64,000 bases of DNA from Caproicibacterium lactatifermentans. Lineage in GTDB: Bacteria; Bacillota; Clostridia; Oscillospirales; Acutalibacteraceae. This document shows, piece by piece, positions 1 to 64,000 of the stretch (the stretch's first letter is position 1; each line of letters starts with the position of its first letter). The position numbers and the translations under genes were made by a program. The notes under the pieces were generated by a model. That model did not search any database. It worked only from the letters and a program-made list of their open reading frames with translations, and was not told the origin of the DNA. The stretch is from positions 744,001-808,000 of the forward strand of contig NZ_CP046051.1 of the NCBI RefSeq assembly GCF_013315815.1, given 5' to 3'.

Positions 1-64
1 GGACGAACATATACCATGAGAATCCATTTAAGATAATCTATCCAAATAGACAGGAGGAAGCACC

Positions 65-640
65 ATGATTCGAGATTTGGTTGAAAAAAGCAGAAGCTAC
101 CGCGGCTATGACCAGAGCCGCCGTGTTTCTCGGGACGAGCTGCTGCAGCTGGTAGACTGCGCCCGGCTGACTCCTTCCAGTGTCAACCGTCAGCCGCTGC
201 GCTATTATCTTGCCTGTACACCAGAGCAGACGGCAAAGATTCAGCCGCTGACGCACTGGGCACGCGCACTGCAGCCCATACAGCTGCCACATCCCGGTCA
301 CTGCCCGCCGGCATTTATTATCATTTGTCAGGATACAAATGTTGACAGTTCTCTGCAGCGGTATCAGCGGGATGTCGGAATCGTTGCGCAGACTATGCTG
401 CTGGTGGCTGTGGAAAAGGGACTGGGCGGCTGTATGATTGGCAACTTCAGCCCCGCAGAAGTTGCCAAAGCACTGGACCTCAAACCCAATTTGGTTCCTA
501 TGCTGGTTGTTGCCATTGGCAAGCCGGACGAAACGATTATTCTTACCGAAGTCAAGAACGATGACACCAATTATTATCGGGATGAAAACGACGTGCATTA
601 CGTCCCGAAGCGCCGCTTAGAGGACCTCATTATCAACTGA
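65..640 (+). CDS. nitroreductase family protein
   Basis: Likely FMN-dependent NAD(P)H oxidoreductase of the nitroreductase superfamily, cytoplasmic, 191 residues, which is usual for the family. The N-terminal basic stretch with R10-S11-Y12-R13-G14 is the typical start of the fold and contacts the FMN phosphate. The glycine-rich segment around residues 119-127 (GLGGCMIGN) and the late VVAIGKPDE motif (149-156) are also family hallmarks. The ATG is preceded by a strong AGGAGG at 51-56. The physiological substrate cannot be told from sequence. The gene appears monocistronic and is closed by a terminator at 661-702. Confidence 0.85.
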   Translation: MIRDLVEKSRSYRGYDQSRRVSRDELLQLVDCARLTPSSVNRQPLRYYLACTPEQTAKIQPLTHWARALQPIQLPHPGHCPPAFIIICQDTNVDSSLQRYQRDVGIVAQTMLLVAVEKGLGGCMIGNFSPAEVAKALDLKPNLVPMLVVAIGKPDETIILTEVKNDDTNYYRDENDVHYVPKRRLEDLIIN

Positions 641-660
641 CTTTACAAAGAAGACTTAAA

Positions 661-702
661 AACAAACCGGACATACCGCAGAATGTATGTCCGGCTTGTT
701 TT
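661..702 (+). terminator. intrinsic terminator after the nitroreductase gene
   Basis: Inverted repeat: left arm 661-676 and right arm 685-700 pair over about 15 bp (core CCGGACATAC / GTATGTCCGG), followed by a T-rich stretch. Confidence 0.8.
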
Positions 703-751
703 ATGCCTTTTTCAATTCGGTCCGGCAGACCCGCAGAAAAGTCGCAAAATA

Positions 752-778
752 TTAGCACTCGTAAATGATGACTGCTAA
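752..778 (+). promoter_or_regulatory. CIRCE-like heat-shock operator (HrcA site)
   Basis: TTAGCACTC at 752-760, a 9-nt spacer, then GACTGCTAA at 770-778. The CIRCE consensus is TTAGCACTC-N9-GAGTGCTAA, so only one base differs. It lies about 150 bases upstream of the small heat-shock gene at 931, so HrcA control of that gene is likely. No convincing promoter could be assigned next to it. Confidence 0.8.
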
Positions 779-930
779 TATTTACAATCGGTTCATAAAA
801 TAGAGAAAAAAACTTCACAGTTTCTGCGTATTATAGAAGTTGTCAAAGGGAAAGACCCAAAAGACAAAACAAAATCACTTGTGTCGCCCGCCAGACCGGG
901 CAGACAGAGCAAAAACTGGAGGTTTTCATC

Positions 931-1341
931 ATGTTTGACTTAATTCCTTTCGAGCAGCAGTTCTTCCGTCCTTTCGATGACGACTTCTTTGGCGCCCACG
1001 CAAACAGCGTCCTGCCGTGCCGCACGGATATCCGTGACGAGGGTAGCCAGTATGTTCTGGAAGCGGAACTGCCTGGTTTCCGCAAGGACGAAATCAAGGT
1101 CAACGTCAAGGATAACTGCATGACACTGACCGCACAGCACAAAGAAGAAAATGAACAGAAAAACAACGAGGGCCAGTATGTGCGCCGTGAGCGCCGTGTG
1201 ACCAGTATGGGCCGTTCGTTCGATGTTTCTGACGTACAGGCAGATAAAATTTCCGCACGCTTTGAGAACGGCGTCTTGACACTGACCATGCCGAAGAAAG
1301 AAGCGGCAAAGCCGCTGCCGACCGAAATCACCATTGAATAA
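931..1341 (+). CDS. hsp20: Hsp20/alpha-crystallin family small heat-shock protein
   Basis: ATP-independent holdase chaperone that binds unfolding proteins in the cytoplasm; 136 residues, typical of Hsp18/Hsp20 of clostridia. The alpha-crystallin domain covers about residues 30-130, with the signatures ELPGFRKDEIKVNVKDN and the late ARFENGVLTLTMPKKE (the A-x-x-x-N-G-V-L-T motif). The N-terminus MFDLIPFEQQFFRPFDDDFF is the usual short disordered arm. The ATG has a GGAGG upstream (917-921). A CIRCE-like element at 752-778 suggests HrcA repression and heat induction. The gene stands alone and ends in a strong terminator. Confidence 0.93.
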   Translation: MFDLIPFEQQFFRPFDDDFFGAHANSVLPCRTDIRDEGSQYVLEAELPGFRKDEIKVNVKDNCMTLTAQHKEENEQKNNEGQYVRRERRVTSMGRSFDVSDVQADKISARFENGVLTLTMPKKEAAKPLPTEITIE

Positions 1342-1370
1342 ACCTGTTTTTCAGCCATGACAGATAGATA

Positions 1371-1420
1371 AAAGACTCCGCCGCCGAGGGTAACAACAGC
1401 CCTTAGCGGCGGTCTTTTTT
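1371..1420 (+). terminator. intrinsic terminator after hsp20
   Basis: Arm AAGAC(T)CCGCCGC at 1372-1384 pairs with GCGGCGGTCTT at 1406-1416, followed by a T run. Confidence 0.85.
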
Positions 1421-1466
1421 ACCAATTCGTGTTATAATAAAATGAAACGGATAAGGAGGGACAAAT

Positions 1467-2234
1467 TTGGCAGTACAGATTTTTGCACACCGAGGTGCTT
1501 CCTTTGCGGCACCGGAGAATACTTTGCCAGCGTTTGAAAAGGCCGCTGCTCTTCACGTGGACGGCGTGGAGCTGGATGTACACTTGACCACCGATGGCCG
1601 CTTGGTGGTCATTCACGACGATACTGTGGACCGTACAACCAACGGGCAAGGCAGGGTGAACCGAATGACGCTGGAACAGCTGCGCGCACTGGACGCTTCC
1701 GCGGGGCGGCAGGGATATGGTGGTGTACGCATTCCGACACTGGCGGAAGTATACCGTCTGCTGGAGCCTACCCATTTGTTGGTGAATGTGGAGCTGAAAG
1801 AAAATCGACGCAGCCGCGACGGCTATGCGGTTATCCCAAAAGTGCTTGCACTGGAGGAATCTGCCGGTATGAGCGGACGCGTCTTCTATTCCTCTTTTAA
1901 TCCGTTTCTTCTGCGGGAGCTGAAGCGCCGTTCCCCACAGAGCAAAACAGCGTTGCTTTATAAAGTGCCGCTTGCACGCGTCTGGAAGCTGGCCGCACGG
2001 CTGGTGGCAGATGCCATTCACCCCAAAGACAGTTTGCTGCGGGATACGGCTTTGGTGTCGCAGTGCCATACCCGCGGTTTGGCGGTGCGCCCATGGACGG
2101 CGGATGAACCGGCGGTGATGGAGGAGTTGTTTCGGCAGCAGGTCGATGCGGTTATCACAAACTGTCCGGAACAGGCACTGCATTTGCGTATAGATACGGT
2201 TCCCATGGCCGCCTCACATGCCTATTCAAAGTAA
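1467..2234 (+). CDS. glycerophosphodiester phosphodiesterase
   Basis: Hydrolyses glycerophosphodiesters (deacylated phospholipid headgroups) to glycerol-3-phosphate and an alcohol. It has 255 residues and no signal peptide, so it is probably cytoplasmic. The GDPD TIM-barrel signature is intact: AHRGASFAAPENTLPAF near residue 7 (catalytic His), then ELDVHLTTDGRLVVIHDD with metal-binding Glu/Asp and the second catalytic His. The late PWTADEP segment is also typical. The start is TTG at 1467, chosen because AAGGAGGG at 1453-1460 sits six bases upstream. The gene is flanked on both sides by terminators, so it is a single-gene unit. Confidence 0.9.
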   Translation: MAVQIFAHRGASFAAPENTLPAFEKAAALHVDGVELDVHLTTDGRLVVIHDDTVDRTTNGQGRVNRMTLEQLRALDASAGRQGYGGVRIPTLAEVYRLLEPTHLLVNVELKENRRSRDGYAVIPKVLALEESAGMSGRVFYSSFNPFLLRELKRRSPQSKTALLYKVPLARVWKLAARLVADAIHPKDSLLRDTALVSQCHTRGLAVRPWTADEPAVMEELFRQQVDAVITNCPEQALHLRIDTVPMAASHAYSK

Positions 2235-2244
2235 ATACGGAAAT

Positions 2245-2286
2245 AAAAAATCTCAGCAGTTGTGTAAAATCCGCTGAGATTTTTTG
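2245..2286 (+). terminator. terminator between convergent GDPD and rbsD genes
   Basis: Perfect stem: AAAAAATCTCAGC (2245-2257) with GCTGAGATTTTTT (2273-2285). It has A and T runs on both sides, so it can serve both strands. Confidence 0.85.
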
Positions 2287-2295
2287 TGTTGTATT

Positions 2296-2691
2296 TTAGA
2301 AATTGACGCCGCAGACAAGAATGACATTGGCAAAAGAAGTAGTTTCTCCCGTGCGAACAACCGCTTTTGCGCGGCGCAGCAGCTGTTTCAGCTCCTCATG
2401 CGGAACGTATTTGTGCGGCAGCCCATGCAAAACGGAGCAGGTTTCGTCGTGCAGCCGAGGGCTGATATTTTTCATTTCTTCCGCCAGTATGTAGGATTCC
2501 ACAACCAGTTCTCCGGAAACGGCTTTTAAAGTGTCCAGAAAAGAGGGAACGCCGCGCACCAGCGACAGGTCGATGACATTTATGCCTTCCGGAATGGGCA
2601 GACCAGGGTCAGCAATCACGAAATAGTCAGTATGTCCGGCACCAGCAATCGCCGAACAAAGCTGTGGGTTTAAAATACCGTTTTTTGTCAT
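2296..2691 (-). CDS. rbsD: D-ribose pyranase RbsD
   Basis: Interconverts beta-pyranose and beta-furanose forms of ribose so that ribokinase can use imported sugar; cytoplasmic, decameric in known members. The protein has 131 residues, the usual RbsD size. It starts MTKNGILNPQLCSAIAGAGHTDYFVIADPG, with the catalytic His in the GH(T)D motif at residues 19-21, and ends in the family tail TGETTSFANVILVCGV. The start at 2691 was chosen because the longer upstream frame runs through the promoter, and GAAAGGAAA precedes this ATG. Unlike the classic rbsDACB order, this copy faces away from the rest of the ribose operon and shares its regulatory region. Confidence 0.92.
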   Translation of the reverse strand: MTKNGILNPQLCSAIAGAGHTDYFVIADPGLPIPEGINVIDLSLVRGVPSFLDTLKAVSGELVVESYILAEEMKNISPRLHDETCSVLHGLPHKYVPHEELKQLLRRAKAVVRTGETTSFANVILVCGVNF

Positions 2692-2724
2692 GAGAATGAA
2701 AACTTTCCTTTCAACAAACAAGAT

Positions 2725-2757
2725 AAAACGTTTTAATAATAAATTTACACCATTATA
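2725..2757 (-). promoter_or_regulatory. rbsD -10 box and candidate RbsR operator
   Basis: On the minus strand a perfect TATAAT (2752-2757) lies upstream of rbsD. Just downstream of the expected start point is the palindrome AAAACGTTTT (2725-2734). A central CG inside an A/T palindrome is typical of LacI-family operators. The -35 region is weak. Assignment to RbsR is inferred from position next to rbsR. Confidence 0.6.
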
Positions 2758-2866
2758 CAGCATTTTCAGCCAAAGGAATATAGGGCATAGATAACAAATT
2801 TTCGACTTCAATGTTTTACATAGTGCATAAAAGTACAAACTTCCACAGAAAAATTTATAAAAGATG

Positions 2867-2895
2867 TTGACAAAACAGCTTGTACGCTGTATTCT
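2867..2895 (+). promoter_or_regulatory. promoter of the rbsRKACB operon
   Basis: TTGACA (2867-2872), 17-bp spacer, TATTCT (2890-2895). Just downstream, CAAACG (2901-2906) is a possible LacI-type half-site. The promoter fires toward rbsR and is back-to-back with the rbsD promoter. Confidence 0.7.
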
Positions 2896-3008
2896 TAATT
2901 CAAACGTATTACCAAATATATTTTCCGCTGTATTTTAAAATTGTGTAAGTTGGACAGTCGGATATGTCTGCATGGCTGTCTGCTTTGAACAGAGGTGAAA
3001 CAACGGGT

Positions 3009-4049
3009 ATGCGTGTTACAATTCGGGATATTGCCCGAAAAACGGGGCTGTCGCCCTCTACAGTTTCACTGGTCCTAAACAATAAGTGTGAGCGAATCTC
3101 ACAGAAAACGCGTGACCTTGTTTTGAAAGTTGCGGCAGAGATGAACTATCACCCCAATCAAATGGCAGTTGGGCTGATTACTCGGCGAACAAAGACGCTG
3201 GGGCTGATTATACCGGACATTACCAATACGTTTTTTGCTGAGATTGCCAAAGGTGCCGAGGAGGCATGCCAAAAAAGCGGATACAGTCTGATGCTGTGCA
3301 ACACTAACGATAACCCACAGAAAGATGCGGATTACATCAATGTGCTGGCCAGCCGCGGCGTGGATGGCATTCTGTTTACCATGTCGGTCAGCTCACAGGT
3401 AAGCAAAGACACACAGTGCTTTCGGATTTTGCAGCAGGTAGAAAAGCCGTTTGTGCTGGTTGACCGCACGGTGGAAGCACCTGAGGGCGGTTCTGCCGCT
3501 CCAAGTGTGTTGGTGGACAACGAACTGGGCGGCTATTTGGCTACTCGGCACCTGCTGGAACTTGGGCATCGGAGAATCGGCTTTATTTCCGGCCCAATGG
3601 GGGAACTTTCCTCACAAAAGCGTCTGTTTGGCTATATCCGTGCTTTGCAGGAGTATGGTATAACGTTTGACCCTATGCTGATGAAAGTGGGCGACTACCA
3701 TACCTCTACAGGCTATCAGCTTGCGAAGGCACTGTTGGAACAGCATGTAACCGGTATTTTTGCCTGCAACGATATGATGGCGTACGGTGTCTTTCAGCAG
3801 GCAGACCAACAGGGCATTCAAATTCCGCGGCAGCTTTCAGTTGTTGGCTTTGATGACCTGCAGTTTTCACAGCTTATGCGGGTGCCGCTGACCACCATGA
3901 AACAGCCGGCCTATGATATTGGCGCGGGTGCTGTACAAAAACTCATTCAGATGCTTGATCATCCGGACCAGCCACAAGACAACCTGATTTTTAAACCAGA
4001 ACTGGTTGTCCGCAGCAGTACGGGTCCGGCACCGAAAGAAAGCACATAA
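3009..4049 (+). CDS. rbsR: LacI-family transcriptional regulator of the ribose operon
   Basis: Sugar-responsive DNA-binding repressor, 346 residues. The N-terminal LacI helix-turn-helix is clear: VTIRDIARKTGLSPSTVSLVLNN (residues 3-25), then the hinge helix region ending HPNQMAVGL. The periplasmic-binding-protein-like effector domain starts at TKTLGLIIPDI, contains the LLELGHRRIGFISG motif, and ends around VVGFDDLQFSQLMRVPLTTM. The start at 3009 was chosen because the HTH begins right after it and GAGGTG (2992-2997) precedes it; the longer frame would add 15 unrelated residues. It is first in the ribose operon and overlaps no neighbour; ribokinase begins 19 bases later. Ribose or a ribose phosphate as effector is inferred from context. 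Confidence 0.9.
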   Translation: MRVTIRDIARKTGLSPSTVSLVLNNKCERISQKTRDLVLKVAAEMNYHPNQMAVGLITRRTKTLGLIIPDITNTFFAEIAKGAEEACQKSGYSLMLCNTNDNPQKDADYINVLASRGVDGILFTMSVSSQVSKDTQCFRILQQVEKPFVLVDRTVEAPEGGSAAPSVLVDNELGGYLATRHLLELGHRRIGFISGPMGELSSQKRLFGYIRALQEYGITFDPMLMKVGDYHTSTGYQLAKALLEQHVTGIFACNDMMAYGVFQQADQQGIQIPRQLSVVGFDDLQFSQLMRVPLTTMKQPAYDIGAGAVQKLIQMLDHPDQPQDNLIFKPELVVRSSTGPAPKEST

Positions 4050-4068
4050 GGGAGGAAATGAGTCGAAT

Positions 4069-4968
4069 ATGCGAAAAATACTGAATTTTGGTTCCCTGAA
4101 TATCGACCATGTTTACCAAGTAGACCATTTCGTTCAGCCGGGCGAAACACTGGCGGCCAAACACTTGGACCTGCTGCCGGGCGGCAAGGGACTGAATCAG
4201 TCCGTGGCACTTGCAAGGGCCGGTGCACAGGTCTATCAGGCCGGCAAAATTGGTCCGGACGGTGGGCGGCTTGTGGAACTGCTGGAAAAGGACAGCATAC
4301 ATACGGACTATATTGACCGCACCGGTACAGCAACCGGCATGGCCATGATTCAGGTGAACCCCTCCGGACAGAACTGCATCCTTATCAGTCATGGCGCGAA
4401 CGGGGAACTGACGGATGCATTTATTGACTCTGTTTTCAGTCATTTTGGTCAAGATGACATCCTTTTGCTGCAGAACGAAACCAATGCTGTTTCACACATC
4501 ATTGATAAAGCGTTTGAACAAAAAATGAAAATTGCGTTGAATCCTTCTCCGATTGATAACGCTGTTTTGCAGGCACCACTGAACAAAGTCGATTACTTTA
4601 TTTTGAATGAAATTGAAGGCGGATGTCTTACCGGCGAAAAGGAACCGGAAAAGATAACCGGTGCGCTGCTGAAAAAGTATCCGCGGGCAAAAATCGTTCT
4701 GACATTGGGCAAAGGCGGTGCCCTGTATCAGAACCACCAGAAAGCGGTCAAACACGGTGTTTATAAGGTCCCTGTTGTGGATACCACAGGAGCGGGGGAC
4801 ACCTTCACGGGCTTTTTCCTGGCGTGCGTGACCGGCGGCTGTCCAGTGGAAGAATCGCTGCGGCTGGCTTCCGTGGCTTCCTCCATAGCGGTTTCCCGTA
4901 AGGGTGCGGCGGTTGCCATACCAACCATCGAAGAAGTCCAGCATACCCGTCTTGCGCTGCAGCGGTAA
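4069..4968 (+). CDS. rbsK: ribokinase
   Basis: Phosphorylates D-ribose to ribose-5-phosphate with ATP; cytoplasmic PfkB-family kinase of 299 residues. Visible motifs: NFGSLNIDHVYQVD at the N-terminus, the substrate-binding GGKGLNQSVALARAG (about residues 39-53), and the C-terminal PfkB signature VDTTGAGDTFTGFF, whose GAGD (about 241-244) contains the catalytic Asp and anion hole. A GGGAGGA at 4050-4056 lies upstream of the ATG. It sits between the regulator and the transporter genes, which supports ribose rather than another sugar. Related PfkB kinases for deoxyribose or other pentoses are the main alternative. Confidence 0.9.
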   Translation: MRKILNFGSLNIDHVYQVDHFVQPGETLAAKHLDLLPGGKGLNQSVALARAGAQVYQAGKIGPDGGRLVELLEKDSIHTDYIDRTGTATGMAMIQVNPSGQNCILISHGANGELTDAFIDSVFSHFGQDDILLLQNETNAVSHIIDKAFEQKMKIALNPSPIDNAVLQAPLNKVDYFILNEIEGGCLTGEKEPEKITGALLKKYPRAKIVLTLGKGGALYQNHQKAVKHGVYKVPVVDTTGAGDTFTGFFLACVTGGCPVEESLRLASVASSIAVSRKGAAVAIPTIEEVQHTRLALQR

Positions 4969-4985
4969 GGATTTGAGGTGATATT

Positions 4986-6500
4986 GTGCATATTACAATG
5001 ACAGGCATCAACAAAAGTTTTTCCGGCAATCAGGTCCTGAAAAATGCAGAGATTGATATTGCAGAAGGCGAGATTCACGCCCTGATGGGCGAAAACGGCG
5101 CCGGCAAGTCCACGCTGATGAAAATCCTGACCGGTGTTTATACGCGGGACAGCGGTGAAGTGCTGGTGAATGGCACACCAGTGAATTACACGCACCCAAA
5201 ACAGGCAGAGGAAGCCGGTATTGTTTTTATTTATCAGGAACTGAACTCCGTACCGGACTTGACTGTGCGTGAAAATTTGTTCCTCGGCAAAGAAATACAC
5301 GGCAAATTCGGTATTTTGGATAAGGCGGCGATGGACAAGAAGGCACGTCAGGTGCTGGACCGCTTGGGTGTCAGCATACCGGTGGACCGGACTATGTCCG
5401 AACTCTCCGTTGGACAGCAGCAAATGATTGAAATAGCAAAGGCACTGCTGGTGGACGCGAAAGTCATCATTATGGACGAACCGACTGCAGCTATGACGCT
5501 GGAAGAAACACGCGTTTTGTTCCGTGTCCTGCGTGAACTAAAAGAAAAAGGCGTGTCTACCATTTATATTTCCCACCGAATGGAAGAAATCTTTGAAATT
5601 TGTGACCGCGTCACAGTCCTGCGGGACGGACAGTTCATCGGCACCAAAAAAGTCAGCGAAACCGATATGGACAGCTTGATTAAAATGATGATTGGCCGCG
5701 AAATCGGCGAGCGGTATCCGGCAAGGCACAGCAAAATTGGCGACACCATGCTGGAGGTCAAGGACTTCACAAAAAAAGGCGTGTTCCAAAACGTTTCCTT
5801 CTCGGTCCGAGCCGGAGAGGTGCTGGGCGTTTCCGGCTTGATTGGCGCGGGCCGTACGGAGATTATGCAGTCCATTTTCGGTTATCTGCCGCGGGACGGC
5901 GGTACCTTGCTGATAAGAGGCAAAGAGGTTTCCGTACATTCGCCGGAGCAGGCTATTTCTTACGGAATCGGATTCATTACAGAGGACCGTAAAACCGAAG
6001 GACTGATGCTGGAAAAAAGCATTCGTGAAAACGTGTCGCTTACAAACCTTGGGCGTATTTCCGACCACAGCGTGATTGACAAGAAAAAGGATATGGAACT
6101 TGCCCGCAAAGCTGTGCAGGAACTGACCATTCGCTGTTCCGGTCCGGAGGAGAGCTGTGACAGCCTTTCCGGCGGCAATCAGCAGAAAGTCATTTTTTCC
6201 AAATGGATTTTTACAGAACCCAAAATTCTTATTTTGGATGAACCCACCCGCGGCGTAGATGTGGGTGCCAAAAAGGAAATTTACAATATCATTAATACCC
6301 TTGCTGAAAAGGGAGTCGCTGTCATTATGGTTTCCTCGGAGCTTTCGGAGATTCTCGGCATGAGCGACCGTGTTATGGTCATTCATGAGGGACATATGGC
6401 TGGAATCTTGAACAACAGACCGGAAACAGCTGCTGCCGGCGAAAAAATGGCATCGCAGGAAAATATCATGACACTGGCGACGGGAGGAAAGTTAAAATGA
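4986..6500 (+). CDS. rbsA: ribose ABC transporter ATP-binding protein RbsA
   Basis: Double-domain ATPase of a sugar importer, 504 residues, membrane-associated. The first cassette has Walker A GENGAGKSTLMKIL, signature LSVGQQQMIEIAKALL and Walker B VIIMDEPTAAM. The second has a degenerate Walker A (GLIGAGRTEIM), signature LSGGNQQKVIFSKW and Walker B ILILDEPTRGVD. This asymmetry is normal for RbsA/MglA/XylG. The GTG start at 4986 is supported by GAGGTG at 4975-4980. Its stop overlaps the next ATG (ATGA), so translation of rbsA and rbsC is coupled. Confidence 0.95.
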   Translation: MHITMTGINKSFSGNQVLKNAEIDIAEGEIHALMGENGAGKSTLMKILTGVYTRDSGEVLVNGTPVNYTHPKQAEEAGIVFIYQELNSVPDLTVRENLFLGKEIHGKFGILDKAAMDKKARQVLDRLGVSIPVDRTMSELSVGQQQMIEIAKALLVDAKVIIMDEPTAAMTLEETRVLFRVLRELKEKGVSTIYISHRMEEIFEICDRVTVLRDGQFIGTKKVSETDMDSLIKMMIGREIGERYPARHSKIGDTMLEVKDFTKKGVFQNVSFSVRAGEVLGVSGLIGAGRTEIMQSIFGYLPRDGGTLLIRGKEVSVHSPEQAISYGIGFITEDRKTEGLMLEKSIRENVSLTNLGRISDHSVIDKKKDMELARKAVQELTIRCSGPEESCDSLSGGNQQKVIFSKWIFTEPKILILDEPTRGVDVGAKKEIYNIINTLAEKGVAVIMVSSELSEILGMSDRVMVIHEGHMAGILNNRPETAAAGEKMASQENIMTLATGGKLK

Positions 6501-7447
6501 ATACAAAAACGCTCAGTCGGCCGCGTATCGGCGACATTCTTCAAAACCTCGGCGCAATGATTGCTCTCATCGTTCTGTTCGTCGCGTTCAGTATCATCAG
6601 CGCTGATTTCCGCAGTATGAACAACATCCTTTCACTGCTCAAACAGGCATCTACCAACGGCCTGATTGCTTTCGGTATGACAGGCGTTATTCTGACGGGC
6701 GGCATTGACCTTTCCGTTGGTTCACTTCTGGCATTGACCACGGTTGTCGGTGCTCTGATGATCCACGCGGGCACGGCACCGGTAATTGCCATGCTGTGCG
6801 TGCTGCTGCTGGGTGTTGTCCTTGGTGCGCTCAATGGTATTCTGATTACAAAGGGTCGTTTGCAGCCGTTCATCGCTACTTTGATTACCATGACTGTTTA
6901 CCGCGGCCTTACATACATCTTTTCAAACGGCATGCCGATTTCCGGCCTCGGCTCCGACCCGCTGCTTTCCGGTGTAGGCCGCGGCACTATGATGTCCATT
7001 CCAGTGCCAGTGTGGATTATGGTGGTCCTGTTTGCGCTGTACTTCTTCATACTGAACAAGACAACCTTCGGCCGCAAGGTTTACGCGACCGGCAGCAATG
7101 AAAAAGCGGCCCAGCTGGCCGGTGTGAACACACACAAGACCAAAGTCATTCTGTACACCATTTCCGGTTTTCTGGCATCTGCCGCCGGACTGATTCTCCT
7201 CTCCCGGCTGGGTTCCGCACAGCCGACCATTGGCGTGGGATATGAAACTGACGCCATCGCGGCAGTTGCACTGGGCGGCACCAGCATGATGGGCGGCCGC
7301 GGCAAGATTTACGGTACCCTTATTGGTGTTTTGATTATCGCAGTTCTGAACAACGGCCTGAATATCATGAATGTTTCCTCTTATTATCAGGATGTTGTTA
7401 AAGGCATTGTAATCCTGCTGGCGGTGCTTTCGGACCGGAAGCGCTGA
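6497..7447 (+). CDS. rbsC: ribose ABC transporter permease RbsC
   Basis: Polytopic membrane permease of 316 residues in the BPD_transp_2/AraH family. It has about ten hydrophobic segments; the first is around residues 16-36. The family motif GMTGVILTGGIDLSVGSLLAL occurs near residues 60-80, and the cytoplasmic-loop motif ATGSNEKAAQLAGVNT near 196-211, where the ATPase docks. The GGTSMMGGRGKIYGTLIG segment near the C-terminus is also typical. The ATG overlaps the rbsA stop. Together with RbsA and RbsB it forms the importer. Confidence 0.95.
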   Translation: MNTKTLSRPRIGDILQNLGAMIALIVLFVAFSIISADFRSMNNILSLLKQASTNGLIAFGMTGVILTGGIDLSVGSLLALTTVVGALMIHAGTAPVIAMLCVLLLGVVLGALNGILITKGRLQPFIATLITMTVYRGLTYIFSNGMPISGLGSDPLLSGVGRGTMMSIPVPVWIMVVLFALYFFILNKTTFGRKVYATGSNEKAAQLAGVNTHKTKVILYTISGFLASAAGLILLSRLGSAQPTIGVGYETDAIAAVALGGTSMMGGRGKIYGTLIGVLIIAVLNNGLNIMNVSSYYQDVVKGIVILLAVLSDRKR

Positions 7448-7507
7448 AACAAAAAAGCGGATTTACAAAATATTCACTTACATTTTTTGGGAAGGAAGTT
7501 GTAAAAA

Positions 7508-8449
7508 ATGAAGTTAAAGAAAGTAATGGCAGTATTACTGTCCTCTGTAATGCTGCTGTCCGCAGCTGCCTGTACGACCGGCGCGGAGCAGACATCTTCC
7601 GGCGCAGCCGCCGGAGCCACGGGTGAACAGTCCACAGGCAAGGCAATCGGTCTTTCTGTTTCCACACTGAACAACCCGTTCTTTGTTACCCTGTCCGACG
7701 GCGCCAAAGCAGAAGCCAAAAAGCTGGGTGTGCAGGTAACGGTTGCGGATGCAGGAAACGATACGGCAAAGCAGACCAACGATATTGAGGACCTGATTTC
7801 CAAAAATATCGGTGTCCTGATTGTCAATCCGGTTGACTCCGATGCAGTGTCCAACGCGGTAAAAGATGCAAAGAGCAAAGGCATTAAGGTCATTTCTGTG
7901 GACCGTGTGGTAAACGGCGTCGATGTGGACTGCAAAATTGCTTCCGACAACGTTTCGGGCGCAAAAATGGCAACAGAGTACCTGATGAGCAAAGTGGGCA
8001 AGAACGCAAAGATTGCCCAGCTGGAAGGCACAACCGGTGCTTCCGCAACGATTGACCGTGGCAAAGGCTTCCACCAGGCCGCAGATGGCAAGGCACAAAT
8101 CGTTGCCAGCCAGACCGCAAAGTTTGACCGTGCAACTGCACTGAACGTTTCCGAAAACATTCTGCAGGCACATGGTGATGTGCAGGGCATTTTCGCGCAG
8201 AACGATGAAATGGCACTCGGTGCTGTGGAAGCAGTTGCCGCTGCCAAGAAAAATGTCGTGATTGTCGGTTTCGACGCCACAACAGACGGCCAGAGCGCTG
8301 TCAAGTCCGGCAAAATGGCCGCTACCGTACAGCAGAAACCGGACCTGATGGGTGCCACGGCAATCGATAATGCACAAAAACTGCTGAAGGGCGAAAAAGT
8401 TGCAGCAAACGTACCGGTTTCTGTTACATTGATTACACACAAAGGCTAA
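7508..8449 (+). CDS. rbsB: ribose ABC transporter substrate-binding lipoprotein RbsB
   Basis: Extracellular sugar-binding lipoprotein, 313 residues. The N-terminus MKLKKVMAVLLSSVMLLSAA is a lipoprotein signal peptide, with the lipidated Cys at about residue 22 (SAAAC). After a low-complexity linker the mature domain begins IGLSVSTLNNPFFVTLSDGA, the hallmark start of ribose/galactose binding proteins. Later ligand-contact motifs include ISVDRVVNG, the IAQLEGTTGAS loop, and FAQNDEMALGAVEA followed by IVGFDAT. GGAAGGAAG lies upstream of the ATG. It closes the ribose operon and is followed by a terminator. Confidence 0.95.
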   Translation: MKLKKVMAVLLSSVMLLSAAACTTGAEQTSSGAAAGATGEQSTGKAIGLSVSTLNNPFFVTLSDGAKAEAKKLGVQVTVADAGNDTAKQTNDIEDLISKNIGVLIVNPVDSDAVSNAVKDAKSKGIKVISVDRVVNGVDVDCKIASDNVSGAKMATEYLMSKVGKNAKIAQLEGTTGASATIDRGKGFHQAADGKAQIVASQTAKFDRATALNVSENILQAHGDVQGIFAQNDEMALGAVEAVAAAKKNVVIVGFDATTDGQSAVKSGKMAATVQQKPDLMGATAIDNAQKLLKGEKVAANVPVSVTLITHKG

Positions 8450-8503
8450 TTTTTGAGCCGATAGTTGATATAAATCCTTTCATCAACTGAATCTCTCCGT
8501 TTT

Positions 8504-8537
8504 AGCTCTCCGGGCAGCACCGGAGAGCTTCTTTTTG
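8504..8537 (+). terminator. terminator of the ribose operon
   Basis: AGCTCTCCGG (8504-8513) pairs with CCGGAGAGCT (8520-8529), followed by TCTTTTTG. Confidence 0.85.
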
Positions 8538-8900
8538 TCTGTTTTGCAGGACAGCATACAAATTCCTGCCCAAAAGGGGGAAAACGCCTGCAAATCCAAC
8601 AGGAATTCTCCTTGACAATCTATTTGTATGGGAGTACCATTTCCTCTATGGGGAACGATGAAAATATATTTGATTTTTCATAATCTAGTTAAAAAATAGA
8701 CGGAAATTTTCTTTTTACAGTGCGGATATTGCTTTTTGGTCAAACCACTTCCTTAATAGAGCTTTTTTGTATAGCCAGACGGGATTATGCTGGTTTTGGC
8801 GGCCTGCTCTGCTTGTCCTGCAAAAGGTTTTCTGCGCTGATTGGTGTGAGCAATTTTTACCGGTATTGGCCGGTAACTATCATCTGGGAGGGAAAAATTC
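8538..8900 (+). promoter_or_regulatory. promoter and long leader of the CBS-pyrophosphatase gene
   Basis: TTGACA (8612-8617), 17-bp spacer and TACCAT (8635-8640) form a plausible promoter, giving a leader of about 255 nt. The leader contains a small hairpin (TACCGG/CCGGTA around 8856-8875) and short, unconvincing reading frames. I do not recognise a known riboswitch; a fluoride aptamer was considered and not seen. The ribosome binding site is GGGAGGG at 8887-8893. Confidence 0.5.
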
Positions 8901-10556
8901 ATGCCAAAAACCACACATAAGGTCGTTGTCATCGGTCACAAAAATCCGGATACGGACTCCATCTGTTCAGCAATCGCTTATGCAGAACTGAAAAATAAAA
9001 CCAGCAATCTGGTATATGAAGCGTGCCGAGCAGGCGAGTTGAATCAGGAAACCGCCTTTGTGCTGGACAAATTCGACGTACGGCCGCCACGCATGGTGAC
9101 GGATATCAACCCGAAGGTCCGTGACGTGGATTACCGTGAAGTGCCCGGATTTTCCGGCAATACCAGCCTGCGGCGCGCGTGGCAGGTTATGCGTGACCAG
9201 AAAATTGATACCCTGCCCATTGTTGACTCGGACCGTGAACTGCTGGGACTGATTACGGTTAAGGATATTGCTACGGCCAATATGGATATTTTCGACCGTA
9301 CTGTGTTGGCGAAAAGCCATACAACCTATCACAATATTTTGGAAACGCTGGACGGCACCATGTTGGTGGGGAATGAGAACGCGGTCGTGGACCGCGGCCG
9401 CATTCTGCTGGGTGCAGCCAACCCCGAAACGATGGAAAGCTTGATGGAACCGGGCGATATTGTTTTGCTTTCCAACCGGTACGAAAGTCAGCTGTGCGCG
9501 ATTGAAATGCACGCAAGTTTGATTATTGTGTGTCAGGGGGCTAAGGTCGGCAAGACCATTGTCAAGCTCGCCGATGAAAACGACGTTGCCATTATGAGTG
9601 TGCCGATGGATACATATGCGGCGGCAAAACTGATTAGCCAGTGCGCGCCTATTTCCTATTATATGACAACGAAAGATATTAAAAAGTTTACGCTGGTCAC
9701 GCCGGTAGACGACGTGACACGCGTAATGGCAAAAGTGCGTCACCGCTATTTCCCTATTCTGGACGAAGACGGAAAATACTGCGGCATGCTCAGCCGCCGC
9801 AATATTATCAATCTGCGCAAGCCGCGGGTTATTTTGGTAGACCATAATGAGGCAATGCAGGCAGTAGAAGGCTACGACAAAGCGGAGATTCTGGAAATTA
9901 TTGACCACCACCGCATTGGCAGCATTGAAACCAGCGGACCGGTCTATTTCCGCAATCAGCCGGTCGGTTGCACGGCTACCATTGTTTCGCAGATGTATGA
10001 CGAACAAAATGTAGAGATTACGCCGAAGACAGCGGGTATTCTGCTGGCGGCCATTCTTTCGGATACGCTCGTTTTCCGCAGTCCGACCTGCACACCGCAG
10101 GATAAAAAAGCGGCGGAGCGTTTGGCAAAAACGGCCGGTGTGGACGTGGAGTCCTTCTCAGAAGAGATGTTCGAGGCCGGCGAAAAGCTGGACGGAAAGA
10201 CCACTGAAGAAGTGTTCCTGCAGGACTTCAAGGTATTTATGTGCGGCGATATTCGCTTCGGCGTGGCACAGGGTAACTACATGACAGACAGCAACCTGCG
10301 GGCGGCACAGGCGCTTTTGACACCGTATCTGCCGGAAGCCCTGCAAAAGCAGAGTTTAGAGGATTTGTACGTGCTGCTGACAGATGTGCCGGAAGAGGCC
10401 AGCACCGTTTTGTGTGCCGGACACCATGCGGCTGATATGCTGACAGCCGGCTTCGGTGTGAAGCCGGAAAAGGACGGCACTACCGTGTTGGCTGGCGTTG
10501 TCAGCCGTAAAAAACAGTTTATTCCTAAGATTATGGGGGCCTATCAGGAACTGTGA
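8901..10556 (+). CDS. manganese-dependent inorganic pyrophosphatase with regulatory CBS/DRTGG insert
   Basis: Cytoplasmic family II pyrophosphatase, 551 residues, hydrolysing PPi to phosphate. The catalytic DHH domain is split. Its start VVIGHKNPDTDSICSAIAYA (about 8-27) and the later EILEIIDHHRIG (about 329-339, the DHH motif) bracket an insert of about 250 residues. The insert carries one CBS motif (AWQVMRDQKIDTLPIVDSDRELLG) and a second CBS half (RVMAKVRHRYFPILDEDGKYCG), with a DRTGG-like region between. This architecture defines CBS-PPases that are controlled by adenine nucleotides and, when DRTGG is present, by diadenosine polyphosphates. The C-terminal DHHA2-like domain is complete. The HAD gene follows 36 bases later. 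Confidence 0.93.
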   Translation: MPKTTHKVVVIGHKNPDTDSICSAIAYAELKNKTSNLVYEACRAGELNQETAFVLDKFDVRPPRMVTDINPKVRDVDYREVPGFSGNTSLRRAWQVMRDQKIDTLPIVDSDRELLGLITVKDIATANMDIFDRTVLAKSHTTYHNILETLDGTMLVGNENAVVDRGRILLGAANPETMESLMEPGDIVLLSNRYESQLCAIEMHASLIIVCQGAKVGKTIVKLADENDVAIMSVPMDTYAAAKLISQCAPISYYMTTKDIKKFTLVTPVDDVTRVMAKVRHRYFPILDEDGKYCGMLSRRNIINLRKPRVILVDHNEAMQAVEGYDKAEILEIIDHHRIGSIETSGPVYFRNQPVGCTATIVSQMYDEQNVEITPKTAGILLAAILSDTLVFRSPTCTPQDKKAAERLAKTAGVDVESFSEEMFEAGEKLDGKTTEEVFLQDFKVFMCGDIRFGVAQGNYMTDSNLRAAQALLTPYLPEALQKQSLEDLYVLLTDVPEEASTVLCAGHHAADMLTAGFGVKPEKDGTTVLAGVVSRKKQFIPKIMGAYQEL

Positions 10557-10592
10557 TTTCTGCAAGCTGCCCTGCAGGAAAGGGACGAAAAT

Positions 10593-11402
10593 GTGAACAG
10601 GCTGCTTTGCTTTGATTATGATATGACATTATTGGATCACGCGACCGGCGAGGTGCCGGACAGTACGCTGCGAGCGATTGACCTGCTGCGTCCACAGTGG
10701 AAAATTGTGATTGCGACAGGGCGCGACATGGCACAGCCCGAAAGCACCTACGGCCTTACGACGGTCCATCCGGACGCTGTTGTGGAGATGAACGGTGCCC
10801 GTATCCGTGCAGAAGGAAAGATTCTGTACCGCTATTATTTGCCGCAGGCACTGCTGCAGACGGTCATTCTGTTTGGCCGTCAGCAAAAAATGTGCATCAG
10901 CTGTGTAAAGGACGGCATCTATTATACAACAGATTCGTCACTGCTGGAAAGCTTTGTTCACACCTGTGTCCGGAAAGAAAAAATTCAGGTTCGTCCGGCG
11001 GAGCAGGTGTTTGGTCAGCCTGTCAGTGCACTGACACTGGTCGGCAGTGAACCGGAAGCTCGCCTGCTGGAACAGCGCTTCCCACAGGTGAGGGTGCCGC
11101 TCTTCGGAAAAAAGCGCGGTGCAGATATTATCCCGCGCACACTTTCCAAGGCGGAGGGCGTGCGGCGGCTGCTGGATTATTATGACTCGGACTTTAGCAG
11201 CGTTATGTTTTTTGGTGACAGCGGCAATGATTTGGAACTAATCAAAGCGGCCAGCATCGGTGTAGCCATGGGCAACGCAATAGAACCTGTCAAGCGATCG
11301 GCAGACTATGTGACAAGTGCGGTAGGGGACAACGGCATTTGGAACGCACTTCGGCATTTTCATCTTCTGCCGGCAGCCGAAAAACAGGATGAAAAAGCAT
11401 GA
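10593..11402 (+). CDS. Cof-type HAD-IIB family phosphatase
   Basis: Predicted cytoplasmic sugar-phosphate or nucleotide phosphatase of 269 residues. HAD motif I is LCFDYDMTLLD (residues 5-15), with nucleophile D8 and acid D10. A Cof-type cap domain follows, and the C-terminal motif IV is VMFFGDSGNDLELIKAASIGVAMGNA with metal-binding aspartates. The start is GTG at 10593: the overlapping ATG at 10591 hits a stop at once, and AAAGGGAC lies just upstream. It follows the pyrophosphatase with a 36-base gap and no terminator, so the two are probably co-transcribed. The substrate is unknown. Confidence 0.85.
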   Translation: MNRLLCFDYDMTLLDHATGEVPDSTLRAIDLLRPQWKIVIATGRDMAQPESTYGLTTVHPDAVVEMNGARIRAEGKILYRYYLPQALLQTVILFGRQQKMCISCVKDGIYYTTDSSLLESFVHTCVRKEKIQVRPAEQVFGQPVSALTLVGSEPEARLLEQRFPQVRVPLFGKKRGADIIPRTLSKAEGVRRLLDYYDSDFSSVMFFGDSGNDLELIKAASIGVAMGNAIEPVKRSADYVTSAVGDNGIWNALRHFHLLPAAEKQDEKA

Positions 11403-11530
11403 GTAGCCGGGTGGTTTCATACAATGAGAAGCAGAGCTACCGCTGTGGATGGCATCACTTGTAAAAATAAAGTGAAAGACAGAAAAAATATGCCGATTTT
11501 GGCATCATTTCTGAAATAAAGAAAGTAAAG

Positions 11531-11560
11531 GCGGAAAAAATCGGCCGTTTTCCGCTTTTT
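11531..11560 (+). terminator. terminator after the HAD phosphatase
   Basis: GCGGAAAA (11531-11538) pairs with TTTTCCGC (11548-11555), then five T. The rest of the gap from 11403 holds nothing recognisable. Confidence 0.8.
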
Positions 11561-11574
11561 CCCCATTTCTGCCG

Positions 11575-11603
11575 TTGACTTTTCCACAAGGCGGGCATAT
11601 AAT
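11575..11603 (+). promoter_or_regulatory. glutamine synthetase promoter
   Basis: TTGACT (11575-11580), 17-bp spacer, perfect TATAAT (11598-11603). Transcription should begin near 11610. Confidence 0.8.
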
Positions 11604-11622
11604 AACGGTAATGACAGTAAAG

Positions 11623-11655
11623 GCGCTGTGGGGCGTGTTCCCTATAGCGCTTTTT
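11623..11655 (+). promoter_or_regulatory. terminator-like hairpin in the glutamine synthetase leader (possible attenuator)
   Basis: An 11-bp stem (11623-11633 with 11640-11650, two G-U pairs), a 6-nt loop, then TTTTT. It begins only about 13 nt after the predicted start of transcription and lies 49 nt before the GS start codon, so it could terminate most transcripts unless overcome. The loop CGUGUU has G at position 4 but not A at position 1, so it does not match the ANTAR hexaloop rule. Confidence 0.6.
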
Positions 11656-11703
11656 CTCTGTTTACAGGTTTTAAGAAAGATAAAACTGCATGGAGGGATT
11701 TGC

Positions 11704-13794
11704 ATGAGTACGGTTCCAGAATTGTTCGGCAGCCTGGTCTTTAATGAAACGGTCATGAAAGAGCGCCTGCCGAAAGACACGTTTCGGGCGCTGATGAAGA
11801 CCCGCAAGGAGGGCCAGCCCCTTGTTCCGGACGTGGCCAACGTAGTGGCAAACGCCATGAAGGACTGGGCAGTTGAAAACGGCTGCACCCACTTTACGCA
11901 CTGGTTCCAGCCAATGACAGGCATCACTGCTGAAAAGCACGACAGTTTCATCTATCCGGTGGACGGCGAAAAGGTCATTATGGAGTTTTCTGGCAAAGAG
12001 CTTATCAAGGGCGAGCCGGATGCCAGCTCTTTTCCTTCCGGCGGTCTGCGCGCTACCTTTGAGGCACGCGGCTATACCGCATGGGACCCCACCAGCGATG
12101 CTTTTATTAAGGACAATACCCTGTGCATTCCCACTGCATTCTGTTCTTATACCGGCGAAGCATTGGACAAAAAAACACCACTGCTGCGTTCCATGAACGC
12201 TATCAACAAGCAGGCACTGCGCATCCTGCGCCTGTTCGGTGATACCACAACACAGCGTGTAAACACCAATGTAGGTCCGGAGCAGGAATATTTCCTGATT
12301 GACCGTGATATGTACTGCAAGCGCCGTGATTTGGTTTACACTGGCCGTACTTTGTTCGGCGCAAAGCCGCCGAAGGGGCAGGAGATGGAGGACCACTACT
12401 TTGGTGTTCTCAAGCCGCGTGTCAAGGCCTTTATGGATGACCTGGACAACGAATTGTGGAAGCTGGGTATTCTTGCGAAGACAGAGCATAACGAAGTAGC
12501 TCCTTCTCAGCACGAATTGGCACCTATTTACACCGATACCAATGTTGCTGCCGACCACAACCAGCTGACAATGGAAATCATGAAGAAAGTGGCCGCCCGC
12601 CACAACCTGGCCTGCCTGCTGCATGAAAAGCCCTTTGAGGGTGTCAACGGTTCCGGCAAACACAACAACTGGTCCCTTTCCACTGACGGCGGCAGCAACC
12701 TGCTGGACCCGGGCGATTCGCCGCGTGAAAATGCACAGTTCCTTTTGTTCCTTGTCTCTGTCATTCAGGCGGTAGATGAGCATCAGGACCTGCTCCGCCT
12801 GTCCGTTGCCAGCGCAGGCAATGACCACCGTTTGGGCGCCAACGAAGCGCCGCCGGCAATTATCTCCATTTTCTTGGGCGATGAGCTAACCACCGTTCTG
12901 GATTCTATCGATCAGAACAAGCCCTATGCACAGAAGGATAAAGAAGTACTGGAAATCGGTGTGGACGAACTGCCGCCGCTGCCGAAGGACACAACGGACC
13001 GCAACCGTACATCTCCGTTTGCCTTTACCGGCAATAAATTTGAATTCCGTATGCTCGGTTCTACCGTTTCCATTGCCTGCCCGAACATGATGCTGAACAC
13101 CATTGTGGCCGACGTGCTGGAACAGTATGCTGACCGTCTGGAAAAGGCCAAGGACTTTAACAAAGAACTGAATCACATTATCCGTGAAGCATACCATGAC
13201 CATAAGCATATTGTCTTTAACGGCGATGGCTATACCGATGAATGGATTGCCGAGGCGAAAAAGCGCGGCCTGCTGAACCTGTCCTCTACTGCGGAAGCAC
13301 TGCCGTACTACACGCGTCCTGAAAATGTTGCTTTGTTTGAACACCACAGCGTGCTGACAAAGAATGAAGTGTATTCCCGCTGCGAGATTCAGATGGAGAA
13401 CTACACAAAGCAGATACATATCGAGGCGGAAACCATGGTCGATATGATTTATAAGGACATTTTGCCGGCGGCTAACCGCTATGTCAGTGCACTGAGCAAT
13501 ACCGTCAACGCAAAGGCCACTGCCTGCAGCGATGCTTCTTCCACATTTGAGAAGGACACCATCCAGACACTTTCCAAACTGAGCGATTCCCTTTATGCGG
13601 AAACGCGTGCACTGGAAAAGAATGTGGCTGGCGAAGGCAAAGGGAATATTCAGGAGCAAGCCTCCTATTCCCGCGATACGCTGTTCATGCAGATGGAGAA
13701 AACACGCAGAATTGCAGACCAGATTGAGCCTTTGGTAGCGAAAGAGTACTGGCCGTATCCCACCTATGGCGAGATGCTGTTCAGTGTGGTATAA
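11704..13794 (+). CDS. glnN: glutamine synthetase type III
   Basis: Makes glutamine from glutamate, ammonia and ATP; cytoplasmic dodecamer. It has 696 residues, the large GSIII size, against about 450 for type I. The GSIII N-terminal domain ([18 protein letters not shown]...) is followed by the catalytic core with [18 protein letters not shown], the [18 protein letters not shown] metal-site region, [18 protein letters not shown] (ATP/glutamate loop) and [11 protein letters not shown]. The C-terminal helical domain ends [12 protein letters not shown]. The true start is 11704, with GGAGGGA at 11692-11698; upstream in-frame codons overlap the promoter. The leader hairpin suggests control by premature termination. 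Confidence 0.95.
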
Positions 13795-13815
13795 GTATCG
13801 GCTTTGTTTCAAAGA

Positions 13816-13855
13816 AAAGGCGGATTCCACAAATGGTGGGAACCTGCCTTTTTTG
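13816..13855 (+). terminator. terminator after glnN
   Basis: Arms AAAGGCGGATTCCAC (13816-13830) and the GTGGGAACCTGCCTTTT side (from 13837), followed by T. Further on, CCCCGC/GCGGGG (about 13948-13964) forms a small hairpin in the ftsH leader. Confidence 0.75.
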
Positions 13856-14006
13856 TTTAATTACAGAAGCTCCTTTCAAACAAATCTATGGCAATCCGCA
13901 AAAGAATGTGCTATTATGATAAATGCACAGGAAAGGTGCCGTTTTCCCCGCTTTGTGCGGGGAGCAGAAATGCTGTTAAGCCCTGCTTCCCAGAAAGGAA
14001 AATGCA

Positions 14007-16025
14007 ATGAAAGAGCAAAAAACACCTAAGAAGCAAATAATTATTTTCTACGTTGTTGCCATTCTGGTGATTGTTTTGCTGAATATGGTGATATTCCCCA
14101 CCATTACACAGCCGAAAACGATTTCAGTGGATTATGCGACGTTTCTGAAAATGGTTGACAGCAACCAGGTGGCAAAAGTGAATATTGACCGTTCTAACCA
14201 AAGAATCACTTTTACCGCCAAGGGAAAAGTCCCCACAATTACAGCTTCATCATCGTCGGCAGTATCTTCTCGTACGATATTGGCAGGCGGCAGTACACAG
14301 ACCGTGCAGGAACAGCCAGCGGACCCCGGCCGTGAGAATACCTATGTAACCGGCCTGATGCCGGACGAAAAATTGACAGAGCGTTTGCTGGCGAAGGGTA
14401 CCATTCAGTTTACAGCGGATATTCCTCAGCAAGCATCACCGCTGCTTGCCGTCTTTATTGAAGTCGTTCTGCCGTTTGGGCTGATTGTCCTTGCTGGCTG
14501 GCTGTTCCTGCATATGATGCAGAAACGGGTCGGCGGCGCTGGCTCCATGTCATTTGGCAAGAGCAACGCAAAAATTTATGTGGAAGCACAGACGGGGAAA
14601 ACCTTTGATGATGTAGCCGGTGAGGATGAGGCGAAGGAAGCACTGGTCGAAATTGTAGACTTCCTGCACAATCCGAAAAAATATGCGGATATTGGCGCAA
14701 CCCTGCCAAAGGGCGCTTTGCTGGTGGGCCCTCCCGGTACCGGTAAAACTTTGCTGGCACAGGCTGTCGCCGGTGAAGCGCATGTGCCATTCTTCTCTAT
14801 TTCCGGTTCGGAATTTGTAGAGATGTTTGTTGGTATGGGCGCAGCAAAGGTGCGTGACCTGTTTAAACAGGCACAGGAAAAAGCACCTTGTATTGTCTTT
14901 ATTGATGAAATCGATACCATTGGCAAGGCGCGTGACAACAGCATTTCCACCAACGATGAACGGGAACAGACACTGAACCAGCTGCTTACAGAAATGGACG
15001 GATTCGACGGACGCAAGGGTGTTGTTATTCTGGCGGCAACGAACCGGCCGGACAGCCTGGATAAGGCACTGCTGCGTCCAGGGCGGTTTGACCGCCGCAT
15101 TCCGGTGGAGCTGCCAGACTTGAAGGGCCGTGAGGCCATTCTGAAAGTACACGCACGCGAAATTAAAATAGGGCCGGACGTAAATTATAATGCGATTGCC
15201 CGCGCAACCGCCGGCGCTTCCGGCGCTGAACTGGCCAATATTATTAACGAAGCGGCCCTGCGCGCCGTAAAATGTGGGCGCAAAGCGGTCATTCAGGAGG
15301 ACCTGGAGGAAAGCGTTGAAACGGTCATTGCCGGTTATCAGCGCAAAGGCGCAGTCATTCCAATAAATGAAAAGAAAATCATTGCCTACCATGAAACGGG
15401 CCATGCGCTGGTTGCTGCCATGCAGAAAGGCAGCGCGCCGGTCACAAAAATTACAATTATCCCGCGTACCAGCGGTGCCCTCGGTTATACCATGCAGGTG
15501 GACGAAGGCGAAAAGTGCCTGATGAGCAAAAAGGAATGTCTGGAGAAAATTGCTACTCTGTGCGGCGGCCGTGCGTCCGAGGAACTGATTTTCGGCGACT
15601 GCACCAGCGGTGCCAGCAACGATATTGAACAAGCAACAAAAATTGCGCGCGCCATGGTTACACGTTTCGGCATGAGTGATGACTTCGGGATGGTAGCCAT
15701 GGAAACCGTTCAGAATCAGTATTTGGGTGGAGACGCTTCGCTTTCCTGTTCTCCAGAAACGGCAACAAAAATTGATGCGGAAGTACAAAATATCATTAAA
15801 AAGCAGCATGCAAAAGCTTTGCAGATTTTAAAGGACAATACACCGAAACTGCATGAGATTTCTAAGTATCTGCTGGAAAAAGAAACGATTACCGGTGATG
15901 AATTCATGCGTATTCTGCGCGGAGAGGAAAAACCGGAATTGGACAATGAGGATGGGGGAACCCCTATGCTTTCAGGTGTGTCCTCGGAGGAGGTTAACAA
16001 AGAAGATGGAGAGCCGAATTCCTAA
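14007..16025 (+). CDS. ftsH: ATP-dependent zinc metalloprotease FtsH
   Basis: Membrane-anchored AAA+ protease that degrades misfolded membrane and regulatory proteins; 672 residues. Order: first TM helix about 10-28, a small extracytoplasmic domain with a Ser/Thr-rich loop near 75-110, second TM about 148-170, then the AAA module with Walker A GPPGTGKT (about 240-247), Walker [10 protein letters not shown] and the SRH region. The M41 protease domain has the zinc site HETGH at about 462-466. The acidic C-terminal tail is typical. AAAGGA precedes the ATG. The next gene starts inside the last codons, so the two are coupled. Confidence 0.95.
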
Positions 16026-16413
16026 GGCACTGGAACGTCACCGTACGGGATATAATTGCTGTCAGGCTGTTGCCTGTACTTACTGTGACCTGGTGGGTGT
16101 TTCAGAGGACCAGATGTTCCGTCTGGCTGAAGCATTTGGCGCCGGTATGGGCGGTATGAAAGAGACCTGCGGTGCAGTCAGCGGTGCTATGCTGCTTGCC
16201 GGCATGAAAAGCAGCGGCGGTATGCGTCAGCGCACAAAGGGCGGCACCTATGCACTTTCCCGGGAAATAGTGAATGCTTTTCTGAAGAAAAACACCACTG
16301 CCATTTGCAAAGACTTGAAAGGCACAGAGTCAGGTATTCCGCTGCGCAGTTGTGACGGCTGTATTGAGGACGCCTGCACATTGGTGGAATCCGTTTTGTT
16401 TGCGAAAGGTTAA
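16006..16413 (+). CDS. C_GCAxxG_C_C family protein
   Basis: Small cysteine-rich protein of 135 residues in the family of that name (redox or metal-binding role suspected, function unproven). The Cys pattern is visible: NCCQAVACTYC near residues 17-27, then MKETCGAVSGAMLLAGM containing the defining CGAxxG, and a late RSCDGCIEDACTLVE with three more Cys. The start at 16006 overlaps the end of ftsH by 20 bases; a GGAGGAGG (15986-15993) lies inside the ftsH reading frame. The shared transcript with ftsH is a positional clue only. Confidence 0.8.
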   Translation: MESRIPKALERHRTGYNCCQAVACTYCDLVGVSEDQMFRLAEAFGAGMGGMKETCGAVSGAMLLAGMKSSGGMRQRTKGGTYALSREIVNAFLKKNTTAICKDLKGTESGIPLRSCDGCIEDACTLVESVLFAKG

Positions 16414-16439
16414 GCGCATATCAAAATAAAATGATAATA

Positions 16440-16499
16440 AAAAGGCTGACAGATACAGCAGAGTAGAATAAAACTCTGTCTATGCTGTCGGCCTTTTTT
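16440..16499. terminator. bidirectional terminator between convergent genes
   Basis: AAAGGC-GACAG and CAGCAGAGT arms pair with ACTCTG, CTGTC and GGCCTTTTTT arms. It serves the ftsH transcript on + and the DUF4250 gene on the minus strand. Confidence 0.8.
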
Positions 16500-16511
16500 A
16501 GCGGTGTGAAT

Positions 16512-16688
16512 TTAGACAAATTGGTTGTGGTCTGCGTCATATACATAATCAATTGCGGAGAGCTTTTGCTCCAATTCTTTTCGGTCAATGGACAGACTGC
16601 TGCACAGTTCGTCCAGACTGGAATATGTATCGCGCAGCCGCGTGTTGATAACACTGAGCAGCATGGCGGCATCTTTTGGCAGGCACAT
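16512..16688 (-). CDS. DUF4250 domain-containing protein
   Basis: A 58-residue protein that is easy to overlook because of its size. It begins MCLPKDAAMLLSVINTRLRD and ends AIDYVYDADHNQFV, which closely follows the DUF4250 pattern (P-x-D-xx-MLLS-x-x-N-x-x-LRD ... IDY-x-Y). AAGGAGAT lies about ten bases upstream of the ATG on the minus strand. The family is common in Clostridia; its function is unknown. It stands alone, convergent with the ftsH unit and sharing its terminator. Confidence 0.85.
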   Translation of the reverse strand: MCLPKDAAMLLSVINTRLRDTYSSLDELCSSLSIDRKELEQKLSAIDYVYDADHNQFV

Positions 16689-16771
16689 AGGGCGGCATCT
16701 CCTTTCCTTATGAAACCAAGTATAGCGTGTTTGTGGGAGGGAAGCAAGTGGCCAGCCGACATTCGCTTCCC

Positions 16772-16800
16772 TTGCAAAAAGGATGAAAATGTCATATAAT
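16772..16800 (+). promoter_or_regulatory. promoter of the yjbQ-like gene
   Basis: TTGCAA (16772-16777), 17-bp spacer, TATAAT (16795-16800). It rules out a start at 16783 for the next gene. Confidence 0.7.
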
Positions 16801-16845
16801 AAAGAATATTGCCTAAGGAAAAATAATTTGATAGGGGGCCGTGCT

Positions 16846-17244
16846 TTGCTGTATTCTTATGAATTAGATACGGATAAAGAAGGATTCTACGATATAACAG
16901 CGGATGTACAGGACGCCATACAGAAAAGTGGTGTTCGTTCCGGCAGCTGTCTGGTTTACTGCGTACATACAACAGCCGGCATTACTATCAATGAAAACGC
17001 AGATCCGGATGTAGTGAAGGACCTTCTGTTTGCGTTGGACAAAACTTTTCCAGACCGTCCAGAGTTTTGCCACAAGGAGGGAAATTCAGCAGCACACCTG
17101 AAATCTACGATTGTTGGCTGCAGCGTTTCTATACCGGTGCAGGACAGCCGTTTGGTGCTAGGCACATGGCAGGGCGTCTATTTCTGTGAGTTTGACGGCC
17201 CACGTCACCGACATTTTGCAGTGGAGATTCATGTGGATCACTGA
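16846..17244 (+). CDS. YjbQ family protein (secondary thiamine-phosphate synthase enzyme family)
   Basis: Compact protein of 132 residues in the UPF0047/YjbQ family; some members show weak thiamine-phosphate synthase activity, but the real role is unsettled. Family landmarks: FYDITADVQDAIQKSGV, then CVHTTAGITINENADPDV, a conserved HLKSTIVGCSVSIPV segment, and the C-terminal LGTWQGVYFCEFDGPRHR. The TTG start at 16846 is chosen because ATAGGGGG (16831-16838) precedes it, because family members start at this point, and because the promoter lies just upstream. Confidence 0.82.
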   Translation: MLYSYELDTDKEGFYDITADVQDAIQKSGVRSGSCLVYCVHTTAGITINENADPDVVKDLLFALDKTFPDRPEFCHKEGNSAAHLKSTIVGCSVSIPVQDSRLVLGTWQGVYFCEFDGPRHRHFAVEIHVDH

Positions 17245-17413
17245 AAAGAACGAACAATCCACAGAGGTAGAAACGCGGTTTAGCTAGTGAAAATCGGAGC
17301 AGAAAAAAGATGCGAAAAGTAAAATGCTCTACATACAAGAGCCGGTTTTCTTTGCTGTTTCCCGGGAAATGATAGATGAGAGTGAAAATAATTACCGAAT
17401 AAAGGAATGTAAT

Positions 17414-18016
17414 ATGCCGGAAAATTTGACCGTTTACAACTCATTCTTTACGCCGCTTGGTTCCAAGGACCGCGCGTTTGTCCATAAAAATGGTTTGTGG
17501 CATGCGGTGGCCCACTGCTGGGTGGTTTCACAGCTAACGGCCGCTTCCGGAGAAAAGGAAACATGGGTATGGCTGCAACAGCGTGCACATAATAAGGACA
17601 ACGCACCGGACTATTACGATATTTCTGTGGGCGGCCATATCCGTGCAGGGGAAAGTCCCCTGCAGGCGGTGCTTCGGGAAACGGAAGAGGAGCTTGGACT
17701 TTTGTTGCATTTAGAAGATGTAGAGCTGCTGGGCGTCACTAAAGAAAACTGCGTCAGCTCGGCGTCACCGTTTCCGGACCGGGAGTTTGGCTACGTGTTT
17801 CTGCATCGAGATGCACACCCGCTGTTTCGTCCCGGGGAAGAGGTACAGGACATTGTGCGGGTACGGGCAGAGGACCTGTGCCGCAAAGACCTGCAGGATA
17901 TCAAAACAGTTCCAGCTGTTTCGCTCAGCCGCGGCAGCCTGTCCCTGCGTGCTGACCAATTCTGTATTCATCCTAATGAATTTGTCCATCTAGTATTTCC
18001 TAAATTGGAGGTATAA
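17414..18016 (+). CDS. NUDIX hydrolase (isopentenyl-diphosphate isomerase-like group)
   Basis: 200-residue NUDIX protein. The Nudix box is complete: G-HIRAG-E then seven residues and R-E-T-E-E-E-L-G-L (about residues 77-99). The surrounding VWLQQRAHNKDNAPDYYDISVGG resembles the isopentenyl-diphosphate isomerase/YfcD branch, which has a kinked substrate pocket. A cytoplasmic diphosphate hydrolase is the safest reading. The start at 17414 has AAAGGA seven bases upstream. The next small gene begins two bases after the stop, so they share a transcript. Confidence 0.85.
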   Translation: MPENLTVYNSFFTPLGSKDRAFVHKNGLWHAVAHCWVVSQLTAASGEKETWVWLQQRAHNKDNAPDYYDISVGGHIRAGESPLQAVLRETEEELGLLLHLEDVELLGVTKENCVSSASPFPDREFGYVFLHRDAHPLFRPGEEVQDIVRVRAEDLCRKDLQDIKTVPAVSLSRGSLSLRADQFCIHPNEFVHLVFPKLEV

Positions 18017-18018
18017 AA

Positions 18019-18276
18019 ATGAGACGGCTTTATTTTTGTGGGGAACATAAGTTCCGCGTGGCGGAGCTGTTTTTTGGCAGCCGTCCACGGTTTCGCGCGG
18101 AGGACTACACGCCCTATCAGAAGCTGGAAATCGTCTGGCATGACGACGGCCGCTATTCAGTATGGGGCGATTTGGAGGACGACGCCGACCTGCTGAGGGA
18201 TACCTGCCCGGACCCGCATCATTTGGTAAAGCGTACACTGCCGCTGGCAGATGAAGTTCTTACAGAAGAAGAATAA
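18019..18276 (+). CDS. hypothetical protein, 85 residues
   Basis: I do not recognise this protein. It reads MRRLYFCGEHKFRVAELF..., is soluble, and has an acidic C-terminus (DEVLTEEE). A central HDDGRYSVWGDLEDD segment looks like part of a small beta domain. GGAGG overlaps the end of the NUDIX gene, with the ATG eight bases later, so it is translated from the same message. Codon use matches the neighbours, which supports a real gene. Confidence 0.65.
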   Translation: MRRLYFCGEHKFRVAELFFGSRPRFRAEDYTPYQKLEIVWHDDGRYSVWGDLEDDADLLRDTCPDPHHLVKRTLPLADEVLTEEE

Positions 18277-18298
18277 AGCGTGAATGGACGAATTTCGC

Positions 18299-18327
18299 TT
18301 GCCTTTTTTCGGAGGGCAGAGTATAAT
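18299..18327 (+). promoter_or_regulatory. promoter of the 103-residue gene
   Basis: TTGCCT (18299-18304), 17-bp spacer, TATAAT (18322-18327). Confidence 0.65.
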
Positions 18328-18385
18328 CGTCTGTACATAATACTGTGTACTTTAGTAATCATTCCACTGCAAAGGAGGGAGCAGT

Positions 18386-18697
18386 ATGGCACAGGAATCA
18401 AAGGAATCAAAGAAGAAGAGCGTGCTTGAACGGTATCGGGAATTTTCCGGTATGCTTGGGAAAATGGAAGATAATTTTAAGTTGGCGGACCTTTTAACAG
18501 ATGATTTTTTACAGAAGAACACGCAGTTCCAGAACCTGCCTGCGTTTGAAACCGCCTGTGGGAAGAAACTGTCGGCCGTGGAGGACCTTTCCGCGCTGGG
18601 TGACAGCGATGTGTGGAAGCGCACAAATTTCAATGACGCAGAAGAAATGCTGAACAGCGCTGTGGAAGCGTATGTGGCATCCGTTTTTGAAGAGTAA
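18386..18697 (+). CDS. hypothetical protein, 103 residues
   Basis: Unrecognised soluble helical protein. It begins with a Lys/Glu/Ser-rich tract (MAQESKESKKKSVLERYREF) and continues through mostly amphipathic helices to EAYVASVFEE. There is no signal peptide or membrane helix. A very strong AAAGGAGGG (18371-18379) precedes the ATG, and it has its own promoter and terminator, so it is an independent and probably well-expressed gene. No function is proposed. Confidence 0.7.
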   Translation: MAQESKESKKKSVLERYREFSGMLGKMEDNFKLADLLTDDFLQKNTQFQNLPAFETACGKKLSAVEDLSALGDSDVWKRTNFNDAEEMLNSAVEAYVASVFEE

Positions 18698-18710
18698 AAA
18701 ACAATACAGA

Positions 18711-18759
18711 AAAGCAGCAGCCGAAGAATTGTTTCAAATCTTTAGGCTGCTGCTTTTTT
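18711..18759. terminator. bidirectional terminator
   Basis: AAAGCAGCAGCC (18711-18722) pairs with GGCTGCTGCTTT (18745-18756) plus T run; it also closes the convergent AraC gene. Confidence 0.85.
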
Positions 18760-18769
18760 ATGCGAAAGT

Positions 18770-19624
18770 TTATTTCTGCTGCGGTGCGGCTGCTTTTCCT
18801 GCACGGCAGGCAGTACGGTATTCGGTTGGACTAATGCCTTTCAGCCGGTGGAAGGCACGGGAAAACGCCAATGGGTCTGGGTAGCCACAGGAACAGGCAA
18901 TGTGGCTGACCGGCAAATCAGAGTGGCGGAGCAGGTCGGCAGCGTGGGAAATGCGCAGATTCACCAGATATTCACGGGGAGAGGTATGCAGTTGCCGCCG
19001 GAACAGCGAGGTCAGATAGCTGCGGTTTAGACAGACGTAATCCGCCACTTTGGCAATGGTGATATCGTTTTGATAGTTTTTTTGTAAAAACTCAATGGCT
19101 TTTTTGACGTAAATGCTTTCGGATGCTTTTTTGCTGTGGTTGGGGGAAGCGACTGCGGAAGCCAGAATGCCGAACCACCGGTACAGGAGACTCTGCAGGA
19201 AGAACTCGTTACAGTCAGAAAGCTTCATATGCTGCATCATTTGAGTGACACAGTCCTGCAATGCCGCACTTTTGCCGCAGTGAAAGGTACGCTGCTGTCG
19301 GGAAAGGCCACAGCGCGTTAAGTACTGCTCCGCGTTGGAACCGCGGAATGCAACCCAAATGTAGTGCCATGGGTCCTGCAGGTCTGCTTCATGGAAAGTC
19401 ACTTCCTGCGGAAAGATGAGAAATCCATCCTGCGGGCCGGGGGAGAAGCTGCAGTTTTTGGTTTGAAAAATGCCGTGGCCGGACAGGCAGTAGTACATCA
19501 GGTAGTATTCTCGTATGGCCGGGCCCGCCGCATGGCCGGGCGGGCAGGCCCGCTCGCCGCAGAAAAGCAGTGAAAATTCATTGGAAAGCGTGGTGGAAGG
19601 TTGCGTTTCAGTCGTGTCCTGCAT
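18770..19624 (-). CDS. AraC family transcriptional regulator
   Basis: 284-residue regulator with an N-terminal cupin-type sensing domain (YYLMYYCLSGHGIF..., about 40-135) and a C-terminal pair of helix-turn-helices. The HTH part contains IEFLQKNYQNDITIAKVADYVCLNRSYLTSLFRRQ and the AraC signature region ISHAADLLRHSDLPVSHIACSCGYPDPLAFSRAFHRLKGISPTEYR. The layout resembles sugar-responsive MsmR/RafR regulators. The start at 19624 is preferred because AAAGAGG lies ten bases upstream; a start 24 bases earlier is possible. It is transcribed away from the D-2-hydroxyacid dehydrogenase gene, which may be its target (inference). Confidence 0.88.
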   Translation of the reverse strand: MQDTTETQPSTTLSNEFSLLFCGERACPPGHAAGPAIREYYLMYYCLSGHGIFQTKNCSFSPGPQDGFLIFPQEVTFHEADLQDPWHYIWVAFRGSNAEQYLTRCGLSRQQRTFHCGKSAALQDCVTQMMQHMKLSDCNEFFLQSLLYRWFGILASAVASPNHSKKASESIYVKKAIEFLQKNYQNDITIAKVADYVCLNRSYLTSLFRRQLHTSPREYLVNLRISHAADLLRHSDLPVSHIACSCGYPDPLAFSRAFHRLKGISPTEYRTACRAGKAAAPQQK

Positions 19625-19720
19625 CTGTTCTCTGCCTCTTTTTCTCATGTCTGTACAAAAAGTGTGATAACAAAAATTATAGCATAATTGCGGGTATGCG
19701 GCAAGCATTATGTATCTTTA

Positions 19721-19750
19721 TTGATTTTTATACGGCGTGAGGTCTATAAT
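19721..19750 (+). promoter_or_regulatory. promoter of the D-2-hydroxyacid dehydrogenase gene
   Basis: TTGATT (19721-19726), 18-bp spacer, TATAAT (19745-19750). Confidence 0.6.
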
Positions 19751-19814
19751 AATAAGAAACAGGATTCCCGACGGAAGTCCGGCGGGTGTTGCAGCAGAAA
19801 GGGGATTATCAAAA

Positions 19815-20795
19815 ATGGAAATTGCGGTGTATTCCTGCCGTCCGGATGAGATACAGGCTATGGATAAGTTCGAGAAAGAATATGGCGTTTCCCTGCGGAG
19901 AACGGAGGAACCATTAAACGAAAAGACAGTATCAATGGCACGTGGCTGTCAAGCCATCAGCATTATTACTACACAGGTAACGGCTCCGTTGCTGGATGTC
20001 CTGCATACAGCGGGTATTGCGTATATTTCTACCCGTACCATCGGCTATGACCATATTGATGTTTCTTATGCTAAAAAACTGGGTATGCATGTAGGAAATG
20101 TTTCTTATTCCCCAAACAGTGTTGCGGACTATGCGGTTATGCTGATATTGATGTCTACACGGCGGATGAAGTCCATTTGGCGCCATGCGCTGGTGCAGAA
20201 CTACTCCCTAGATGGCGTGCAGGGACGGGAGCTGCCGAACTTGACTGTCGGTGTTGTCGGTACCGGACATATCGGGCGGGCAGTCATTCGGCGTCTTGTC
20301 GGCTTTGGCTGCCGTATTCTTGCCACTGACCTGTACGAAAATGACGAGGTAAAGAAAGCCGCACAGTATGTGCCGCTGGATACACTGCTGCACGAAAGCG
20401 ATGTCATTACGCTGCATATGCCGGCGACCAAAAACGACTACCACATAATGAATCAAAAAAATCTGGCAAAAATGAAGAAAGACGCGGTTCTGGTCAATAC
20501 CGGCCGCGGTTCCCTCATTGATTCCGATGCACTGATTGACGCACTGGAAGCGGGCAGTATCGGCGGTGCGGCACTGGACGTCATTGAAAACGAAGCGGGA
20601 CTTTACTACAATGACCTGCAGGACCAGCCGCTGAAAAACCGCGACCTTGCTCTGCTCAAATCTTTCCCGAATGTGATTGTCACGCCGCATACGGCGTTTT
20701 ATACGGACCAGGCAGTCAGTGACATGGTGGAAAATTCCATTAAAAGCTGCATTGCGTATGCAAAAGGCGAAAAGAATCCATGGCAGGTTGTGTAA
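19815..20795 (+). CDS. D-2-hydroxyacid dehydrogenase (D-lactate dehydrogenase-like)
   Basis: NAD-dependent reductase of 2-keto acids, probably pyruvate to D-lactate, 326 residues. The Rossmann motif TVGVVGTGHIGRAVIRRL lies near residues 143-160. Catalytic Arg is in VNTGRGSLID, Glu in ALDVIENE, and His in VTPHTAFYTDQAV. The YSPNSVADYAVMLIL segment is typical of the LdhA/VanH branch. The start at 19815 has AAAGGGGA upstream; the longer frame overlaps the promoter. In a fermenting clostridium this enzyme would dispose of reducing power. No vanA/vanX genes accompany it, so a vancomycin role is unlikely. Confidence 0.88.
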   Translation: MEIAVYSCRPDEIQAMDKFEKEYGVSLRRTEEPLNEKTVSMARGCQAISIITTQVTAPLLDVLHTAGIAYISTRTIGYDHIDVSYAKKLGMHVGNVSYSPNSVADYAVMLILMSTRRMKSIWRHALVQNYSLDGVQGRELPNLTVGVVGTGHIGRAVIRRLVGFGCRILATDLYENDEVKKAAQYVPLDTLLHESDVITLHMPATKNDYHIMNQKNLAKMKKDAVLVNTGRGSLIDSDALIDALEAGSIGGAALDVIENEAGLYYNDLQDQPLKNRDLALLKSFPNVIVTPHTAFYTDQAVSDMVENSIKSCIAYAKGEKNPWQVV

Positions 20796-20810
20796 CACAG
20801 CTGTGCATAA

Positions 20811-20851
20811 AAGAAGCGGCAGGAAAGCATTTGGCGTTCCTGCCGCTTCTT
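20811..20851. terminator. inverted repeat between convergent genes
   Basis: Perfect 15-bp arms AAGAAGCGGCAGGAA (20811-20825) and TTCCTGCCGCTTCTT (20837-20851). The T run is poor on + but the stem is strong; likely a shared terminator. Confidence 0.7.
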
Positions 20852-20858
20852 AGTGGTT

Positions 20859-21857
20859 CTACTTTTTGGGCGGCAGAGCGGAAAGTGTCCGCTCTGCCTG
20901 CTGGCGAAGGTCTTCCTGGACGCTTTCGGGAGAAATAACGCGTACTTTCCCGGCAAACTGACACAGCCATCCCAGAAACGGCGGACTGATACGCACATTT
21001 TGAATGATGCGGAACCAGCCGGGTGTGTCAGCCTGATGCAGCGAGGTTTCCATGCCAAACCGGTCCAGCACTGCTCCCGCCAGTATATTTTGAAACTCCA
21101 GTGTTACATTTTCTTCCCGCCCATTATACATACTAAATGCCTGCCGGGTAAAATCAGTTGGATGGAAGGAGTCTGGCGCAGGCTTTGCCGGAACAGACAA
21201 AAGGGTAACGTTTTCCATGCGGTCTACTCGGAAATTTCGCATTTCATCAGTACGGTCGTACCACGCCAGCAGGTAGTAAAATTCATTGTCCCAACAGAGC
21301 GCATAGGGCGAAACCGTGTAGGGAGCACCGCCGTATTTGTATTGCTTCTGTTTTTTCTCATTGTAATGGAAATATTGAAATTTGACCTTTTTTCCCTCTG
21401 CAATCGCCTGATGCAGGCAGTCTACACTGTAGTAGGACTGCTCATTTTCGGAGCGTACCCGTCCCACAACATAAACCTGCCGCTGCAGCTGTTCTGCCTC
21501 ATAACGGCTGGCCATGGATTCAATTTTCTGTATCAGCCGGCGGGATTTTCCTGCTGTCAAAAATTTTGCAGAAGCGACCGCATCTGCCAGAACTTTCAAG
21601 TCAGAGATTTCCAGGGAAAACGGGCGGTTCAGCAGCCGATAACCACCGTTCGGTCCGCGTGTAGTTTCGACCTCGATGCCGCAGTCATTTAGTTTTTGCA
21701 GGTCATCGTAAATACTGCGGCGTTCAGCCGGAATTCCTTTTTCGTCCATATCCTGCAGAATTTCTTTCATGGTCAGCTGGTGCTTTTCATCTGTACCGCG
21801 CTGTAGCAGGCGGTACAGCTCAATTATGCGTTCCTTCTGCTTTTCTGTTTTCGCCAT
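20859..21857 (-). CDS. WYL domain / YafY-type HTH transcriptional regulator
   Basis: 332-residue regulator. The N-terminal winged HTH (residues about 5-70) contains RIIELYRLLQRGTDEKHQLTMKEILQDM and RRSIYDDLQKLNDCGIEVE. The WYL domain follows (KKVKFQYFHYNEKKQKQYKYGGAPYTVSPYALCWDNEFYYLLAW), with the variant CWDNEFYYL in place of WYL and a conserved FRVDRM. A C-terminal WCX extension completes the protein. WYL proteins sense small ligands or nucleic acid and often control stress or defence genes. AAGGAGAT precedes the ATG. The divergent micro-gene at 21982 may be its target. Confidence 0.88.
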   Translation of the reverse strand: MAKTEKQKERIIELYRLLQRGTDEKHQLTMKEILQDMDEKGIPAERRSIYDDLQKLNDCGIEVETTRGPNGGYRLLNRPFSLEISDLKVLADAVASAKFLTAGKSRRLIQKIESMASRYEAEQLQRQVYVVGRVRSENEQSYYSVDCLHQAIAEGKKVKFQYFHYNEKKQKQYKYGGAPYTVSPYALCWDNEFYYLLAWYDRTDEMRNFRVDRMENVTLLSVPAKPAPDSFHPTDFTRQAFSMYNGREENVTLEFQNILAGAVLDRFGMETSLHQADTPGWFRIIQNVRISPPFLGWLCQFAGKVRVISPESVQEDLRQQAERTLSALPPKK

Positions 21858-21879
21858 GGCAGGTTATCTCCTTTTTCTC

Positions 21880-21908
21880 AGTATATCAGGTATTTTCCAT
21901 AAATACAA
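21880..21908 (-). promoter_or_regulatory. promoter of the WYL regulator
   Basis: On the minus strand TTGTAT, 17-bp spacer, TATACT. The -10 lies within 25 bases of the start codon, so the leader is very short. Confidence 0.65.
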
Positions 21909-21981
21909 CGGAAAGAGTACCGGTAAACGTACAAATAGACTGCTATACTGATACTAACAAATCAAAAAGGAGATGGCAGTG

Positions 21982-22104
21982 ATGAGTTACCAAATCAAAA
22001 ATGTGGGCGGACATGTGGAAGTGTATGACCAGTACGGAAACTTTGCATTTTCGGCGGATACCGCGCAGGAAGCGTGGCAGGATTTGCGGGCCATGGCTGC
22101 CTGA
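21982..22104 (+). CDS. small conserved-looking protein, 40 residues
   Basis: MSYQIKNVGGHVEVYDQYGN then FAFSADTAQEAWQDLRAMAA. An AAAAGGAGA (21965-21973) sits at good distance, and TATACT (21944-21949) gives a plausible -10. The pattern (two short beta strands with GGHVEVYD and Y-G-N-F-x-F-S-A-D-T, then a helix) resembles unnamed 35-50 residue proteins I associate with Ruminococcaceae, but I cannot name a family. Its stop (22102-22104) directly abuts the stop of the broken minus-strand gene. Confidence 0.65.
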   Translation: MSYQIKNVGGHVEVYDQYGNFAFSADTAQEAWQDLRAMAA

Positions 22105-22460
22105 CTATAAGGTGTTTTCCAAATGTTCGGCTACCATTTGCAGTTCACCTGGGGTGGAAATCTCCACATCGGAACGCAGTAGAAAATCCTGTACTCTGGG
22201 TGGCAGGCTGTCAAAGTATGCGGCCATTTCCAGGTCCAGCTGTTCCTGCGGCAGCGGCGTCACGGATAAAATCGGGGTGGCCGGCAGCGACGCTGTGCGC
22301 TGCTGTCCTCTCCGTCCTCCGTGGGCTTGTCGGTTTGGTACGGAATGTCCGGTGTGTTTGTCGGCAGCGGCGGAAAATCACTGCCGTCAGTGGGAATCCG
22401 CGGCGGCGAAACAGCGCTGCGGCAGTCATGGTAGAAGAAATCAGGTTTGTTTTCTGTCAA
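22105..22460 (-). pseudogene. small gene split by a frameshift, product unknown
   Basis: A near-ideal AGGAGGTGA (22466-22474) is followed by TTG at 22460 and an open frame rich in Pro, Asp and Thr (TENKPDFFYHDC..., DFPPLPTNTPDIPYQTDKP) that stops at 22260. A second frame carries on at once to the stop at 22105 with protein-like content (QEQLDLEMAAYFDSLPP, RVQDFLLRSDVEISTPGEL). The switch must fall near 22298. The total of 356 nt is one base short of, or two over, a whole number of codons. Joined, the product would be about 118 residues. It lies directly downstream of the BrkB-like gene. Mutation, sequencing error or programmed shift are all possible. Confidence 0.6.
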
Positions 22461-22505
22461 AAAAATCACCTCCTGCAGTAGCTTGCCCGCTGCGGGAGGT
22501 GATTT

Positions 22506-23483
22506 TCATTTTCCGGACTGTCGGTTTTCGGGATTTTTTCCGCTATTTTCTTTGGAATCTTTGTGCTGCGGGTCCCAGCCACACACCCATATATACCGCC
22601 GTTTTTCGGAGAATTTGGTTATGTGTCGGTTTTTCATTTCTGTATTCATTTCCATGATTACCGCGTTGATTTCTGCGCCCAAAATCAAGACAAAGCCGCT
22701 GAAATACAGCCACAGCAGCAGTACAATGGCGGCACCCAGCGTGCCATATATCAGCGAATAGTTCCCAATGTTCTCCACATAAAAAGCATAAATCAAGGAA
22801 AAAATCATCCAGGAAAACATGGCAATTAGAGTGCCTGGCAGCACCTGCTGCGGGGTATATTTGCGGTCCGGCACTAAGTAATAGGTGCTGAACAAGATGG
22901 GAAACAGAATAGCCGCCAACAGGAAAAAACGCAGCAAATTCCAGATACTGATAGAGTTTGCGCTGATGTGCAGCGCCGGCGCCAGTACACGCAGCACATT
23001 TTGACCGATGTTGATAATGCCCAGAGAGACCAGAATGCCAAACAGCATGAATAGCGTTGCAACAAACAGGTTCAGTTGCTGCCGTACCGGTGATTTGGTG
23101 GAGCGGTAGCCATAGGCGGTGCTTACATACCGCAGGACACAGTTCATGGCGCGCATGATAAAATAAAAGAGCAGAAAAATACTGGTAATAAACAGGGAAA
23201 CGTGTTTGGAATCATTTTTTACCGACAGCACATGCCGCATATATCCCCACAGAACGTCCAGCACATTTTTTGGGACAATGCCCTTTAAAATGCTCATAAA
23301 GTGAGGGGAGAGGTCCAGCCATGTCAAAATCAGGGATAACAAAATCATCGTTGGGAAAAGCGTAAATAGGAAATAATAGGCAAGCGCTGCGGCACAGCGC
23401 CCGATGTCGTGGGCAAGGTAGCGGTGAATCAACCGTACGTATATGGGTTGTTCCGTATAAGGCAGCGACAGTTTTTCCTTCAT
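22506..23483 (-). CDS. YihY/virulence factor BrkB family membrane protein
   Basis: Integral membrane protein of 325 residues, formerly mis-annotated as ribonuclease BN. It has about six hydrophobic helices. The family signature ALAYYFLFTLFPTMILLSLI lies near residues 34-53, and the last two helices run IYGTLGAAIVLLLWLYFSGFVLILGAEINAV, the conserved end of the family. The C-terminal cytoplasmic tail is charged. AAGGAGG lies upstream of the ATG. Function is not established; proposed roles include transport. The frameshifted small gene follows in the same direction. Confidence 0.88.
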   Translation of the reverse strand: MKEKLSLPYTEQPIYVRLIHRYLAHDIGRCAAALAYYFLFTLFPTMILLSLILTWLDLSPHFMSILKGIVPKNVLDVLWGYMRHVLSVKNDSKHVSLFITSIFLLFYFIMRAMNCVLRYVSTAYGYRSTKSPVRQQLNLFVATLFMLFGILVSLGIINIGQNVLRVLAPALHISANSISIWNLLRFFLLAAILFPILFSTYYLVPDRKYTPQQVLPGTLIAMFSWMIFSLIYAFYVENIGNYSLIYGTLGAAIVLLLWLYFSGFVLILGAEINAVIMEMNTEMKNRHITKFSEKRRYIWVCGWDPQHKDSKENSGKNPENRQSGK

Positions 23484-23556
23484 GCCGCAGACGCCTCCTT
23501 TCTCCGGCGCTTTTTCGACAGTATTTTTATGCAGAAAAAGATAAAATAGAAACGGT

Positions 23557-24498
23557 TTACGGGTGCAGGTGCTTTTTATGGCCGATTGGAACTGTTATAT
23601 TTACCAGCAGAATGCCTGCGCTGACTAGTGCCAGTGCGGCGACAGTGCGGCCGCCCGCAAGGGATTCATGCAGTAGCAGGGCGGAAAGCAGTACACCGAA
23701 TACCGGTGTCAAAAAAGAATAGATGGCAACCTGCCCGGCGGGGAATTTTTGCAGCAGCATGGTCCATATGGTGAAAGCCACACTGGACAGTGCCGCCAGA
23801 TACAGGAGGACGCCCCATGCAGTGGCGCCCAAAAGGGTAAAGCGTCCGCCGCCCAGCAGACCAACTGCAACCAGCACTACGCCGCCGAAAAACAGCTGCC
23901 AGCCTGTTGTGCAGAAAGGTTCCACACGGTCTGTTAAACGTTTGCTCATCAGGGTACCGACGGAAAACATTGCCGCGGCGAGGAACATCAGCCCTTCACC
24001 CTGAAAAGTAAAGGCACCGCCGGTTCCACCGATGTTTACCAGCACGACGCCGGCAAAACCGACTAGGCAGCCAAGAATGCGCCCAGCGGTCAGCCGGTCA
24101 GCCCCGCGCAGAAAAAAGTGCGCCAGAATAACGGTCATAAATGTGCCGGTTCCCTGAATGATGGAGCCGCGTACGCCAGTGGTATGGGCAAGTCCCAAAT
24201 AAAACAGGAGATATTGTCCGGCAGTCATCACCAGCCCCAACCGAAAAACGGCCATACGGCTGCCATGCGGCGGGACACACAGCTGTTTCAGCCGAACCGA
24301 TTGGAATAGAAGCACCAGCAGCCCTGCCATTGCAAAGCGGAACCCCGCAAACAAAATCTGTGAAAACGGTCCCTCGACACGGCACACTTGGTAGCCGATT
24401 TTAATGAACGGAAAAGCACTGCCCCACAGCAGCGTACATAAAACGGCCGGCGGCAGCACCGCCAGCGCATTTTTTTGGATAGTTGTTTGTTCCTGCAT
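23557..24498 (-). CDS. EamA/DMT family transporter
   Basis: Ten-helix drug/metabolite transporter of 313 residues formed by two EamA repeats. The first repeat starts LPPAVLCTLLWGSAFPFIKIGYQ, with the conserved WGSAFPFIK. The second begins near FLAAAMFSVGTLMSKRL, and the last helices include IYSFLTPVFGVLLSALLLHESL, a clear EamA motif. The start at 24498 is chosen because AAAGGA is eight to nine bases upstream; the longer frame adds a poor 18-residue tail. Substrate is unknown (amino acids or metabolites exported in known members). Confidence 0.87.
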   Translation of the reverse strand: MQEQTTIQKNALAVLPPAVLCTLLWGSAFPFIKIGYQVCRVEGPFSQILFAGFRFAMAGLLVLLFQSVRLKQLCVPPHGSRMAVFRLGLVMTAGQYLLFYLGLAHTTGVRGSIIQGTGTFMTVILAHFFLRGADRLTAGRILGCLVGFAGVVLVNIGGTGGAFTFQGEGLMFLAAAMFSVGTLMSKRLTDRVEPFCTTGWQLFFGGVVLVAVGLLGGGRFTLLGATAWGVLLYLAALSSVAFTIWTMLLQKFPAGQVAIYSFLTPVFGVLLSALLLHESLAGGRTVAALALVSAGILLVNITVPIGHKKHLHP

Positions 24499-24552
24499 TT
24501 TCAGCGTCCTTTGGACCGACTGCGGAAAGGCAGCCAGTAGTTTTTGTATCAT

Positions 24553-24821
24553 TTCTATTATTATACAATATTTGTACGGCTATTTCCAGCCGTGATGAGG
24601 CGAAAATTGTTTTTGAGCGGCCGAAAAAGGCGGCACAGCAGGCGAACCGATATGTAGTACAACTGAAAATGGGGAAAATTTGTACAACATTTGTCCATAA
24701 AAATGGAACATTCCATTCTTACATCTGTACCAAAAGCAGACTAAGATAAAAAAGACGAGACAGTGAAAAATACGGCAGTATTTCGGTACGGCTGCAGAGA
24801 TTTCACGGCAGGAGGAGTAAA
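24553..24821 (+). promoter_or_regulatory. intergenic region before galK with a perfect palindrome
   Basis: AATGGAA (24702-24708) and TTCCATT (24711-24717) form a perfect 7-bp inverted repeat with a 2-bp gap, a plausible operator about 100 bases upstream of galK. A TATAAT on the minus strand (around 24562-24567) may serve the EamA gene. No gene is seen here. Confidence 0.4.
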
Positions 24822-26123
24822 ATGATGGAACTGCAGGAAGCGAAAAAAGAATTTATGCTGGGCGGACTGCATGAGAAAATCAAGCAGGTATATGGCTGCG
24901 GCGATGAGGACTGTGAGACCATTGCACAGCGGTACGCAGACGCAATGGATTGTTTTGCGTCGTTGTACGGTACGGACCGGGATATTTCCATTTTCAGTGC
25001 GCCGGGCCGTACAGAAATCGGCGGCAACCACACGGACCACCAGCACGGCCATGTGCTGGCAGCCGCGGTCAATTTAGACACGATTGCTGTAGCGGCCCGC
25101 AGCAGCAGCAGCCTTATCCGTGTAAAGTCGCAGGGATATCCGGAAGATGTCATCGATTTAACAGACCTTGCGGTAAGGGAAGAGGAAAAGGACACCAGCC
25201 GTGCACTGATTCGCGGTGTGGCGGCACGCTTTGTGCGGATGGGCTATCCCATCAACGGATTCGACGCTTATACAACTTCACAGGTCAAAAGCGGCAGCGG
25301 CCTTTCCAGCAGTGCCGCTTTTGAGGTCCTGATTGGCACGATCCTCAATGCCCTGTTCTGTGACGGCAAAGAGAGCATGATGCAGATTGCGCAGGCAGGA
25401 CAGTACGCGGAGAATGTTTATTTTGGAAAGCCGAGCGGCTTGATGGACCAGGCAGCCAGCAGTATCGGCGGCTTTGTCAGCATGGACTTCGGCGACATCA
25501 AAAAGCCAAAGGCCAAACAGGTTGTCTTCGACCTCAATTCCTATGGCTATGTGCTGTGCATTATTGACACACACGCAAGCCACGCGGACTTGACACCGGA
25601 CTATGCCGCTATTCCTGCGGAAATGCATCAGGTGGCCGCTTATTTTGACAAGGACGTTTTGCGCGAAGTACCGGAACCGCTGTTTTACCAAAATATCCCG
25701 CAGGTGCGGGAAGCAGTGGGGGACCGACCGGTACTGCGTGCTATGCATTTTTACGCGGACGACCGTCGCGCGCAAGCGGAAGCGTCGGCTCTGCGGCGCG
25801 GCTATTTTGAGAAGTTTAAGCGCCTGATTCGGGAATCCGGTAATTCCTCTTTCATGTACCTGCAAAACATCTACAGCGCTTCCAGCTGGGACAAGCAGGC
25901 AGTGTCCGTCACACTGGGGCTGATTGACCACTTTGCTTCGCACCTTCCGGAAAAGGACGCCCTTGCTTGGCGGGTGCACGGCGGCGGCTTTGCCGGCACA
26001 GTACAGGCATTTGTGCCGCAGAAGTATATTGAAAGTTTTGTGACAGCGATGGATGCATGGCTGGGAGAAGGCTCCTGCCGTGTGCTGCGTGTGAGGCCGG
26101 CAGGCGGAACACAAATGCTGTAA
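24822..26123 (+). CDS. galK: galactokinase
   Basis: Phosphorylates galactose at C1 in the Leloir pathway; cytoplasmic GHMP kinase of 433 residues, slightly longer than the usual 390-400. The galactokinase signature FSAPGRTEIGGNHTDHQHG (about 59-77) and the GHMP ATP motif KSGSGLSSSAAFE (about 156-168) are present. The C-terminal VHGGGFAGTVQAFVP is the third family motif. Two ATGs stand side by side at 24822; GGAGGAG (24811-24817) favours the first. galE follows after 239 bases with its own promoter. No galT is seen nearby. Confidence 0.93.
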   Translation: MMELQEAKKEFMLGGLHEKIKQVYGCGDEDCETIAQRYADAMDCFASLYGTDRDISIFSAPGRTEIGGNHTDHQHGHVLAAAVNLDTIAVAARSSSSLIRVKSQGYPEDVIDLTDLAVREEEKDTSRALIRGVAARFVRMGYPINGFDAYTTSQVKSGSGLSSSAAFEVLIGTILNALFCDGKESMMQIAQAGQYAENVYFGKPSGLMDQAASSIGGFVSMDFGDIKKPKAKQVVFDLNSYGYVLCIIDTHASHADLTPDYAAIPAEMHQVAAYFDKDVLREVPEPLFYQNIPQVREAVGDRPVLRAMHFYADDRRAQAEASALRRGYFEKFKRLIRESGNSSFMYLQNIYSASSWDKQAVSVTLGLIDHFASHLPEKDALAWRVHGGGFAGTVQAFVPQKYIESFVTAMDAWLGEGSCRVLRVRPAGGTQML

Positions 26124-26269
26124 ACAGGTACAGTAATAAGATAAAGCGGGCAACCGGCAGAATCGCCCGCAGAGGCCGAAAGATTACTGCCCGGAAAAAA
26201 CAGTGAAGAGCTGCGTAATGCCTATCGGAAATATCTGACCAATCACCCCCTGGCAGGACCGGTGAATGC

Positions 26270-26298
26270 TTGACCAGCTGCATTTTGCGGTGTATGAT
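26270..26298 (+). promoter_or_regulatory. galE promoter
   Basis: TTGACC (26270-26275), 17-bp spacer, TATGAT (26293-26298). Confidence 0.65.
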
Positions 26299-26362
26299 GT
26301 ACAGAAAAAAGGGCACCCCTTGCGGTGCGGCCGGTTTTTCCGGCAGAAAGGATGGAACCACC

Positions 26363-27370
26363 ATGCAGACAATTTTAGTCACCGGCGGTGCTGGATTCAT
26401 CGGCAGTCATACTTGTGTAGAGCTGCTGGAAAACGGCTTTTCGATTGTTGTGATGGATAACTTCGCAAATTCCAGCATGGATGCGGTCAAAGCAATCAGT
26501 ACGATTACCGGGAAGCAGTTTCCGTTTTATCAGTGCGATATGCTGGATAAAGATGCTTTTGAAAAAGTATTTACAGAAAATAAAATTGATGCCGTTATCC
26601 ATTTCGCCGCTTTAAAGGCAGTGGGGGAGAGCGTGCAGAAGCCGCTGGAGTATTACACCAATAACTTGACAGGCACGCTGAACCTGCTGCAGCTGATGCA
26701 CAAGTACAGCGTAAAGAAGCTGGTTTTTAGTTCCTCCGCTACTGTGTACGGCAGTAAGAACACGGTACCTTTCAAGGAAGATATGCCGATTGGCGGCACG
26801 ACCAATCCTTATGGGACCACAAAAGTGATGACCGAGCAGATTTTGCAGGACATCTGTGTGGCAGACAAAGAAATGAAAGTAGCGCTGCTGCGCTATTTTA
26901 ACCCAATCGGTGCGCATCCCTCCGGTCTGATTGGTGAAAATCCAAACGGAATTCCAAACAATCTGATGCCGTATATCGCACAGGTGGCGGCGGGTGTCCT
27001 TCCGTGCCTGTCTGTGTATGGTGACGACTATGACACACCGGATGGGACCGGCGTGCGTGATTATATTCATGTGTGCGATTTGGCCCGCGGCCATATCTGT
27101 GCGCTGAAGAAGCTGGACTCTGTTTCTGGCTGTGAAATTTACAATCTTGGCACCGGCCATGGCAGCAGCGTGCTGGAAGTTGTCCATGCCTTTGAAAGAG
27201 CTTCCGGCAAAAAAGTAAACTATCAGATTGCACCGCGCCGTGCCGGCGATATTGCTACCTGCTACGCGGACGCTTCCAAGGCAAAGCGGGAGCTTGACTG
27301 GGAAGCAAAGTATACGCTGGATGATATGTGCCGCGATTCGTGGAACTTCATTCAGCACGTCAAAAAGTAA
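26363..27370 (+). CDS. galE: UDP-glucose 4-epimerase
   Basis: Interconverts UDP-galactose and UDP-glucose with bound NAD; 335 residues, standard for GalE. The NAD motif TGGAGFIGSH is at residues 7-16. The catalytic Ser lies in FSSSATVYGS and the Y-x-x-x-K pair at Y150/K154 (NPYGTTK). The substrate loop NPIGAHPSGLIGENPNGIPNNLMPY is typical. The start at 26363 has AAAGGATGG upstream; earlier codons overlap the promoter. Besides galactose use, it can supply UDP-galactose for the exopolysaccharide cluster later in the window (inference). Confidence 0.95.
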   Translation: MQTILVTGGAGFIGSHTCVELLENGFSIVVMDNFANSSMDAVKAISTITGKQFPFYQCDMLDKDAFEKVFTENKIDAVIHFAALKAVGESVQKPLEYYTNNLTGTLNLLQLMHKYSVKKLVFSSSATVYGSKNTVPFKEDMPIGGTTNPYGTTKVMTEQILQDICVADKEMKVALLRYFNPIGAHPSGLIGENPNGIPNNLMPYIAQVAAGVLPCLSVYGDDYDTPDGTGVRDYIHVCDLARGHICALKKLDSVSGCEIYNLGTGHGSSVLEVVHAFERASGKKVNYQIAPRRAGDIATCYADASKAKRELDWEAKYTLDDMCRDSWNFIQHVKK

Positions 27371-27385
27371 TCTTTACAGATATTC

Positions 27386-27431
27386 AAAGGGCACCGCTGT
27401 TCAGGAAAGCTGAACGACGGTGCCCTTTTTT
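27386..27431. terminator. bidirectional terminator galE / purine nucleoside phosphorylase
   Basis: AAAGGGCACCG and TGTTCAG arms pair with CTGAAC and CGGTGCCCTTTTTT arms. Confidence 0.85.
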
Positions 27432-27438
27432 AATGCAG

Positions 27439-28251
27439 TCAGAGTTTTGGCAGAATGGCACTGATAAGACGCTGTAGGTCATGACCGCGTGCGTCGGCGG
27501 TGCGGATAACCTCCTCACTGCTCAGCGGCTGGTCCAGTATGCCGGCGCCCATGTTGGTAATCAGGGAGAAACCGAGTACCTGCAGCCCGCAGTGGGCGGC
27601 GGCAATCGCTTCCGGTACTGTGGACATTCCAACGGCATCTGCACCCAGCGTACGGAACATACGAATTTCAGCGGGCGTTTCGTAGCTTGGGCCTGTTGCC
27701 GCCAAATAAACACCCTGTTGAAGGGAAATGCCGCATTCATCGGCGGCCTGCAATGCCAGCTTTCGCAGGGCCGGCGTGTACACATGGCTCAGATCCGGAA
27801 AGCGTGGGCCGGTTTCCTCGTCATTCGGTCCAATCAGCGGGTTCGTCCCCAGAAGGTTGATGTGGTCCGTCAAGAGCATGAGGTCACCGGGACGGTACGA
27901 CAGATTCACCCCGCCAGCGGCGTTGGTCAGAATCAGCACCTGTACCCCCAGCGCTTTCATCACACGTACTGGAAAGATGATGTCTTCCATGCGGTAACCC
28001 TCGTAGTAGTGCAGGCGGCCCTGCATACATACAACGGGGACGGTACCAATATGCCCCAGCAAAAGCTGACCAGCATGGCCCGGCGCGGTGGAAGGCACAA
28101 ATCCCGGCAGGTCCCGGTATGGCAGGACGCATGGCTGCTCTATCTGGTCGGCGAGGCCGCCCAGTCCGGAACCGAGCACAATGCCGACCTTTGGAATCAG
28201 GTCCGTTTTTTCCCGAATGGCTGCTACGGCAGCCACTGCTTTTTTCTCCAT
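27439..28251 (-). CDS. punA: purine nucleoside phosphorylase
   Basis: Cleaves inosine/guanosine with phosphate to base and ribose-1-phosphate; trimeric-type PNP, 270 residues. Landmarks: VGIVLGSGLGGLAD (phosphate loop), the VCMQGRLHYYEGY segment, LTNAAGGVNLSYRPGDLMLLTDHINL, GVYLAATGPSYETPAEIRM, and GADAVGMSTVPEAIAAAHCGL with the substrate-binding Met. The start at 28251 (MEKKAVAAV) is chosen because GGAGG precedes it. A promoter lies at 28286-28314. The monocistronic gene is convergent with galE. Confidence 0.93.
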   Translation of the reverse strand: MEKKAVAAVAAIREKTDLIPKVGIVLGSGLGGLADQIEQPCVLPYRDLPGFVPSTAPGHAGQLLLGHIGTVPVVCMQGRLHYYEGYRMEDIIFPVRVMKALGVQVLILTNAAGGVNLSYRPGDLMLLTDHINLLGTNPLIGPNDEETGPRFPDLSHVYTPALRKLALQAADECGISLQQGVYLAATGPSYETPAEIRMFRTLGADAVGMSTVPEAIAAAHCGLQVLGFSLITNMGAGILDQPLSSEEVIRTADARGHDLQRLISAILPKL

Positions 28252-28285
28252 TTTCTTTGCCTCCAGTCTAAAAATCAACTCATTT

Positions 28286-28314
28286 AGTATAAAAGACTTT
28301 ATCGTGGGATGCAA
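28286..28314 (-). promoter_or_regulatory. punA promoter
   Basis: Minus strand: TTGCAT (28309-28314), 17-bp spacer, TATACT (28286-28291). Confidence 0.65.
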
Positions 28315-28632
28315 GCTGACAGGCTGTTTTTAATTTATGCAAAAAAGTGTTACAAACCATTCACAACTCATTCAAGTATCAGTCACAACCTGCCGGTATA
28401 CTGAATCTTGTTCGAAGGGCACAAAGCCGACCCGCAGTATGCCGGCTGCGGGGTGTCCGGGGAACTTTCAGTTTGTTTTCATAAAAGATTTCTCCTCTCT
28501 CTTACAGTATGGCGCGGGCCCAGTCAGGGACCCGCGCCATTACTGCGTTTCGAGGATTTTTGCATTTTGACTACCTTGTAAATTTTTATTTTATTTTAAT
28601 TTTATTATTGCAGGGAAATTTCTAAAAATAGT
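28315..28632. other. gene-free stretch with two strong hairpins
   Basis: No convincing reading frame on either strand. CCCGCAG (28431-28437) pairs with CTGCGGG (28446-28452), and ATGGCGCGGG (28509-28518) pairs perfectly with CCCGCGCCAT (28531-28540). Neither has a T run, so they are not ordinary terminators. The last 100 bases are very AT-rich. Confidence 0.5.
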
Positions 28633-28679
28633 TAAAAAATGCCCCGCAGCAGTCTATAAAGAACCGCCGCAGGGCATTC
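28633..28679 (-). terminator. terminator of the holin/endolysin cassette
   Basis: Minus strand: AATGCCC and GC-rich arm pair with GGGGCATT, then TTTTTT. Confidence 0.8.
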
Positions 28680-28683
28680 TGGC

Positions 28684-28947
28684 TCATTTGGAAAGATGTG
28701 CTTCGTCTGTTTCGGTTTTGGAGCAGCTGTCGCACAAGCCGCCGGTTGTCGGGTCATTGACGACACCCAAAACGGCCAGCACTGCAAACAAAGCGTCAAT
28801 AACTGCCAGCAGCTGTGTGTCCAGTGTTCCCAAATCCAGATGTACGCCAAACAGAGCGGATGCTGTCTGCACCAAAAGCAGCAGAGCGGGAATGATAGTA
28901 ATCCAAAACGCTTTGTTGCGGATACGGACTTTCCAGTTAAGTTTCAT
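28684..28947 (-). CDS. phage holin (phi-LC3 / Phage_holin_1 type)
   Basis: Small membrane protein of 87 residues that would form pores to let the endolysin reach the wall. MKLNWKVRIRNKAFWITIIPALLLLVQ, then the VHLDLGTLDTQLLAVIDALFAVLAVLGVV second helix and the NDPTTGGLCDS motif match the phi-LC3 holin pattern closely. Two TM helices are present (about 13-33 and 44-63). GGAGATG lies upstream. It overlaps the preceding coiled-coil gene by 11 bases and is last in a three-gene lysis unit. Confidence 0.88.
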   Translation of the reverse strand: MKLNWKVRIRNKAFWITIIPALLLLVQTASALFGVHLDLGTLDTQLLAVIDALFAVLAVLGVVNDPTTGGLCDSCSKTETDEAHLSK

Positions 28948-29179
28948 TTTTTATCATCTCCAGTTCTTCATGGACTTCATCAATACGGTGATGGGCAGAT
29001 TTTGTGGAATCTTCCACTTTTGCAACCCGCTCGACCAAAAGATTATGCTGTTCCACTTCGTTTTCCAGTTTTTTTAAGCGGAAATTTACCATTTGATTTG
29101 CTTTTTGAATGCCTGCACAGCTGCCCACAGCGGTTCCAGCAAAGGCAATCAGTGCGACAATTACATCCGTTGGAAGCAT
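28937..29179 (-). CDS. small phage-type membrane/coiled-coil protein (holin-associated)
   Basis: 80 residues: one N-terminal TM helix (about 5-24, VIVALIAFAGTAVGSCAGI) followed by a charged helix with heptad-like spacing (NFRLKKLENEVEQHNLLVERVAKVED). This organisation is that of hemolysin XhlA-like and related proteins encoded beside holins in Firmicute phages. AGGTGATAGGA precedes the ATG. It sits between the lysozyme gene (7 bases away) and the holin gene (overlapping), which supports a lysis role. Confidence 0.7.
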   Translation of the reverse strand: MLPTDVIVALIAFAGTAVGSCAGIQKANQMVNFRLKKLENEVEQHNLLVERVAKVEDSTKSAHHRIDEVHEELEMIKNET

Positions 29180-29185
29180 TTCCTA

Positions 29186-30262
29186 TCACCTGCACAGTGC
29201 TGCGAAGGTGTTTTTGCCAGCTAGCCCATCAGCAGATAGGCCCGCGCTGCGCTGAAAGCTGCGGATGGCGAACTCTGTGTGTTCTCCAAAAATGCCGTCA
29301 ATATCTTGGCAGTTCCGTCCGTGTGCCAGTAGGGCGGCCTGCAGGGACAAGACGCTTTCGTTGTTGTTGCCGTGCCGCAGGGTATGGACAGCTGCCGCTG
29401 TTTTTGGTCCCCAAATGCCATCCACGGTAAGTCCCGCGCCATAGGCTTGATTACAGCCGCGCTGAACACTCATAATCAGTGCTCTACGGGTTGCCGGACC
29501 GTAAACGCCGTCCACCGTTAGGCCAGCACCGCGGGCATTGTACCATGCCTGCGCTTGCCGCACCAAAGAGTTGCCGGTGGTCTGGGTCAGAGCAGCCGCG
29601 GTATCAGCGCTTTTTGTCCAGCCATTTAGACCCTTACGACGTACTAGCTGCGGATAATCTATGTAGGCCACGTCCGTATCGCAGCCGCATGTGCCGATGT
29701 TGGCGCCGGGGCAGCTGCCGCCGGTTTCCGGAAAATTGTTTTGCCAAATGCCGCAGGGCTTGTCCGGCTTATTGACACCTGGTCGTGCATACCAGAAAAC
29801 GTAATTTTCCAATTCATTTGGGTAAATCCTTGTTTCGTACCAGTCCTCATTGACATAATAACCCGGCAGATAGTTCTTCTGCCGGAGGCCGCTGCATACG
29901 TTTTTTGTAATATCCGTCAGCATGCGGCGGCTGGGCATGCCGTGCCGTTTCCGGTAACCGTCTGCGTCTTCCATATCGAGAATAACGGGGTACAGCGGTT
30001 TCTTGTCATGCAGCAACCGCAATAGGTGTGCCAGCTCGCTTTCCGCACTGCTGAACGTCAGTGCATAGCTGTACAGGTATGCACCCCACGGGATACCCAG
30101 CCGGTCACATTCGACGACATTGCGTGCAAATTGGGTGTCGTCCTGGTCTGTGCGGTCACTGCCGTAGCCCGCACGCAGCATGGCAAACTGAATGCCAGCA
30201 GCCTTTGCCTTTGCCCAGTCAACGGTGCCATTGTGAGAACTGACATCAATGCCATTTTTCAT
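29186..30262 (-). CDS. GH25 lysozyme endolysin with peptidoglycan-binding repeats
   Basis: 358 residues. The GH25 (Chalaropsis-type) muramidase domain begins KNGIDVSSHNGTVDWAKAK and contains the catalytic acidic pair region LDMEDADGYR; it runs to about residue 195. The C-terminal half holds peptidoglycan-binding repeats: AGLTVDGVYGPATRRAL, AGLTVDGIWGPKTAAAV, DIDGIFGEHTEFAIRSFQ and GLSADGLAGKNTFAAL. There is no signal peptide, as expected for a holin-dependent phage endolysin. The start at 30262 has GAGGAGG upstream. No capsid, tail, integrase or packaging genes are nearby. Confidence 0.9.
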   Translation of the reverse strand: MKNGIDVSSHNGTVDWAKAKAAGIQFAMLRAGYGSDRTDQDDTQFARNVVECDRLGIPWGAYLYSYALTFSSAESELAHLLRLLHDKKPLYPVILDMEDADGYRKRHGMPSRRMLTDITKNVCSGLRQKNYLPGYYVNEDWYETRIYPNELENYVFWYARPGVNKPDKPCGIWQNNFPETGGSCPGANIGTCGCDTDVAYIDYPQLVRRKGLNGWTKSADTAAALTQTTGNSLVRQAQAWYNARGAGLTVDGVYGPATRRALIMSVQRGCNQAYGAGLTVDGIWGPKTAAAVHTLRHGNNNESVLSLQAALLAHGRNCQDIDGIFGEHTEFAIRSFQRSAGLSADGLAGKNTFAALCR

Positions 30263-30550
30263 AAAAATCCTCCTCTGTTTGGCTGCTGCCACAGGCAGGA
30301 CAGCCTGCTAATATGTGGTATGCCACGGTTTTGCAGAGCTGCCTGCCGCCGCTGCCGAAGAAGTGAGAAAAACACTTCTCTGCTATTCCTGAAAAACGGA
30401 TGTGCAAATTCGCTGTTTTAGGCGAATCTTTAAAAATTTTTTCAAAACAGCCTGCCACTTTCGCTTCTTCTTCATAATATAAAAGGGTATAGAAACCTTT
30501 TTCTGAACGATATGGCAGATTTTCGATACCTGAAAATTTAGGGGTTCCCA
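30263..30550. other. intergenic region upstream of the lysis cassette
   Basis: No convincing gene. A 101-codon minus-strand frame overlaps the lysozyme start but lacks a ribosome binding site and looks non-coding. AT-rich TATATTATG-like sequence on the minus strand near 30475 could hold the cassette promoter, but no clear -35 was found. Confidence 0.4.
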
Positions 30551-30579
30551 TTTACAAGGAGAAAAAGGCGTATTATAAT
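30551..30579 (+). promoter_or_regulatory. promoter of the CrtO-like gene
   Basis: TTTACA (30551-30556), 17-bp spacer, TATAAT (30574-30579). Confidence 0.7.
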
Positions 30580-30641
30580 ATTATTTATTAAGAGGACCAT
30601 GTCTTTTAATAGTGGATTATAGCGGAAGGAGGGAGAAACAG

Positions 30642-31145
30642 ATGCTTCAGTCAATGAATTATTTAACTATGCTGGTGACCAATGTGCTGGTAATAGCAGT
30701 TTGGCACGGGACTACTTTGTTAATGTCTACACATTTGCCAAATTCCTATTTTCAGCCGACCTCCGCACAGTTCCAACCATGGAAGTGGGAAAAGGGAGGC
30801 CGCTGGTATCGGGACCACCTGCATATTAACGACTGGAAGGACCGTGTTCCACAGTTTATCAGCCAGGGTGGCTTTTCCAAACGGCACCTGACCAATCTTT
30901 CTCCGGAATATTTAGGCACCTTTATTGTGGAGACCTGCCGGGGTGAGTGGACACATACATGGAACCTTGGGTGTGTGTTTGTCGTTTTGCTGATGAATCA
31001 ATCGATAGTGGGAATTACTTTTTCAATTTTGATTTTTATGGGGAACGGTCCGTGTGCGGTCATTCAGCGCTATAATCGTTTTCGTTTAGTAGCTTTGCGT
31101 GATCGTCTGCAGCGTGAAACTGCGCGTATTCCCGCTGCCACATGA
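30642..31145 (+). CDS. CrtO-like membrane protein (glycosyl-4,4'-diaponeurosporenoate acyltransferase family)
   Basis: 167-residue protein with a TM helix near the N-terminus and two near residues 108-145. The central soluble motif FQPWKWEKGGRWYRDHLHINDWKDRVPQFISQGGFSKR and the later YLGTFIVETCRGEWTH match the CrtO family, named after the staphyloxanthin acyltransferase. No carotenoid genes (crtM, crtN, crtP, crtQ) are in the window, so the staphyloxanthin function should not be assumed. The start at 30642 has GAAGGAGGGAG upstream. A terminator-like hairpin separates it from the next gene. Confidence 0.75.
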   Translation: MLQSMNYLTMLVTNVLVIAVWHGTTLLMSTHLPNSYFQPTSAQFQPWKWEKGGRWYRDHLHINDWKDRVPQFISQGGFSKRHLTNLSPEYLGTFIVETCRGEWTHTWNLGCVFVVLLMNQSIVGITFSILIFMGNGPCAVIQRYNRFRLVALRDRLQRETARIPAAT

Positions 31146-31157
31146 AAATGATAAAAT

Positions 31158-31196
31158 AAAAGGCCGCAGACAACAGGATGTGTCTGCGTCCTTTTT
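31158..31196 (+). terminator. terminator between the CrtO-like gene and the surface protein gene
   Basis: AAAAGG-CGCAGACA (31158-31172) pairs with TGTCTGCG-CCTTTTT (31181-31196). It ends just before the next ribosome binding site, so partial read-through is likely. Confidence 0.7.
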
Positions 31197-31212
31197 GGGG
31201 GAGCAATGCTCT

Positions 31213-32532
31213 ATGAAACGGAAAAAGCATGGACGATGGAAATGGGTTCTATTGGCTGCGACAGCCGCAGCAGTGGTATGCTGTATTTCGGTTTATGCCA
31301 ATCTGCGCAGTGGGGACGGCCCGTCTTTCCAGCTACAGACCAGTTCTGCATGGTGCCGTTCAGGCGATAAAGTGCAGGTACAGTTATCTGCTTCTCCCGG
31401 ACGCACGGCACCGGGTGCTTTTCGGGCACTTCTGCAGTATGATTCTGATGCGTTTGAGTACTGTTCCAAGGAAGGTGCACCGCAGACCTACGGAGCAGAT
31501 ATTTATGTATGGCAGTCCAATCCTCTGGTAACGGTCTATACCTGCAATACACAGCAGAGTGCAGCGCCCCAGCTTGCCGGAAATGTAATCACCTATACAT
31601 TTCGGGTGCGGCAGGGTACATCTGCCGGCCGCTATTCATTTCGGCTGTCCACGGACGAAATCTGTGACTTTGCGGGCAAGTCCCTGCCGCCATGCGCACA
31701 GACGGAAACATCTGTTTCTGTGACAAGTGCGGAAAGTTCGGCGTCGTCCGCCGTGTCATCAAACATATCGTCTGCCAGTTCCAGTCTGCCTTCTTCTGCT
31801 TCCGTTATACAGCAGCCGCATTTGTCAGCGCTGGAGCTGGAAGACCATACATTAGGGCAGCTGCGGCCGACTTTTCAACCGGACATCACCTTTTATCAGG
31901 TAACGGTGCCGCAGAGCTGTACGGACCTGTGGCTGCGTACCCAGCAGTCGGCCGGCACAGCGGTCAGCGCTGACCGGCATTCCCTGAAAGCGGCCGGTTC
32001 CGACACTGTTATACAGGTGACTGCGCAAACGGCGGGCAGCCATACTAAAACCGTTTACACCATTTTGGTGCACCGGTCACATGATGCTTCTTCGGCCGGA
32101 ACGGTGGGAGCACAGACAAAGAAAAGAAAAACGGAGCGGGCACCATCAGCTGTATCTTCCAAAAAGGAAAAGCGGACTTCTTCTGCTTCCAAACAAACAA
32201 CGCATAAAAAGAAGACGTCCGCCTCTTCGTCCAAAGTTTCCAAGAAAACAAAACGTTCATCCTCTTCTGCGGCGTCTGATACGGAGGCATATGCGCCTTC
32301 CGGCATTTCGCAGAAGCCCGGTGCTCAGCAGACAGGCGGGCTGCAGGCCCGGCACTCTGACGGCTTCAGCGGCTTTCAGACGGGTGTTTTGGTGACATTG
32401 CTCATTGCCTGCGCCGCCACGGCAGTCGTCTTGGTGGTGCGCGCTGTTTGCCGAAAGCGAAAAGCGGAGGGTAAAGCGGAGCAAGAAGCTAATGATACCA
32501 ACAAAACCGGACCGGACGAACAAGGAAAATAA
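31213..32532 (+). CDS. membrane-anchored surface protein with cohesin-like and cadherin-like domains
   Basis: 439 residues. An N-terminal signal/anchor (about 10-30) is followed by a beta-sandwich resembling cohesin or bacterial Ig-type domains (VQVQLSASPGRT... FRALLQYDSDAFEY... ITYTFRVRQGTSAGRYSF; about 40-165). After a Ser-rich linker comes a cadherin-like beta-sandwich (LSALELEDHTLGQLRPTFQP... TVIQVTAQTAGSHTKTVYTILVHR; about 210-292). A long Ser/Lys-rich stalk leads to a C-terminal TM helix near 398-418 and a charged tail. No LPxTG motif is visible. The ribosome site is GGGGGAG. Likely displayed on the cell surface; partner unknown. Confidence 0.7.
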   Translation: MKRKKHGRWKWVLLAATAAAVVCCISVYANLRSGDGPSFQLQTSSAWCRSGDKVQVQLSASPGRTAPGAFRALLQYDSDAFEYCSKEGAPQTYGADIYVWQSNPLVTVYTCNTQQSAAPQLAGNVITYTFRVRQGTSAGRYSFRLSTDEICDFAGKSLPPCAQTETSVSVTSAESSASSAVSSNISSASSSLPSSASVIQQPHLSALELEDHTLGQLRPTFQPDITFYQVTVPQSCTDLWLRTQQSAGTAVSADRHSLKAAGSDTVIQVTAQTAGSHTKTVYTILVHRSHDASSAGTVGAQTKKRKTERAPSAVSSKKEKRTSSASKQTTHKKKTSASSSKVSKKTKRSSSSAASDTEAYAPSGISQKPGAQQTGGLQARHSDGFSGFQTGVLVTLLIACAATAVVLVVRAVCRKRKAEGKAEQEANDTNKTGPDEQGK

Positions 32533-32540
32533 CAGCAATA

Positions 32541-32590
32541 AAAAGGGCAGACTGCTGCCACAATGCGCAGCAGCAGTCTGCTCTTTCTTT
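32541..32590. terminator. bidirectional terminator
   Basis: AAAGGGCAGACTGCTGC pairs with GCAGCAGTCTGCTCTTT; serves both converging genes. Confidence 0.85.
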
Positions 32591-32603
32591 GTTATGTGTT
32601 TAT

Positions 32604-33716
32604 TTAGTTGCGATGCTTTCGGCGGAGAATACAGGCGGCGACACCGGTAACAGCCGCTGTTTTAATGAGGATAGAAAGCATTTGCTCGGGGGTAGCCGGT
32701 GTCTTGTCCAGAAATAGGTCCCGCGCCGGGTGGGAAGGACCATGGCCGAATAGGTCAAGGTAGGATACCAGCTTTGTTTCATAATGGCGTGGGTTTGCTT
32801 CGTGCAGTGTAAACATACGCACGGCATGGTTGGCCCCCGGACCGTATGTGTTAAAGCCACAGCAGGGGGTATAGCCGGCATCTATGCCGTGCAGAGCACC
32901 CCAGAAGGAATTGCGGTGGTCATGTCCCACGAACAGTCCCAAAACATCTCCCTTTTCTGTCAGGGCGTTCAGTTCTCCAGAGTTAAATTCCGGCACACAG
33001 GGCGGTTCTCCCAGTTCACCGCTGTACACTTTGCTCTGGTCCAGAATATAGCGGTGGCCGCGGCGGCTGCCGAATGCCTGAATGGCATGCGGCGTGCCTT
33101 TTGGTACTTCCTGCAGAAATTCATAAAATTCCGGTACTGGAATATGCTGAAACACCAAAGAGGGAAGGCAGTTTCCCCCGTTTTTTAAGGCAAGGCGGTC
33201 TCGTTTTTCCCGGTACCAGTCCAGCTGCTTTGGCAGCACGGGGGCAAAACGGTTCGCGTTGCTGTCAATCAAGTATACGGCAAAGGCAGGCCTGCCATTT
33301 TGTCCGGAGATGGTTACGCAGCTGGTGCCGCAGTCCTCCGGGTTTTCTATTGGATTGATACATTCCGGATACTGTAAATAATAGTACATTTGCTGCTGCT
33401 TGGAAAGGCCGGCTTCCGTGTCGTGATTGCCGAATGTAACCAAAAACGGAATGTGGTGCTTTATAATGGGTTCCATCACTTTATGCAGGGTGGCAGCGGC
33501 TTTTCCTTCGCTGCCCGGCATATGAAAATAGACACTGTAGCCTTTCAGCTGGTCGCCGGTCAGGACAATGAGATCCGGATTTTCCCGGTCCAGCGCAGTG
33601 TCCAAAAATTCCAATGTATCCTCACATACCATAGGACTTTCCTGTATATCGGCAATCTGCATAATGCGGAATGTTCCATCTTCATGAAAGCAAAGCGGTA
33701 CGTCTTTTCTGCTCAT
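32604..33716 (-). CDS. metallophosphoesterase (calcineurin-like) with C-terminal membrane helix
   Basis: 370-residue phosphoesterase of the DCR2/purple-acid-like group. Metal-binding blocks are in order: FRIMQIADIQE (D-x-Q/H variant), LIVLTGDQL (GD), VTFGNHDTEA (GNHD), LVFQHIPVPEF (H) and LFVGHDHRNSF (GHDH). The tail MLSILIKTAAVTGVAACILRRKHRN forms a C-terminal TM segment (about 345-362) with a basic end, so it is probably membrane-tethered. There is no N-terminal signal, which suggests a cytoplasmic face. AAGAGGA precedes the ATG. The substrate is unknown. Confidence 0.85.
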   Translation of the reverse strand: MSRKDVPLCFHEDGTFRIMQIADIQESPMVCEDTLEFLDTALDRENPDLIVLTGDQLKGYSVYFHMPGSEGKAAATLHKVMEPIIKHHIPFLVTFGNHDTEAGLSKQQQMYYYLQYPECINPIENPEDCGTSCVTISGQNGRPAFAVYLIDSNANRFAPVLPKQLDWYREKRDRLALKNGGNCLPSLVFQHIPVPEFYEFLQEVPKGTPHAIQAFGSRRGHRYILDQSKVYSGELGEPPCVPEFNSGELNALTEKGDVLGLFVGHDHRNSFWGALHGIDAGYTPCCGFNTYGPGANHAVRMFTLHEANPRHYETKLVSYLDLFGHGPSHPARDLFLDKTPATPEQMLSILIKTAAVTGVAACILRRKHRN

Positions 33717-33940
33717 ATAAGCATTTCCTCTTTTCCTTCTTGTCCTCTAAAGCACTGAAATTTTGCGGGAAACCTGTACATATATACTATGCCATAAATG
33801 GCGGCCTCCTGCAAGCCCTGCGGCGGCTAAAAACCGCAGCATCTTTTGTGGAAAACAGGGGAAAGCGTTCCTTTGTTTTTTCTTTCGGAAGATTTGTGCT
33901 ATAATAACGGCAGCAAATATTGCAGAGAGGGGTATGCCGT

Positions 33941-34651
33941 ATGGAGAAGCCGGAGGAAAAGAAGGCATTTGGTTCTGCCTTTGGAACGGTATGGCGTTTT
34001 GAAAGCCGACAGTCCGTTTTGCTGCCGCGGCAGCAGCCGGAACGTATGGAAAAGCAGCTTGCTGTCTTTTTTCCAGGCACTGGATACAGCTGTGACCAGC
34101 CGCTGCTTTACTACGCCCGTCGGGCAGCGGAGCAGGCCGGCTGTGACGTTTTGCCGCTGACTTATCAGGTTGTGCTGGACCGGAACTGCCGGAATATGAC
34201 ACAGGAAATTCAGCACTGCCTTTCACAGGCACTTCATGCGGCGGGTGAAGCGCTGCGGGCTGTTTTCCGCCGTCAGCCATACCGGGAACTTTTCTTTTTC
34301 AGCAAAAGTTTCGGCACAGTGGTGGCCGGCGGACTGGAACGCCGGCTGACCGGGAAAAAGGTTCATCAATTTTTCCTGACGCCGTTGGAAGCAACACTGC
34401 CCTATATGCAGGCACATCCCTGTTTTGCCGCTTCCGGTACGGCGGATTCATGGGTAACCACGGAAATACAGCAAAAAATGCAGCATACAGCGAGCGTACA
34501 GATGTACCTGTTCCCTGGTGCAAACCATTCGCTGGAGATACCCGGCAATGTAGCGGCCAGTGTGCAGAATATGCAGCTTCTGCTGGAAGCATATACTGCA
34601 TTTTTATGTGGAAATCATCGGAATAACAGAAAGGATACAGGAAATATATGA
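33941..34651 (+). CDS. alpha/beta-hydrolase-like protein
   Basis: 236 residues, soluble. An early strand-loop LAVFFPGTGYSCDQPLLYYA resembles the oxyanion segment of alpha/beta hydrolases. The nucleophile elbow is probably LFFFSKSFGTVVAGGL (about 121-136; S-x-S-x-G instead of the classic G-x-S-x-G), and the late FPGANHSLEI supplies the catalytic His (about 198-207). GAGAGGGG lies upstream of the ATG, with a TATAAT at 33900-33905. Its stop overlaps the next ATG (ATGA), so it is translated together with the dehydratase-like gene. Substrate unknown. Confidence 0.7.
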   Translation: MEKPEEKKAFGSAFGTVWRFESRQSVLLPRQQPERMEKQLAVFFPGTGYSCDQPLLYYARRAAEQAGCDVLPLTYQVVLDRNCRNMTQEIQHCLSQALHAAGEALRAVFRRQPYRELFFFSKSFGTVVAGGLERRLTGKKVHQFFLTPLEATLPYMQAHPCFAASGTADSWVTTEIQQKMQHTASVQMYLFPGANHSLEIPGNVAASVQNMQLLLEAYTAFLCGNHRNNRKDTGNI

Positions 34652-35916
34652 ATCAGGCTGTCGAAAAATTCGGCCGTATGGTGGACAATCAGCTGCCGGA
34701 CCACCCCAAAACAGCGCGGAATCTGCTGACAACCGCCTATCGGCTGAATGGCTGGGCGGGGAAGCACCTTTTCAAAAAGACCACACCGGCGCGTCTTGCG
34801 CTGGCCGATGTGTGCAACAACGCCATTTTACAGCCTTTTGACCACCCGCAGCAGAGCGCAATGGTCAGCCTGTTCACGCCGTGTGAGCTGCTGCAGATGT
34901 TTGGGCTGGCACCCATGTTTCCGGAGGCACTGGCCTGCTATATTTCCGGTGCGGGCGCGGAACGCGGTTTTATTGAAGCGGCGGAAGCTTCCGGCATTCC
35001 GGAAACATTCTGTTCCTACCATAAAATTTTGCTGGGCACCGCACAGACCGGCATTCTGCCGAAGCCGCGCTTCATTTTTAACACAACGCTTGCCTGCGAT
35101 GCCAACACGCTTACGTTTCGCAGATTGGCTGAGTTTTACGGCGTGCCGCATTTGGTTTTGGACATACCCCAGACACAGGATGAGGCGGCCGTCACTTATG
35201 TAGCGGAACAGCTGAAGGATTGTGCCCGCAGTATCAGCCGACTGCTGCACCGCCCGCTGGACGAAGCAAAACTGTGCGCCAGTGTTGCCCGCGGTCGGCA
35301 GACATTGGATACTTATCAGCAGTATCTGGAAGAACGCGCCCGAAAATCCATGCCGGATGAGATGACTTCGGAAATGTACGCGGTCTTTGCGCTGCACGTG
35401 CTGCTGGGAACACCGGCGGCGCTGCAGTTTGCGCAGGGTATTTTGAAGGAAGCAAAAGCAGCGCCGTCCCGCGGAAAGGAACTGCGTCTATTGTGGGTAC
35501 ACACTTTGCCAAATTTGGACAATGCCATGATAGACTTGCTGGACTTTAACCCATCCTGTCAAATCCTTGCGGCGGACCTTTGCTTTGATGTACCGGAACT
35601 GCCGGAAACAGATGACCCATGGCAGACGATGGCGCGGCGGCTGGTACAAAATCACTTAAATGGACCAGCACAGCGGCGCATTGACGCTGTTTTGCAGCAG
35701 GCAAAGCGGTTGCAGCCGGACGGCATTGTCTGGTTTTGCCACTGGGGCTGCCGCCAAACCAGCGGTGCCAGCCAAATGGGGCGGGCAGAACTGGAGAAGG
35801 CGGGATTTCCCACGTTGGTGCTGGACGGTGATGCCTGTGACCGTTCCAACTGCCCGCCTGGGCAGATGACCACTCGTATGCAGGCATTTTTGGAGATGCT
35901 GGAGGAAAAAGCATGA
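34648..35916 (+). CDS. 2-hydroxyacyl-CoA dehydratase-family (HgdB/DCCP-like) iron-sulfur protein
   Basis: 422 residues of the HgdB/BcrB superfamily. Candidate cluster ligands stand in the expected blocks: FCSYHK (C122), TTLACDAN (C150) and WFCHWGCRQTSG (C364, C368), with DGDACD (C397) near the end. Known relatives are 2-hydroxyacyl-CoA dehydratase subunits, benzoyl-CoA reductase subunits and double-cubane cluster proteins (DCCP); all take electrons from an ATP-driven activator. Start and stop both overlap neighbours by four bases (ATGA). No CoA-transferase, acyl-CoA dehydrogenase or Etf genes surround it, which makes a classic dehydratase pathway less likely than a DCCP-like reductase. Confidence 0.82.
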   Translation: MNQAVEKFGRMVDNQLPDHPKTARNLLTTAYRLNGWAGKHLFKKTTPARLALADVCNNAILQPFDHPQQSAMVSLFTPCELLQMFGLAPMFPEALACYISGAGAERGFIEAAEASGIPETFCSYHKILLGTAQTGILPKPRFIFNTTLACDANTLTFRRLAEFYGVPHLVLDIPQTQDEAAVTYVAEQLKDCARSISRLLHRPLDEAKLCASVARGRQTLDTYQQYLEERARKSMPDEMTSEMYAVFALHVLLGTPAALQFAQGILKEAKAAPSRGKELRLLWVHTLPNLDNAMIDLLDFNPSCQILAADLCFDVPELPETDDPWQTMARRLVQNHLNGPAQRRIDAVLQQAKRLQPDGIVWFCHWGCRQTSGASQMGRAELEKAGFPTLVLDGDACDRSNCPPGQMTTRMQAFLEMLEEKA

Positions 35917-37559
35917 TTGCGTACACCTGTAAATATACACCGATTGAACTTTTTGCGGGCTTTGGGGAAGCACCGAAACGGCTGAACCCGACCGTCCACG
36001 CGTTTTCCGAGGCTGACCGTCTCAGCCACCGCAACCTGTGCAGTTTTGCGCGGGCCCTGCTGCAGGCCTGCCGGGAGCACGGTATCAAAAATCTGGTGCT
36101 TACTTCCTGCTGTGATTCTCTCCGGCGGGTAGGGGACGTGCTTTCAGCCGCTGCTCCGGACAGCTTTGTCTTTATGTTGGACTTGCCGCGGGCTGACGGC
36201 CCCTGCGCCCGTCAGCGCTATGCGGCCGAGCTGCACCGCTTGATTGACGCCTGCAGTGTATGGTTTGGCGTGCCGTTTGACCTGCAAAAGTGTCTGGCAG
36301 CCTTTGCTCCGGCGGAACCGACCGGTCAGACGGACCATCTTACCCTATTGGGAGCGCGATCCAATCCGGCACTGCTGCAAATGCTTCGGCAGGAGCTGCC
36401 GCTGCCGGTGGAGGACCGCACCTGTGTGGGAAACCGCGGCCTGCAGGTTCCACCTGCGGGGCAGACTTTGGACCAATTTCTTTTGTGGTATGCTGGTGCA
36501 TTGCTCCAGCAGATTCCCTGTATGCGCATGACCAACGCGGCACCGCGGCGGCAGCTGCTGGAGGACCCGTATGTAAAGGGAATTCTGTACCATACCATTC
36601 AGTTTTGTGATTATTACGGTTTTGAATACGCTGATTTGCAGAAACAAACGCACCTGCCGCTTTTGAAACTGTCAACCGACGGCACCGACGGCGCGGAAGA
36701 GCAGCTGCGCACCCGAGTGCAGGCGTTTGCCGAAAGCCTGCACGCTGTCGTGCCGAAAAAGCGGACGATGACTGCCAAAACATCCACTGGATACTATGCT
36801 GCCGGAATTGACAGCGGTTCTACCAGTACGAACGTGGTTATTCTGGACGAACACCGCAAAATGATAGGCAGCTCTATTGTGCCGACCGGTGCACACGCGG
36901 CCCGCAGTGCCGATGCAGCGCTGCAGCAGGCACTGCTGCGGGCGGGCATTTCTCGCGAACAGCTGGCGGATGTGGTCACGACCGGTTATGGCCGTGCCTA
37001 TATTGGTGCGGGCGGGCATGATGTGACGGAAATCACCTGCCACGCGCGGGGTGCCCATTTTTTGAACCCATCTGTGCGTACAATTATTGATATTGGCGGA
37101 CAGGACAGCAAGGCGATTCGGCTGGATGAAGACGGAAATGTGCGCAGCTTTGTGATGAACGACAAGTGTGCCGCAGGTACTGGCCGTTTTCTGGAGATGA
37201 TGGCGCACGCGCTGGAGCTTTCTATGGACGAAATGAGCGTCTGCGGCCTGCACTGGAAAGAGAATATTGTCATTAGCAGTATGTGCACGGTTTTTGCAGA
37301 GAGCGAGGTTGTTTCCCTTGTTGCGCAGAACAAACAGACCGCCGACATTGTGCATGGGCTAAACGTGTCCGTGGCGGTGAAGGCGGCCGCTCTAGCTGCG
37401 CGGGTGGACCCACAGCCGCGCTTTATGATGACCGGCGGCGTTGCCTCCAACCGGGGCGTAGTGAAAGCGCTGGAGGAAAAGCTGGGCGCACCGCTGCTTG
37501 TGCTGCCGGAACACCAGCTGTGCGGCGCACTGGGGGCTGCATTGATTGCTTTTGACTAA
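35913..37559 (+). CDS. fusion of an HgdB-like domain and an HgdC-type activator ATPase
   Basis: 548 residues in two parts. Residues about 1-280 resemble an HgdA/HgdB dehydratase subunit, with Cys in LVLTSCCDSLRR (C66/C67), ADGPCAR (C98) and QFCDYYGFEY (C232). Residues about 295-548 are a complete ASKHA activator: AGIDSGSTSTNVVIL (phosphate 1), IIDIGGQDSKAI (phosphate 2), the cluster Cys in NDKCAAGTGRFLEMM (C419) and SSMCTVFAESEVVSL (C458), and MTGGVASNRGVV (adenosine). The activator would inject low-potential electrons into the HgdB-like partner at the cost of ATP. Having a dehydratase-like domain fused to the activator is unusual. ATGA overlap with the previous gene. Confidence 0.85.
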   Translation: MIAYTCKYTPIELFAGFGEAPKRLNPTVHAFSEADRLSHRNLCSFARALLQACREHGIKNLVLTSCCDSLRRVGDVLSAAAPDSFVFMLDLPRADGPCARQRYAAELHRLIDACSVWFGVPFDLQKCLAAFAPAEPTGQTDHLTLLGARSNPALLQMLRQELPLPVEDRTCVGNRGLQVPPAGQTLDQFLLWYAGALLQQIPCMRMTNAAPRRQLLEDPYVKGILYHTIQFCDYYGFEYADLQKQTHLPLLKLSTDGTDGAEEQLRTRVQAFAESLHAVVPKKRTMTAKTSTGYYAAGIDSGSTSTNVVILDEHRKMIGSSIVPTGAHAARSADAALQQALLRAGISREQLADVVTTGYGRAYIGAGGHDVTEITCHARGAHFLNPSVRTIIDIGGQDSKAIRLDEDGNVRSFVMNDKCAAGTGRFLEMMAHALELSMDEMSVCGLHWKENIVISSMCTVFAESEVVSLVAQNKQTADIVHGLNVSVAVKAAALAARVDPQPRFMMTGGVASNRGVVKALEEKLGAPLLVLPEHQLCGALGAALIAFD

Positions 37560-37561
37560 AA

Positions 37562-37609
37562 AAGGCCGGGCCCTGCAGCACTTTTGCCGCAGGGCCCGGA
37601 TGCTTTTTA
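37562..37609. terminator. terminator of the hydrolase/HgdB/HgdC operon
   Basis: Perfect 11-bp arms CCGGGCCCTGC (37566-37576) and GCAGGGCCCGG (37589-37599), then TGCTTTTTAA. Confidence 0.85.
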
Positions 37610-37623
37610 ATTAAATGTATGCT

Positions 37624-38211
37624 TTACAGCAGGGATGCCGTGTGTGCCAGCAAATCTACGCAGCGGTCAATTCCCCAGTAGGAGCTGTTTAAGGAAATAT
37701 CGTAGTTTTCCTGGTTTCCCCATGCCTTTTCGGTGTAGCAGCTGTAGTATCTGCGGCGTTCCTGATCGCTTTTGCGAATCATCAGCTGGGCGTCCTGTGC
37801 GGAAAGATTGTGCAGGCGGCGAATGCGCTGAATACGGTCCTGCAGCGGAGCATGAATAAATACCCGCAGCAGACTGACATCATCGTCCAGCAGAATCACG
37901 TCGGAACAGCGGCCAATGATAATGCAGTCTTCCTGGTGCGCAATGCGGTGAATGATTTTTGCCTGTGCAACGAACAGTGTGTCACTGTTGGAAAGGCCAA
38001 AGTAGGTTTTACGCTCATCTTCCGGAACAGCACTGTCGTAGCGTTCATCGGAAGCTTTCAGCGTGTCCACACTCAGCCCGCTTTCTTGGGCGGCGCGGGT
38101 GATGAGCTCTTTGTCATAGAAAGGCAGGCCAAGTTTTTTGGCAAGCTTTTCGCTGATTTCATGGCCGCCGCTGCCAAATTGTCTGCTGATGGAAATAACA
38201 TGATGTGACAT
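37624..38211 (-). CDS. cytidylate kinase-like family protein
   Basis: 195-residue P-loop protein of the cytidylate-kinase-like group (PF13189). The N-terminus MSHHVISISRQFGSGGHEISEKLAKKLG contains the P-loop variant R-Q-F-G-S-G-G-H. Further landmarks are YDKELITRAAQESGLS, CIIIGRCSDVIL (nucleotide-binding) and the basic LRVFIHAPLQDRIQRIRR lid segment. Genuine CMP kinases are annotated separately, so the nucleotide substrate is uncertain. The start at 38211 is chosen because AAAGGGG precedes it; the frame's earlier ATG lies inside that ribosome site. Confidence 0.82.
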   Translation of the reverse strand: MSHHVISISRQFGSGGHEISEKLAKKLGLPFYDKELITRAAQESGLSVDTLKASDERYDSAVPEDERKTYFGLSNSDTLFVAQAKIIHRIAHQEDCIIIGRCSDVILLDDDVSLLRVFIHAPLQDRIQRIRRLHNLSAQDAQLMIRKSDQERRRYYSCYTEKAWGNQENYDISLNSSYWGIDRCVDLLAHTASLL

Positions 38212-38303
38212 CAAGAAAACCCCTTTCATGGTCCAACTCTGGAGATAGATTGATTATACAATAAATCTGACGAAAATGCACGCATTTTATGAAATTGATA
38301 TAC

Positions 38304-38348
38304 AAAAAGCAGCTGCCGGTTTTTTACAATCAGCAACTGCTTTGTTGG
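38304..38348 (-). terminator. minus-strand terminator with no obvious gene in front of it
   Basis: On the minus strand AAAGCAGTTGC (38333-38343) pairs with GCAGCTGCTTT (38306-38316, one G-U), followed by TTTTTG. It would end a leftward transcript coming from 38350-38660, where no leftward gene is visible. Confidence 0.5.
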
Positions 38349-38377
38349 TATAGGAGTTTAAAAAAAGGAAGAAAATT

Positions 38378-38419
38378 ATGAAAAAGTGTATGAAAAGTCC
38401 CCCACTGGGGAGCTTGTAA
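38378..38419 (+). CDS. micro-ORF 1 (MKKCMKSPPLGSL)
   Basis: AAAAAAGGAAG (38361-38371) precedes ATG 38378; the frame reads MKKCMKSPPLGSL and stops with TAA. The nine codons from the second ATG (38390) match micro-ORF 2. Too short to call with confidence; could instead be a repeated RNA element. Confidence 0.4.
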   Translation: MKKCMKSPPLGSL

Positions 38420-38493
38420 TCTTTGCCGTGCGGAAAGGCACGGCGGGGAGAGGAAAAAAGTTATGAAAAGTCCCACGCTGGGGAGCTTGTAGT
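38390..38493 (+). repeat. pair of 31-bp direct repeats flanking a hairpin
   Basis: The blocks at about 38389-38420 and 38462-38493 share TATGAAAAGTCCC, then a short variable part, then CTGGGGAGCTTGTA. Between them GCCGTGC (38425-38431) pairs with GCACGGC (38438-38444). Within each block CCC/GGG can form a small hairpin. Confidence 0.7.
38463..38492 (+). CDS. micro-ORF 2 (MKSPTLGSL)
   Basis: GGGAGAGG (38446-38453) lies nine bases before ATG 38463; the frame reads MKSPTLGSL and ends in TAG. The single amino-acid change from copy 1 and the swap TAA/TAG keep start, frame and stop intact, which is what selection on a peptide would leave. Confidence 0.4.
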   Translation: MKSPTLGSL

Positions 38494-38710
38494 TTGTCTG
38501 TGCACCTGTCGGTTCGGTATTCCGTCCATTCCGAAGGTCTGCACAGTGTATATCAGTTGGAATCTTTTATTCCTGTTCTCTTGGAACAATTCTAGTATAT
38601 TGAAATTTTATGTACAGAATTTTAATCACAGCCGAAGATTCGGTCAAGTTTACGTGAAGAAAATGTGAACCCTTTCCAGAAAAGATTCAAAAAACTGTGT
38701 GCCCGTGAAG

Positions 38711-38739
38711 TTGTCATTTTTCTGCCTATGCGCTATAAT
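38711..38739 (+). promoter_or_regulatory. promoter of the xpaC-telA operon
   Basis: TTGTCA (38711-38716), 17-bp spacer, TATAAT (38734-38739). It lies downstream of the micro-ORFs, so they are on a different transcript or a longer one. Confidence 0.75.
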
Positions 38740-38796
38740 AAAAGAAATTATGCATTGCGGCATATGCCGCACAAGCAGGGCCTTCCGGAGGGTATC

Positions 38797-40056
38797 ATGG
38801 GGAAGAAGGATTATTCTAAAATAGGACAGGAAATCAGCCACGCAGTACGGGAAGCCATGCGTGCGGCTGATTTTGAAAATATCGGACGTACCGTAGAAGA
38901 TAATGTAAAGGGTTTTGCCGATGACATCAATGAAGTTTTCGGCGGGCCTGGCAGCGCCGGACATCGTCCGCCGCACCCGTATGCGCCGCCGACACCGCCG
39001 AAGGGGACACCGGACAACTGTCCGCCAAATGGGCAGAGACCACCGCAACAGCCTATTCGGCCCTCTTATTCTTCGCCCAATCTGCACAACAGCCGAATTC
39101 CGGGTGCAATATCCGGCATGACATGGGCGATAGCTGGTCTGGTCATGGGTGTGCCGCTTTTGATTGCGGATATCGCCATGGTGGCGGCCGCGGCTACGGG
39201 CATGGTGGCTTTTTCGGAGTTCATGGTTGCCGGGGCGGTTACGTTTTCTATGACAGCGGCGGCTTTTTTTGCTGTGGGGCACGGTATCCGCAAGCGCCGT
39301 CAGGTCCGCCGTTTCCGGCGCTATCGGGATGCACTGGACGGTGCCGCGTTTGGTATGGTGGACCAGCTGGCGGACTCTGCCGGCGAAACACATGAACGCG
39401 CCGTGAAAGATTTAAAGAAAATGATTATGGACGGCGTTTATCCGCAGGGACATCTGGATAAGGACCAAACCTGCTTTATGATTGATGATGAAACATATCA
39501 GGCATATCTGGACGCGGAGAAAAACTACAACGCCCGTGAAGAGGCTGCAAAAGAAAAAGAGGAAAAGAAAAAAGAGAACCCGCAGCAGGCACAACTGGAG
39601 GAAGTTCGGCAGGAGGGAAATCGATATTTGCAGGAAATTCAGGCTGCGAATGATGCGATTCCAGGAAAAGAAGTATCCGCCAAGCTGGACAAACTGGAAC
39701 AGGTCACCGGCCGTATCTTTCAGTGTGTGGAACAGCACCCGGAGAAGCTGCCGGAAATTCGCCGGTTCATGCGCTACTATCTGCCCACGACCTTAAAACT
39801 GGTGAAATCTTATCAAGAATTTGATACACAGCCGGTGCAGGGTGAGAATATCACGAAGGCAAAACAGGAAATTGAACGCTCGCTGGATACCATCAATACT
39901 GCTTTTGCAAATCTGTTGGACAGCCTTTTTGCAAATGATGTACTGGATGTTTCAGCGGATATTTCCACATTGGAAACCATGCTGAAACAGGAGGGACTGA
40001 CCGGCAGCGACTTTACCCCAAAGCAGCCGAAAATGGAGTCTACGGAAGAAAAATAA
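38797..40056 (+). CDS. xpaC: XpaC family protein (5-bromo-4-chloroindolyl phosphate hydrolysis protein)
   Basis: 419 residues. The N-terminal part is soluble, with a Pro-rich linker (about 50-90). Two TM helices follow (about 107-158, MTWAIAGLVMGVPLLIADIAMV and the next). The C-terminal XpaC domain is helical and charged (EERKKKENPQQA-type coiled coil, then LEQVTGRIFQCVEQHPEKLPEIRRFMRYYLPTTLKLVKSYQEF), matching the family. Despite the historic name, enzymatic activity is unproven; the partner TelA and this gene form a widespread stress-linked pair. GGAGG precedes the ATG at 38797. telA follows after 53 bases. Confidence 0.85.
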   Translation: MGKKDYSKIGQEISHAVREAMRAADFENIGRTVEDNVKGFADDINEVFGGPGSAGHRPPHPYAPPTPPKGTPDNCPPNGQRPPQQPIRPSYSSPNLHNSRIPGAISGMTWAIAGLVMGVPLLIADIAMVAAAATGMVAFSEFMVAGAVTFSMTAAAFFAVGHGIRKRRQVRRFRRYRDALDGAAFGMVDQLADSAGETHERAVKDLKKMIMDGVYPQGHLDKDQTCFMIDDETYQAYLDAEKNYNAREEAAKEKEEKKKENPQQAQLEEVRQEGNRYLQEIQAANDAIPGKEVSAKLDKLEQVTGRIFQCVEQHPEKLPEIRRFMRYYLPTTLKLVKSYQEFDTQPVQGENITKAKQEIERSLDTINTAFANLLDSLFANDVLDVSADISTLETMLKQEGLTGSDFTPKQPKMESTEEK

Positions 40057-40109
40057 GAGTCCGGCCGAACACGTCGTGAACGATGTGATAGGAACAAGGA
40101 GGTCACAAT

Positions 40110-41252
40110 ATGGATATGGAACAAAATAAAATACCTACTCCAGAACTGATACTGGACCCAACGCCGTCACCGGCTGCACCCGACCTGCAGACAGCACCGC
40201 AGGTAAACATGGCGGCCCAGCAGGTACCAAAGCCGCAGCTGAGTCCAGAAGAGCAGAAAATGGTGGACGACTTTGCAACCAAAATAGATCTGACCAACAG
40301 CAACCAAGTGCTGCAGTACGGTTCCGGTGCGCAGAAAAAAATGGCCAATTTTTCCGAAAGTGCGCTGGAAAATGTGCGCACTAAGGATTTGGGCGAGGTC
40401 GGCAAGATGCTTTCCGGCGTGGTAACGGAACTGAAAAGCTTTGAAACGGACGATAAGGATAAAGGTCTGTTTGCCCGCTTTAAACGCAGCAGCAATAAGA
40501 TTACTGCCCTGAAAGCACGCTATGCCAAAGCGGAAACCAATGTGGACCAAATCTGCGACGCACTGGAAGAGCATCAGGTGAAGCTGCTAAAGGACATTTC
40601 TGTACTGGATAAAATGTATGAGGTCAATAAGACTTACTTTAAGGAACTGTCCATGTACCTGATTGCAGGCAAGAAAAAGCTGGAGCAGGTGCGTACACAG
40701 GACCTTCCCCAAATGCAGGCAAAGGCACAGGTGTCCGGTCTGCCGGAGGATGCCCAGTCTGCCAATGACCTTTCCAACATGTGTACACGCTTTGAAAAGA
40801 AGCTGCACGATTTGGAGCTGACACGCATGGTCGCCATTCAAATGGCACCGCAGCTTCGCTTGGTGCAGAACAATGACCTGCTGATGAGCGAAAAGATACA
40901 GTCTACACTGGTGAATACAATTCCTCTGTGGAAAAGTCAGATGGTTTTGGCACTGGGCGTGGAACATTCCACCCAGGCTGCCAAAGCACAGCGGGAAGTA
41001 ACGGATATGACCAATGAACTGCTGCGTAAGAATGCAGATACCCTGAAGATAGCTACGGTTGAAACGCAGAAAGAATCTGAGCGCGGTGTCGTTGATATGG
41101 AGACGCTGCAGCATACCAATGAAACGCTGATTTCTACACTGGATGAAGTCATGCAGATTCAACAGCAAGGCCGCGAAAAGCGCGCACAGGCAGAACAGCA
41201 ACTTGGCAAACTGGAAAGTGACCTGAAGAACAAGCTTTTGCAGCTGCGCTGA
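40110..41252 (+). CDS. telA: toxic anion resistance protein TelA
   Basis: 380-residue TelA-family protein, mostly helical, associated with tellurite and cell-envelope stress resistance; mechanism unknown. After a Pro-rich N-terminus (about 1-45) the family core includes FATKIDLTNSNQVLQYGSGAQKKMANFSESAL, RSSNKITALKARYAKAETNVDQICDALEEHQ and VNTIPLWKSQMVLALGVEHSTQAAKAQREVTDMTNELLRKNA, the most conserved TelA block. AAGGAGG lies upstream of the ATG. Co-transcribed with xpaC. Confidence 0.9.
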   Translation: MDMEQNKIPTPELILDPTPSPAAPDLQTAPQVNMAAQQVPKPQLSPEEQKMVDDFATKIDLTNSNQVLQYGSGAQKKMANFSESALENVRTKDLGEVGKMLSGVVTELKSFETDDKDKGLFARFKRSSNKITALKARYAKAETNVDQICDALEEHQVKLLKDISVLDKMYEVNKTYFKELSMYLIAGKKKLEQVRTQDLPQMQAKAQVSGLPEDAQSANDLSNMCTRFEKKLHDLELTRMVAIQMAPQLRLVQNNDLLMSEKIQSTLVNTIPLWKSQMVLALGVEHSTQAAKAQREVTDMTNELLRKNADTLKIATVETQKESERGVVDMETLQHTNETLISTLDEVMQIQQQGREKRAQAEQQLGKLESDLKNKLLQLR

Positions 41253-41296
41253 CAAACGGCCGCAACCCATTTTGTATTTATCGGGAGGCGCCTTTC

Positions 41297-42241
41297 TTGC
41301 CCATTAAAATACCAAATTCACTGCCGGCTCGCTCCGTACTGGAAAACGAACATATCTTTGTCATGACGGAACGACGGGCTTTACATCAGGATATTCGTCC
41401 GCTGCGCATTGCGCTGGTGAACCTGATGCCAACAAAAATTACGACGGAAACGCAAATTTTGCGCTGCCTTGCCAGTACGCCCCTGCAAATAGAGGTTGAT
41501 TTGGTGCAGACCGTCACACATAAGTCTAAAAATACGCCGGAGGACCATCTCCTGCGTTTTTATGAGACGTTTGACGACATTAAAGACCGTGTTTATGACG
41601 GCTGCATCATCACCGGTGCACCGGTGGAACTGATGAAATATGAAGATGTGGATTACTGGCCGGAGTTATGCCGCATTTTTGAGTGGACTAAGACCAATGT
41701 CCATTCCACTTTCCATATCTGCTGGGCGGCACAGGCCGGACTATATTACCATTATGGAATTCCCAAGTATGTTCTGCCCAAAAAGCTGTTCGGCGTTTTT
41801 CCACATTATGCACTGAAGAAAAAATCCCGTTTGTTTCGGGGCTTTGACGACGTTTATTGGGCACCGCATTCCCGCCAGACAGAGGTCCATGCGAAGGATA
41901 TTGAAAAGGTGCCGCAGCTGCGCATTATGTCCGTTTCACCGGAAGCAGGTGTGCATATTGTTAGTGACCAGGACGGCCGCCAGTATTTCGTCATGGGTCA
42001 TTCGGAATATGATACGGAAACGCTGGGGCAGGAGTACCGGCGTGACTTAGAAAAAGGCGAGCCTATTGCCATGCCGAAGCACTATTATCCCGGTGATGAC
42101 CCTTCCCGTGCGCCTGTTAATAATTGGCGTGCGACCGGCCAGCTGCTGTATACCAACTGGCTTAACTACTTTGTGTATCAGACAACACCGTTTGACCTGC
42201 GCACAATGGGAAATGACTCTTTGGACTGCGCTATGCTCTAA
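41297..42241 (+). CDS. metA: homoserine O-acyltransferase MetA (MetAA family)
   Basis: Acylates homoserine as the first committed step to methionine; 314 residues, standard length. Landmarks: MPIKIPNSLPARSVLENEHIFVM at the start, LRIALVNLMPTKITTETQ, the catalytic Cys in FHICWAAQAGLYYHYGI (about residue 142), and the catalytic His/Glu pair in FVMGHSEYD. In most Firmicutes this family uses acetyl-CoA rather than succinyl-CoA; one active-site residue decides this and I have not assigned it. The start is TTG 41297, supported by GGAGGCG (41284-41290). No SAM riboswitch is visible in the 44-base gap after telA. Confidence 0.93.
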   Translation: MPIKIPNSLPARSVLENEHIFVMTERRALHQDIRPLRIALVNLMPTKITTETQILRCLASTPLQIEVDLVQTVTHKSKNTPEDHLLRFYETFDDIKDRVYDGCIITGAPVELMKYEDVDYWPELCRIFEWTKTNVHSTFHICWAAQAGLYYHYGIPKYVLPKKLFGVFPHYALKKKSRLFRGFDDVYWAPHSRQTEVHAKDIEKVPQLRIMSVSPEAGVHIVSDQDGRQYFVMGHSEYDTETLGQEYRRDLEKGEPIAMPKHYYPGDDPSRAPVNNWRATGQLLYTNWLNYFVYQTTPFDLRTMGNDSLDCAML

Positions 42242-42294
42242 AAAACAGCACAGACGTTTTTTCTAAATTAAAAGCAAAAAATTACAAAAAATGC

Positions 42295-42323
42295 TTGACA
42301 AATTGAAGAGTATCCTTTATAAT
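42295..42323 (+). promoter_or_regulatory. tRNA operon promoter
   Basis: Near-consensus TTGACA (42295-42300), 17-bp spacer, TATAAT (42318-42323), just before the two tRNAs. Confidence 0.85.
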
Positions 42324-42346
42324 ATATACTTGTCAGTCAGAGATAC

Positions 42347-42422
42347 GCTGGCGTAGCTCAGTTGGTAGAGCAGCTGATTTGTAATCAGCCGGTCGAAGGT
42401 TCGAGTCCTTTTGCCAGCTCCA
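42347..42422 (+). tRNA. tRNA-Thr (anticodon TGT)
   Basis: 76 nt including encoded CCA. Acceptor GCTGGCG pairs with TGCCAGC, the D-arm GCTCAGTTGGTAGAGC is intact, the anticodon loop reads TTTGTAA with TGT, and the T-arm contains GGTTCGAGTCC. Confidence 0.95.
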
Positions 42423-42460
42423 ATCTGACGGACAAGGCAGCTGCTGGTTGGCTGCGATAT

Positions 42461-42544
42461 GGAGGAGTTCCCGAGTGGACAAAGGGGACAGACTGTAAAT
42501 CTGCTGCTTCGGCTTCAATGGTTCGAATCCATTCTCCTCCACCA
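42461..42544 (+). tRNA. tRNA-Tyr (anticodon GTA)
   Basis: 84-nt class II tRNA with a long variable arm (CTGCTTCGGCTTC region) and encoded CCA. Acceptor GGAGGAG pairs with CTCCTCC; the anticodon loop CTGTAAA contains GTA; the T-arm has GGTTCGAATCC. Confidence 0.95.
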
Positions 42545-42554
42545 AAATGTTCCA

Positions 42555-42596
42555 CGATAACAAGGCCAAGCAGTTTCCTGCTTGGCCTTGTTATCG
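42555..42596 (+). terminator. perfect 19-bp hairpin after the tRNAs
   Basis: Arms 42555-42573 and 42578-42596 are perfectly complementary with a TTTC loop. The following bases are GT-rich rather than T-only, but position suggests the tRNA operon terminator. Confidence 0.75.
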
Positions 42597-42928
42597 TTGG
42601 GGGCAGACATCATCATAAGCTTTCAAGGTTCGGATTGAAAAGTAAAAAATGAAGCGGCTCACAACCTTGTGCGAAAGGTGTGAACCGCTTAATGTATGAA
42701 GTAAATGCTATAATGAAGCATAAACTGCATTTCACAAGTCATAATGGTTCTCGTAAACCTTTATGGCGCAAGGTTGCGGGATGTCTTCCAAACATTCCGC
42801 ACCTGTGAGTGTAAATTATTTTTTACTTCTTTTATTATACCATTATATGGCATGATAATTTGGTAAGAATTTACATCCTTCCCTTTTGGGAAAGCTCTTT
42901 CTTTTATATACCGCTTTTGTACACAAAA
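42597..42928. other. gene-free stretch downstream of the tRNAs, with a long imperfect hairpin
   Basis: AAGCGG (42652-42657) pairs with CCGCTT (42685-42690), and inner TCAC/ACCTT arms pair with AAGGT/GTGA. Otherwise AT-rich with no credible gene. It begins the mobile-element scrap zone. Confidence 0.5.
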
Positions 42929-42955
42929 AGGAGTCCGACATTATGTCGGACTCCT
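42929..42955 (-). terminator. minus-strand terminator after the IS3 orfA remnant
   Basis: 13-bp perfect arms AGGAGTCCGACAT (42929-42941) and ATGTCGGACTCCT (42943-42955) with a one-base loop; on the minus strand followed by TTTTTG. Confidence 0.75.
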
Positions 42956-42983
42956 CTGATTATGAAGATGGTTTTTGAATTTA

Positions 42984-43280
42984 TTATGTCGGAATTACTT
43001 GAGAAGAAGCTAATATCCCGGCTACATTTTTTGAAGCATAATCCTTAGCATCTGCTATAAGTGATTTATCATTAGAGTTGGCTCGACCACGGCGTTCCAC
43101 ATATAGCCCTTCTGGTCCTTCTTCCAGATAAATTCGTTCCCATTGAGCAACGCTTTTATGGTCAGACACGTGAAACTGCCGCGCTGCTTCACTGTAACTG
43201 AGTTTCTCTGTTTGCATAGCTTCTACAACCTGCTGTTTGAATTCTCCTGTGTATCGTTTCTTTGCTTTACCTTTTGGCAT
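42984..43280 (-). pseudogene. IS3-family transposase OrfA remnant
   Basis: 98 residues. The N-terminal helix-turn-helix KKRYTGEFKQQVVEAMQTEKLSYSEAARQFHVSDHKSVAQWERIYLEEGPEGLYVERRGR is the IS150-type OrfA start. After about residue 66 the similarity is lost and the frame ends. Full OrfA proteins are about 170 residues, and no OrfB follows, so the element is inactive. GGGGTG precedes the ATG. It is unrelated in sequence to the intact IS at 58115-60020. Confidence 0.8.
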
Positions 43281-43317
43281 AAAAACACCCCATTTGTTTT
43301 CAGTATATCATACTGCC

Positions 43318-43493
43318 TAACAAATGGTCTGTTCCGAGCCTTCATTCCCAAGGGCGCATCTGTTGAGGACTCCTCTCAAAAGTACATCCTGTCCGCCGCT
43401 GACGATCTGAACGGGCTGCCACGCAAAAAACTCGGCTACCGTACCCCGGAGGAACTGTTTGAAGTGTTCCTTGATTCTGTTTTCGCAACCTGA
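43318..43493 (+). pseudogene. IS30-family transposase C-terminal remnant
   Basis: About 57 codons without a start: TNGLFRAFIPKGASVEDSS, then LPRKKLGYRTPEELFEVFLDSVFA and a stop. This is the conserved end of IS30 transposases (N-x-x-x-R-x-F-x-P-K-G and L-P-R-K-x-L-G-Y-x-T-P-E-E-L-F). The N-terminal domain and most of the DDE core are missing. GTGTCCAACTTGCACTTGCA shortly after (43576-43595) resembles an IS30-type terminal repeat. GC content is higher than the surroundings. Confidence 0.8.
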
Positions 43494-43610
43494 CGGCTGT
43501 GGCAACCACGCCCTCGACGGAAGCCAAGGCTTCTATCTCGTCCGTGGTTCTGATTAACTAATTTTTACTGTGCGGGTGTCCAACTTGCACTTGCAATTTG
43601 CGGCATAGTT
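43494..43610. other. IS30 remnant flank
   Basis: No gene. Contains the candidate IS30 terminal sequence near 43576-43595. Confidence 0.4.
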
Positions 43611-43649
43611 AAAGCTGAAAGTCCAGTAATTCATGGCTTTCAGCTTTTT
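43611..43649 (+). terminator. terminator-like hairpin
   Basis: AAAGCTGAAAG (43611-43621) pairs with CTTTCAGCTTT (43637-43647), then T. Orphan in present context. Confidence 0.65.
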
Positions 43650-43692
43650 ATTATGTCAAAATAATGTCAAAATAAAATGTACCCTATTTTTG

Positions 43693-43758
43693 AGTCATTG
43701 GGATTCTCATTCTTTGAATGTCTTAGACACCATTCATTTTACCGGAATCCCAATGACT
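43693..43758. repeat. 14-bp perfect inverted repeat with nested inner hairpin
   Basis: AGTCATTGGGATTC (43693-43706) and GAATCCCAATGACT (43745-43758). Inside, GAATG and CATTC, then TGTC and GACA, can pair further. No T run follows, so it is not a plain terminator. Confidence 0.7.
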
Positions 43759-43850
43759 TTTCTATACCCTTTTTGCCATTTCAAAATTGCGAACTTTTTT
43801 ATTATATGCTAGGGGGTGCGGACACAAAATTGCTTGCCATTACAAAGGCG

Positions 43851-44130
43851 TATAAGGCTTATCTTCTATAAAATGATGTTTTACAACAGATCAAATTCAG
43901 TTGACGTGCGGAAAAACATTTTTCGCAATCACTGAAAATCATACGGTAACAAAAAAATGGCCTAATCTATAAATATTCATAAAAACGGTTGAACATTGTA
44001 AAAAAGCAGACTATATAATAAAAAACAGGTGGTAAAAAATGGGGGAATCAAAGATCGTTTATTTTATACTAAAGGAAAAAAGTGTATAAGGCTTGTCCCC
44101 TTTCAATGATGTTTTACGATAGAACAAGGA
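43851..44130. repeat. two diverged copies of a 45-50-bp repeat in AT-rich non-coding DNA
   Basis: GTATAAGGCTT at 43851-43861 and 44084-44094 is followed in each copy, after a similar gap, by AATGATGTTTTAC and a purine-rich tail. A TTGAAC/TATATA promoter-like pair near 43989-44016 lies between, followed by a 16-codon frame at 44039-44089 that I do not trust. Confidence 0.5.
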
Positions 44131-44239
44131 CCCATAGAAAACAGGCGCTTTCTTTACCTATTGTTCAGTGGGCACTTATTTGTGCAGGATAAAATCCGGC
44201 AGATACTTGGAAAATGACTGATCTATACAGTTGTAATTA

Positions 44240-44269
44240 TTGACAACAGATGGGGAAATGTAGTACAAT
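44240..44269 (+). promoter_or_regulatory. promoter in repeat copy 1
   Basis: TTGACA (44240-44245), 18-bp spacer, TACAAT (44264-44269), facing the exopolysaccharide operon. Confidence 0.6.
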
Positions 44270-44436
44270 ATGACTGTTACTGTATGGAAATAGAGATAAA
44301 ACAGGGAAGAAATGCCCCCAGAAATAAACTGAATAAATAAAGAAAAAACATGAAATAAGTCGCGACATTCAAATATATTTAAATAATTTTCAACTTATTT
44401 TTTTCGCTTTATTTGGAATAAACACAGTTGTAATTA

Positions 44437-44466
44437 TTGACAACAGATGGGGAAATGTAGTACAAT
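44437..44466 (+). promoter_or_regulatory. promoter in repeat copy 2
   Basis: TTGACA (44437-44442), 18-bp spacer, TACAAT (44461-44466). About 390 bases upstream of the first exopolysaccharide gene. A further TATAAT at 44743-44748 has a poor -35; the small palindrome GTCGAACGAC (44769-44778) downstream could be an operator. Confidence 0.6.
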
Positions 44467-44588
44467 ATGACTGTTACATGGAAATAGAGATAAAACAGGG
44501 AAGAAATGCCCCCAGAAATAAACTGAATAAATAAAGAAAAAACATGAAATAAGTCGCGACATTCAAATATATTTAAATAATTTTCAAC

Positions 44589-44672
44589 TTATTTTTTTCG
44601 CTTTATTTGGAATAAACACATGGTTGTAATGCCAGCCCAAAATCCAAGAATCATTCCAACAATGAATTTCAT
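44589..44672 (-). CDS. DUF3789-like membrane micro-protein, 27 residues
   Basis: An excellent CAGGAGGG (44679-44686) precedes an ATG that reads MKFIVGMILGFWAGITTMCL and ends FQIKRKK. It is one hydrophobic helix with Gly spacing, the M-C-L motif and a basic end, as in DUF3789 proteins, which are often carried by conjugative or integrated elements. Its last third is duplicated as a headless fragment in repeat copy 1. It is antisense to the predicted leader of the exopolysaccharide operon. Confidence 0.65.
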   Translation of the reverse strand: MKFIVGMILGFWAGITTMCLFQIKRKK

Positions 44673-44858
44673 CTTCTACCCTCCTGTGAAATGACTATTT
44701 TTTATTATATATCGAACTTAGTTTGGACGGATATAAGCAGATTATAATAAAAAGTGTTTATATAAATCGTCGAACGACCGGTTCTCTATTTGTTAATTGG
44801 GTGTATATCATCACAATAGGAATGGCTAAGACAGAGAAAAATGGAAGGGAAGAGAAAG

Positions 44859-45563
44859 ATGAAATCCGAAGAGGCGCTATTTAACCCTGACTTTGCAAAG
44901 GACAATGCAAAAAAAGAACGAAAGATATGTTTTGCTTCTAAAAGCCGAGTAAAACAACGACGGCTGTATTTTGCAGTTAAAAGAGTGATGGACATTGTAC
45001 TAAGTTTGCTTGCCCTTATTTTACTTTCCCCATTGTTTTTAATTGTTGCCATTCTGATTAAGGCTGACAGCCCGGGACCAGCCTTTTATATTCATAATCG
45101 TGTAGGAAAAAACGGCAAAACATTTCGAATGTATAAGTTCCGAAGTATGTGCGTAGATGCGGATCGGTATCTGGGTAAACTAGCTGCACAAAATGAGCGG
45201 GAAGGCCCGGCTTTTAAAATAAGTGATGACCCTCGTATTACGAGGGTGGGACGGGTGATTCGCCGCACTTGCATAGATGAATTGCCGCAGCTGCTGAATA
45301 TTTTGAAAGGTGATATGAGTATTGTAGGTCCACGCCCACCTCTGCCGGCGGAAGTAGAGCAGTATACACCTTATCAATATCAGCGGCTAGCTGCAAAGCC
45401 AGGGCTTACCTGCTATTGGCAGACACATAAAGGTAAAGTATCTACATTTAATGAATGGGTTGGGCTGGATATCAAATACATACAAAATCAAAACTTTCGA
45501 GTGGATGCAAAGCTTATTTTGCAGACGATTACTTTTGTCCTAAAAAACAAAGGAGATGAGTAA
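44859..45563 (+). CDS. undecaprenyl-phosphate sugar phosphotransferase (priming glycosyltransferase)
   Basis: Transfers the first sugar-1-phosphate to undecaprenyl phosphate to start repeat-unit synthesis; membrane-bound, 234 residues. After a basic N-terminus comes the anchoring helix VMDIVLSLLALILLSPLFLIVAILIK (about 41-66). The catalytic domain follows: SPGPAFYIHNRVGKNGKTFRMYKFRSMC, the DPRITRVGRVIRRTCIDELPQLLNILKGDMSIVGPRPPL block, and KPGLTCYWQTHGK-type end. This is the short single-helix form. The start at 44859 is preferred over 44841 because GGAAGGGAAG lies between. It opens the exopolysaccharide operon. Confidence 0.92.
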   Translation: MKSEEALFNPDFAKDNAKKERKICFASKSRVKQRRLYFAVKRVMDIVLSLLALILLSPLFLIVAILIKADSPGPAFYIHNRVGKNGKTFRMYKFRSMCVDADRYLGKLAAQNEREGPAFKISDDPRITRVGRVIRRTCIDELPQLLNILKGDMSIVGPRPPLPAEVEQYTPYQYQRLAAKPGLTCYWQTHKGKVSTFNEWVGLDIKYIQNQNFRVDAKLILQTITFVLKNKGDE

Positions 45564-45622
45564 GCAGTATCGAGAGGATAAACGCTCTAAGCGAAAAACA
45601 ATTGAACATAGGAGGAAAAAAC

Positions 45623-47074
45623 ATGAAGAAAACCAGCACAGGCGGGCGCATTGCAGCAGCTGTACTGTCTGCGGCCATGACGTTTAGCTGCTTCGGCGGT
45701 ATGACAGGTGGTGCCTTTGCAGCAGATTCCAATACTGTTGACAATCGTTTACAAACATCTTTCACCAATTTCTTTAATAGTGAACTGAAGACGATGAAGA
45801 ATGATAGTTCTATCTATGCTACACAGGGCGAAACAGCTATTGAATTGGTAGCATATAACCGCCCGTTTAAAGTATCTAATAACGGGACAACCGTATCTTC
45901 AACTGGCATCATTGATGAAGGCATTCAGTTAAAGCATCCCAATGGTGCAGAAACATCTGTGAGTGGTGACGGTCTCAACCAATGTATTGCAAATGCTATC
46001 AAGATAGCACCGGACTTCCCAAATGATTCTGCACGCACTTCGGACATTGCCGGTATTTTGAATACTACAACATATAACAATAAAGGCCTTCGTGCTTACA
46101 TGACGGAGTCTGGACATGAGAATGAAGGTACAACAGCAAACTCTGCATGGTATGGTTATGCGCAGGAAGTTAAGAAAACAACGGCTTTCGCGGGCATGAT
46201 AAACCGCTATTTTAAGTCTGCTATGCTGCCAAACTGTACACTCGGGGAAGCACTGAGTGGTGTTTCAGACAACGACAGCGAGAATCTCAAAGATTATTTA
46301 GGTGCAATAGAAAAATCAACCGCTTCTGATACAAAACTTAACCAGATTTTCAGCGATGAAGTTGTAGAAACCTGCGTCAAAAAGGCACTTGACAACTCTG
46401 ACACCTACAAGAAGTATTATGATGTCAATGCAAAGATAGCGGAAGCACTTAAAAATGCTTATAAAACGTCCTCTCATCCCGGCGGTGGCGGTGGAACGAC
46501 TACTACACCGGTGCTCACAACAAAGGTCACCCTGAACGACGGCACAACCCGTACGGTAACGGAAAATGACACTTTGCAGATTCCAATTTCGGGCACCTAT
46601 TACGTCGACTTTTCGTCCACAGAAAAGATGGACCAGTTCAACTACACAACCGGCAACGGTAATACGATTTATACAGGAACTAAGACGAAGTGGAACGGCA
46701 CCAGCGGCCATTATAGCGTATATGCGCACGGCAATATCGGCGATAAAACTGGCGTTTATATCAATGGCAAGTGTGTCTTTAAGCTGCAGATTATTGCACG
46801 TCCACTCTTCTCTGATACGACCTGTGATGTTCATGTGGAACCTGGCAAGACATATGTATTTTATGTAAAGCCGAAAAACGCATATAAGAACTACACTTTC
46901 ACCACAGCCAATGGAAATGTCCTGCAGACAAGCATAGTCAAAGGACTATATCCGGATAAAAATGGTAGATATTTCTGCCGTGTTAAGGTTACAAAGAAGT
47001 ACAGCGGCATGGTTGGTGTCTATTGCCAAATTGACAATATGAATTATAAATTGTTTGCAGTTGGCTGTAAATAA
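45623..47074 (+). CDS. secreted protein with C-terminal Ig-like repeats
   Basis: 483 residues with a Sec signal peptide (hydrophobic stretch to about residue 34, cleavage after AFA). The first 280 residues are a helical region I cannot assign. A Gly/Thr linker (GGGGTTTT) leads to two beta-rich units, the second starting DTTCDVHVEPGKTYVFYVKP, a pattern seen in Ig-like repeats of secreted Ruminococcaceae proteins. There is no membrane anchor or LPxTG. AGGAGG (45610-45615) precedes the ATG. Being second in the operon, right after the primer transferase, suggests a role in the matrix or in polymer handling at the surface. Confidence 0.65.
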   Translation: MKKTSTGGRIAAAVLSAAMTFSCFGGMTGGAFAADSNTVDNRLQTSFTNFFNSELKTMKNDSSIYATQGETAIELVAYNRPFKVSNNGTTVSSTGIIDEGIQLKHPNGAETSVSGDGLNQCIANAIKIAPDFPNDSARTSDIAGILNTTTYNNKGLRAYMTESGHENEGTTANSAWYGYAQEVKKTTAFAGMINRYFKSAMLPNCTLGEALSGVSDNDSENLKDYLGAIEKSTASDTKLNQIFSDEVVETCVKKALDNSDTYKKYYDVNAKIAEALKNAYKTSSHPGGGGGTTTTPVLTTKVTLNDGTTRTVTENDTLQIPISGTYYVDFSSTEKMDQFNYTTGNGNTIYTGTKTKWNGTSGHYSVYAHGNIGDKTGVYINGKCVFKLQIIARPLFSDTTCDVHVEPGKTYVFYVKPKNAYKNYTFTTANGNVLQTSIVKGLYPDKNGRYFCRVKVTKKYSGMVGVYCQIDNMNYKLFAVGCK

Positions 47075-47087
47075 TTACATTCCATTA

Positions 47088-47146
47088 CACAATCACTGTG
47101 CGGGCAGTATGAATCATGAAACTGTCTGCACAGTGATTGTGCTTTT
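47088..47146 (+). terminator. strong hairpin inside the exopolysaccharide operon
   Basis: 14-bp perfect arms CACAATCACTGTGC (47088-47101) and GCACAGTGATTGTG (47128-47141), then CTTTTATAAG. It may let only part of the transcripts continue into the export genes. Confidence 0.7.
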
Positions 47147-47186
47147 ATAAGTATTGACATTTTCAATAAAAGGAAGAAATGATACA

Positions 47187-47912
47187 ATGAATGAAACGAC
47201 AGAACTCGATCTGCACAGAATCCTGTTCATTTTTCGGCAGCGCTGGAAATGGATACTTTCTGGGTTCATCATAGGACTGGCACTTATGTTTGTCACCTCT
47301 AGTTTTTTAATACCCAAAAAATATACCTCCTCAGTTTCTCTCTATGTTAACAACAGCCAGCAGAAAGCCACATCGCAGGATACCGTTAATCAAGATGACT
47401 TGAATGCTTCACAGCAGTTAGTTAATACCTATATTGTCATTTTGGAAGACGACCGAGTCATGCAAAGCATTGCCGACAAGCTGAGCAAGCCGGTATCGGT
47501 GGGGCAGATGAAGAAAGCGGTCCACATGGAATCCGCCAATAAGACAGAGGTTTTATCTATCTCGGCTGAAACAACCAATCCGGAGTTATCCGCTGAAATC
47601 TGCAATACAATCGCAGATGTCGCCCCAGATGTACTGAAACGGGTTGTAAAGGCTGGGTCTGTGGAAGTAATCGGCAAGGCAACGCCGGCATCGTCACCGT
47701 CATCGCCAAATGTTGCAAAGCAGTCAGCGATAGGCGCTCTGATTGGTTTGATGATTATGATTATTGTATCCTTGCTGGCAGAAGTGTTGGATACAACGAT
47801 TAAGGGTGAAGAAGATGTGAAAAAGCGGCTAAATATCCCTGTACTTGGCGAAATACCTCATCTAGAAAATCAAACTCGTGCAGGAGGTAAAACTGATGAA
47901 GCTAAGAAATAA
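47187..47912 (+). CDS. Wzz/YveK-type polysaccharide chain-length and kinase-activating membrane protein
   Basis: 241 residues with two TM helices (about 24-44 and 182-201) around an extracellular helical domain. Landmarks: LDLHRILFIFRQRWKWILSGFIIGL, YTSSVSLYVNN, and the proline-containing PASSPSSPNVAKQSAIGALIGLM before the second helix. In Gram-positives this protein stimulates the cytoplasmic BY-kinase and sets chain length. AAGGAAG precedes the ATG at 47187. The kinase gene starts inside its last codons. Confidence 0.9.
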   Translation: MNETTELDLHRILFIFRQRWKWILSGFIIGLALMFVTSSFLIPKKYTSSVSLYVNNSQQKATSQDTVNQDDLNASQQLVNTYIVILEDDRVMQSIADKLSKPVSVGQMKKAVHMESANKTEVLSISAETTNPELSAEICNTIADVAPDVLKRVVKAGSVEVIGKATPASSPSSPNVAKQSAIGALIGLMIMIIVSLLAEVLDTTIKGEEDVKKRLNIPVLGEIPHLENQTRAGGKTDEAKK

Positions 47913-48639
47913 AAAGCATACTTTTGAGAATGAGGTGTCCAATAGGCTAAGCAGTCATACAAATTTCCATGCTGAAGAAGCTTATAAAATCATTCGGACA
48001 AATTTACTGTTTACTTTGGCATCTGCCAAAAATAATATTATCTTGGTATCAAGCCCAGAAGCGGCCGCCGGCAAGTCTATCACCTGCGCCAATTTGGCCA
48101 TTTCCATGGCACAAACAGGGAAAAATGTCGTCCTCATAGACGCGGATATGCGAAAACCTGTTCAGCACCGTATCTTTGAATTCGCCAATACGGATGGCCT
48201 TTCAACCATTTTAAGCAAAACCGCCGATGCAGATAAAATACTTCACCACTATAAAGACACATCTTTGGATGTTATTTCGGCTGGCCCAATACCACCTAAT
48301 CCGGTGGAATTGCTGAGCTCAAAAAATATGCAGGATTTCCTTGACAGCATTTCTGGTGGTTATGATTACGTTTTTATTGATACACCGCCAATCAATATGC
48401 TGTCGGATGCATTGGTACTGGAACCATATGTCAGCGGCACTGTTTTAATTGCAAGACAAAATCAAACGACATATGACTCACTGCAAAAGACAATTGACAG
48501 TATAAAGAAAGTAAATGGTACGGTGCTGGGCGTTGTTATCAATGATGTCCGGGAGAAGAGTAAACCATACAGCTCCTATTACTACGGCTCTTATGGAAGC
48601 TGTTATGGAAGCTATGGCGATGGCCCTTCTTCAAAATAA
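47896..48639 (+). CDS. CpsD/CapB-type bacterial tyrosine kinase
   Basis: 247-residue BY-kinase that autophosphorylates on a C-terminal tyrosine cluster and steers polysaccharide assembly with the Wzz-like protein. Walker A is SSPEAAAGKSITCANLA (about 52-68), Walker A' VVLIDADMRKPVQH, Walker B YVFIDTPPI. The tail YSSYYYGSYGSCYGSYG holds eight tyrosines. GGAGG is at 47883-47887. It overlaps the upstream gene by 17 bases, and the phosphatase gene follows 13 bases after its stop. Confidence 0.93.
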   Translation: MKLRNKKHTFENEVSNRLSSHTNFHAEEAYKIIRTNLLFTLASAKNNIILVSSPEAAAGKSITCANLAISMAQTGKNVVLIDADMRKPVQHRIFEFANTDGLSTILSKTADADKILHHYKDTSLDVISAGPIPPNPVELLSSKNMQDFLDSISGGYDYVFIDTPPINMLSDALVLEPYVSGTVLIARQNQTTYDSLQKTIDSIKKVNGTVLGVVINDVREKSKPYSSYYYGSYGSCYGSYGDGPSSK

Positions 48640-48652
48640 AGGGGATTTGACA

Positions 48653-49360
48653 ATGTGGACAGACTTTCATCTGCACGTTCTTCCACAGATTGATGATGGT
48701 GCATCCAGCATCGAAATGTCTATAAAAATGCTTGAAGCGTTAAGCCGCCAGCAGGTCGATTCCGTCTTTGCAACTCCCCACTTTATCTTGCACAATACCG
48801 ACATCCACACATTTGTACAGGCAAGGGAAAATGCTTATCAGCAGCTAACAGGCAGCCCACTATTTCGTCCAAATTTGCCGGCCGTACAGAAAGCAGCTGA
48901 GGTTGCCATTGAGCCGGATATTTCAAAACAGGATTGTCTTCCGCTCTGCTACGAGCATCTTTCAGCTATTTTGTTGGAATTGCCTAGCAGGGGATATAAA
49001 AGCTGGGTGCTGCAGGAAATTGAAAACATCCGTTATGGTTTCAAGGTACTTCCCGTTTTGGCACATCTGGAAAGGTACCTGTGGTATGAGCCGGAAGATA
49101 TAAAAGAACTTTTAAAGATACCAGGCCTTGTTGTACAGATAAACGCCAGTGCATTTGGAAAGCGTGAAGGACGGAAATTGATAAAAGAACTATATGAACA
49201 GAATGCTCCGGTCATAGTTGGAACGGATTCTCATAACTGCGGCTCAAGGTGTCCAAACCTCAATATCATGGAAGCAACCATTCACAAATATCGTTTTAAG
49301 GAATGGGAACCATGGCTGCAAAAAACAAAAGAATGGTTCCTTTCGCAGAAGCGGATATGA
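48653..49360 (+). CDS. CpsB/YwqE-type PHP tyrosine phosphatase
   Basis: Manganese-dependent phosphatase that dephosphorylates the BY-kinase; 235 residues. The PHP motifs are present: DFHLHVLPQIDDGASS (residues about 4-19), the FATPHFI block, PVLAHLERYLWY, and a final IVGTDSHNCGSRCPNL. The start at 48653 has AAAGGGGA upstream. With the two genes before it, it completes the classic control trio of Gram-positive capsule clusters. Confidence 0.92.
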   Translation: MWTDFHLHVLPQIDDGASSIEMSIKMLEALSRQQVDSVFATPHFILHNTDIHTFVQARENAYQQLTGSPLFRPNLPAVQKAAEVAIEPDISKQDCLPLCYEHLSAILLELPSRGYKSWVLQEIENIRYGFKVLPVLAHLERYLWYEPEDIKELLKIPGLVVQINASAFGKREGRKLIKELYEQNAPVIVGTDSHNCGSRCPNLNIMEATIHKYRFKEWEPWLQKTKEWFLSQKRI

Positions 49361-49361
49361 T

Positions 49362-49835
49362 ATGAAAAAACGCATTTTCTGGGTTCTATTATTGGGAGCT
49401 TGTCTGGCCGCTATATTCTTCTTTTCAAGTCAAAATTATTATCAGACAAATAACACAAGCGGCAAAATTTCCATGGTAATCGTTCAAATTGCTAAAGACG
49501 TGGGCGCTGTACCGGCGGGAAGCAGCACAGCTTATCAAGCGGTAAACGTCTGTATTAGAAAGATTGCACATTTTACTATTTTCTTTCTGCTCGGTGTAAA
49601 CATCAGCATGATTGTGTGGACCTTTGGCCACCTTTCAAACAGCAAAAGGCTTGTGATTTCTTTAGCTGCAGGATTTATATGCGCCTGTGGAGATGAATTT
49701 CATCAGCGGTTTGTTATGGCAAGAACTTCTTCATTCCGTGATGTTTGTATAGATACGGCGGGTGTGCTGTTGGCAGTCTTCATTGTCCGTTCTGTGGAAC
49801 ATAGAAAGCACTCCAGCTATCCTGGTAAAGGGTGA
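49362..49835 (+). CDS. VanZ family membrane protein
   Basis: 157 residues with about four TM helices. The VanZ motif is IRKIAHFTIFFLLGVN (about 65-80), followed by GFICACGDEFHQRFVMARTSSFRDVCIDTAGVLLAV, where D-E-x-H-Q and R-x-x-x-x-x-D-V-x-x-D-x-x-G are the conserved positions. VanZ proteins alter surface binding of glycopeptide and lipoglycopeptide antibiotics or membrane-surface traits; here the setting in an exopolysaccharide operon is the main clue. It begins one base after the phosphatase stop. Confidence 0.85.
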   Translation: MKKRIFWVLLLGACLAAIFFFSSQNYYQTNNTSGKISMVIVQIAKDVGAVPAGSSTAYQAVNVCIRKIAHFTIFFLLGVNISMIVWTFGHLSNSKRLVISLAAGFICACGDEFHQRFVMARTSSFRDVCIDTAGVLLAVFIVRSVEHRKHSSYPGKG

Positions 49836-49842
49836 TATAAGG

Positions 49843-50643
49843 ATGAAAATGAAATTGAAAAGAATCGTTGCAGCTGCACTTGCGGCCATGGTTTTCATGA
49901 GTGCGGCAATTCCATCATATGCGGCTTCAAAAGGTGAAATTATGGCTGAAATTGAGGCCGGCGTGGTTGTGAATGGCCGAACGATATATGCTCCTAATAA
50001 GTATGTAGCTATGGCACAGAGCTATTTGAATTCTCACAACCTTACGGATGCGCAACTCACCCGCATCTTGAATGCCGTTCAGATTGTCAAGGTTAAAGTA
50101 GCAAAAAAGCTATCGGAGAAAGAAAATGCTAATTCACAGGTAAATTCGTCATCAGTAAACAGTGCTGTCAATCATAATGGAACAACCAGCGGCCAGCCAG
50201 CTGGAAGTGCATCCACTACAGCATCCAGTAAAGCATCGATGACGGGAACAGCCAGTGCAGACAGTTATGCTGGTACCCCCAAGATAAATACAGGCTCTGC
50301 GTTGCCTTCAAAAACAGATGATGCAATTATAAAAAGCTTTGACTTTGGAAACAAAAATCTCACGACACAGCAGCGGCTTGCACTTAGCAGTGCAGTGGTG
50401 GAAGTGGCAGAAGCAGCAGGTGCTACCGTAACGACAAATGGAGACAACGTTGTTATCGTCGACAAATATGGAAATACATACAATGTTGAACAAGCGAATC
50501 CTATTAAGGATACGGGAATTCATTATTCATGGATACCGGCCATTCTTGCTGCTTCCAGTATCGTTGTGGTTGTCATTGGAAGTGCGTGTGTGTTTATTTG
50601 GTTAAAGAAAAAGCGTTTGAATGCAGGTGGGGAATCAATATGA
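49843..50643 (+). CDS. secreted membrane-anchored protein, possible sortase substrate
   Basis: 266 residues. A Sec signal peptide (to about residue 27, SYAAS) is followed by a helical domain (MAEIEAGVVVNGRTIYAPNKYVAMAQSYLNSHNL...), a Ser/Thr/Asn-rich stalk (about 85-150) and a second small domain. The C-terminus has a 24-residue hydrophobic helix (about 229-252) and the basic tail WLKKKRL. Just before the helix stands NPIKDTGIHYSW, which is reminiscent of, but not, an LPxTG-type signal. The sortase gene overlaps its stop by four bases, so they are translated together. Confidence 0.65.
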   Translation: MKMKLKRIVAAALAAMVFMSAAIPSYAASKGEIMAEIEAGVVVNGRTIYAPNKYVAMAQSYLNSHNLTDAQLTRILNAVQIVKVKVAKKLSEKENANSQVNSSSVNSAVNHNGTTSGQPAGSASTTASSKASMTGTASADSYAGTPKINTGSALPSKTDDAIIKSFDFGNKNLTTQQRLALSSAVVEVAEAAGATVTTNGDNVVIVDKYGNTYNVEQANPIKDTGIHYSWIPAILAASSIVVVVIGSACVFIWLKKKRLNAGGESI

Positions 50644-51323
50644 AAGAGAGTCATCATAGTCATGTTCGTTTCCGCAACATCGTGAAGTTTATCGTCACGC
50701 CGCTGCTGTTTTGTGCGATTGCGGCTTCTCTAATTATAGTTGTAGCGAATCCTATTATAAAGCCGTACACAGATTTATTTCAGGTGACGTTTTTGCAGAA
50801 GCCGCCTACGTTTAGTGGTGGAATATCTAACATTTATCAGAATAATGGCCAAAGTGAATTGACCAAATCAAGCATGAAGTCTCCCAACGATATGCCGATT
50901 CAAGGACAGCAGATAGGGACACTTACAATCCAGAGTGCAAAAATTGATACTCCCGTCATATATGGTGATGATACGCAAAACTTAAAGAAGGGCGCCTGCA
51001 TTTATGTAGGCAGCGGTCTTCCGGGGCAAAGGCGCACAATCTTAATCAGTGGGCATGTTGATACCGTGTTTTCCTCTTTAAAAAGCGTCAAAACGGGCGA
51101 CTTGATTAAAATTAAAACCACTTATGGTGATTATGAATATCAGGTGACAGGCCAAAAATCCGCCAAGGACACAGATAGCAAGGCTATCAATCTGCTTAAA
51201 AAAGAAGAAAACCTGGTTTTGTATACTTGTGACCGTTCCAGTAACGTCGTCGGTTTAACGTCACAGAGGTATTATGTTTATGCCAAATATGTGTCTGGAA
51301 AGCAAATTAGCTCCGCAGGATGA
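50640..51323 (+). CDS. sortase (class D-like)
   Basis: 227-residue membrane-tethered transpeptidase. One N-terminal TM helix (about 15-37) precedes the sortase barrel, which opens IGTLTIQSAKIDTPVIYGDD. The catalytic triad is complete: H139 in ISGHVDT, C197 in LYTCDRSS and R210 in SQRYYVYA. The N-terminal anchor and the T-C-D context point to class D or a related class. The ATG overlaps the stop of the preceding surface protein (ATGA). A sortase within a Wzx/Wzy cluster is unusual. Confidence 0.9.
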   Translation: MKESHHSHVRFRNIVKFIVTPLLFCAIAASLIIVVANPIIKPYTDLFQVTFLQKPPTFSGGISNIYQNNGQSELTKSSMKSPNDMPIQGQQIGTLTIQSAKIDTPVIYGDDTQNLKKGACIYVGSGLPGQRRTILISGHVDTVFSSLKSVKTGDLIKIKTTYGDYEYQVTGQKSAKDTDSKAINLLKKEENLVLYTCDRSSNVVGLTSQRYYVYAKYVSGKQISSAG

Positions 51324-51334
51324 AAGGAATTGCC

Positions 51335-52240
51335 ATGTCAAGAAGAATACAACATCATTCACGAGTGAAGACGGTAATGTCATACATTCTTTCATTTGTT
51401 TTGTGTCTGTTATTTATCTGTCTTTCCTTATGTGCCGTTTTTCAGGTAACTGTTCCAAATGAAAATTTTTTGCAGCGTCAAATTGTTCAAAGCAAGTACA
51501 GTCAATATGCGCTTTATGCCGTACAAAATGAGCTGACATCCTATGGACAGGCGAGTGGTTTTGACCAGAACTTCTGCAAGTCGTTGGTTAGCGAGCGCGA
51601 AATATCTTCCGATGCCAATCAGCTTGTAAAATCCATTTACGAAAATAGAACCGGACCTGACTATGATGCTAAAGAAAAAATATTTTATAGCCAGTTTGCG
51701 AAAAATGCCGAAAAGCGGAACATCCAAATGACTGAAGAAAATAAGCAGGCAATCAAGGCTTTGTCACGGGTTTGTGCAGAATCTTATCGGAAGCATGTAT
51801 CTTTTTCGGCGCCGGTGGTATCAGCGATGCGTTCTCTGATACCAAAAGCAAAAAAATTACTCGTTCCGGTTGAAGCAGCGTTAGGAATATTGGCCGTTAT
51901 TATTCTTGTTTTGCTTTACAATATGCATCATAAAAGGCACTTCTTCAGATATTGTATCTTTGCAACCAGTGGAGCGGCGCTGCTGTTTTTTGCTGCCGGA
52001 ATAGGTGTTTTGTGTTCCGGGAAAATAGAATGTGTGGGTATTGTCGAGCAGTCCTTGTATGAGTTAGTGGTAACCTGCCTACACCAGATTGTATTCGGCA
52101 CGTTGATAGCGGCAGCTGTTTTGGCGGTGTTCACGGCAGTGCTTACCATTGCCTATATTCTGCAATGGCAGAAGCATACGGGCAAGAAACATGATAGTCA
52201 GCATAGCCCAGGTGTATATGATGGAAAACTGTTAATATAA
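51335..52240 (+). CDS. membrane protein of unknown function linked to the sortase
   Basis: 301 residues. One TM helix at the N-terminus (about 17-38), an extracellular helical domain of about 130 residues (NENFLQRQIVQSKYSQYALYAVQNELTSYG...), then three TM helices near 178-197, 208-228 and 248-275, and a basic tail. I recognise no family. AAAGGA (51324-51329) favours ATG 51335; ATG 51320 overlaps the sortase stop and is also possible. The co-transcribed sortase and surface protein suggest a partner in the same envelope module. Confidence 0.6.
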   Translation: MSRRIQHHSRVKTVMSYILSFVLCLLFICLSLCAVFQVTVPNENFLQRQIVQSKYSQYALYAVQNELTSYGQASGFDQNFCKSLVSEREISSDANQLVKSIYENRTGPDYDAKEKIFYSQFAKNAEKRNIQMTEENKQAIKALSRVCAESYRKHVSFSAPVVSAMRSLIPKAKKLLVPVEAALGILAVIILVLLYNMHHKRHFFRYCIFATSGAALLFFAAGIGVLCSGKIECVGIVEQSLYELVVTCLHQIVFGTLIAAAVLAVFTAVLTIAYILQWQKHTGKKHDSQHSPGVYDGKLLI

Positions 52241-52267
52241 TATACAATTTTAAAAGGATGACAATCA

Positions 52268-53371
52268 GTGAATAGCAGACCTGTACGAGTGGCGCAAGTG
52301 ATGGGACGTATGATGGCTGGCGGCGTGGAATCAGTCGTAATGAATTATTACAGGCATATGGATCATAAAAAAGTACAATTTGATTTTATTGTCAACAATG
52401 ATTCAACAGTCATTCCTTATGATGAGATTTCTTCTTTAGGCGGACACGTTTATGAAATTCCTTCATATAAACATATTTTTAGATATACGAAGGCTTTGAA
52501 AATATTATTTCAGAAAAACCATTATCCTATTGTACATTCCAATATGAACTCGCTGAGTTTGTTCCCCCTTTATGCTGCGAAAAAAGCAAATGTCCCTGTC
52601 CGTATTGCGCATAGTCACAGTACATCGAGTCCAGGAGAAACGAAAAAGAATATCCTCAAAAATATATTAAGATCTTTTTCAAAAGTATATCCAACGCATT
52701 ACTGTGCCTGTTCAACACATGCGGCGAATTGGCTGTTTGGAGAAGATTTTTGTAAAACGAATCCTATACGGATTGTTAAAAACGCCATTGATCCGGATGA
52801 TTTTACATACAACCCCGACATAAGGAAACAGAAGCGAAATGAGCTTGGAATTACGGACCAATTTGTTGTGGGGCATGCTGGCCGAATGTGCTTCCAGAAA
52901 AACCAAACGTTTTTATTGGATGTTTTCGCAAGGGTACTGGAATATCATCCGCGTTCTCTTCTGCTGTTGGTAGGGGACGGCGATATGCGGCCACAGATTG
53001 AGCAAAAGACGAACGAATTGGGAATAACCGATAAAGTCATTTTCACCGGAGTCCGAAAGGACGTCAATGAGCTTTATCAAGCAATGGACGTATTTGCTTT
53101 TCCATCCAACTATGAGGGGCTGGGCCTAGTTGCGGTTGAAGCGCAGGCGGCAGGCCTACCTGTTGTTGCCTCTGAAAAAGTCCCTGCTGAAGCAAAAATA
53201 TGTGAAACAATGGAATATTGTCCTTTGCAGGAAACCACAGAAAGATGGGCACAAAGGTTACTTGTACATTCGAATGATATACGAAAAGACAGAAGGAAAG
53301 ATGTGTCGGCAAGTGGATATGATATTCACTGTGAGGCAAAAAAGCTGCAGGATTTTTATCTCAGTCTATAA
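52268..53371 (+). CDS. glycosyltransferase family 4-like (GT-B fold)
   Basis: 367 residues, cytoplasmic. The N-terminal half (VAQVMGRMMAGGVESVVMNYYRH) has the acceptor-side glycine loop; the C-terminal half has VVGHAGRMCFQKNQTFLLDVFARV, LLLVGDGDMRPQIEQK and VFAFPSNYEGLGLVAVEAQAAGLPVVAS, the E-x7-E donor motif. The GTG start at 52268 has AAAAGGATG upstream. It probably adds a sugar to the lipid-linked repeat unit. Its closest relative in the window is the gene at 55918, with the same order of motifs. Confidence 0.88.
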   Translation: MNSRPVRVAQVMGRMMAGGVESVVMNYYRHMDHKKVQFDFIVNNDSTVIPYDEISSLGGHVYEIPSYKHIFRYTKALKILFQKNHYPIVHSNMNSLSLFPLYAAKKANVPVRIAHSHSTSSPGETKKNILKNILRSFSKVYPTHYCACSTHAANWLFGEDFCKTNPIRIVKNAIDPDDFTYNPDIRKQKRNELGITDQFVVGHAGRMCFQKNQTFLLDVFARVLEYHPRSLLLLVGDGDMRPQIEQKTNELGITDKVIFTGVRKDVNELYQAMDVFAFPSNYEGLGLVAVEAQAAGLPVVASEKVPAEAKICETMEYCPLQETTERWAQRLLVHSNDIRKDRRKDVSASGYDIHCEAKKLQDFYLSL

Positions 53372-53431
53372 AATTTCTTTTATTCCATTCAACAGGGCAA
53401 GTAAAAAGAGAGTTACAAGGATGCTTGGTAA

Positions 53432-54685
53432 ATGAATTCATTTTTATTTTTCATATCTATGGCGTTTCCTAAAGCCGGAATACAGATTGCTTCTGTACCA
53501 CTCACAATTTCTACTGTATTATTGGCATTATCCGCTTTTAAAAATATAAACTATATATTTCCGGCAATGCGCAAAGTAAAGGGACTTTTAACTTGCTATG
53601 CAGTTCTATTTTTTGCGCTCATCTTTTACTGTATTTTCAATCTTGGAGATATTCCGCCCTTTGCTTTGGCTGAAGTGCTGGTCTTGCTTGGGTCACCTTT
53701 AGCGATAGCGGTGACCTATCTCATGGAACCAGAAAAAGCGTATAAGATGATATGTGTGGCAATCATGATTACCAGCTTATATGCTGCCGTACAGTGGGTG
53801 GCCGGAATTACGTCCACGGCAATTCCGGGAATTACATATACGAAAGGGCAGAATATTACAGAAAAGCCGATTGGATATGGGTTTTCGGACAATGCAGAAT
53901 CAACAAAAATGATATCGACCTATCAAAACGGAAATGGATTTGGTTTGTTTTTGTCTATGGCTTTTCCGTGCTTGCTGTGCTGGAAACCGACTATGCCAAA
54001 ATGGCAAAAAATCAAGATTGTATCGCTGCTTATGGCGGTTGCGGGAATCATTCTTTGCGGTTCACGTTCTGTGCAGATTCCATTCATATTAACATCGCTT
54101 TTCATGTTTGCCAGTTATCAGCAAAACAAGTCACTTAATAGTAAAATCCAATTTTGGATGATACTGTTTGAGGTGGCACTAGCCTTTGGGGCGTTCATTT
54201 ACATCTTTTTCCCTAAAGTCGCAAATCAATTTTTTGACAGACTTGTAATACAAACTTCCAATGACACGACAATGGCAGGACGAACAGGGCAATGGGCTGC
54301 AATCAATGAAACCATTAAAAATTATGACACGCCTACATTTCTAAGATTTTTAGCGATTGGGAAACCTGCATTACAGGAAGGCGGGGGAGAAGGATTACCA
54401 GAATTTTTAATCCACTTTGGTCTCATTGCGACAGTCGCATTTTTTGCAAGTTTCATTACACTGCTTGTCGCCTGCTGGAAAAAGGCACGGCCAATGTCGT
54501 TTGGCATCCTATGTGTCATTATGATGTATTGTGTAGACCAGGCTTACTATTATCCGCCAACATTGATGCTTTGCTTTATGTTTACGATGCTTTCGCTCAG
54601 ATACCAGGACAAAAAAGCTACAGTACGGAGTCATGCAGAGAATGAAACCAGTAAAACTTCTGAAAGGTGCAGTGATTTACTTTGA
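53432..54685 (+). CDS. Wzy-like polysaccharide polymerase / O-antigen ligase family protein
   Basis: 417 residues with about ten to eleven TM helices and one larger outside loop (around 125-165 and 260-300), the usual Wzy layout. Such proteins share little sequence; topology and location between glycosyltransferases are the evidence. AGRTGQWAAINETIKNY with a conserved R in the long loop resembles the Wzy_C/O-antigen ligase motif. It would join repeat units on the outer face of the membrane. The next gene begins inside its last codons at a TTG. Confidence 0.75.
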   Translation: MNSFLFFISMAFPKAGIQIASVPLTISTVLLALSAFKNINYIFPAMRKVKGLLTCYAVLFFALIFYCIFNLGDIPPFALAEVLVLLGSPLAIAVTYLMEPEKAYKMICVAIMITSLYAAVQWVAGITSTAIPGITYTKGQNITEKPIGYGFSDNAESTKMISTYQNGNGFGLFLSMAFPCLLCWKPTMPKWQKIKIVSLLMAVAGIILCGSRSVQIPFILTSLFMFASYQQNKSLNSKIQFWMILFEVALAFGAFIYIFFPKVANQFFDRLVIQTSNDTTMAGRTGQWAAINETIKNYDTPTFLRFLAIGKPALQEGGGEGLPEFLIHFGLIATVAFFASFITLLVACWKKARPMSFGILCVIMMYCVDQAYYYPPTLMLCFMFTMLSLRYQDKKATVRSHAENETSKTSERCSDLL

Positions 54686-55902
54686 ATATAGCATTCGTTA
54701 CATCTGGCTATCTGCCGGTGCCTGCGGTGATCGGCGGCGCAGTTGAGTCTTTAGTCGATTATCTCATAAAGATGAATGAAAAATACCACAAAGCCAATTT
54801 TACCGTTTACAGCATGTATGATGAAAGAGCGGAGAGAGAAGCAAGCAAACAGCACAATTGCAGATATAAATTCATTAAAACTCCAGACTTTATAAAAGCA
54901 GGGGACAAGGCCATTTATCAGATAGTCAAAACATTTTTCAAGAGCAAGAATGCAAAACAATACAGATATATTTTACAGCGGCTATGGTTTTTTAAAAAAG
55001 TCAGTGCGGATTTAGCGGTCAGCAATTACGACAAGTTGATCCTTGAAAATCACCCGACTATTTTTATGGTGCTAAAAAAACATGGAAATGCGCAGAGATA
55101 CCTAGGTAAGTGCTATTATCACCTACACAACGAAATAACAAACGATTTCGGCTGTAAAGAGCTGATGGGGCAGGTACATAAGATTATAACTGTCAGTAAT
55201 TTTATCAGTCAGTCGATTTCAACATATCTCGGTGGGCTGCCACGGAAAAAGACAGTGGTGCTGCGTAACTGTGTGGATGAGAAACGCTTTGGAAGTGCTG
55301 CGGCACAGAAAGACGGCAAAATATGGCGTGAAAAATTCGGCATCAAATCAAATGAAATTGTTTTTCTTTTCTGCGGCCGTGTTACACCGGAAAAAGGCGC
55401 TAAGGAACTCATGACGGCTTTTTGTAAAGCGGATGTACCGAATACAAAACTGATAGTGGCAGGCGGCTATTTTTATGGAAGCGGAGTAAAAAGTGCCTAT
55501 GAGCAGAAACTTTGCTATATAGCAGAGTCTTCTGGAAACAAAATCGTGCTGACAGGTTTTATCCCGTATAATGACGTACCGGGCGTTTATGCAGCAGCAG
55601 ATGTGGTATGTATACCTTCTGTGTGGGATGACCCAGCCCCGTTGGCAGTGATAGAACCTTTGGCTTGTGGTCTTCCGCTAATAACGACGCTTTCTGGCGG
55701 CATACCGGAATATGCAAATGATAAATGCGCACTGCTTTTGCCGCGCGATGGGAAGATAGTCGACAATTTAGCAAAAGGCATTCAGTATCTGGCTGAAAAT
55801 CCGGAGGCAAGAGAGAGAATGGGAAAAGAAAGCCTGAGAGCAGCAGAAAAACTTACTTTGGATAATTATTATCGTAATTTTATGAACATTCTTTCAGAAT
55901 GA
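54682..55902 (+). CDS. glycosyltransferase family 4-like
   Basis: 406 residues. It begins MNIAFVTSGYLPVPAVIGGAVESLVDYL with the GT-B glycine loop. The C-terminal donor domain has VFLFCGRVTPEKGAKELMTAF, KIVLTGFIPYNDVPGVYAAADVVCIPSVWDDPAPLAVIEPLACGLPLITT (E-x7-E) and a final helical end. The TTG start overlaps the polymerase stop; the ribosome site AAAGGTG is somewhat distant. It resembles transferases for hexoses or glycero-sugars, but the donor is not predictable. Confidence 0.87.
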   Translation: MNIAFVTSGYLPVPAVIGGAVESLVDYLIKMNEKYHKANFTVYSMYDERAEREASKQHNCRYKFIKTPDFIKAGDKAIYQIVKTFFKSKNAKQYRYILQRLWFFKKVSADLAVSNYDKLILENHPTIFMVLKKHGNAQRYLGKCYYHLHNEITNDFGCKELMGQVHKIITVSNFISQSISTYLGGLPRKKTVVLRNCVDEKRFGSAAAQKDGKIWREKFGIKSNEIVFLFCGRVTPEKGAKELMTAFCKADVPNTKLIVAGGYFYGSGVKSAYEQKLCYIAESSGNKIVLTGFIPYNDVPGVYAAADVVCIPSVWDDPAPLAVIEPLACGLPLITTLSGGIPEYANDKCALLLPRDGKIVDNLAKGIQYLAENPEARERMGKESLRAAEKLTLDNYYRNFMNILSE

Positions 55903-55917
55903 GGAAGTGACAAGCAC

Positions 55918-57033
55918 ATGAAACAGATATTGATAACCGGCATGACAACGAATACAGGCGGCGTTGAAACGTTTATACTCAATTATGTACAACGACTGTA
56001 TCAGAAAATCCATTTTGATTTCTGGTGCAACAACGCGCAATGTGCTTTTGAAGATAAATTAAAAGAATTGGGCTGTGAAGTCTTTCACGGCTGTGCTTAC
56101 GGCAAGGACCCACTGCAGGCACATAAAGATACAAAAGCATTTTTTAGAAGAAATGCCGGGAAGTACAGCTGCATTTGGGCCAGCAAGTGTATGCTTAGCA
56201 ATATCGATGATTTGAAATTCGCCCAAAAATACGGAATACCAAAACGGATTATTCACAGCCATAACTCCGAAAATATGGAAACTGGTACGAAGGGCCGCCT
56301 CATGACCATCCTGCACAATAGGAACAAAGCACAAATCGATAAGGTGGCAACGGATTTTTGGGCCTGTTCAAAAACCGCTGGCCGTTGGTTTTATTCTTCC
56401 GAAATCATGAATAGTGAGAAATTTCGTGTAATCCCGAATGCCATTGATACCGAAAAATATAAATTCAATACACAAAAACGTGCGGAGGTTAGGAAACTTC
56501 TTGGCATCAAAGACAATGAAACAGTCATTGGCTTTGTCGGGCGTTTGCAGTATCAGAAAAATCCGCTGTTTATGCTGCAGATATTCCATGCGTATCACGA
56601 AGGCAATCCCGCAGGGAAGATGGTAGTGGTTGGTACGGGATCGCTTGCAGAAGAATGCAAAGCGTATGTAAGGCAGTCTGCACTTGAAACTTCTGTGCAA
56701 TTTCTTGGTGAACGGAACGATGTAGCTGACCTATACCAGGCGATGGATGCTTTTTTACTTCCTTCTCGTTTTGAAGGCTGGGGCATTGTATTAGTAGAGG
56801 CTCAGGCCGCAGGACTTCCTTGTGTTGCTTCAAGCAATGTGATTCCTCCAGAGGTTGATTTGACCGGACTGGTTGACTTTGTAAACCTCGATTTACCTAT
56901 CAATGAATGGCGGGATGAATTGGATAAAGCTTTGAAAAAAAGCAGAAGCCCGGAAGCTATTGAAAAAGTCGTTAGTGCTGGTTATGATATAAATCATGCT
57001 GCAAAGGAATTGGAAGTATTCTTTTCAAAATGA
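55918..57033 (+). CDS. glycosyltransferase family 4-like
   Basis: 371 residues, GT-B fold. MTTNTGGVETFILNYVQRL gives the acceptor-domain loop. The donor domain has VIGFVGRLQYQKNPLFMLQIF, MVVVGTGSLAEECKAYV and DAFLLPSRFEGWGIVLVEAQAAGLPCVAS. GAGGAAGTG lies upstream of the ATG, 15 bases after the previous stop. Similar in build to the gene at 52268, suggesting an old duplication. Confidence 0.88.
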   Translation: MKQILITGMTTNTGGVETFILNYVQRLYQKIHFDFWCNNAQCAFEDKLKELGCEVFHGCAYGKDPLQAHKDTKAFFRRNAGKYSCIWASKCMLSNIDDLKFAQKYGIPKRIIHSHNSENMETGTKGRLMTILHNRNKAQIDKVATDFWACSKTAGRWFYSSEIMNSEKFRVIPNAIDTEKYKFNTQKRAEVRKLLGIKDNETVIGFVGRLQYQKNPLFMLQIFHAYHEGNPAGKMVVVGTGSLAEECKAYVRQSALETSVQFLGERNDVADLYQAMDAFLLPSRFEGWGIVLVEAQAAGLPCVASSNVIPPEVDLTGLVDFVNLDLPINEWRDELDKALKKSRSPEAIEKVVSAGYDINHAAKELEVFFSK

Positions 57034-57045
57034 GGAGACGGATGA

Positions 57046-58056
57046 ATGAAACCATTAGTAAGTGTGATTGTCCCTGTTTATAAAGTGGAAAAATATCTAA
57101 ATAAGTGTGTCCAAAGTATAGTCAATCAGACGTATACAAATCTTGAAATTATACTTGTAGATGACGGCTCACCGGATAACTGTCCACAGATGTGTGACGA
57201 TTGGGCAGAAAAAGACTCACGCATAAAAGAAATTCACCAAAAAAATTCTGGCGTTTCTGCCGCTCGTAATGCTGCATTGGATATCGCCAACGGAGAGTGG
57301 GTGGCATTTGCTGATAGCGATGACTATGTGAATCCAGAGTGGATTGAGGTATTATTACGAAATGCCATGCAAAATGGTTGCGAATTGTCTATCTGCAGTG
57401 TTAACTTTATATATGATAAAGATTATGTTGGGATTAGGGAACGACTATCAAAGGCGGCTAAGGCTCTAACTATTTGGAGCAAAGTGGAAGCTATCCATAA
57501 CGTCCTTTCATCAAATGATATTCAGGGATTTTCGGTTAATAAACTTTTTAAACTTCCAATTATTCGCAAGAATCATATTCAGTTTAATACGAAGATTACG
57601 ATAGCTGAAGATTTACTTTTTGTTTGTACTTATCTGCAATATTGTACAAAAATTGTGTATACATCAGAAGAAGAATATACGTATGTTCAACATACTATGA
57701 GCGCGCTGCATAAAGAATTGTTTTCTAAAGAATACAATGCGAAATGGTTAACGGTATTTACTGTTTACCAGGAAATTGACAAAGTTATTTCTCAAGATGA
57801 TACAATGTCAAAAAATATTTTGAATGCATGCAGAGTCCGGGTTGCTTCTACACAATCAAAACTTATGTTTCCATATCCCAAATGGAAGAGAAAACGTAAG
57901 GAGTTGCAGCAGTATGTCCGTGCCCACTTAAAAGCTTTTTTGAAAAGTGACCAATATTCAACTAAAACTAAGATCGGTGTTTTAATTTCCGCGTGGTTCC
58001 CAGGTTTAGGTTACTTGGAAATCAGAAGAAAGTTCCCTATTGATAAAAATGAGTGA
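57046..58056 (+). CDS. glycosyltransferase family 2
   Basis: 336 residues, GT-A fold. LVSVIVPVYKVEKYLNKCVQSIVNQTYTNLEIILVDDGSPDNC is the family start, with D-D-G; the metal-binding D-S-D-D occurs in WVAFADSDDYVNPEW. The C-terminal part is helical and likely binds the acceptor. GGAGACGG precedes the ATG. The next gene in the series has been lost and replaced by a scar plus an IS element. Confidence 0.92.
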   Translation: MKPLVSVIVPVYKVEKYLNKCVQSIVNQTYTNLEIILVDDGSPDNCPQMCDDWAEKDSRIKEIHQKNSGVSAARNAALDIANGEWVAFADSDDYVNPEWIEVLLRNAMQNGCELSICSVNFIYDKDYVGIRERLSKAAKALTIWSKVEAIHNVLSSNDIQGFSVNKLFKLPIIRKNHIQFNTKITIAEDLLFVCTYLQYCTKIVYTSEEEYTYVQHTMSALHKELFSKEYNAKWLTVFTVYQEIDKVISQDDTMSKNILNACRVRVASTQSKLMFPYPKWKRKRKELQQYVRAHLKAFLKSDQYSTKTKIGVLISAWFPGLGYLEIRRKFPIDKNE

Positions 58057-58066
58057 GGGGATAATC

Positions 58067-58114
58067 GTGAAACCACTAATAAGTGTTGCGGTTTGTCCAA
58101 AAATAGGGCTAATG
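58067..58114 (+). pseudogene. 5' scar of a lost gene with a glycosyltransferase-like start, split by the IS
   Basis: GAGGGG (58055-58060) and GTG at 58067 begin MKPLISVAV, a typical GT2 N-terminus, but the next residues do not fit. Removing the IS and one target copy rejoins this to 60025-60063 in one 28-codon frame whose TGA overlaps the ATG of the pyruvyl-transferase gene. So an internal deletion probably preceded the IS insertion. Confidence 0.6.
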
Positions 58115-58306
58115 TGATCCGTACCCCGAAATTTGGACAGTCATTGATTGAAATTCGAGAGTGTGAAATCAAAATCATCACACAAATCGCAGAGTTGGAA
58201 ATCAAGTTTTCGGACAGATAATATAGTTTGCATCCACAGACCGGACAGATAATGCTATAATATCTGTATTTGAAATCATTTCTCTCTGCAAAAGGAGGAA
58301 TTATCA

Positions 58307-58828
58307 ATGGCAAACAGCAGTAATCGTGGGGGTTCACGTCCTGGTGCAGGCCGTAAGAAAAAGAATCCTGACGGCACATATGAGCATGCTGCGTTCTCTG
58401 CAGAACAACTCAAGGAACTCACGGACTCGCCTCATGTGGCATATGTCTCAAGCAAAACAGTGTCATACACAAAAGCTTTTAAAGATGCAGCTTGGCAACG
58501 GTACTGCGATGGGGTCGATCCGATACAGATTTTTTCTGAGGTCGGCCTCAACCCGGAGACATTAGGACGTGCACGCATTCTCGGCTTTTTTAAGCTTCTG
58601 CGGCAAGCAAAAGGACGTGGCCTCGAGTTTACCGAAGGAAATGATCCTTATCCGGATGACAACGAGGATGCACCTCCACTGCCAGCGCCGCCTCGTAGGG
58701 CAAACAAAGGGCATCCTCCATTGATGAGCGAGTCAGAAATAAACCATCTCGCTGCGAAGGTTGCCTACATGTCCCAAGAGATTGAGTTTATAAAAAAAAT
58801 TATATTTGCGGAGAAGAAAGGGAAATAG
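58307..58828 (+). CDS. IS3-family OrfA (HTH protein)
   Basis: 173 residues. A basic Gly/Ser N-terminus (SNRGGSRPGAGRKKKNP) precedes a helix-turn-helix region (VSYTKAFKDAAWQRYCDGVDPIQIFSEVGLNPETLGRARILGFF), a Pro-rich linker and a C-terminal helix (MSESEINHLAAKVAYMSQEIEFIKKIIF) that likely dimerises. It differs from the common IS150-type OrfA. AAAGGAGG precedes the ATG. A run of eight A near 58790-58797 could allow slippage, but orfB also has its own ATG three bases after this stop. Confidence 0.82.
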   Translation: MANSSNRGGSRPGAGRKKKNPDGTYEHAAFSAEQLKELTDSPHVAYVSSKTVSYTKAFKDAAWQRYCDGVDPIQIFSEVGLNPETLGRARILGFFKLLRQAKGRGLEFTEGNDPYPDDNEDAPPLPAPPRRANKGHPPLMSESEINHLAAKVAYMSQEIEFIKKIIFAEKKGK

Positions 58829-58830
58829 CC

Positions 58831-59892
58831 ATGTATATGAATGGTTCCCCAGAAGTCCGCTACCGCATCATAAATGAAACCATTAGCCAGGATGACAATC
58901 TTCTGAATATTTCTTATCTTTGTGAAATAGCAGGCGTATCTCGTTCGGGATTTTATTACTGGCGTGGACATCAGACCGAGCGGACAGCATCCGATGAGGC
59001 CGATCAAAGAGACTTTGACCTCATTGTGGCTGCATACAATTTCCGCGGATATTCAAAAGGCGCACGCGGTATACACATGAGACTGCGGCATCAGGATCCC
59101 CCGGTGCTTATGAACACAAAGAAGATTCGCAGACTGATGAAAAAGTATCACCTCGTATGTCCGGTACGAAAGGTAAATCCGTACCGCAAGCTCGGCAAGC
59201 GTCTACAGGAAAACAGGACAGCTCCGAACATACTAAACAGACAGTTTAAGTCATTTGGACCGCGCACTGTTCTGCTGACGGACATTACATATATTCCGAG
59301 ACCGGTACACCGAGATAGCAGCCAACGAGCTTACTATTATTCATACGTCTGTGTGATCATGGACGCATTCACAAAAGAAGTTTTGGCCTGTACCTGCAGT
59401 AACTCCTGTGATACAGATTTCGTCTTGGACACCGTAAATCAACTGATGGAAAAGCATGGGTCTGAACTTCACACGGACGCCCTGATCCATTCAGATCAAG
59501 GATGCCAATACACCAGTTCTAAATTCGTTGCCATTCTGAATGATTACAACCTCCGTCAATCCATGTCCCGCAGAGGAAATTGTTGGGACAATGCACCGCA
59601 GGAAAGCCTATTTGGACACATGAAGGATGAACTGCCACCGGTTGGATCTTATGGACATGCAGTAATTGCTGAACGTGTTTACGCTTGGATTGAGTATTAT
59701 AACAACGACCGGTATCAATGGAGCCTTGCCAAGCTCTCGCCGTGTGAGTACTACAAGTTTGTCATGACGGGAATTTATCCGTTGGATACATTTGGGGGCG
59801 CTGCCCCCAACCCCCCGGAGTTTAACGCTTTTGTTTCCGGGAAAGGCAAAGAAAAAGACGAAGCCAAAGCTCCGCCTTCCCCGCAAACCTGA
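58831..59892 (+). CDS. IS3-family transposase OrfB (DDE integrase fold)
   Basis: 353 residues. An HTH_21-like region (YNFRGYSKGARGIHMRLRHQ) is followed by the rve integrase core with the catalytic triad in VLLTDITYIPRP (first Asp), ALIHSDQGCQYTS (second Asp) and CWDNAPQESLFGHMKDEL (Glu). YNNDRYQWSLAKLSPCEYY is the conserved end. An extra charged, Pro-rich tail of about 35 residues follows (FGGAAPNPPEF...). The triad is intact, so the element may be active. Confidence 0.92.
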   Translation: MYMNGSPEVRYRIINETISQDDNLLNISYLCEIAGVSRSGFYYWRGHQTERTASDEADQRDFDLIVAAYNFRGYSKGARGIHMRLRHQDPPVLMNTKKIRRLMKKYHLVCPVRKVNPYRKLGKRLQENRTAPNILNRQFKSFGPRTVLLTDITYIPRPVHRDSSQRAYYYSYVCVIMDAFTKEVLACTCSNSCDTDFVLDTVNQLMEKHGSELHTDALIHSDQGCQYTSSKFVAILNDYNLRQSMSRRGNCWDNAPQESLFGHMKDELPPVGSYGHAVIAERVYAWIEYYNNDRYQWSLAKLSPCEYYKFVMTGIYPLDTFGGAAPNPPEFNAFVSGKGKEKDEAKAPPSPQT

Positions 59893-60059
59893 CAGCCCGC
59901 TCGGGTCGCTCTCCAGCGTTGCCCTATCCTGTCTGTCAGTAAAGCAGGAACATTATATCACGGATTCAGCTTTCGGATTTCAAGTTTGATTATTTTGTCC
60001 GAACAACGGGGTACACTTCAAATGCTGTCCAATATCAAACATAAAAAGAAGGGCTGTTT

Positions 60060-61217
60060 ATGATATCTTTGTATGCACATGGTGGAAGCGGAAATCATGG
60101 CTGTGAAGCACTAGTACGGGCAACAGCTAAAATTTTAAATCCTTTAAAATGTGATTGCTTTTCCCTTAACCCTTTAGAGGACAAAAAATATTCAGTAAAC
60201 GATATTGCAAGTATTAAAGAGAGTGTAGTTAAACATGGTACACTTACATGGTTTTTTTGGTCAGTACTGTGCAAACTCAAAATATCAAATCCCGTTAAAA
60301 AAATATACTATTATTTTCTTAAAGATTCCCCAGATGTCGCCTTATCTATAGGCGGCGATAATTACTGCTATGATGGTTTTCCGGAATCACTTGCATATAT
60401 GAACAGCAAGCTTAACAAAGTGGGTTGCAAAACTGTGCTGTGGGGCTGTTCAGTCGAGCCAGAGATTCTTCAAAATCCAGAAATCGTTGAGGATATGAAT
60501 AGATATGCCCTCATTACAGCGCGCGAATCTATTACCTATCACGCACTTATAAATGCAGGTGTAGGGAACACAAGATTGTTTCCGGACCCGGCCTTTCAGC
60601 TGGACTGTGTAAAATTACCGTTGCTGGATGGCTTTATTGAGGGCAATACGGTTGGCATTAACCTTAGTCCTATGATAATTGACAACGAAACTGCTGACGG
60701 AGTTACATATAAAAATTATGAAAATTTGATACAGTATATTCTTGATACAACAGATATGGCGGTTGCTCTCATTCCTCACGTTGTTTGGGAAGCCAATGAC
60801 GACCGTGTACCGCTCAGAGCATTGTACCATGCTTTTCAGGACACACACCGCGTTGTAATGATAGAAGACCACAACTGCATGGAACTGAAAGGCTATATCA
60901 GCCGCTGCCGGTTTTTTGTTGGCGCGCGTACGCATTCCACTATAGCAGCGTATTCAACTTGTGTGCCAACTTTGGTGGTGGGGTATTCTGTTAAAGCAAA
61001 AGGGATTGCAAAAGATATTTTCGGAACATATGACCATTATGTTTTGCCGGTACAATCGCTTAAAGACCCGGATGAGCTGATGCATGCCTTTGACTGGCTT
61101 ATGCAGAACGAAGTGACCATTAGAACACATTTACAGCAGTTTATGCCGTCTTATTGTGCCAAGGCGATGGAGGCGGGAAATGAAGTAAAGCAACTGGTGC
61201 CTGGTGCTGTTGGATAA
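60060..61217 (+). CDS. polysaccharide pyruvyl transferase family protein
   Basis: 385 residues of the CsaB/PF04230 type. The N-terminus ISLYAHGGSGNHGCEALVRAT is the glycine-rich start (G-x-G-N-x-G). ALSIGGDNYCYDG, then RESITYHALINAG, the DPAFQL motif and CRFFVGARTHSTIAAYSTCVPTLVVGYSVKAKGIAKDIFG (R-x-H-S-x-I-x-A) are family blocks. It would add ketal-linked pyruvate from phosphoenolpyruvate to a sugar, giving the polymer a negative charge. The ATG overlaps the stop of the scar frame before it. Confidence 0.88.
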   Translation: MISLYAHGGSGNHGCEALVRATAKILNPLKCDCFSLNPLEDKKYSVNDIASIKESVVKHGTLTWFFWSVLCKLKISNPVKKIYYYFLKDSPDVALSIGGDNYCYDGFPESLAYMNSKLNKVGCKTVLWGCSVEPEILQNPEIVEDMNRYALITARESITYHALINAGVGNTRLFPDPAFQLDCVKLPLLDGFIEGNTVGINLSPMIIDNETADGVTYKNYENLIQYILDTTDMAVALIPHVVWEANDDRVPLRALYHAFQDTHRVVMIEDHNCMELKGYISRCRFFVGARTHSTIAAYSTCVPTLVVGYSVKAKGIAKDIFGTYDHYVLPVQSLKDPDELMHAFDWLMQNEVTIRTHLQQFMPSYCAKAMEAGNEVKQLVPGAVG

Positions 61218-61238
61218 ACAATAAAGGTGGGAAGATTG

Positions 61239-62780
61239 ATGCAACAGAAGTCCAGATCAGTTAATTCGGCAAAAAATATTATTTGGGGATATGCGGGAAC
61301 AGTATTAAATTTGTTACTCGCGTTTATTTCAAGAACTGTATTTATTAATGTGCTCGGTACTACATACCTTGGAATTAATGGGCTATTTACCAATGTGCTG
61401 AATATATTGTCCTTTTCCGAACTGGGCATCGGTACTGCTATGAATTACAGCTTATATAAACCAGTTGCCGAAGATGACAAAGAAAAGATCAAATCCTTAA
61501 TGCATGTTTATAAGAAAGCCTATCGGATTGTAGCAGCTATTGTTGCAACGGTTGGGCTTATCTTGCTACCCTTTTTGAGATACTTTATTAAAGGTGCAGA
61601 AGGGGTAGCAAATCTACAAATTTATTATTTGATATTTCTTTTTAATACGATTTCTTCCTATTTTGTATCTTATAAATATGGACTGGTAAATGCGGAACAA
61701 CAGAATTATATACTTACAAATATTGATTCTGTATGTCGTATCGTTATTACTATTGTTCAAATAATTGCGTTAGAGTTATACCACAATTTTCTTGTCTATC
61801 TTCTTGTTCAGGCCGGCTTACAACTTGTTCAAAAGATTATCACTGCGCTATATCTGGATAAAAGATACGAATATCTAAGAAGCAAAGATGTTAAACCACT
61901 TGATAAAAAGACCAAGAACAATTTGATTAAGAACATTAAAGCTCTTATTCTTCATAAAATCGGGGATATCAGTGTTTATCAAACTGATAATATTATTATA
62001 TCGGCTTTTATCAACGTCGCGGTTGTTGGACTGGTATCAAACTATAATATTATTATATCAGCTGCAACAGGGTTTATAACCGTTGCTATGACAGGCATTG
62101 TTTCAAGCTGCGGAAACTTAATTGCAACTGAGAACAAAGATAAACAGTTTGAAGTTTTTAACGTTTATGATTTCTGCGGATTTTGGTTATATAGTTTTGA
62201 AACAATAGCACTGGTAATTCTGTTCCAACCGTTTATTACATTATGGATTGGTGCAGATAAAAAAATAGATAATATTTCATTGGCCCTTATTTTGTTCAAT
62301 AATTATTTTGTTGGTCAAAGGGCTGCAGTATTTAATTTTAAATCTGCGGGCGGCCTTTTTGATCCTGATAAATATGCATCCATTATACAGGCAATACTTA
62401 ATCTCATTATTAGTATTGTTTGCGTTATAAAAATGGGTCTCCCTGGTGTTTATGTAGGCACGATAGTGTCAGGCATAGTTATAACTATTTGGAAGCCAAT
62501 CGTTCTGTATAAGTATCTTTTTCATAAAAGCTCCATTTCATATTTCATTAGGATGTTAAGAAATTTAGCGATTACTTTCGCAATGATATGTTTACTTGAA
62601 CTTATTAAACACTTTGTTATGAGCACAGTAACAATTTTAAATTTCATATTAATGGCACTCATCACATTTATAGTTCCTAACGTAATTTATATTTTCATTT
62701 TTCATCGAAACAGTGAGTGCAAAGTGCTTCTAAAGACAGTGAAATTCCTTAAAGGTAGGCTTAAATCTCATGACCACTAA
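61239..62780 (+). CDS. Wzx-like polysaccharide flippase
   Basis: 513 residues with twelve to fourteen predicted TM helices; polysaccharide biosynthesis protein of the MATE/MOP superfamily. It opens SVNSAKNIIWGYAGTVLNLLLAFISRTVFINVLGTTYLGINGLF, the normal Wzx start, and includes FSELGIGTAMNYSLYKPVAEDDKEKI. It would flip the lipid-linked repeat unit to the outer face, where the Wzy-like protein polymerises it. AAGGTGGGA favours ATG 61239 over the GTG at 61227. It overlaps the next gene by 11 bases. Confidence 0.9.
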   Translation: MQQKSRSVNSAKNIIWGYAGTVLNLLLAFISRTVFINVLGTTYLGINGLFTNVLNILSFSELGIGTAMNYSLYKPVAEDDKEKIKSLMHVYKKAYRIVAAIVATVGLILLPFLRYFIKGAEGVANLQIYYLIFLFNTISSYFVSYKYGLVNAEQQNYILTNIDSVCRIVITIVQIIALELYHNFLVYLLVQAGLQLVQKIITALYLDKRYEYLRSKDVKPLDKKTKNNLIKNIKALILHKIGDISVYQTDNIIISAFINVAVVGLVSNYNIIISAATGFITVAMTGIVSSCGNLIATENKDKQFEVFNVYDFCGFWLYSFETIALVILFQPFITLWIGADKKIDNISLALILFNNYFVGQRAAVFNFKSAGGLFDPDKYASIIQAILNLIISIVCVIKMGLPGVYVGTIVSGIVITIWKPIVLYKYLFHKSSISYFIRMLRNLAITFAMICLLELIKHFVMSTVTILNFILMALITFIVPNVIYIFIFHRNSECKVLLKTVKFLKGRLKSHDH

Positions 62781-63780
62781 TCCATTGGTAAGTATTATAA
62801 CCCCTTGTTATAATGGTGAAAAATTCATTGGCCGTTTTTTGAATTCAGTATTGGCACAAACCTATCCCAATATAGAACTATTCGTAGTGGACGACGGATC
62901 AACAGACAATACCAAAAATATAGTTTACAGCTACATAAAACAATTCCAGATGAAAGGAATGCAGCTCCATTATATTTATCAGAAGCATTCTGGACAAGCA
63001 GCTGCAATGAATAAAGCGCTTAATTTGTTTCATGGGGACTATCTTACATGGCTGGACTCTGACGATTATTTCAAATCAAATTCAATTATTCAGCGTGTCA
63101 AATTTTTAGAAAACAACTTACAATATGGATTTTGTATTTGTCCGGCAGAAAATGTGAATGAAAGAGATATTAGGAAAGTCGTTGATATAAGATATCGTAA
63201 AAAGCCAATAGGGCAAGACAACTTATTTATAGATTTACTAACAGAAACAAATGTCGTATTTGAGAGCGGTGGAGGCATGATGATTCGCAAAGATTCGTTT
63301 TGTAAAGTATGTCCTACCAGACAAATATACCCGTCTAGAGAAGGACAGAATTGGCAGCTAATGCTTCCTGTCGCTTATTACTACAAATGTGGATATGTAG
63401 AAGAACCCCTGTATGTGGTGGTGAACAGGGGAAATAGCCATTCACATATCTTTCGTACACCGGAACAGTGGTTTGAACGATATGAAGGCTTTAAAGATCT
63501 TCTTTTTCATGTTATAAAGGACATGAAAATTCCAGAAGAGAAAGAAATTTTAGATATGCTTGAAATTAAATATGCACATCGAGAAATAAGACTGGCACCG
63601 GAACTACCCGACTTGGCATTACTGAAAAATGCATATCAATGTTTGCTTAGCCACAAAGAATTAGGACCCAAGGATAATTTGGCATACTTTGTAGGAAGGC
63701 ATAAGGGACTGCGCTTCCCTTATGAAGCCGCAAAGCAGTGTTGGCATAAGATGAAGGAAAAGAAAAATGAAATTAATTAA
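62770..63780 (+). CDS. glycosyltransferase family 2
   Basis: 336 residues, GT-A. PLVSIITPCYNGEKFIGRFLNSVLAQTYPNIELFVVDDGSTDNTK carries the D-D-G motif, and DYLTWLDSDDYFKSNS the metal-binding D-S-D-D. FESGGGMMIRKDSFCKV and REGQNWQLMLPVAYYYKCGY are typical of the acceptor half. The ATG lies within the end of the flippase gene, and AAGGTAGG is upstream. It overlaps the following gene by 14 bases. Confidence 0.92.
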   Translation: MTTNPLVSIITPCYNGEKFIGRFLNSVLAQTYPNIELFVVDDGSTDNTKNIVYSYIKQFQMKGMQLHYIYQKHSGQAAAMNKALNLFHGDYLTWLDSDDYFKSNSIIQRVKFLENNLQYGFCICPAENVNERDIRKVVDIRYRKKPIGQDNLFIDLLTETNVVFESGGGMMIRKDSFCKVCPTRQIYPSREGQNWQLMLPVAYYYKCGYVEEPLYVVVNRGNSHSHIFRTPEQWFERYEGFKDLLFHVIKDMKIPEEKEILDMLEIKYAHREIRLAPELPDLALLKNAYQCLLSHKELGPKDNLAYFVGRHKGLRFPYEAAKQCWHKMKEKKNEIN

Positions 63781-64000
63781 ACAAAAGCAGAACTGTTCCG
63801 GCTGTAGTGCTTGTGCCAGTATTTGTCCGAACCATTGTATTACAATGAAAGAAGATAAAGAGGGATTTTTATATCCTTTTATTGATGATACACAGTGTAT
63901 CAACTGTGGCAAATGTAAAAGCCGCTGTCCTGTTTTTCAGCAGCGGAAAGTTCAGAGAAAACCGAAGGCTTTTGCAGCTTACAGCAAACATGATTCTGTA
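63767..64000 (+). CDS. iron-sulfur protein of the coenzyme F420 hydrogenase/dehydrogenase beta-subunit type (partial)
   Basis: Runs off the end of the window after 78 codons. Two ferredoxin-type cluster motifs are visible: NCSGCSACASICPNHCI (C-x2-C-x2-C-x3-C, residues about 9-25) and QCINCGKCKSRCPVF (about 43-57). The next KPKAFAAYSKHD is the usual entry into the F420 hydrogenase beta-subunit-like domain. Such genes are common beside pyruvyl transferases in exopolysaccharide loci of Firmicutes and Bacteroidetes; their role there is not established. AAGGAAAAG precedes the ATG. Confidence 0.8.
   Translation, partial: MKLIKQKQNCSGCSACASICPNHCITMKEDKEGFLYPFIDDTQCINCGKCKSRCPVFQQRKVQRKPKAFAAYSKHDSV

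Follow-up and report, generated by a model that had tools for sequence, protein, structure and literature searches.

Organization of the locus

Within the window, i.e. the whole stretch of 64,000 nucleotides that was analysed, three + strand open reading frames (33941-34651, 34648-35916 and 35913-37559; H1, H2 and H3, respectively) are joined by ATGA overlaps between neighbours. The open reading frames and profile scores confirm the arrangement given in a preliminary description of this DNA, i.e. an ATGA-coupled trio encoding a hydrolase-like protein, a 422-residue HgdB-like protein and a 548-residue fusion. H1 was there taken to start at the ATG at 33941; the list of open reading frames has it start at an upstream TTG (33920). 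The features of the locus are as follows.

33897..33905, + strand: extended -10 promoter-like element TGCTATAAT, ~35 nt 5' of H1, a consensus match only
33941..34651, + strand: H1, 236 aa, alpha/beta-type serine hydrolase (triad S123/D169/H196) sharing the operon in this genus
34648..35916, + strand: H2, HGD-D catalytic subunit (alpha, BzdO/HadB-like), 422 aa
34924..34926, + strand: H2 Glu93, aligning with the Glu of the YPE/FPE motif in HadB and MbdO
35011..35013, + strand: H2 Cys122, predicted [4Fe-4S] ligand (BzdO Cys95)
35095..35097, + strand: H2 Cys150, predicted [4Fe-4S] ligand (BzdO Cys128)
35749..35751, + strand: H2 Cys368, predicted [4Fe-4S] ligand (BzdO Cys380), motif HWGC
35913..37559, + strand: H3, 548 aa, a shortened HGD-D domain (predicted double-cubane carrier) fused to an ASKHA activator
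35913..36746, + strand: H3 N-terminal domain, residues 1-278, predicted double-cubane relay, middle helical domain lost
35928..35930, + strand: H3 Cys6, predicted double-cubane ligand (BzdN Cys36)
36039..36041, + strand: H3 Cys43, predicted double-cubane ligand (BzdN Cys73)
36108..36113, + strand: H3 Cys66-Cys67, of which Cys67 aligns with BzdN Cys100
36423..36425, + strand: H3 Cys171, predicted double-cubane ligand (BzdN Cys263)
36519..36521, + strand: H3 Cys203, predicted double-cubane ligand (BzdN Cys293)
36606..36608, + strand: H3 Cys232, predicted double-cubane ligand (BzdN Cys327)
36747..36791, + strand: flexible linker, H3 residues 279-293, pLDDT <50 at 283-290
36792..37556, + strand: H3 C-terminal domain, BcrAD/BadFG/HgdC-type activator
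37167..37169, + strand: H3 Cys419, predicted activator [4Fe-4S] ligand, 90/90 loci
37284..37286, + strand: H3 Cys458, predicted activator [4Fe-4S] ligand, 90/90 loci
37566..37599, no strand assigned: strong stem-loop 3' of H3, z -4.55

Extended -10 sites number 10 in the window, against 2.0 expected, and no two-hexamer sigma-70 site was found in 33700-37700. The stem-loop is listed as terminator-like on the - strand, and on the + strand a T-run starts a few bases past the stem. Rfam, at gathering scores, gave 0 matches in window positions 30000-40000 and in 8 of the 80 related loci considered below, and a search for anti-phage families gave no lead.

The match of H1 to PF20408 (E 0.002, 18.3 bits) is below the family cut-off of 27; its triad is conserved (S123 in 34/34, D169 in 34/34 and H196 in 32/33). 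An H1 gene adjoining H2 and H3 was seen only in this genus, L009 being the sole case among the best 80 loci, and H1 was rejected as a core part of the system.

Occurrence of the H2-H3 pair

Among the 80 best related loci, which are the nearest of at least 587 relatives, 78 have H2 directly upstream of H3, in varied surroundings; L032 is scored as having this order on the final 34 residues of H2 alone. The first conservation alignment, which was coverage-filtered, held H2 from 59 and H3 from 74 of the 80 loci, plus the window; a recount on the 80 and 10 further loci found H2 in 87 and H3 in 90/90, with L045, L075, L025 and L038 partial or broken. The pair is patchily distributed (29 of 398 genomes of the phylum, its own genome included). 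H2 plus H3 is a widespread two-gene module, common in anaerobic bacteria. Protein names, where given among the 120 of 6861 entries listed, are 'acyl-CoA dehydratase activase' or similarly generic, and searches of the open-licence PMC literature brought up no description of this activator fusion.

No conserved neighbours, and none naming a substrate, were seen with open reading frames chosen greedily by length, a procedure that seemingly takes up antisense frames in GC-rich loci, making absence inexact. A scan of 20 proteins as operon neighbours (4 of L153 and 16 of 58 neighbour open reading frames) likewise gave no conserved neighbour pointing to a substrate. The L153 operon is ordered activator, beta, alpha, ligase, unlike the order in the window, and its beta subunit has cysteine at five of the six sites considered below, so the six-cysteine pattern does not hold throughout the wider group.

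Predicted catalytic subunit H2

Residues 75-418 of H2 match PF06050 at 214.6 bits, far above chance, and score and fold together place H2 in the HGD-D superfamily. The H2 fold aligns with that of DCCP from residue 17-18 onward, taking in more of the N-terminal helices than its alignments with HadB and BzdO do. C122, C150 and C368 are cysteine in every one of the 86 loci that have a residue at the site. The preliminary description had named these three together with C364 and C397; the latter two, conserved in 61/85 and 51/85 loci, respectively, are ruled out as cluster ligands. H2 is hence predicted to carry only three such cysteines, those binding the catalytic [4Fe-4S]-OH2 cluster in BzdO.

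Glu93, which is E in 85 of the 85 loci having a residue there, is the predicted counterpart of the acid/base Glu65 of BzdO, a match drawn from spacing and the MbdO/HadB alignment, as the BzdO piece stopped short of the Glu65 site. By contrast, BzdO His131 is replaced by Asn153, which is Asn in 86/86 loci with a residue; MbdO has Phe in this column. H2 thus has its own active-site signature, with invariant residues. A BzdO-like acid/base and tyrosine are kept near the predicted cluster, which would fit an organic substrate.

The H3 fusion

The N-terminal domain of H3 matches PF06050 at 119.2 bits, but leaves the central part of the profile (roughly positions 127-222) unmatched. The preliminary description of H3 as an HgdB-like domain fused to a complete activator stands, with the correction that the HGD-D part is shorter than full length. 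All six sites of the BzdN [8Fe-9S] double-cubane cysteines are filled (6/6), and Cys66 is an extra invariant cysteine beside Cys67. None of the nine predicted cluster cysteines, six in H3 and three in H2, is substituted in the 86-90 loci.

The C-terminal domain is above cut-off for TIGR00241 (253.1 bits against 125.4) and PF01869 (203.5 against 31.5), and its best PDB activator match is MbdQ. C419 and C458, the two cluster cysteines reported earlier for the activator, are real and invariant; they align with those of MbdQ and the HadBC activator and are 39 residues apart, as in HgdC. The operon encodes one activator domain, as opposed to the two different activator subunits of class I benzoyl-CoA reductases (BCRs).

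In trees built on chosen subsets of 68 and 56 rows, H2 and the H3 N-terminal domain each form their own clade, and the fused activators form a single one. H2 (with L123, 99/92) is sister to BzdO, MbdO and HAD-alpha together (100/98), and the 422-residue protein thus falls outside the HAD-alpha clade.

Discussion

On balance, H2 and H3 probably constitute a self-contained, ATP-driven low-potential reductase on a separate BCR/HAD branch, with activator and double-cubane relay in one chain and carrying out a net reduction. At the level of sequence, the gene structure, the nine cluster cysteines and those of the activator, the gene pairing, the predicted folds and the trees are established; cluster type is deduced from cysteine position only, and we likewise infer the electron path and net reduction.

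Two H3 chains would pair through their activator domains around one [4Fe-4S] cluster (C419/C458), and these domains would accept an electron from ferredoxin or flavodoxin. ATP hydrolysis would then drive the electron, at very low potential, into the [8Fe-9S] double cubane of H3, ligated by C6, C43, C67, C171, C203 and C232, from which electrons would pass to the [4Fe-4S]-OH2 cluster in H2 (C122, C150, C368). The substrate, perhaps an acyl thioester, would there be reduced by two electrons, with Glu93 serving as acid/base. In this genus, H1 may hydrolyse a substrate or product of H2-H3.

The predicted cofactor set is that of BzdNO, not that of 2-hydroxyacyl-CoA dehydratases (HADs) or homodimeric DCCP; both the six double-cubane cysteines of the N-subunit and the three cysteines plus Glu65 of the O-subunit of class I BCRs have counterparts here. 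It is unlikely that H2-H3 is instead an unusually built (R)-2-hydroxyacyl-CoA dehydratase, which would reuse a single activated electron and eliminate water without any net reduction. Fold scores for HAD and BCR are tied and cannot tell them apart. The position of H2 outside the HAD-alpha clade, the replacement of the HAD motif NRSC by HWGC, and scores against the HAD equivalogs NF052455/NF052456 (53.6 bits for H2 against 750 for HadB; 25.8 for H3 against 700) all argue against a dehydratase. So do the six H3 cluster cysteines, since four of the five HAD-beta rows have cysteine only at sites 2, 3, 5 and 6, and the fifth only at site 5 (the HadC piece does not cover site 1), so that the sites of H3 C6 and C171 lack cysteine in HAD-beta; the reduced set associated with a [4Fe-5S] cluster is thus not what H3 has.

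The preliminary description had judged the system not to be a standard dehydratase, which holds, and had proposed a DCCP-like reductase of a small substrate. This second reading, taken to mean that an inorganic or other simple compound reacts at the double cubane itself, appears quite unlikely. The full six-cysteine set in the H3 N-terminal domain, whose best PDB profile match is DCCP (E 3.2e-28), and the lack of conserved pathway neighbours seen among related loci are in its favour. DCCP, however, has six cysteines in each HGD-D subunit, in a map whose DCCP rows represent 12 of 32 matches found, whereas H2 has three; the two proteins score 58.1 and 59.1 bits against a cut-off of 350 for the DCCP family NF040772; the clades are separate; and the acid/base and tyrosine of H2 fit an organic substrate. 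H2 was accordingly rejected both as a DCCP and as a plain HAD on tree, cysteine map and scores.

Assignment as a genuine reductase of benzoyl-CoA (or of another aryl-CoA) would agree with the predicted cluster set, and a 2022 paper (PMC9686372) guesses at an aromatics role for a coriobacterial two-component activase/HAD (MCK8115292-3) that may or may not correspond to the module. Such an assignment is nevertheless very unlikely given the single activator, the missing His131, and scores below every BCR cut-off in NCBIfam (TIGR03190/03191/03192, 453.8, 448.6 and 380.2, respectively; H2 18.6 and 42.7 bits, H3 164.7); further, a separate BZD-like locus, one of whose two activators exceeds the bzdQ cut-off, is present in a same-genus genome. 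That H2-H3 reductively activates another protein or cofactor, with no small substrate of its own, would suit an orphan module with changing surroundings, but is highly improbable, as the H2 active site is apparently complete with its own invariant residues and the surroundings showed no conserved client gene.

Returning to an ATP-driven reductase, it is possible, and we propose this tentatively, that H2-H3 is a further functional BCR/HAD branch, i.e. a 'self-energised' Birch-type reductase with ATPase and electron-storing double cubane in a single chain, whose substrate would be an undescribed thioester met by many gut and sediment anaerobes. If so, the reaction behind a generic 'activase' annotation in gut Clostridia and Coriobacteriia would be named, and the module would add a large, sequence-rich double-cubane set from cultivable anaerobes. 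Because the fusion fixes the activator:relay ratio at 1:1, gating of ATP-driven electrons into the double cubane becomes directly testable.

According to a 2025 paper (PMC11971306), DCCP was the sole protein reported to carry a double-cubane cluster before BzdN, and the account that the cluster is kept in reductases and lost in dehydratases rests on these few proteins. The same paper describes the 4-thiouridine desulfidase TudS, like the H3 N-terminal domain a shortened superfamily member (compared here by description only), as having a [4Fe-5S] cluster as sole cofactor and catalysing sulfur transfer, not radical chemistry. DCCP/DCCP-R resembles H2-H3 in its six cysteines (H3 N-terminal domain) and two-component make-up; by contrast, H2-H3 is heteromeric, with one six-cysteine subunit only, a fused activator and scores below the family cut-off. 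HadBC with HadI, and HgdAB with HgdC, share with H2-H3 the alpha fold, the three-cysteine cluster and the activator family, but have four, rather than six, beta cluster cysteines, and H2-H3 differs further in active-site signature, clade and fusion. The class I BCRs BzdNO/PQ and MbdONPQ have, like H2, a catalytic three-cysteine subunit with Glu, and, like H3, an ASKHA activator; BzdN has the same six double-cubane cysteines as the H3 N-terminal domain (MbdN was left out of this mapping). Unlike these enzymes, H2-H3 has a single activator fused to a double-cubane subunit without the middle helical domain, and H2, in its separate clade, has Asn for His131 and HWGC for NRGC.

Gene organization and distribution

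In the 1.99-Mb, single-contig source genome, of which the window covers G000:C1:744001-808000, an α/β serine hydrolase (H1) precedes a BzdO/HadB-like HGD-D protein (H2) and a fusion (H3) of an HGD-D domain (H3N) with an ASKHA activator (H3C):

33897-33905, promoter-like element TGCTATAAT, consensus match
33941-34651, + strand, H1, 236 aa
34648-35916, + strand, H2, 422 aa
35913-37559, + strand, H3, 548 aa

Both junctions, H1/H2 and H2/H3, are ATGA overlaps. Given the upstream element and a very stable hairpin directly after H3, the three genes look, on consensus evidence alone, like one transcription unit; a two-hexamer promoter scan around them found no site.

H2 and H3 constitute a real, widespread two-gene module, which is uncharacterised within the literature surveyed. 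The neighbourhood survey of the fusion proposed in the preliminary description, taken over the 80 top-ranked of at least 587 relatives, finds H2 immediately upstream of H3 in 78, with no estimated gap exceeding 200 bases; the exceptions are a contig whose sequence begins within H3 (L060) and a copy that is truncated (L053). A second measure puts the junction between -20 and +30 bases, with the genes abutting or overlapping, in 66/76 measurable loci. Named sources in this sample include Blautia, Olsenella, Clostridium carboxidivorans, Eubacterium ramulus, Treponema and a Leptolinea MAG. The other neighbours vary, which suggests that the module operates on its own or relies on partners that are widely available. 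Both Pfam domains are present in all 120 homologues listed, out of 6861 hits above threshold, among which other architectures may occur. At E 1e-90, 29/398 phylum genomes, own genome counted, have a single match each, spanning the whole fusion in 25 and only its later part in 4; a full copy is present in 5/11 same-genus genomes (own counted), a sixth being cut by a contig end.

Three coriobacterial-type loci (L048 5337-7915, L049 886-3460, L057 3422-6008) have two complete tandem H2 copies, then one H3. The three cluster cysteines are kept in every copy, and the doubled H2 may provide alternative catalytic subunits served by one power unit. The first L057 copy shares an open frame of ~1500 aa with upstream sequence. 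Upstream of H2 in L044, L048, L061, L063 and L087 is a ~990-1160-aa protein, all in one cluster, separated by 28-41 bases in 4/5 loci; a domain scan of the L061 copy identifies an M16C/PreP-type peptidase.

H1 is outside the module core. It precedes H2 in 4/4 module loci of the genus for which long flanking sequence was examined and, among the 80 top-ranked of at least 587 relatives, was found in L009 alone, which, given its matching length, is probably one of those same-genus contigs. Its family is small (34 proteins found) with an intact Ser-Asp-His triad; H1 might cleave the H2-H3 substrate or product. The 90%-identity protein cluster containing H1 (window 33941-34651) covers 68 contigs.

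Predicted cluster-binding cysteines

In the report on BzdNO, a benzoyl-CoA reductase (BCR), the [8Fe-9S] ligands of BzdN are Cys36/73/100/263/293/327 and the [4Fe-4S]-OH2 ligands of BzdO are Cys95/128/380 (PMC11971306). In an alignment of 68 proteins read at the six BzdN ligand columns (sites 1-6), cysteine is present at all six in 12/12 H3 rows and 12/12 rows of double-cubane cluster proteins (DCCPs). By contrast, 4/5 2-hydroxyacyl-CoA dehydratase (HAD) β rows have cysteine at sites 2, 3, 5 and 6 only (the HadC piece does not cover site 1), and the remaining row at site 5 only. The cysteines of H2 that recur in 12/12 rows are at sites 2, 3 and 6; a site-4 cysteine is present in the window's H2 and absent from the other 11. 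Across 80 related loci plus 10 from a genome search, C122, C150 and C368 of H2, and C6, C43, C66, C67, C171, C203, C232, C419 and C458 of H3, show zero substitutions, the few gaps all arising from truncated or broken loci. With six cysteines in H3 and three in H2, the module, as judged by sequence, retains a complete double-cubane set in H3 and a single-cluster set in H2, i.e. the BzdNO combination.

Phylogeny and co-inheritance

The HGD-D tree has a weak branch between its two halves (84/73), a midpoint root only and several long branches. In it H2 is a single clade (100/99) outside HAD-α; the α subunit of an unfused relative (L123/L153) joins it (99/92), and their sister group is BzdO+MbdO+HAD-α (100/98). 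H3N forms a clade of its own (100/99), distinct both from that of DCCP (100/99) and from BzdN+HAD-β (90/81). The core of the preliminary description, an ATP-driven, low-potential reductase that is probably not a standard dehydratase and may be DCCP-like, survives in changed form: the module is probably not a plain HAD, but its cysteine set is of BzdNO type and the H3N and DCCP clades are separate.

Fused activators form a single clade (99/94), with the separate L153 activator nearest (98/77), a pattern most simply explained by a single fusion. Distances for H2, H3N and H3C correlate across 28 loci (pairwise r 0.77-0.81; 0/999 permutations as high), which shows joint inheritance, not contact.

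Related loci and substrate class

Two loci are relevant to substrate class:

G453:C1:4046000-4062000, 5778-13826, L153 biosynthesis-like gene cluster, including two unassigned genes
G005:C1:158000-171000, 5621-12406, L167 BZD-like class I BCR locus, same-genus genome

G453 (L123/L153) is the one unfused close relative found; its α subunit retrieved no second in 196 genomes of its class, the other five matches being 22-27% identical. The L153 order is separate activator, β (cysteine at 5/6 sites), α, then an AMP-ligase with a carrier-protein domain, and a methyltransferase gene lies upstream; the cluster is possibly a natural-product pathway with an ATP-driven Fe-S reductase. L167, unexpected for a fermenting clostridium, has two tandem activators, one of which exceeds the bzdQ cut-off, and a BzdN-like subunit that carries six double-cubane cysteines and scores below the bzdN cut-off. 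Also present are an α-like subunit and a CoA-transferase of FadX type, which does not reach the cut-off for its family. Both loci suggest thioester substrates for the wider group around H2-H3, which is no proof for H2-H3 themselves.

Elsewhere in the window's genome, a 972-aa protein with two BadF-type activator domains (G000:C1:1033274-1034965) is the only other activator match above cut-off. An electron-transfer flavoprotein (Etf) pair lies outside the window (G000:C1:1767149-1768450), so the lack of Etf genes in the window tells little about the organism as a whole. A single genome has two inverted pairs of HAD-type α/β genes (G484:C21:7906-18029).

Active site and comparison with known systems

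H2 retains Glu93, and its Tyr124 aligns with BzdO Tyr97, which, in the BzdNO report, touches the thioester oxygen (PMC11971306). His125, Asn153, His285 and the HWGC motif are nearly or fully invariant across the 80 + 10 loci. All 7/7 HAD-α rows have Ala for His125, Gly for His285 and NRSC for HWGC, and never Asn at Asn153; BzdO has NRGC and His, and MbdO VKSC and Phe, where H2 has HWGC and Asn153, respectively. The H2 substrate likely differs from those of the compared enzymes. Since, according to that report, the double cubane is lost in HADs and that of BzdN plausibly stores at least two electrons (PMC11971306), we infer that H2-H3 more probably carry out a net reduction. The mechanistic prediction for the module is clear and sets it apart from every characterised family by one or more of the features tested.
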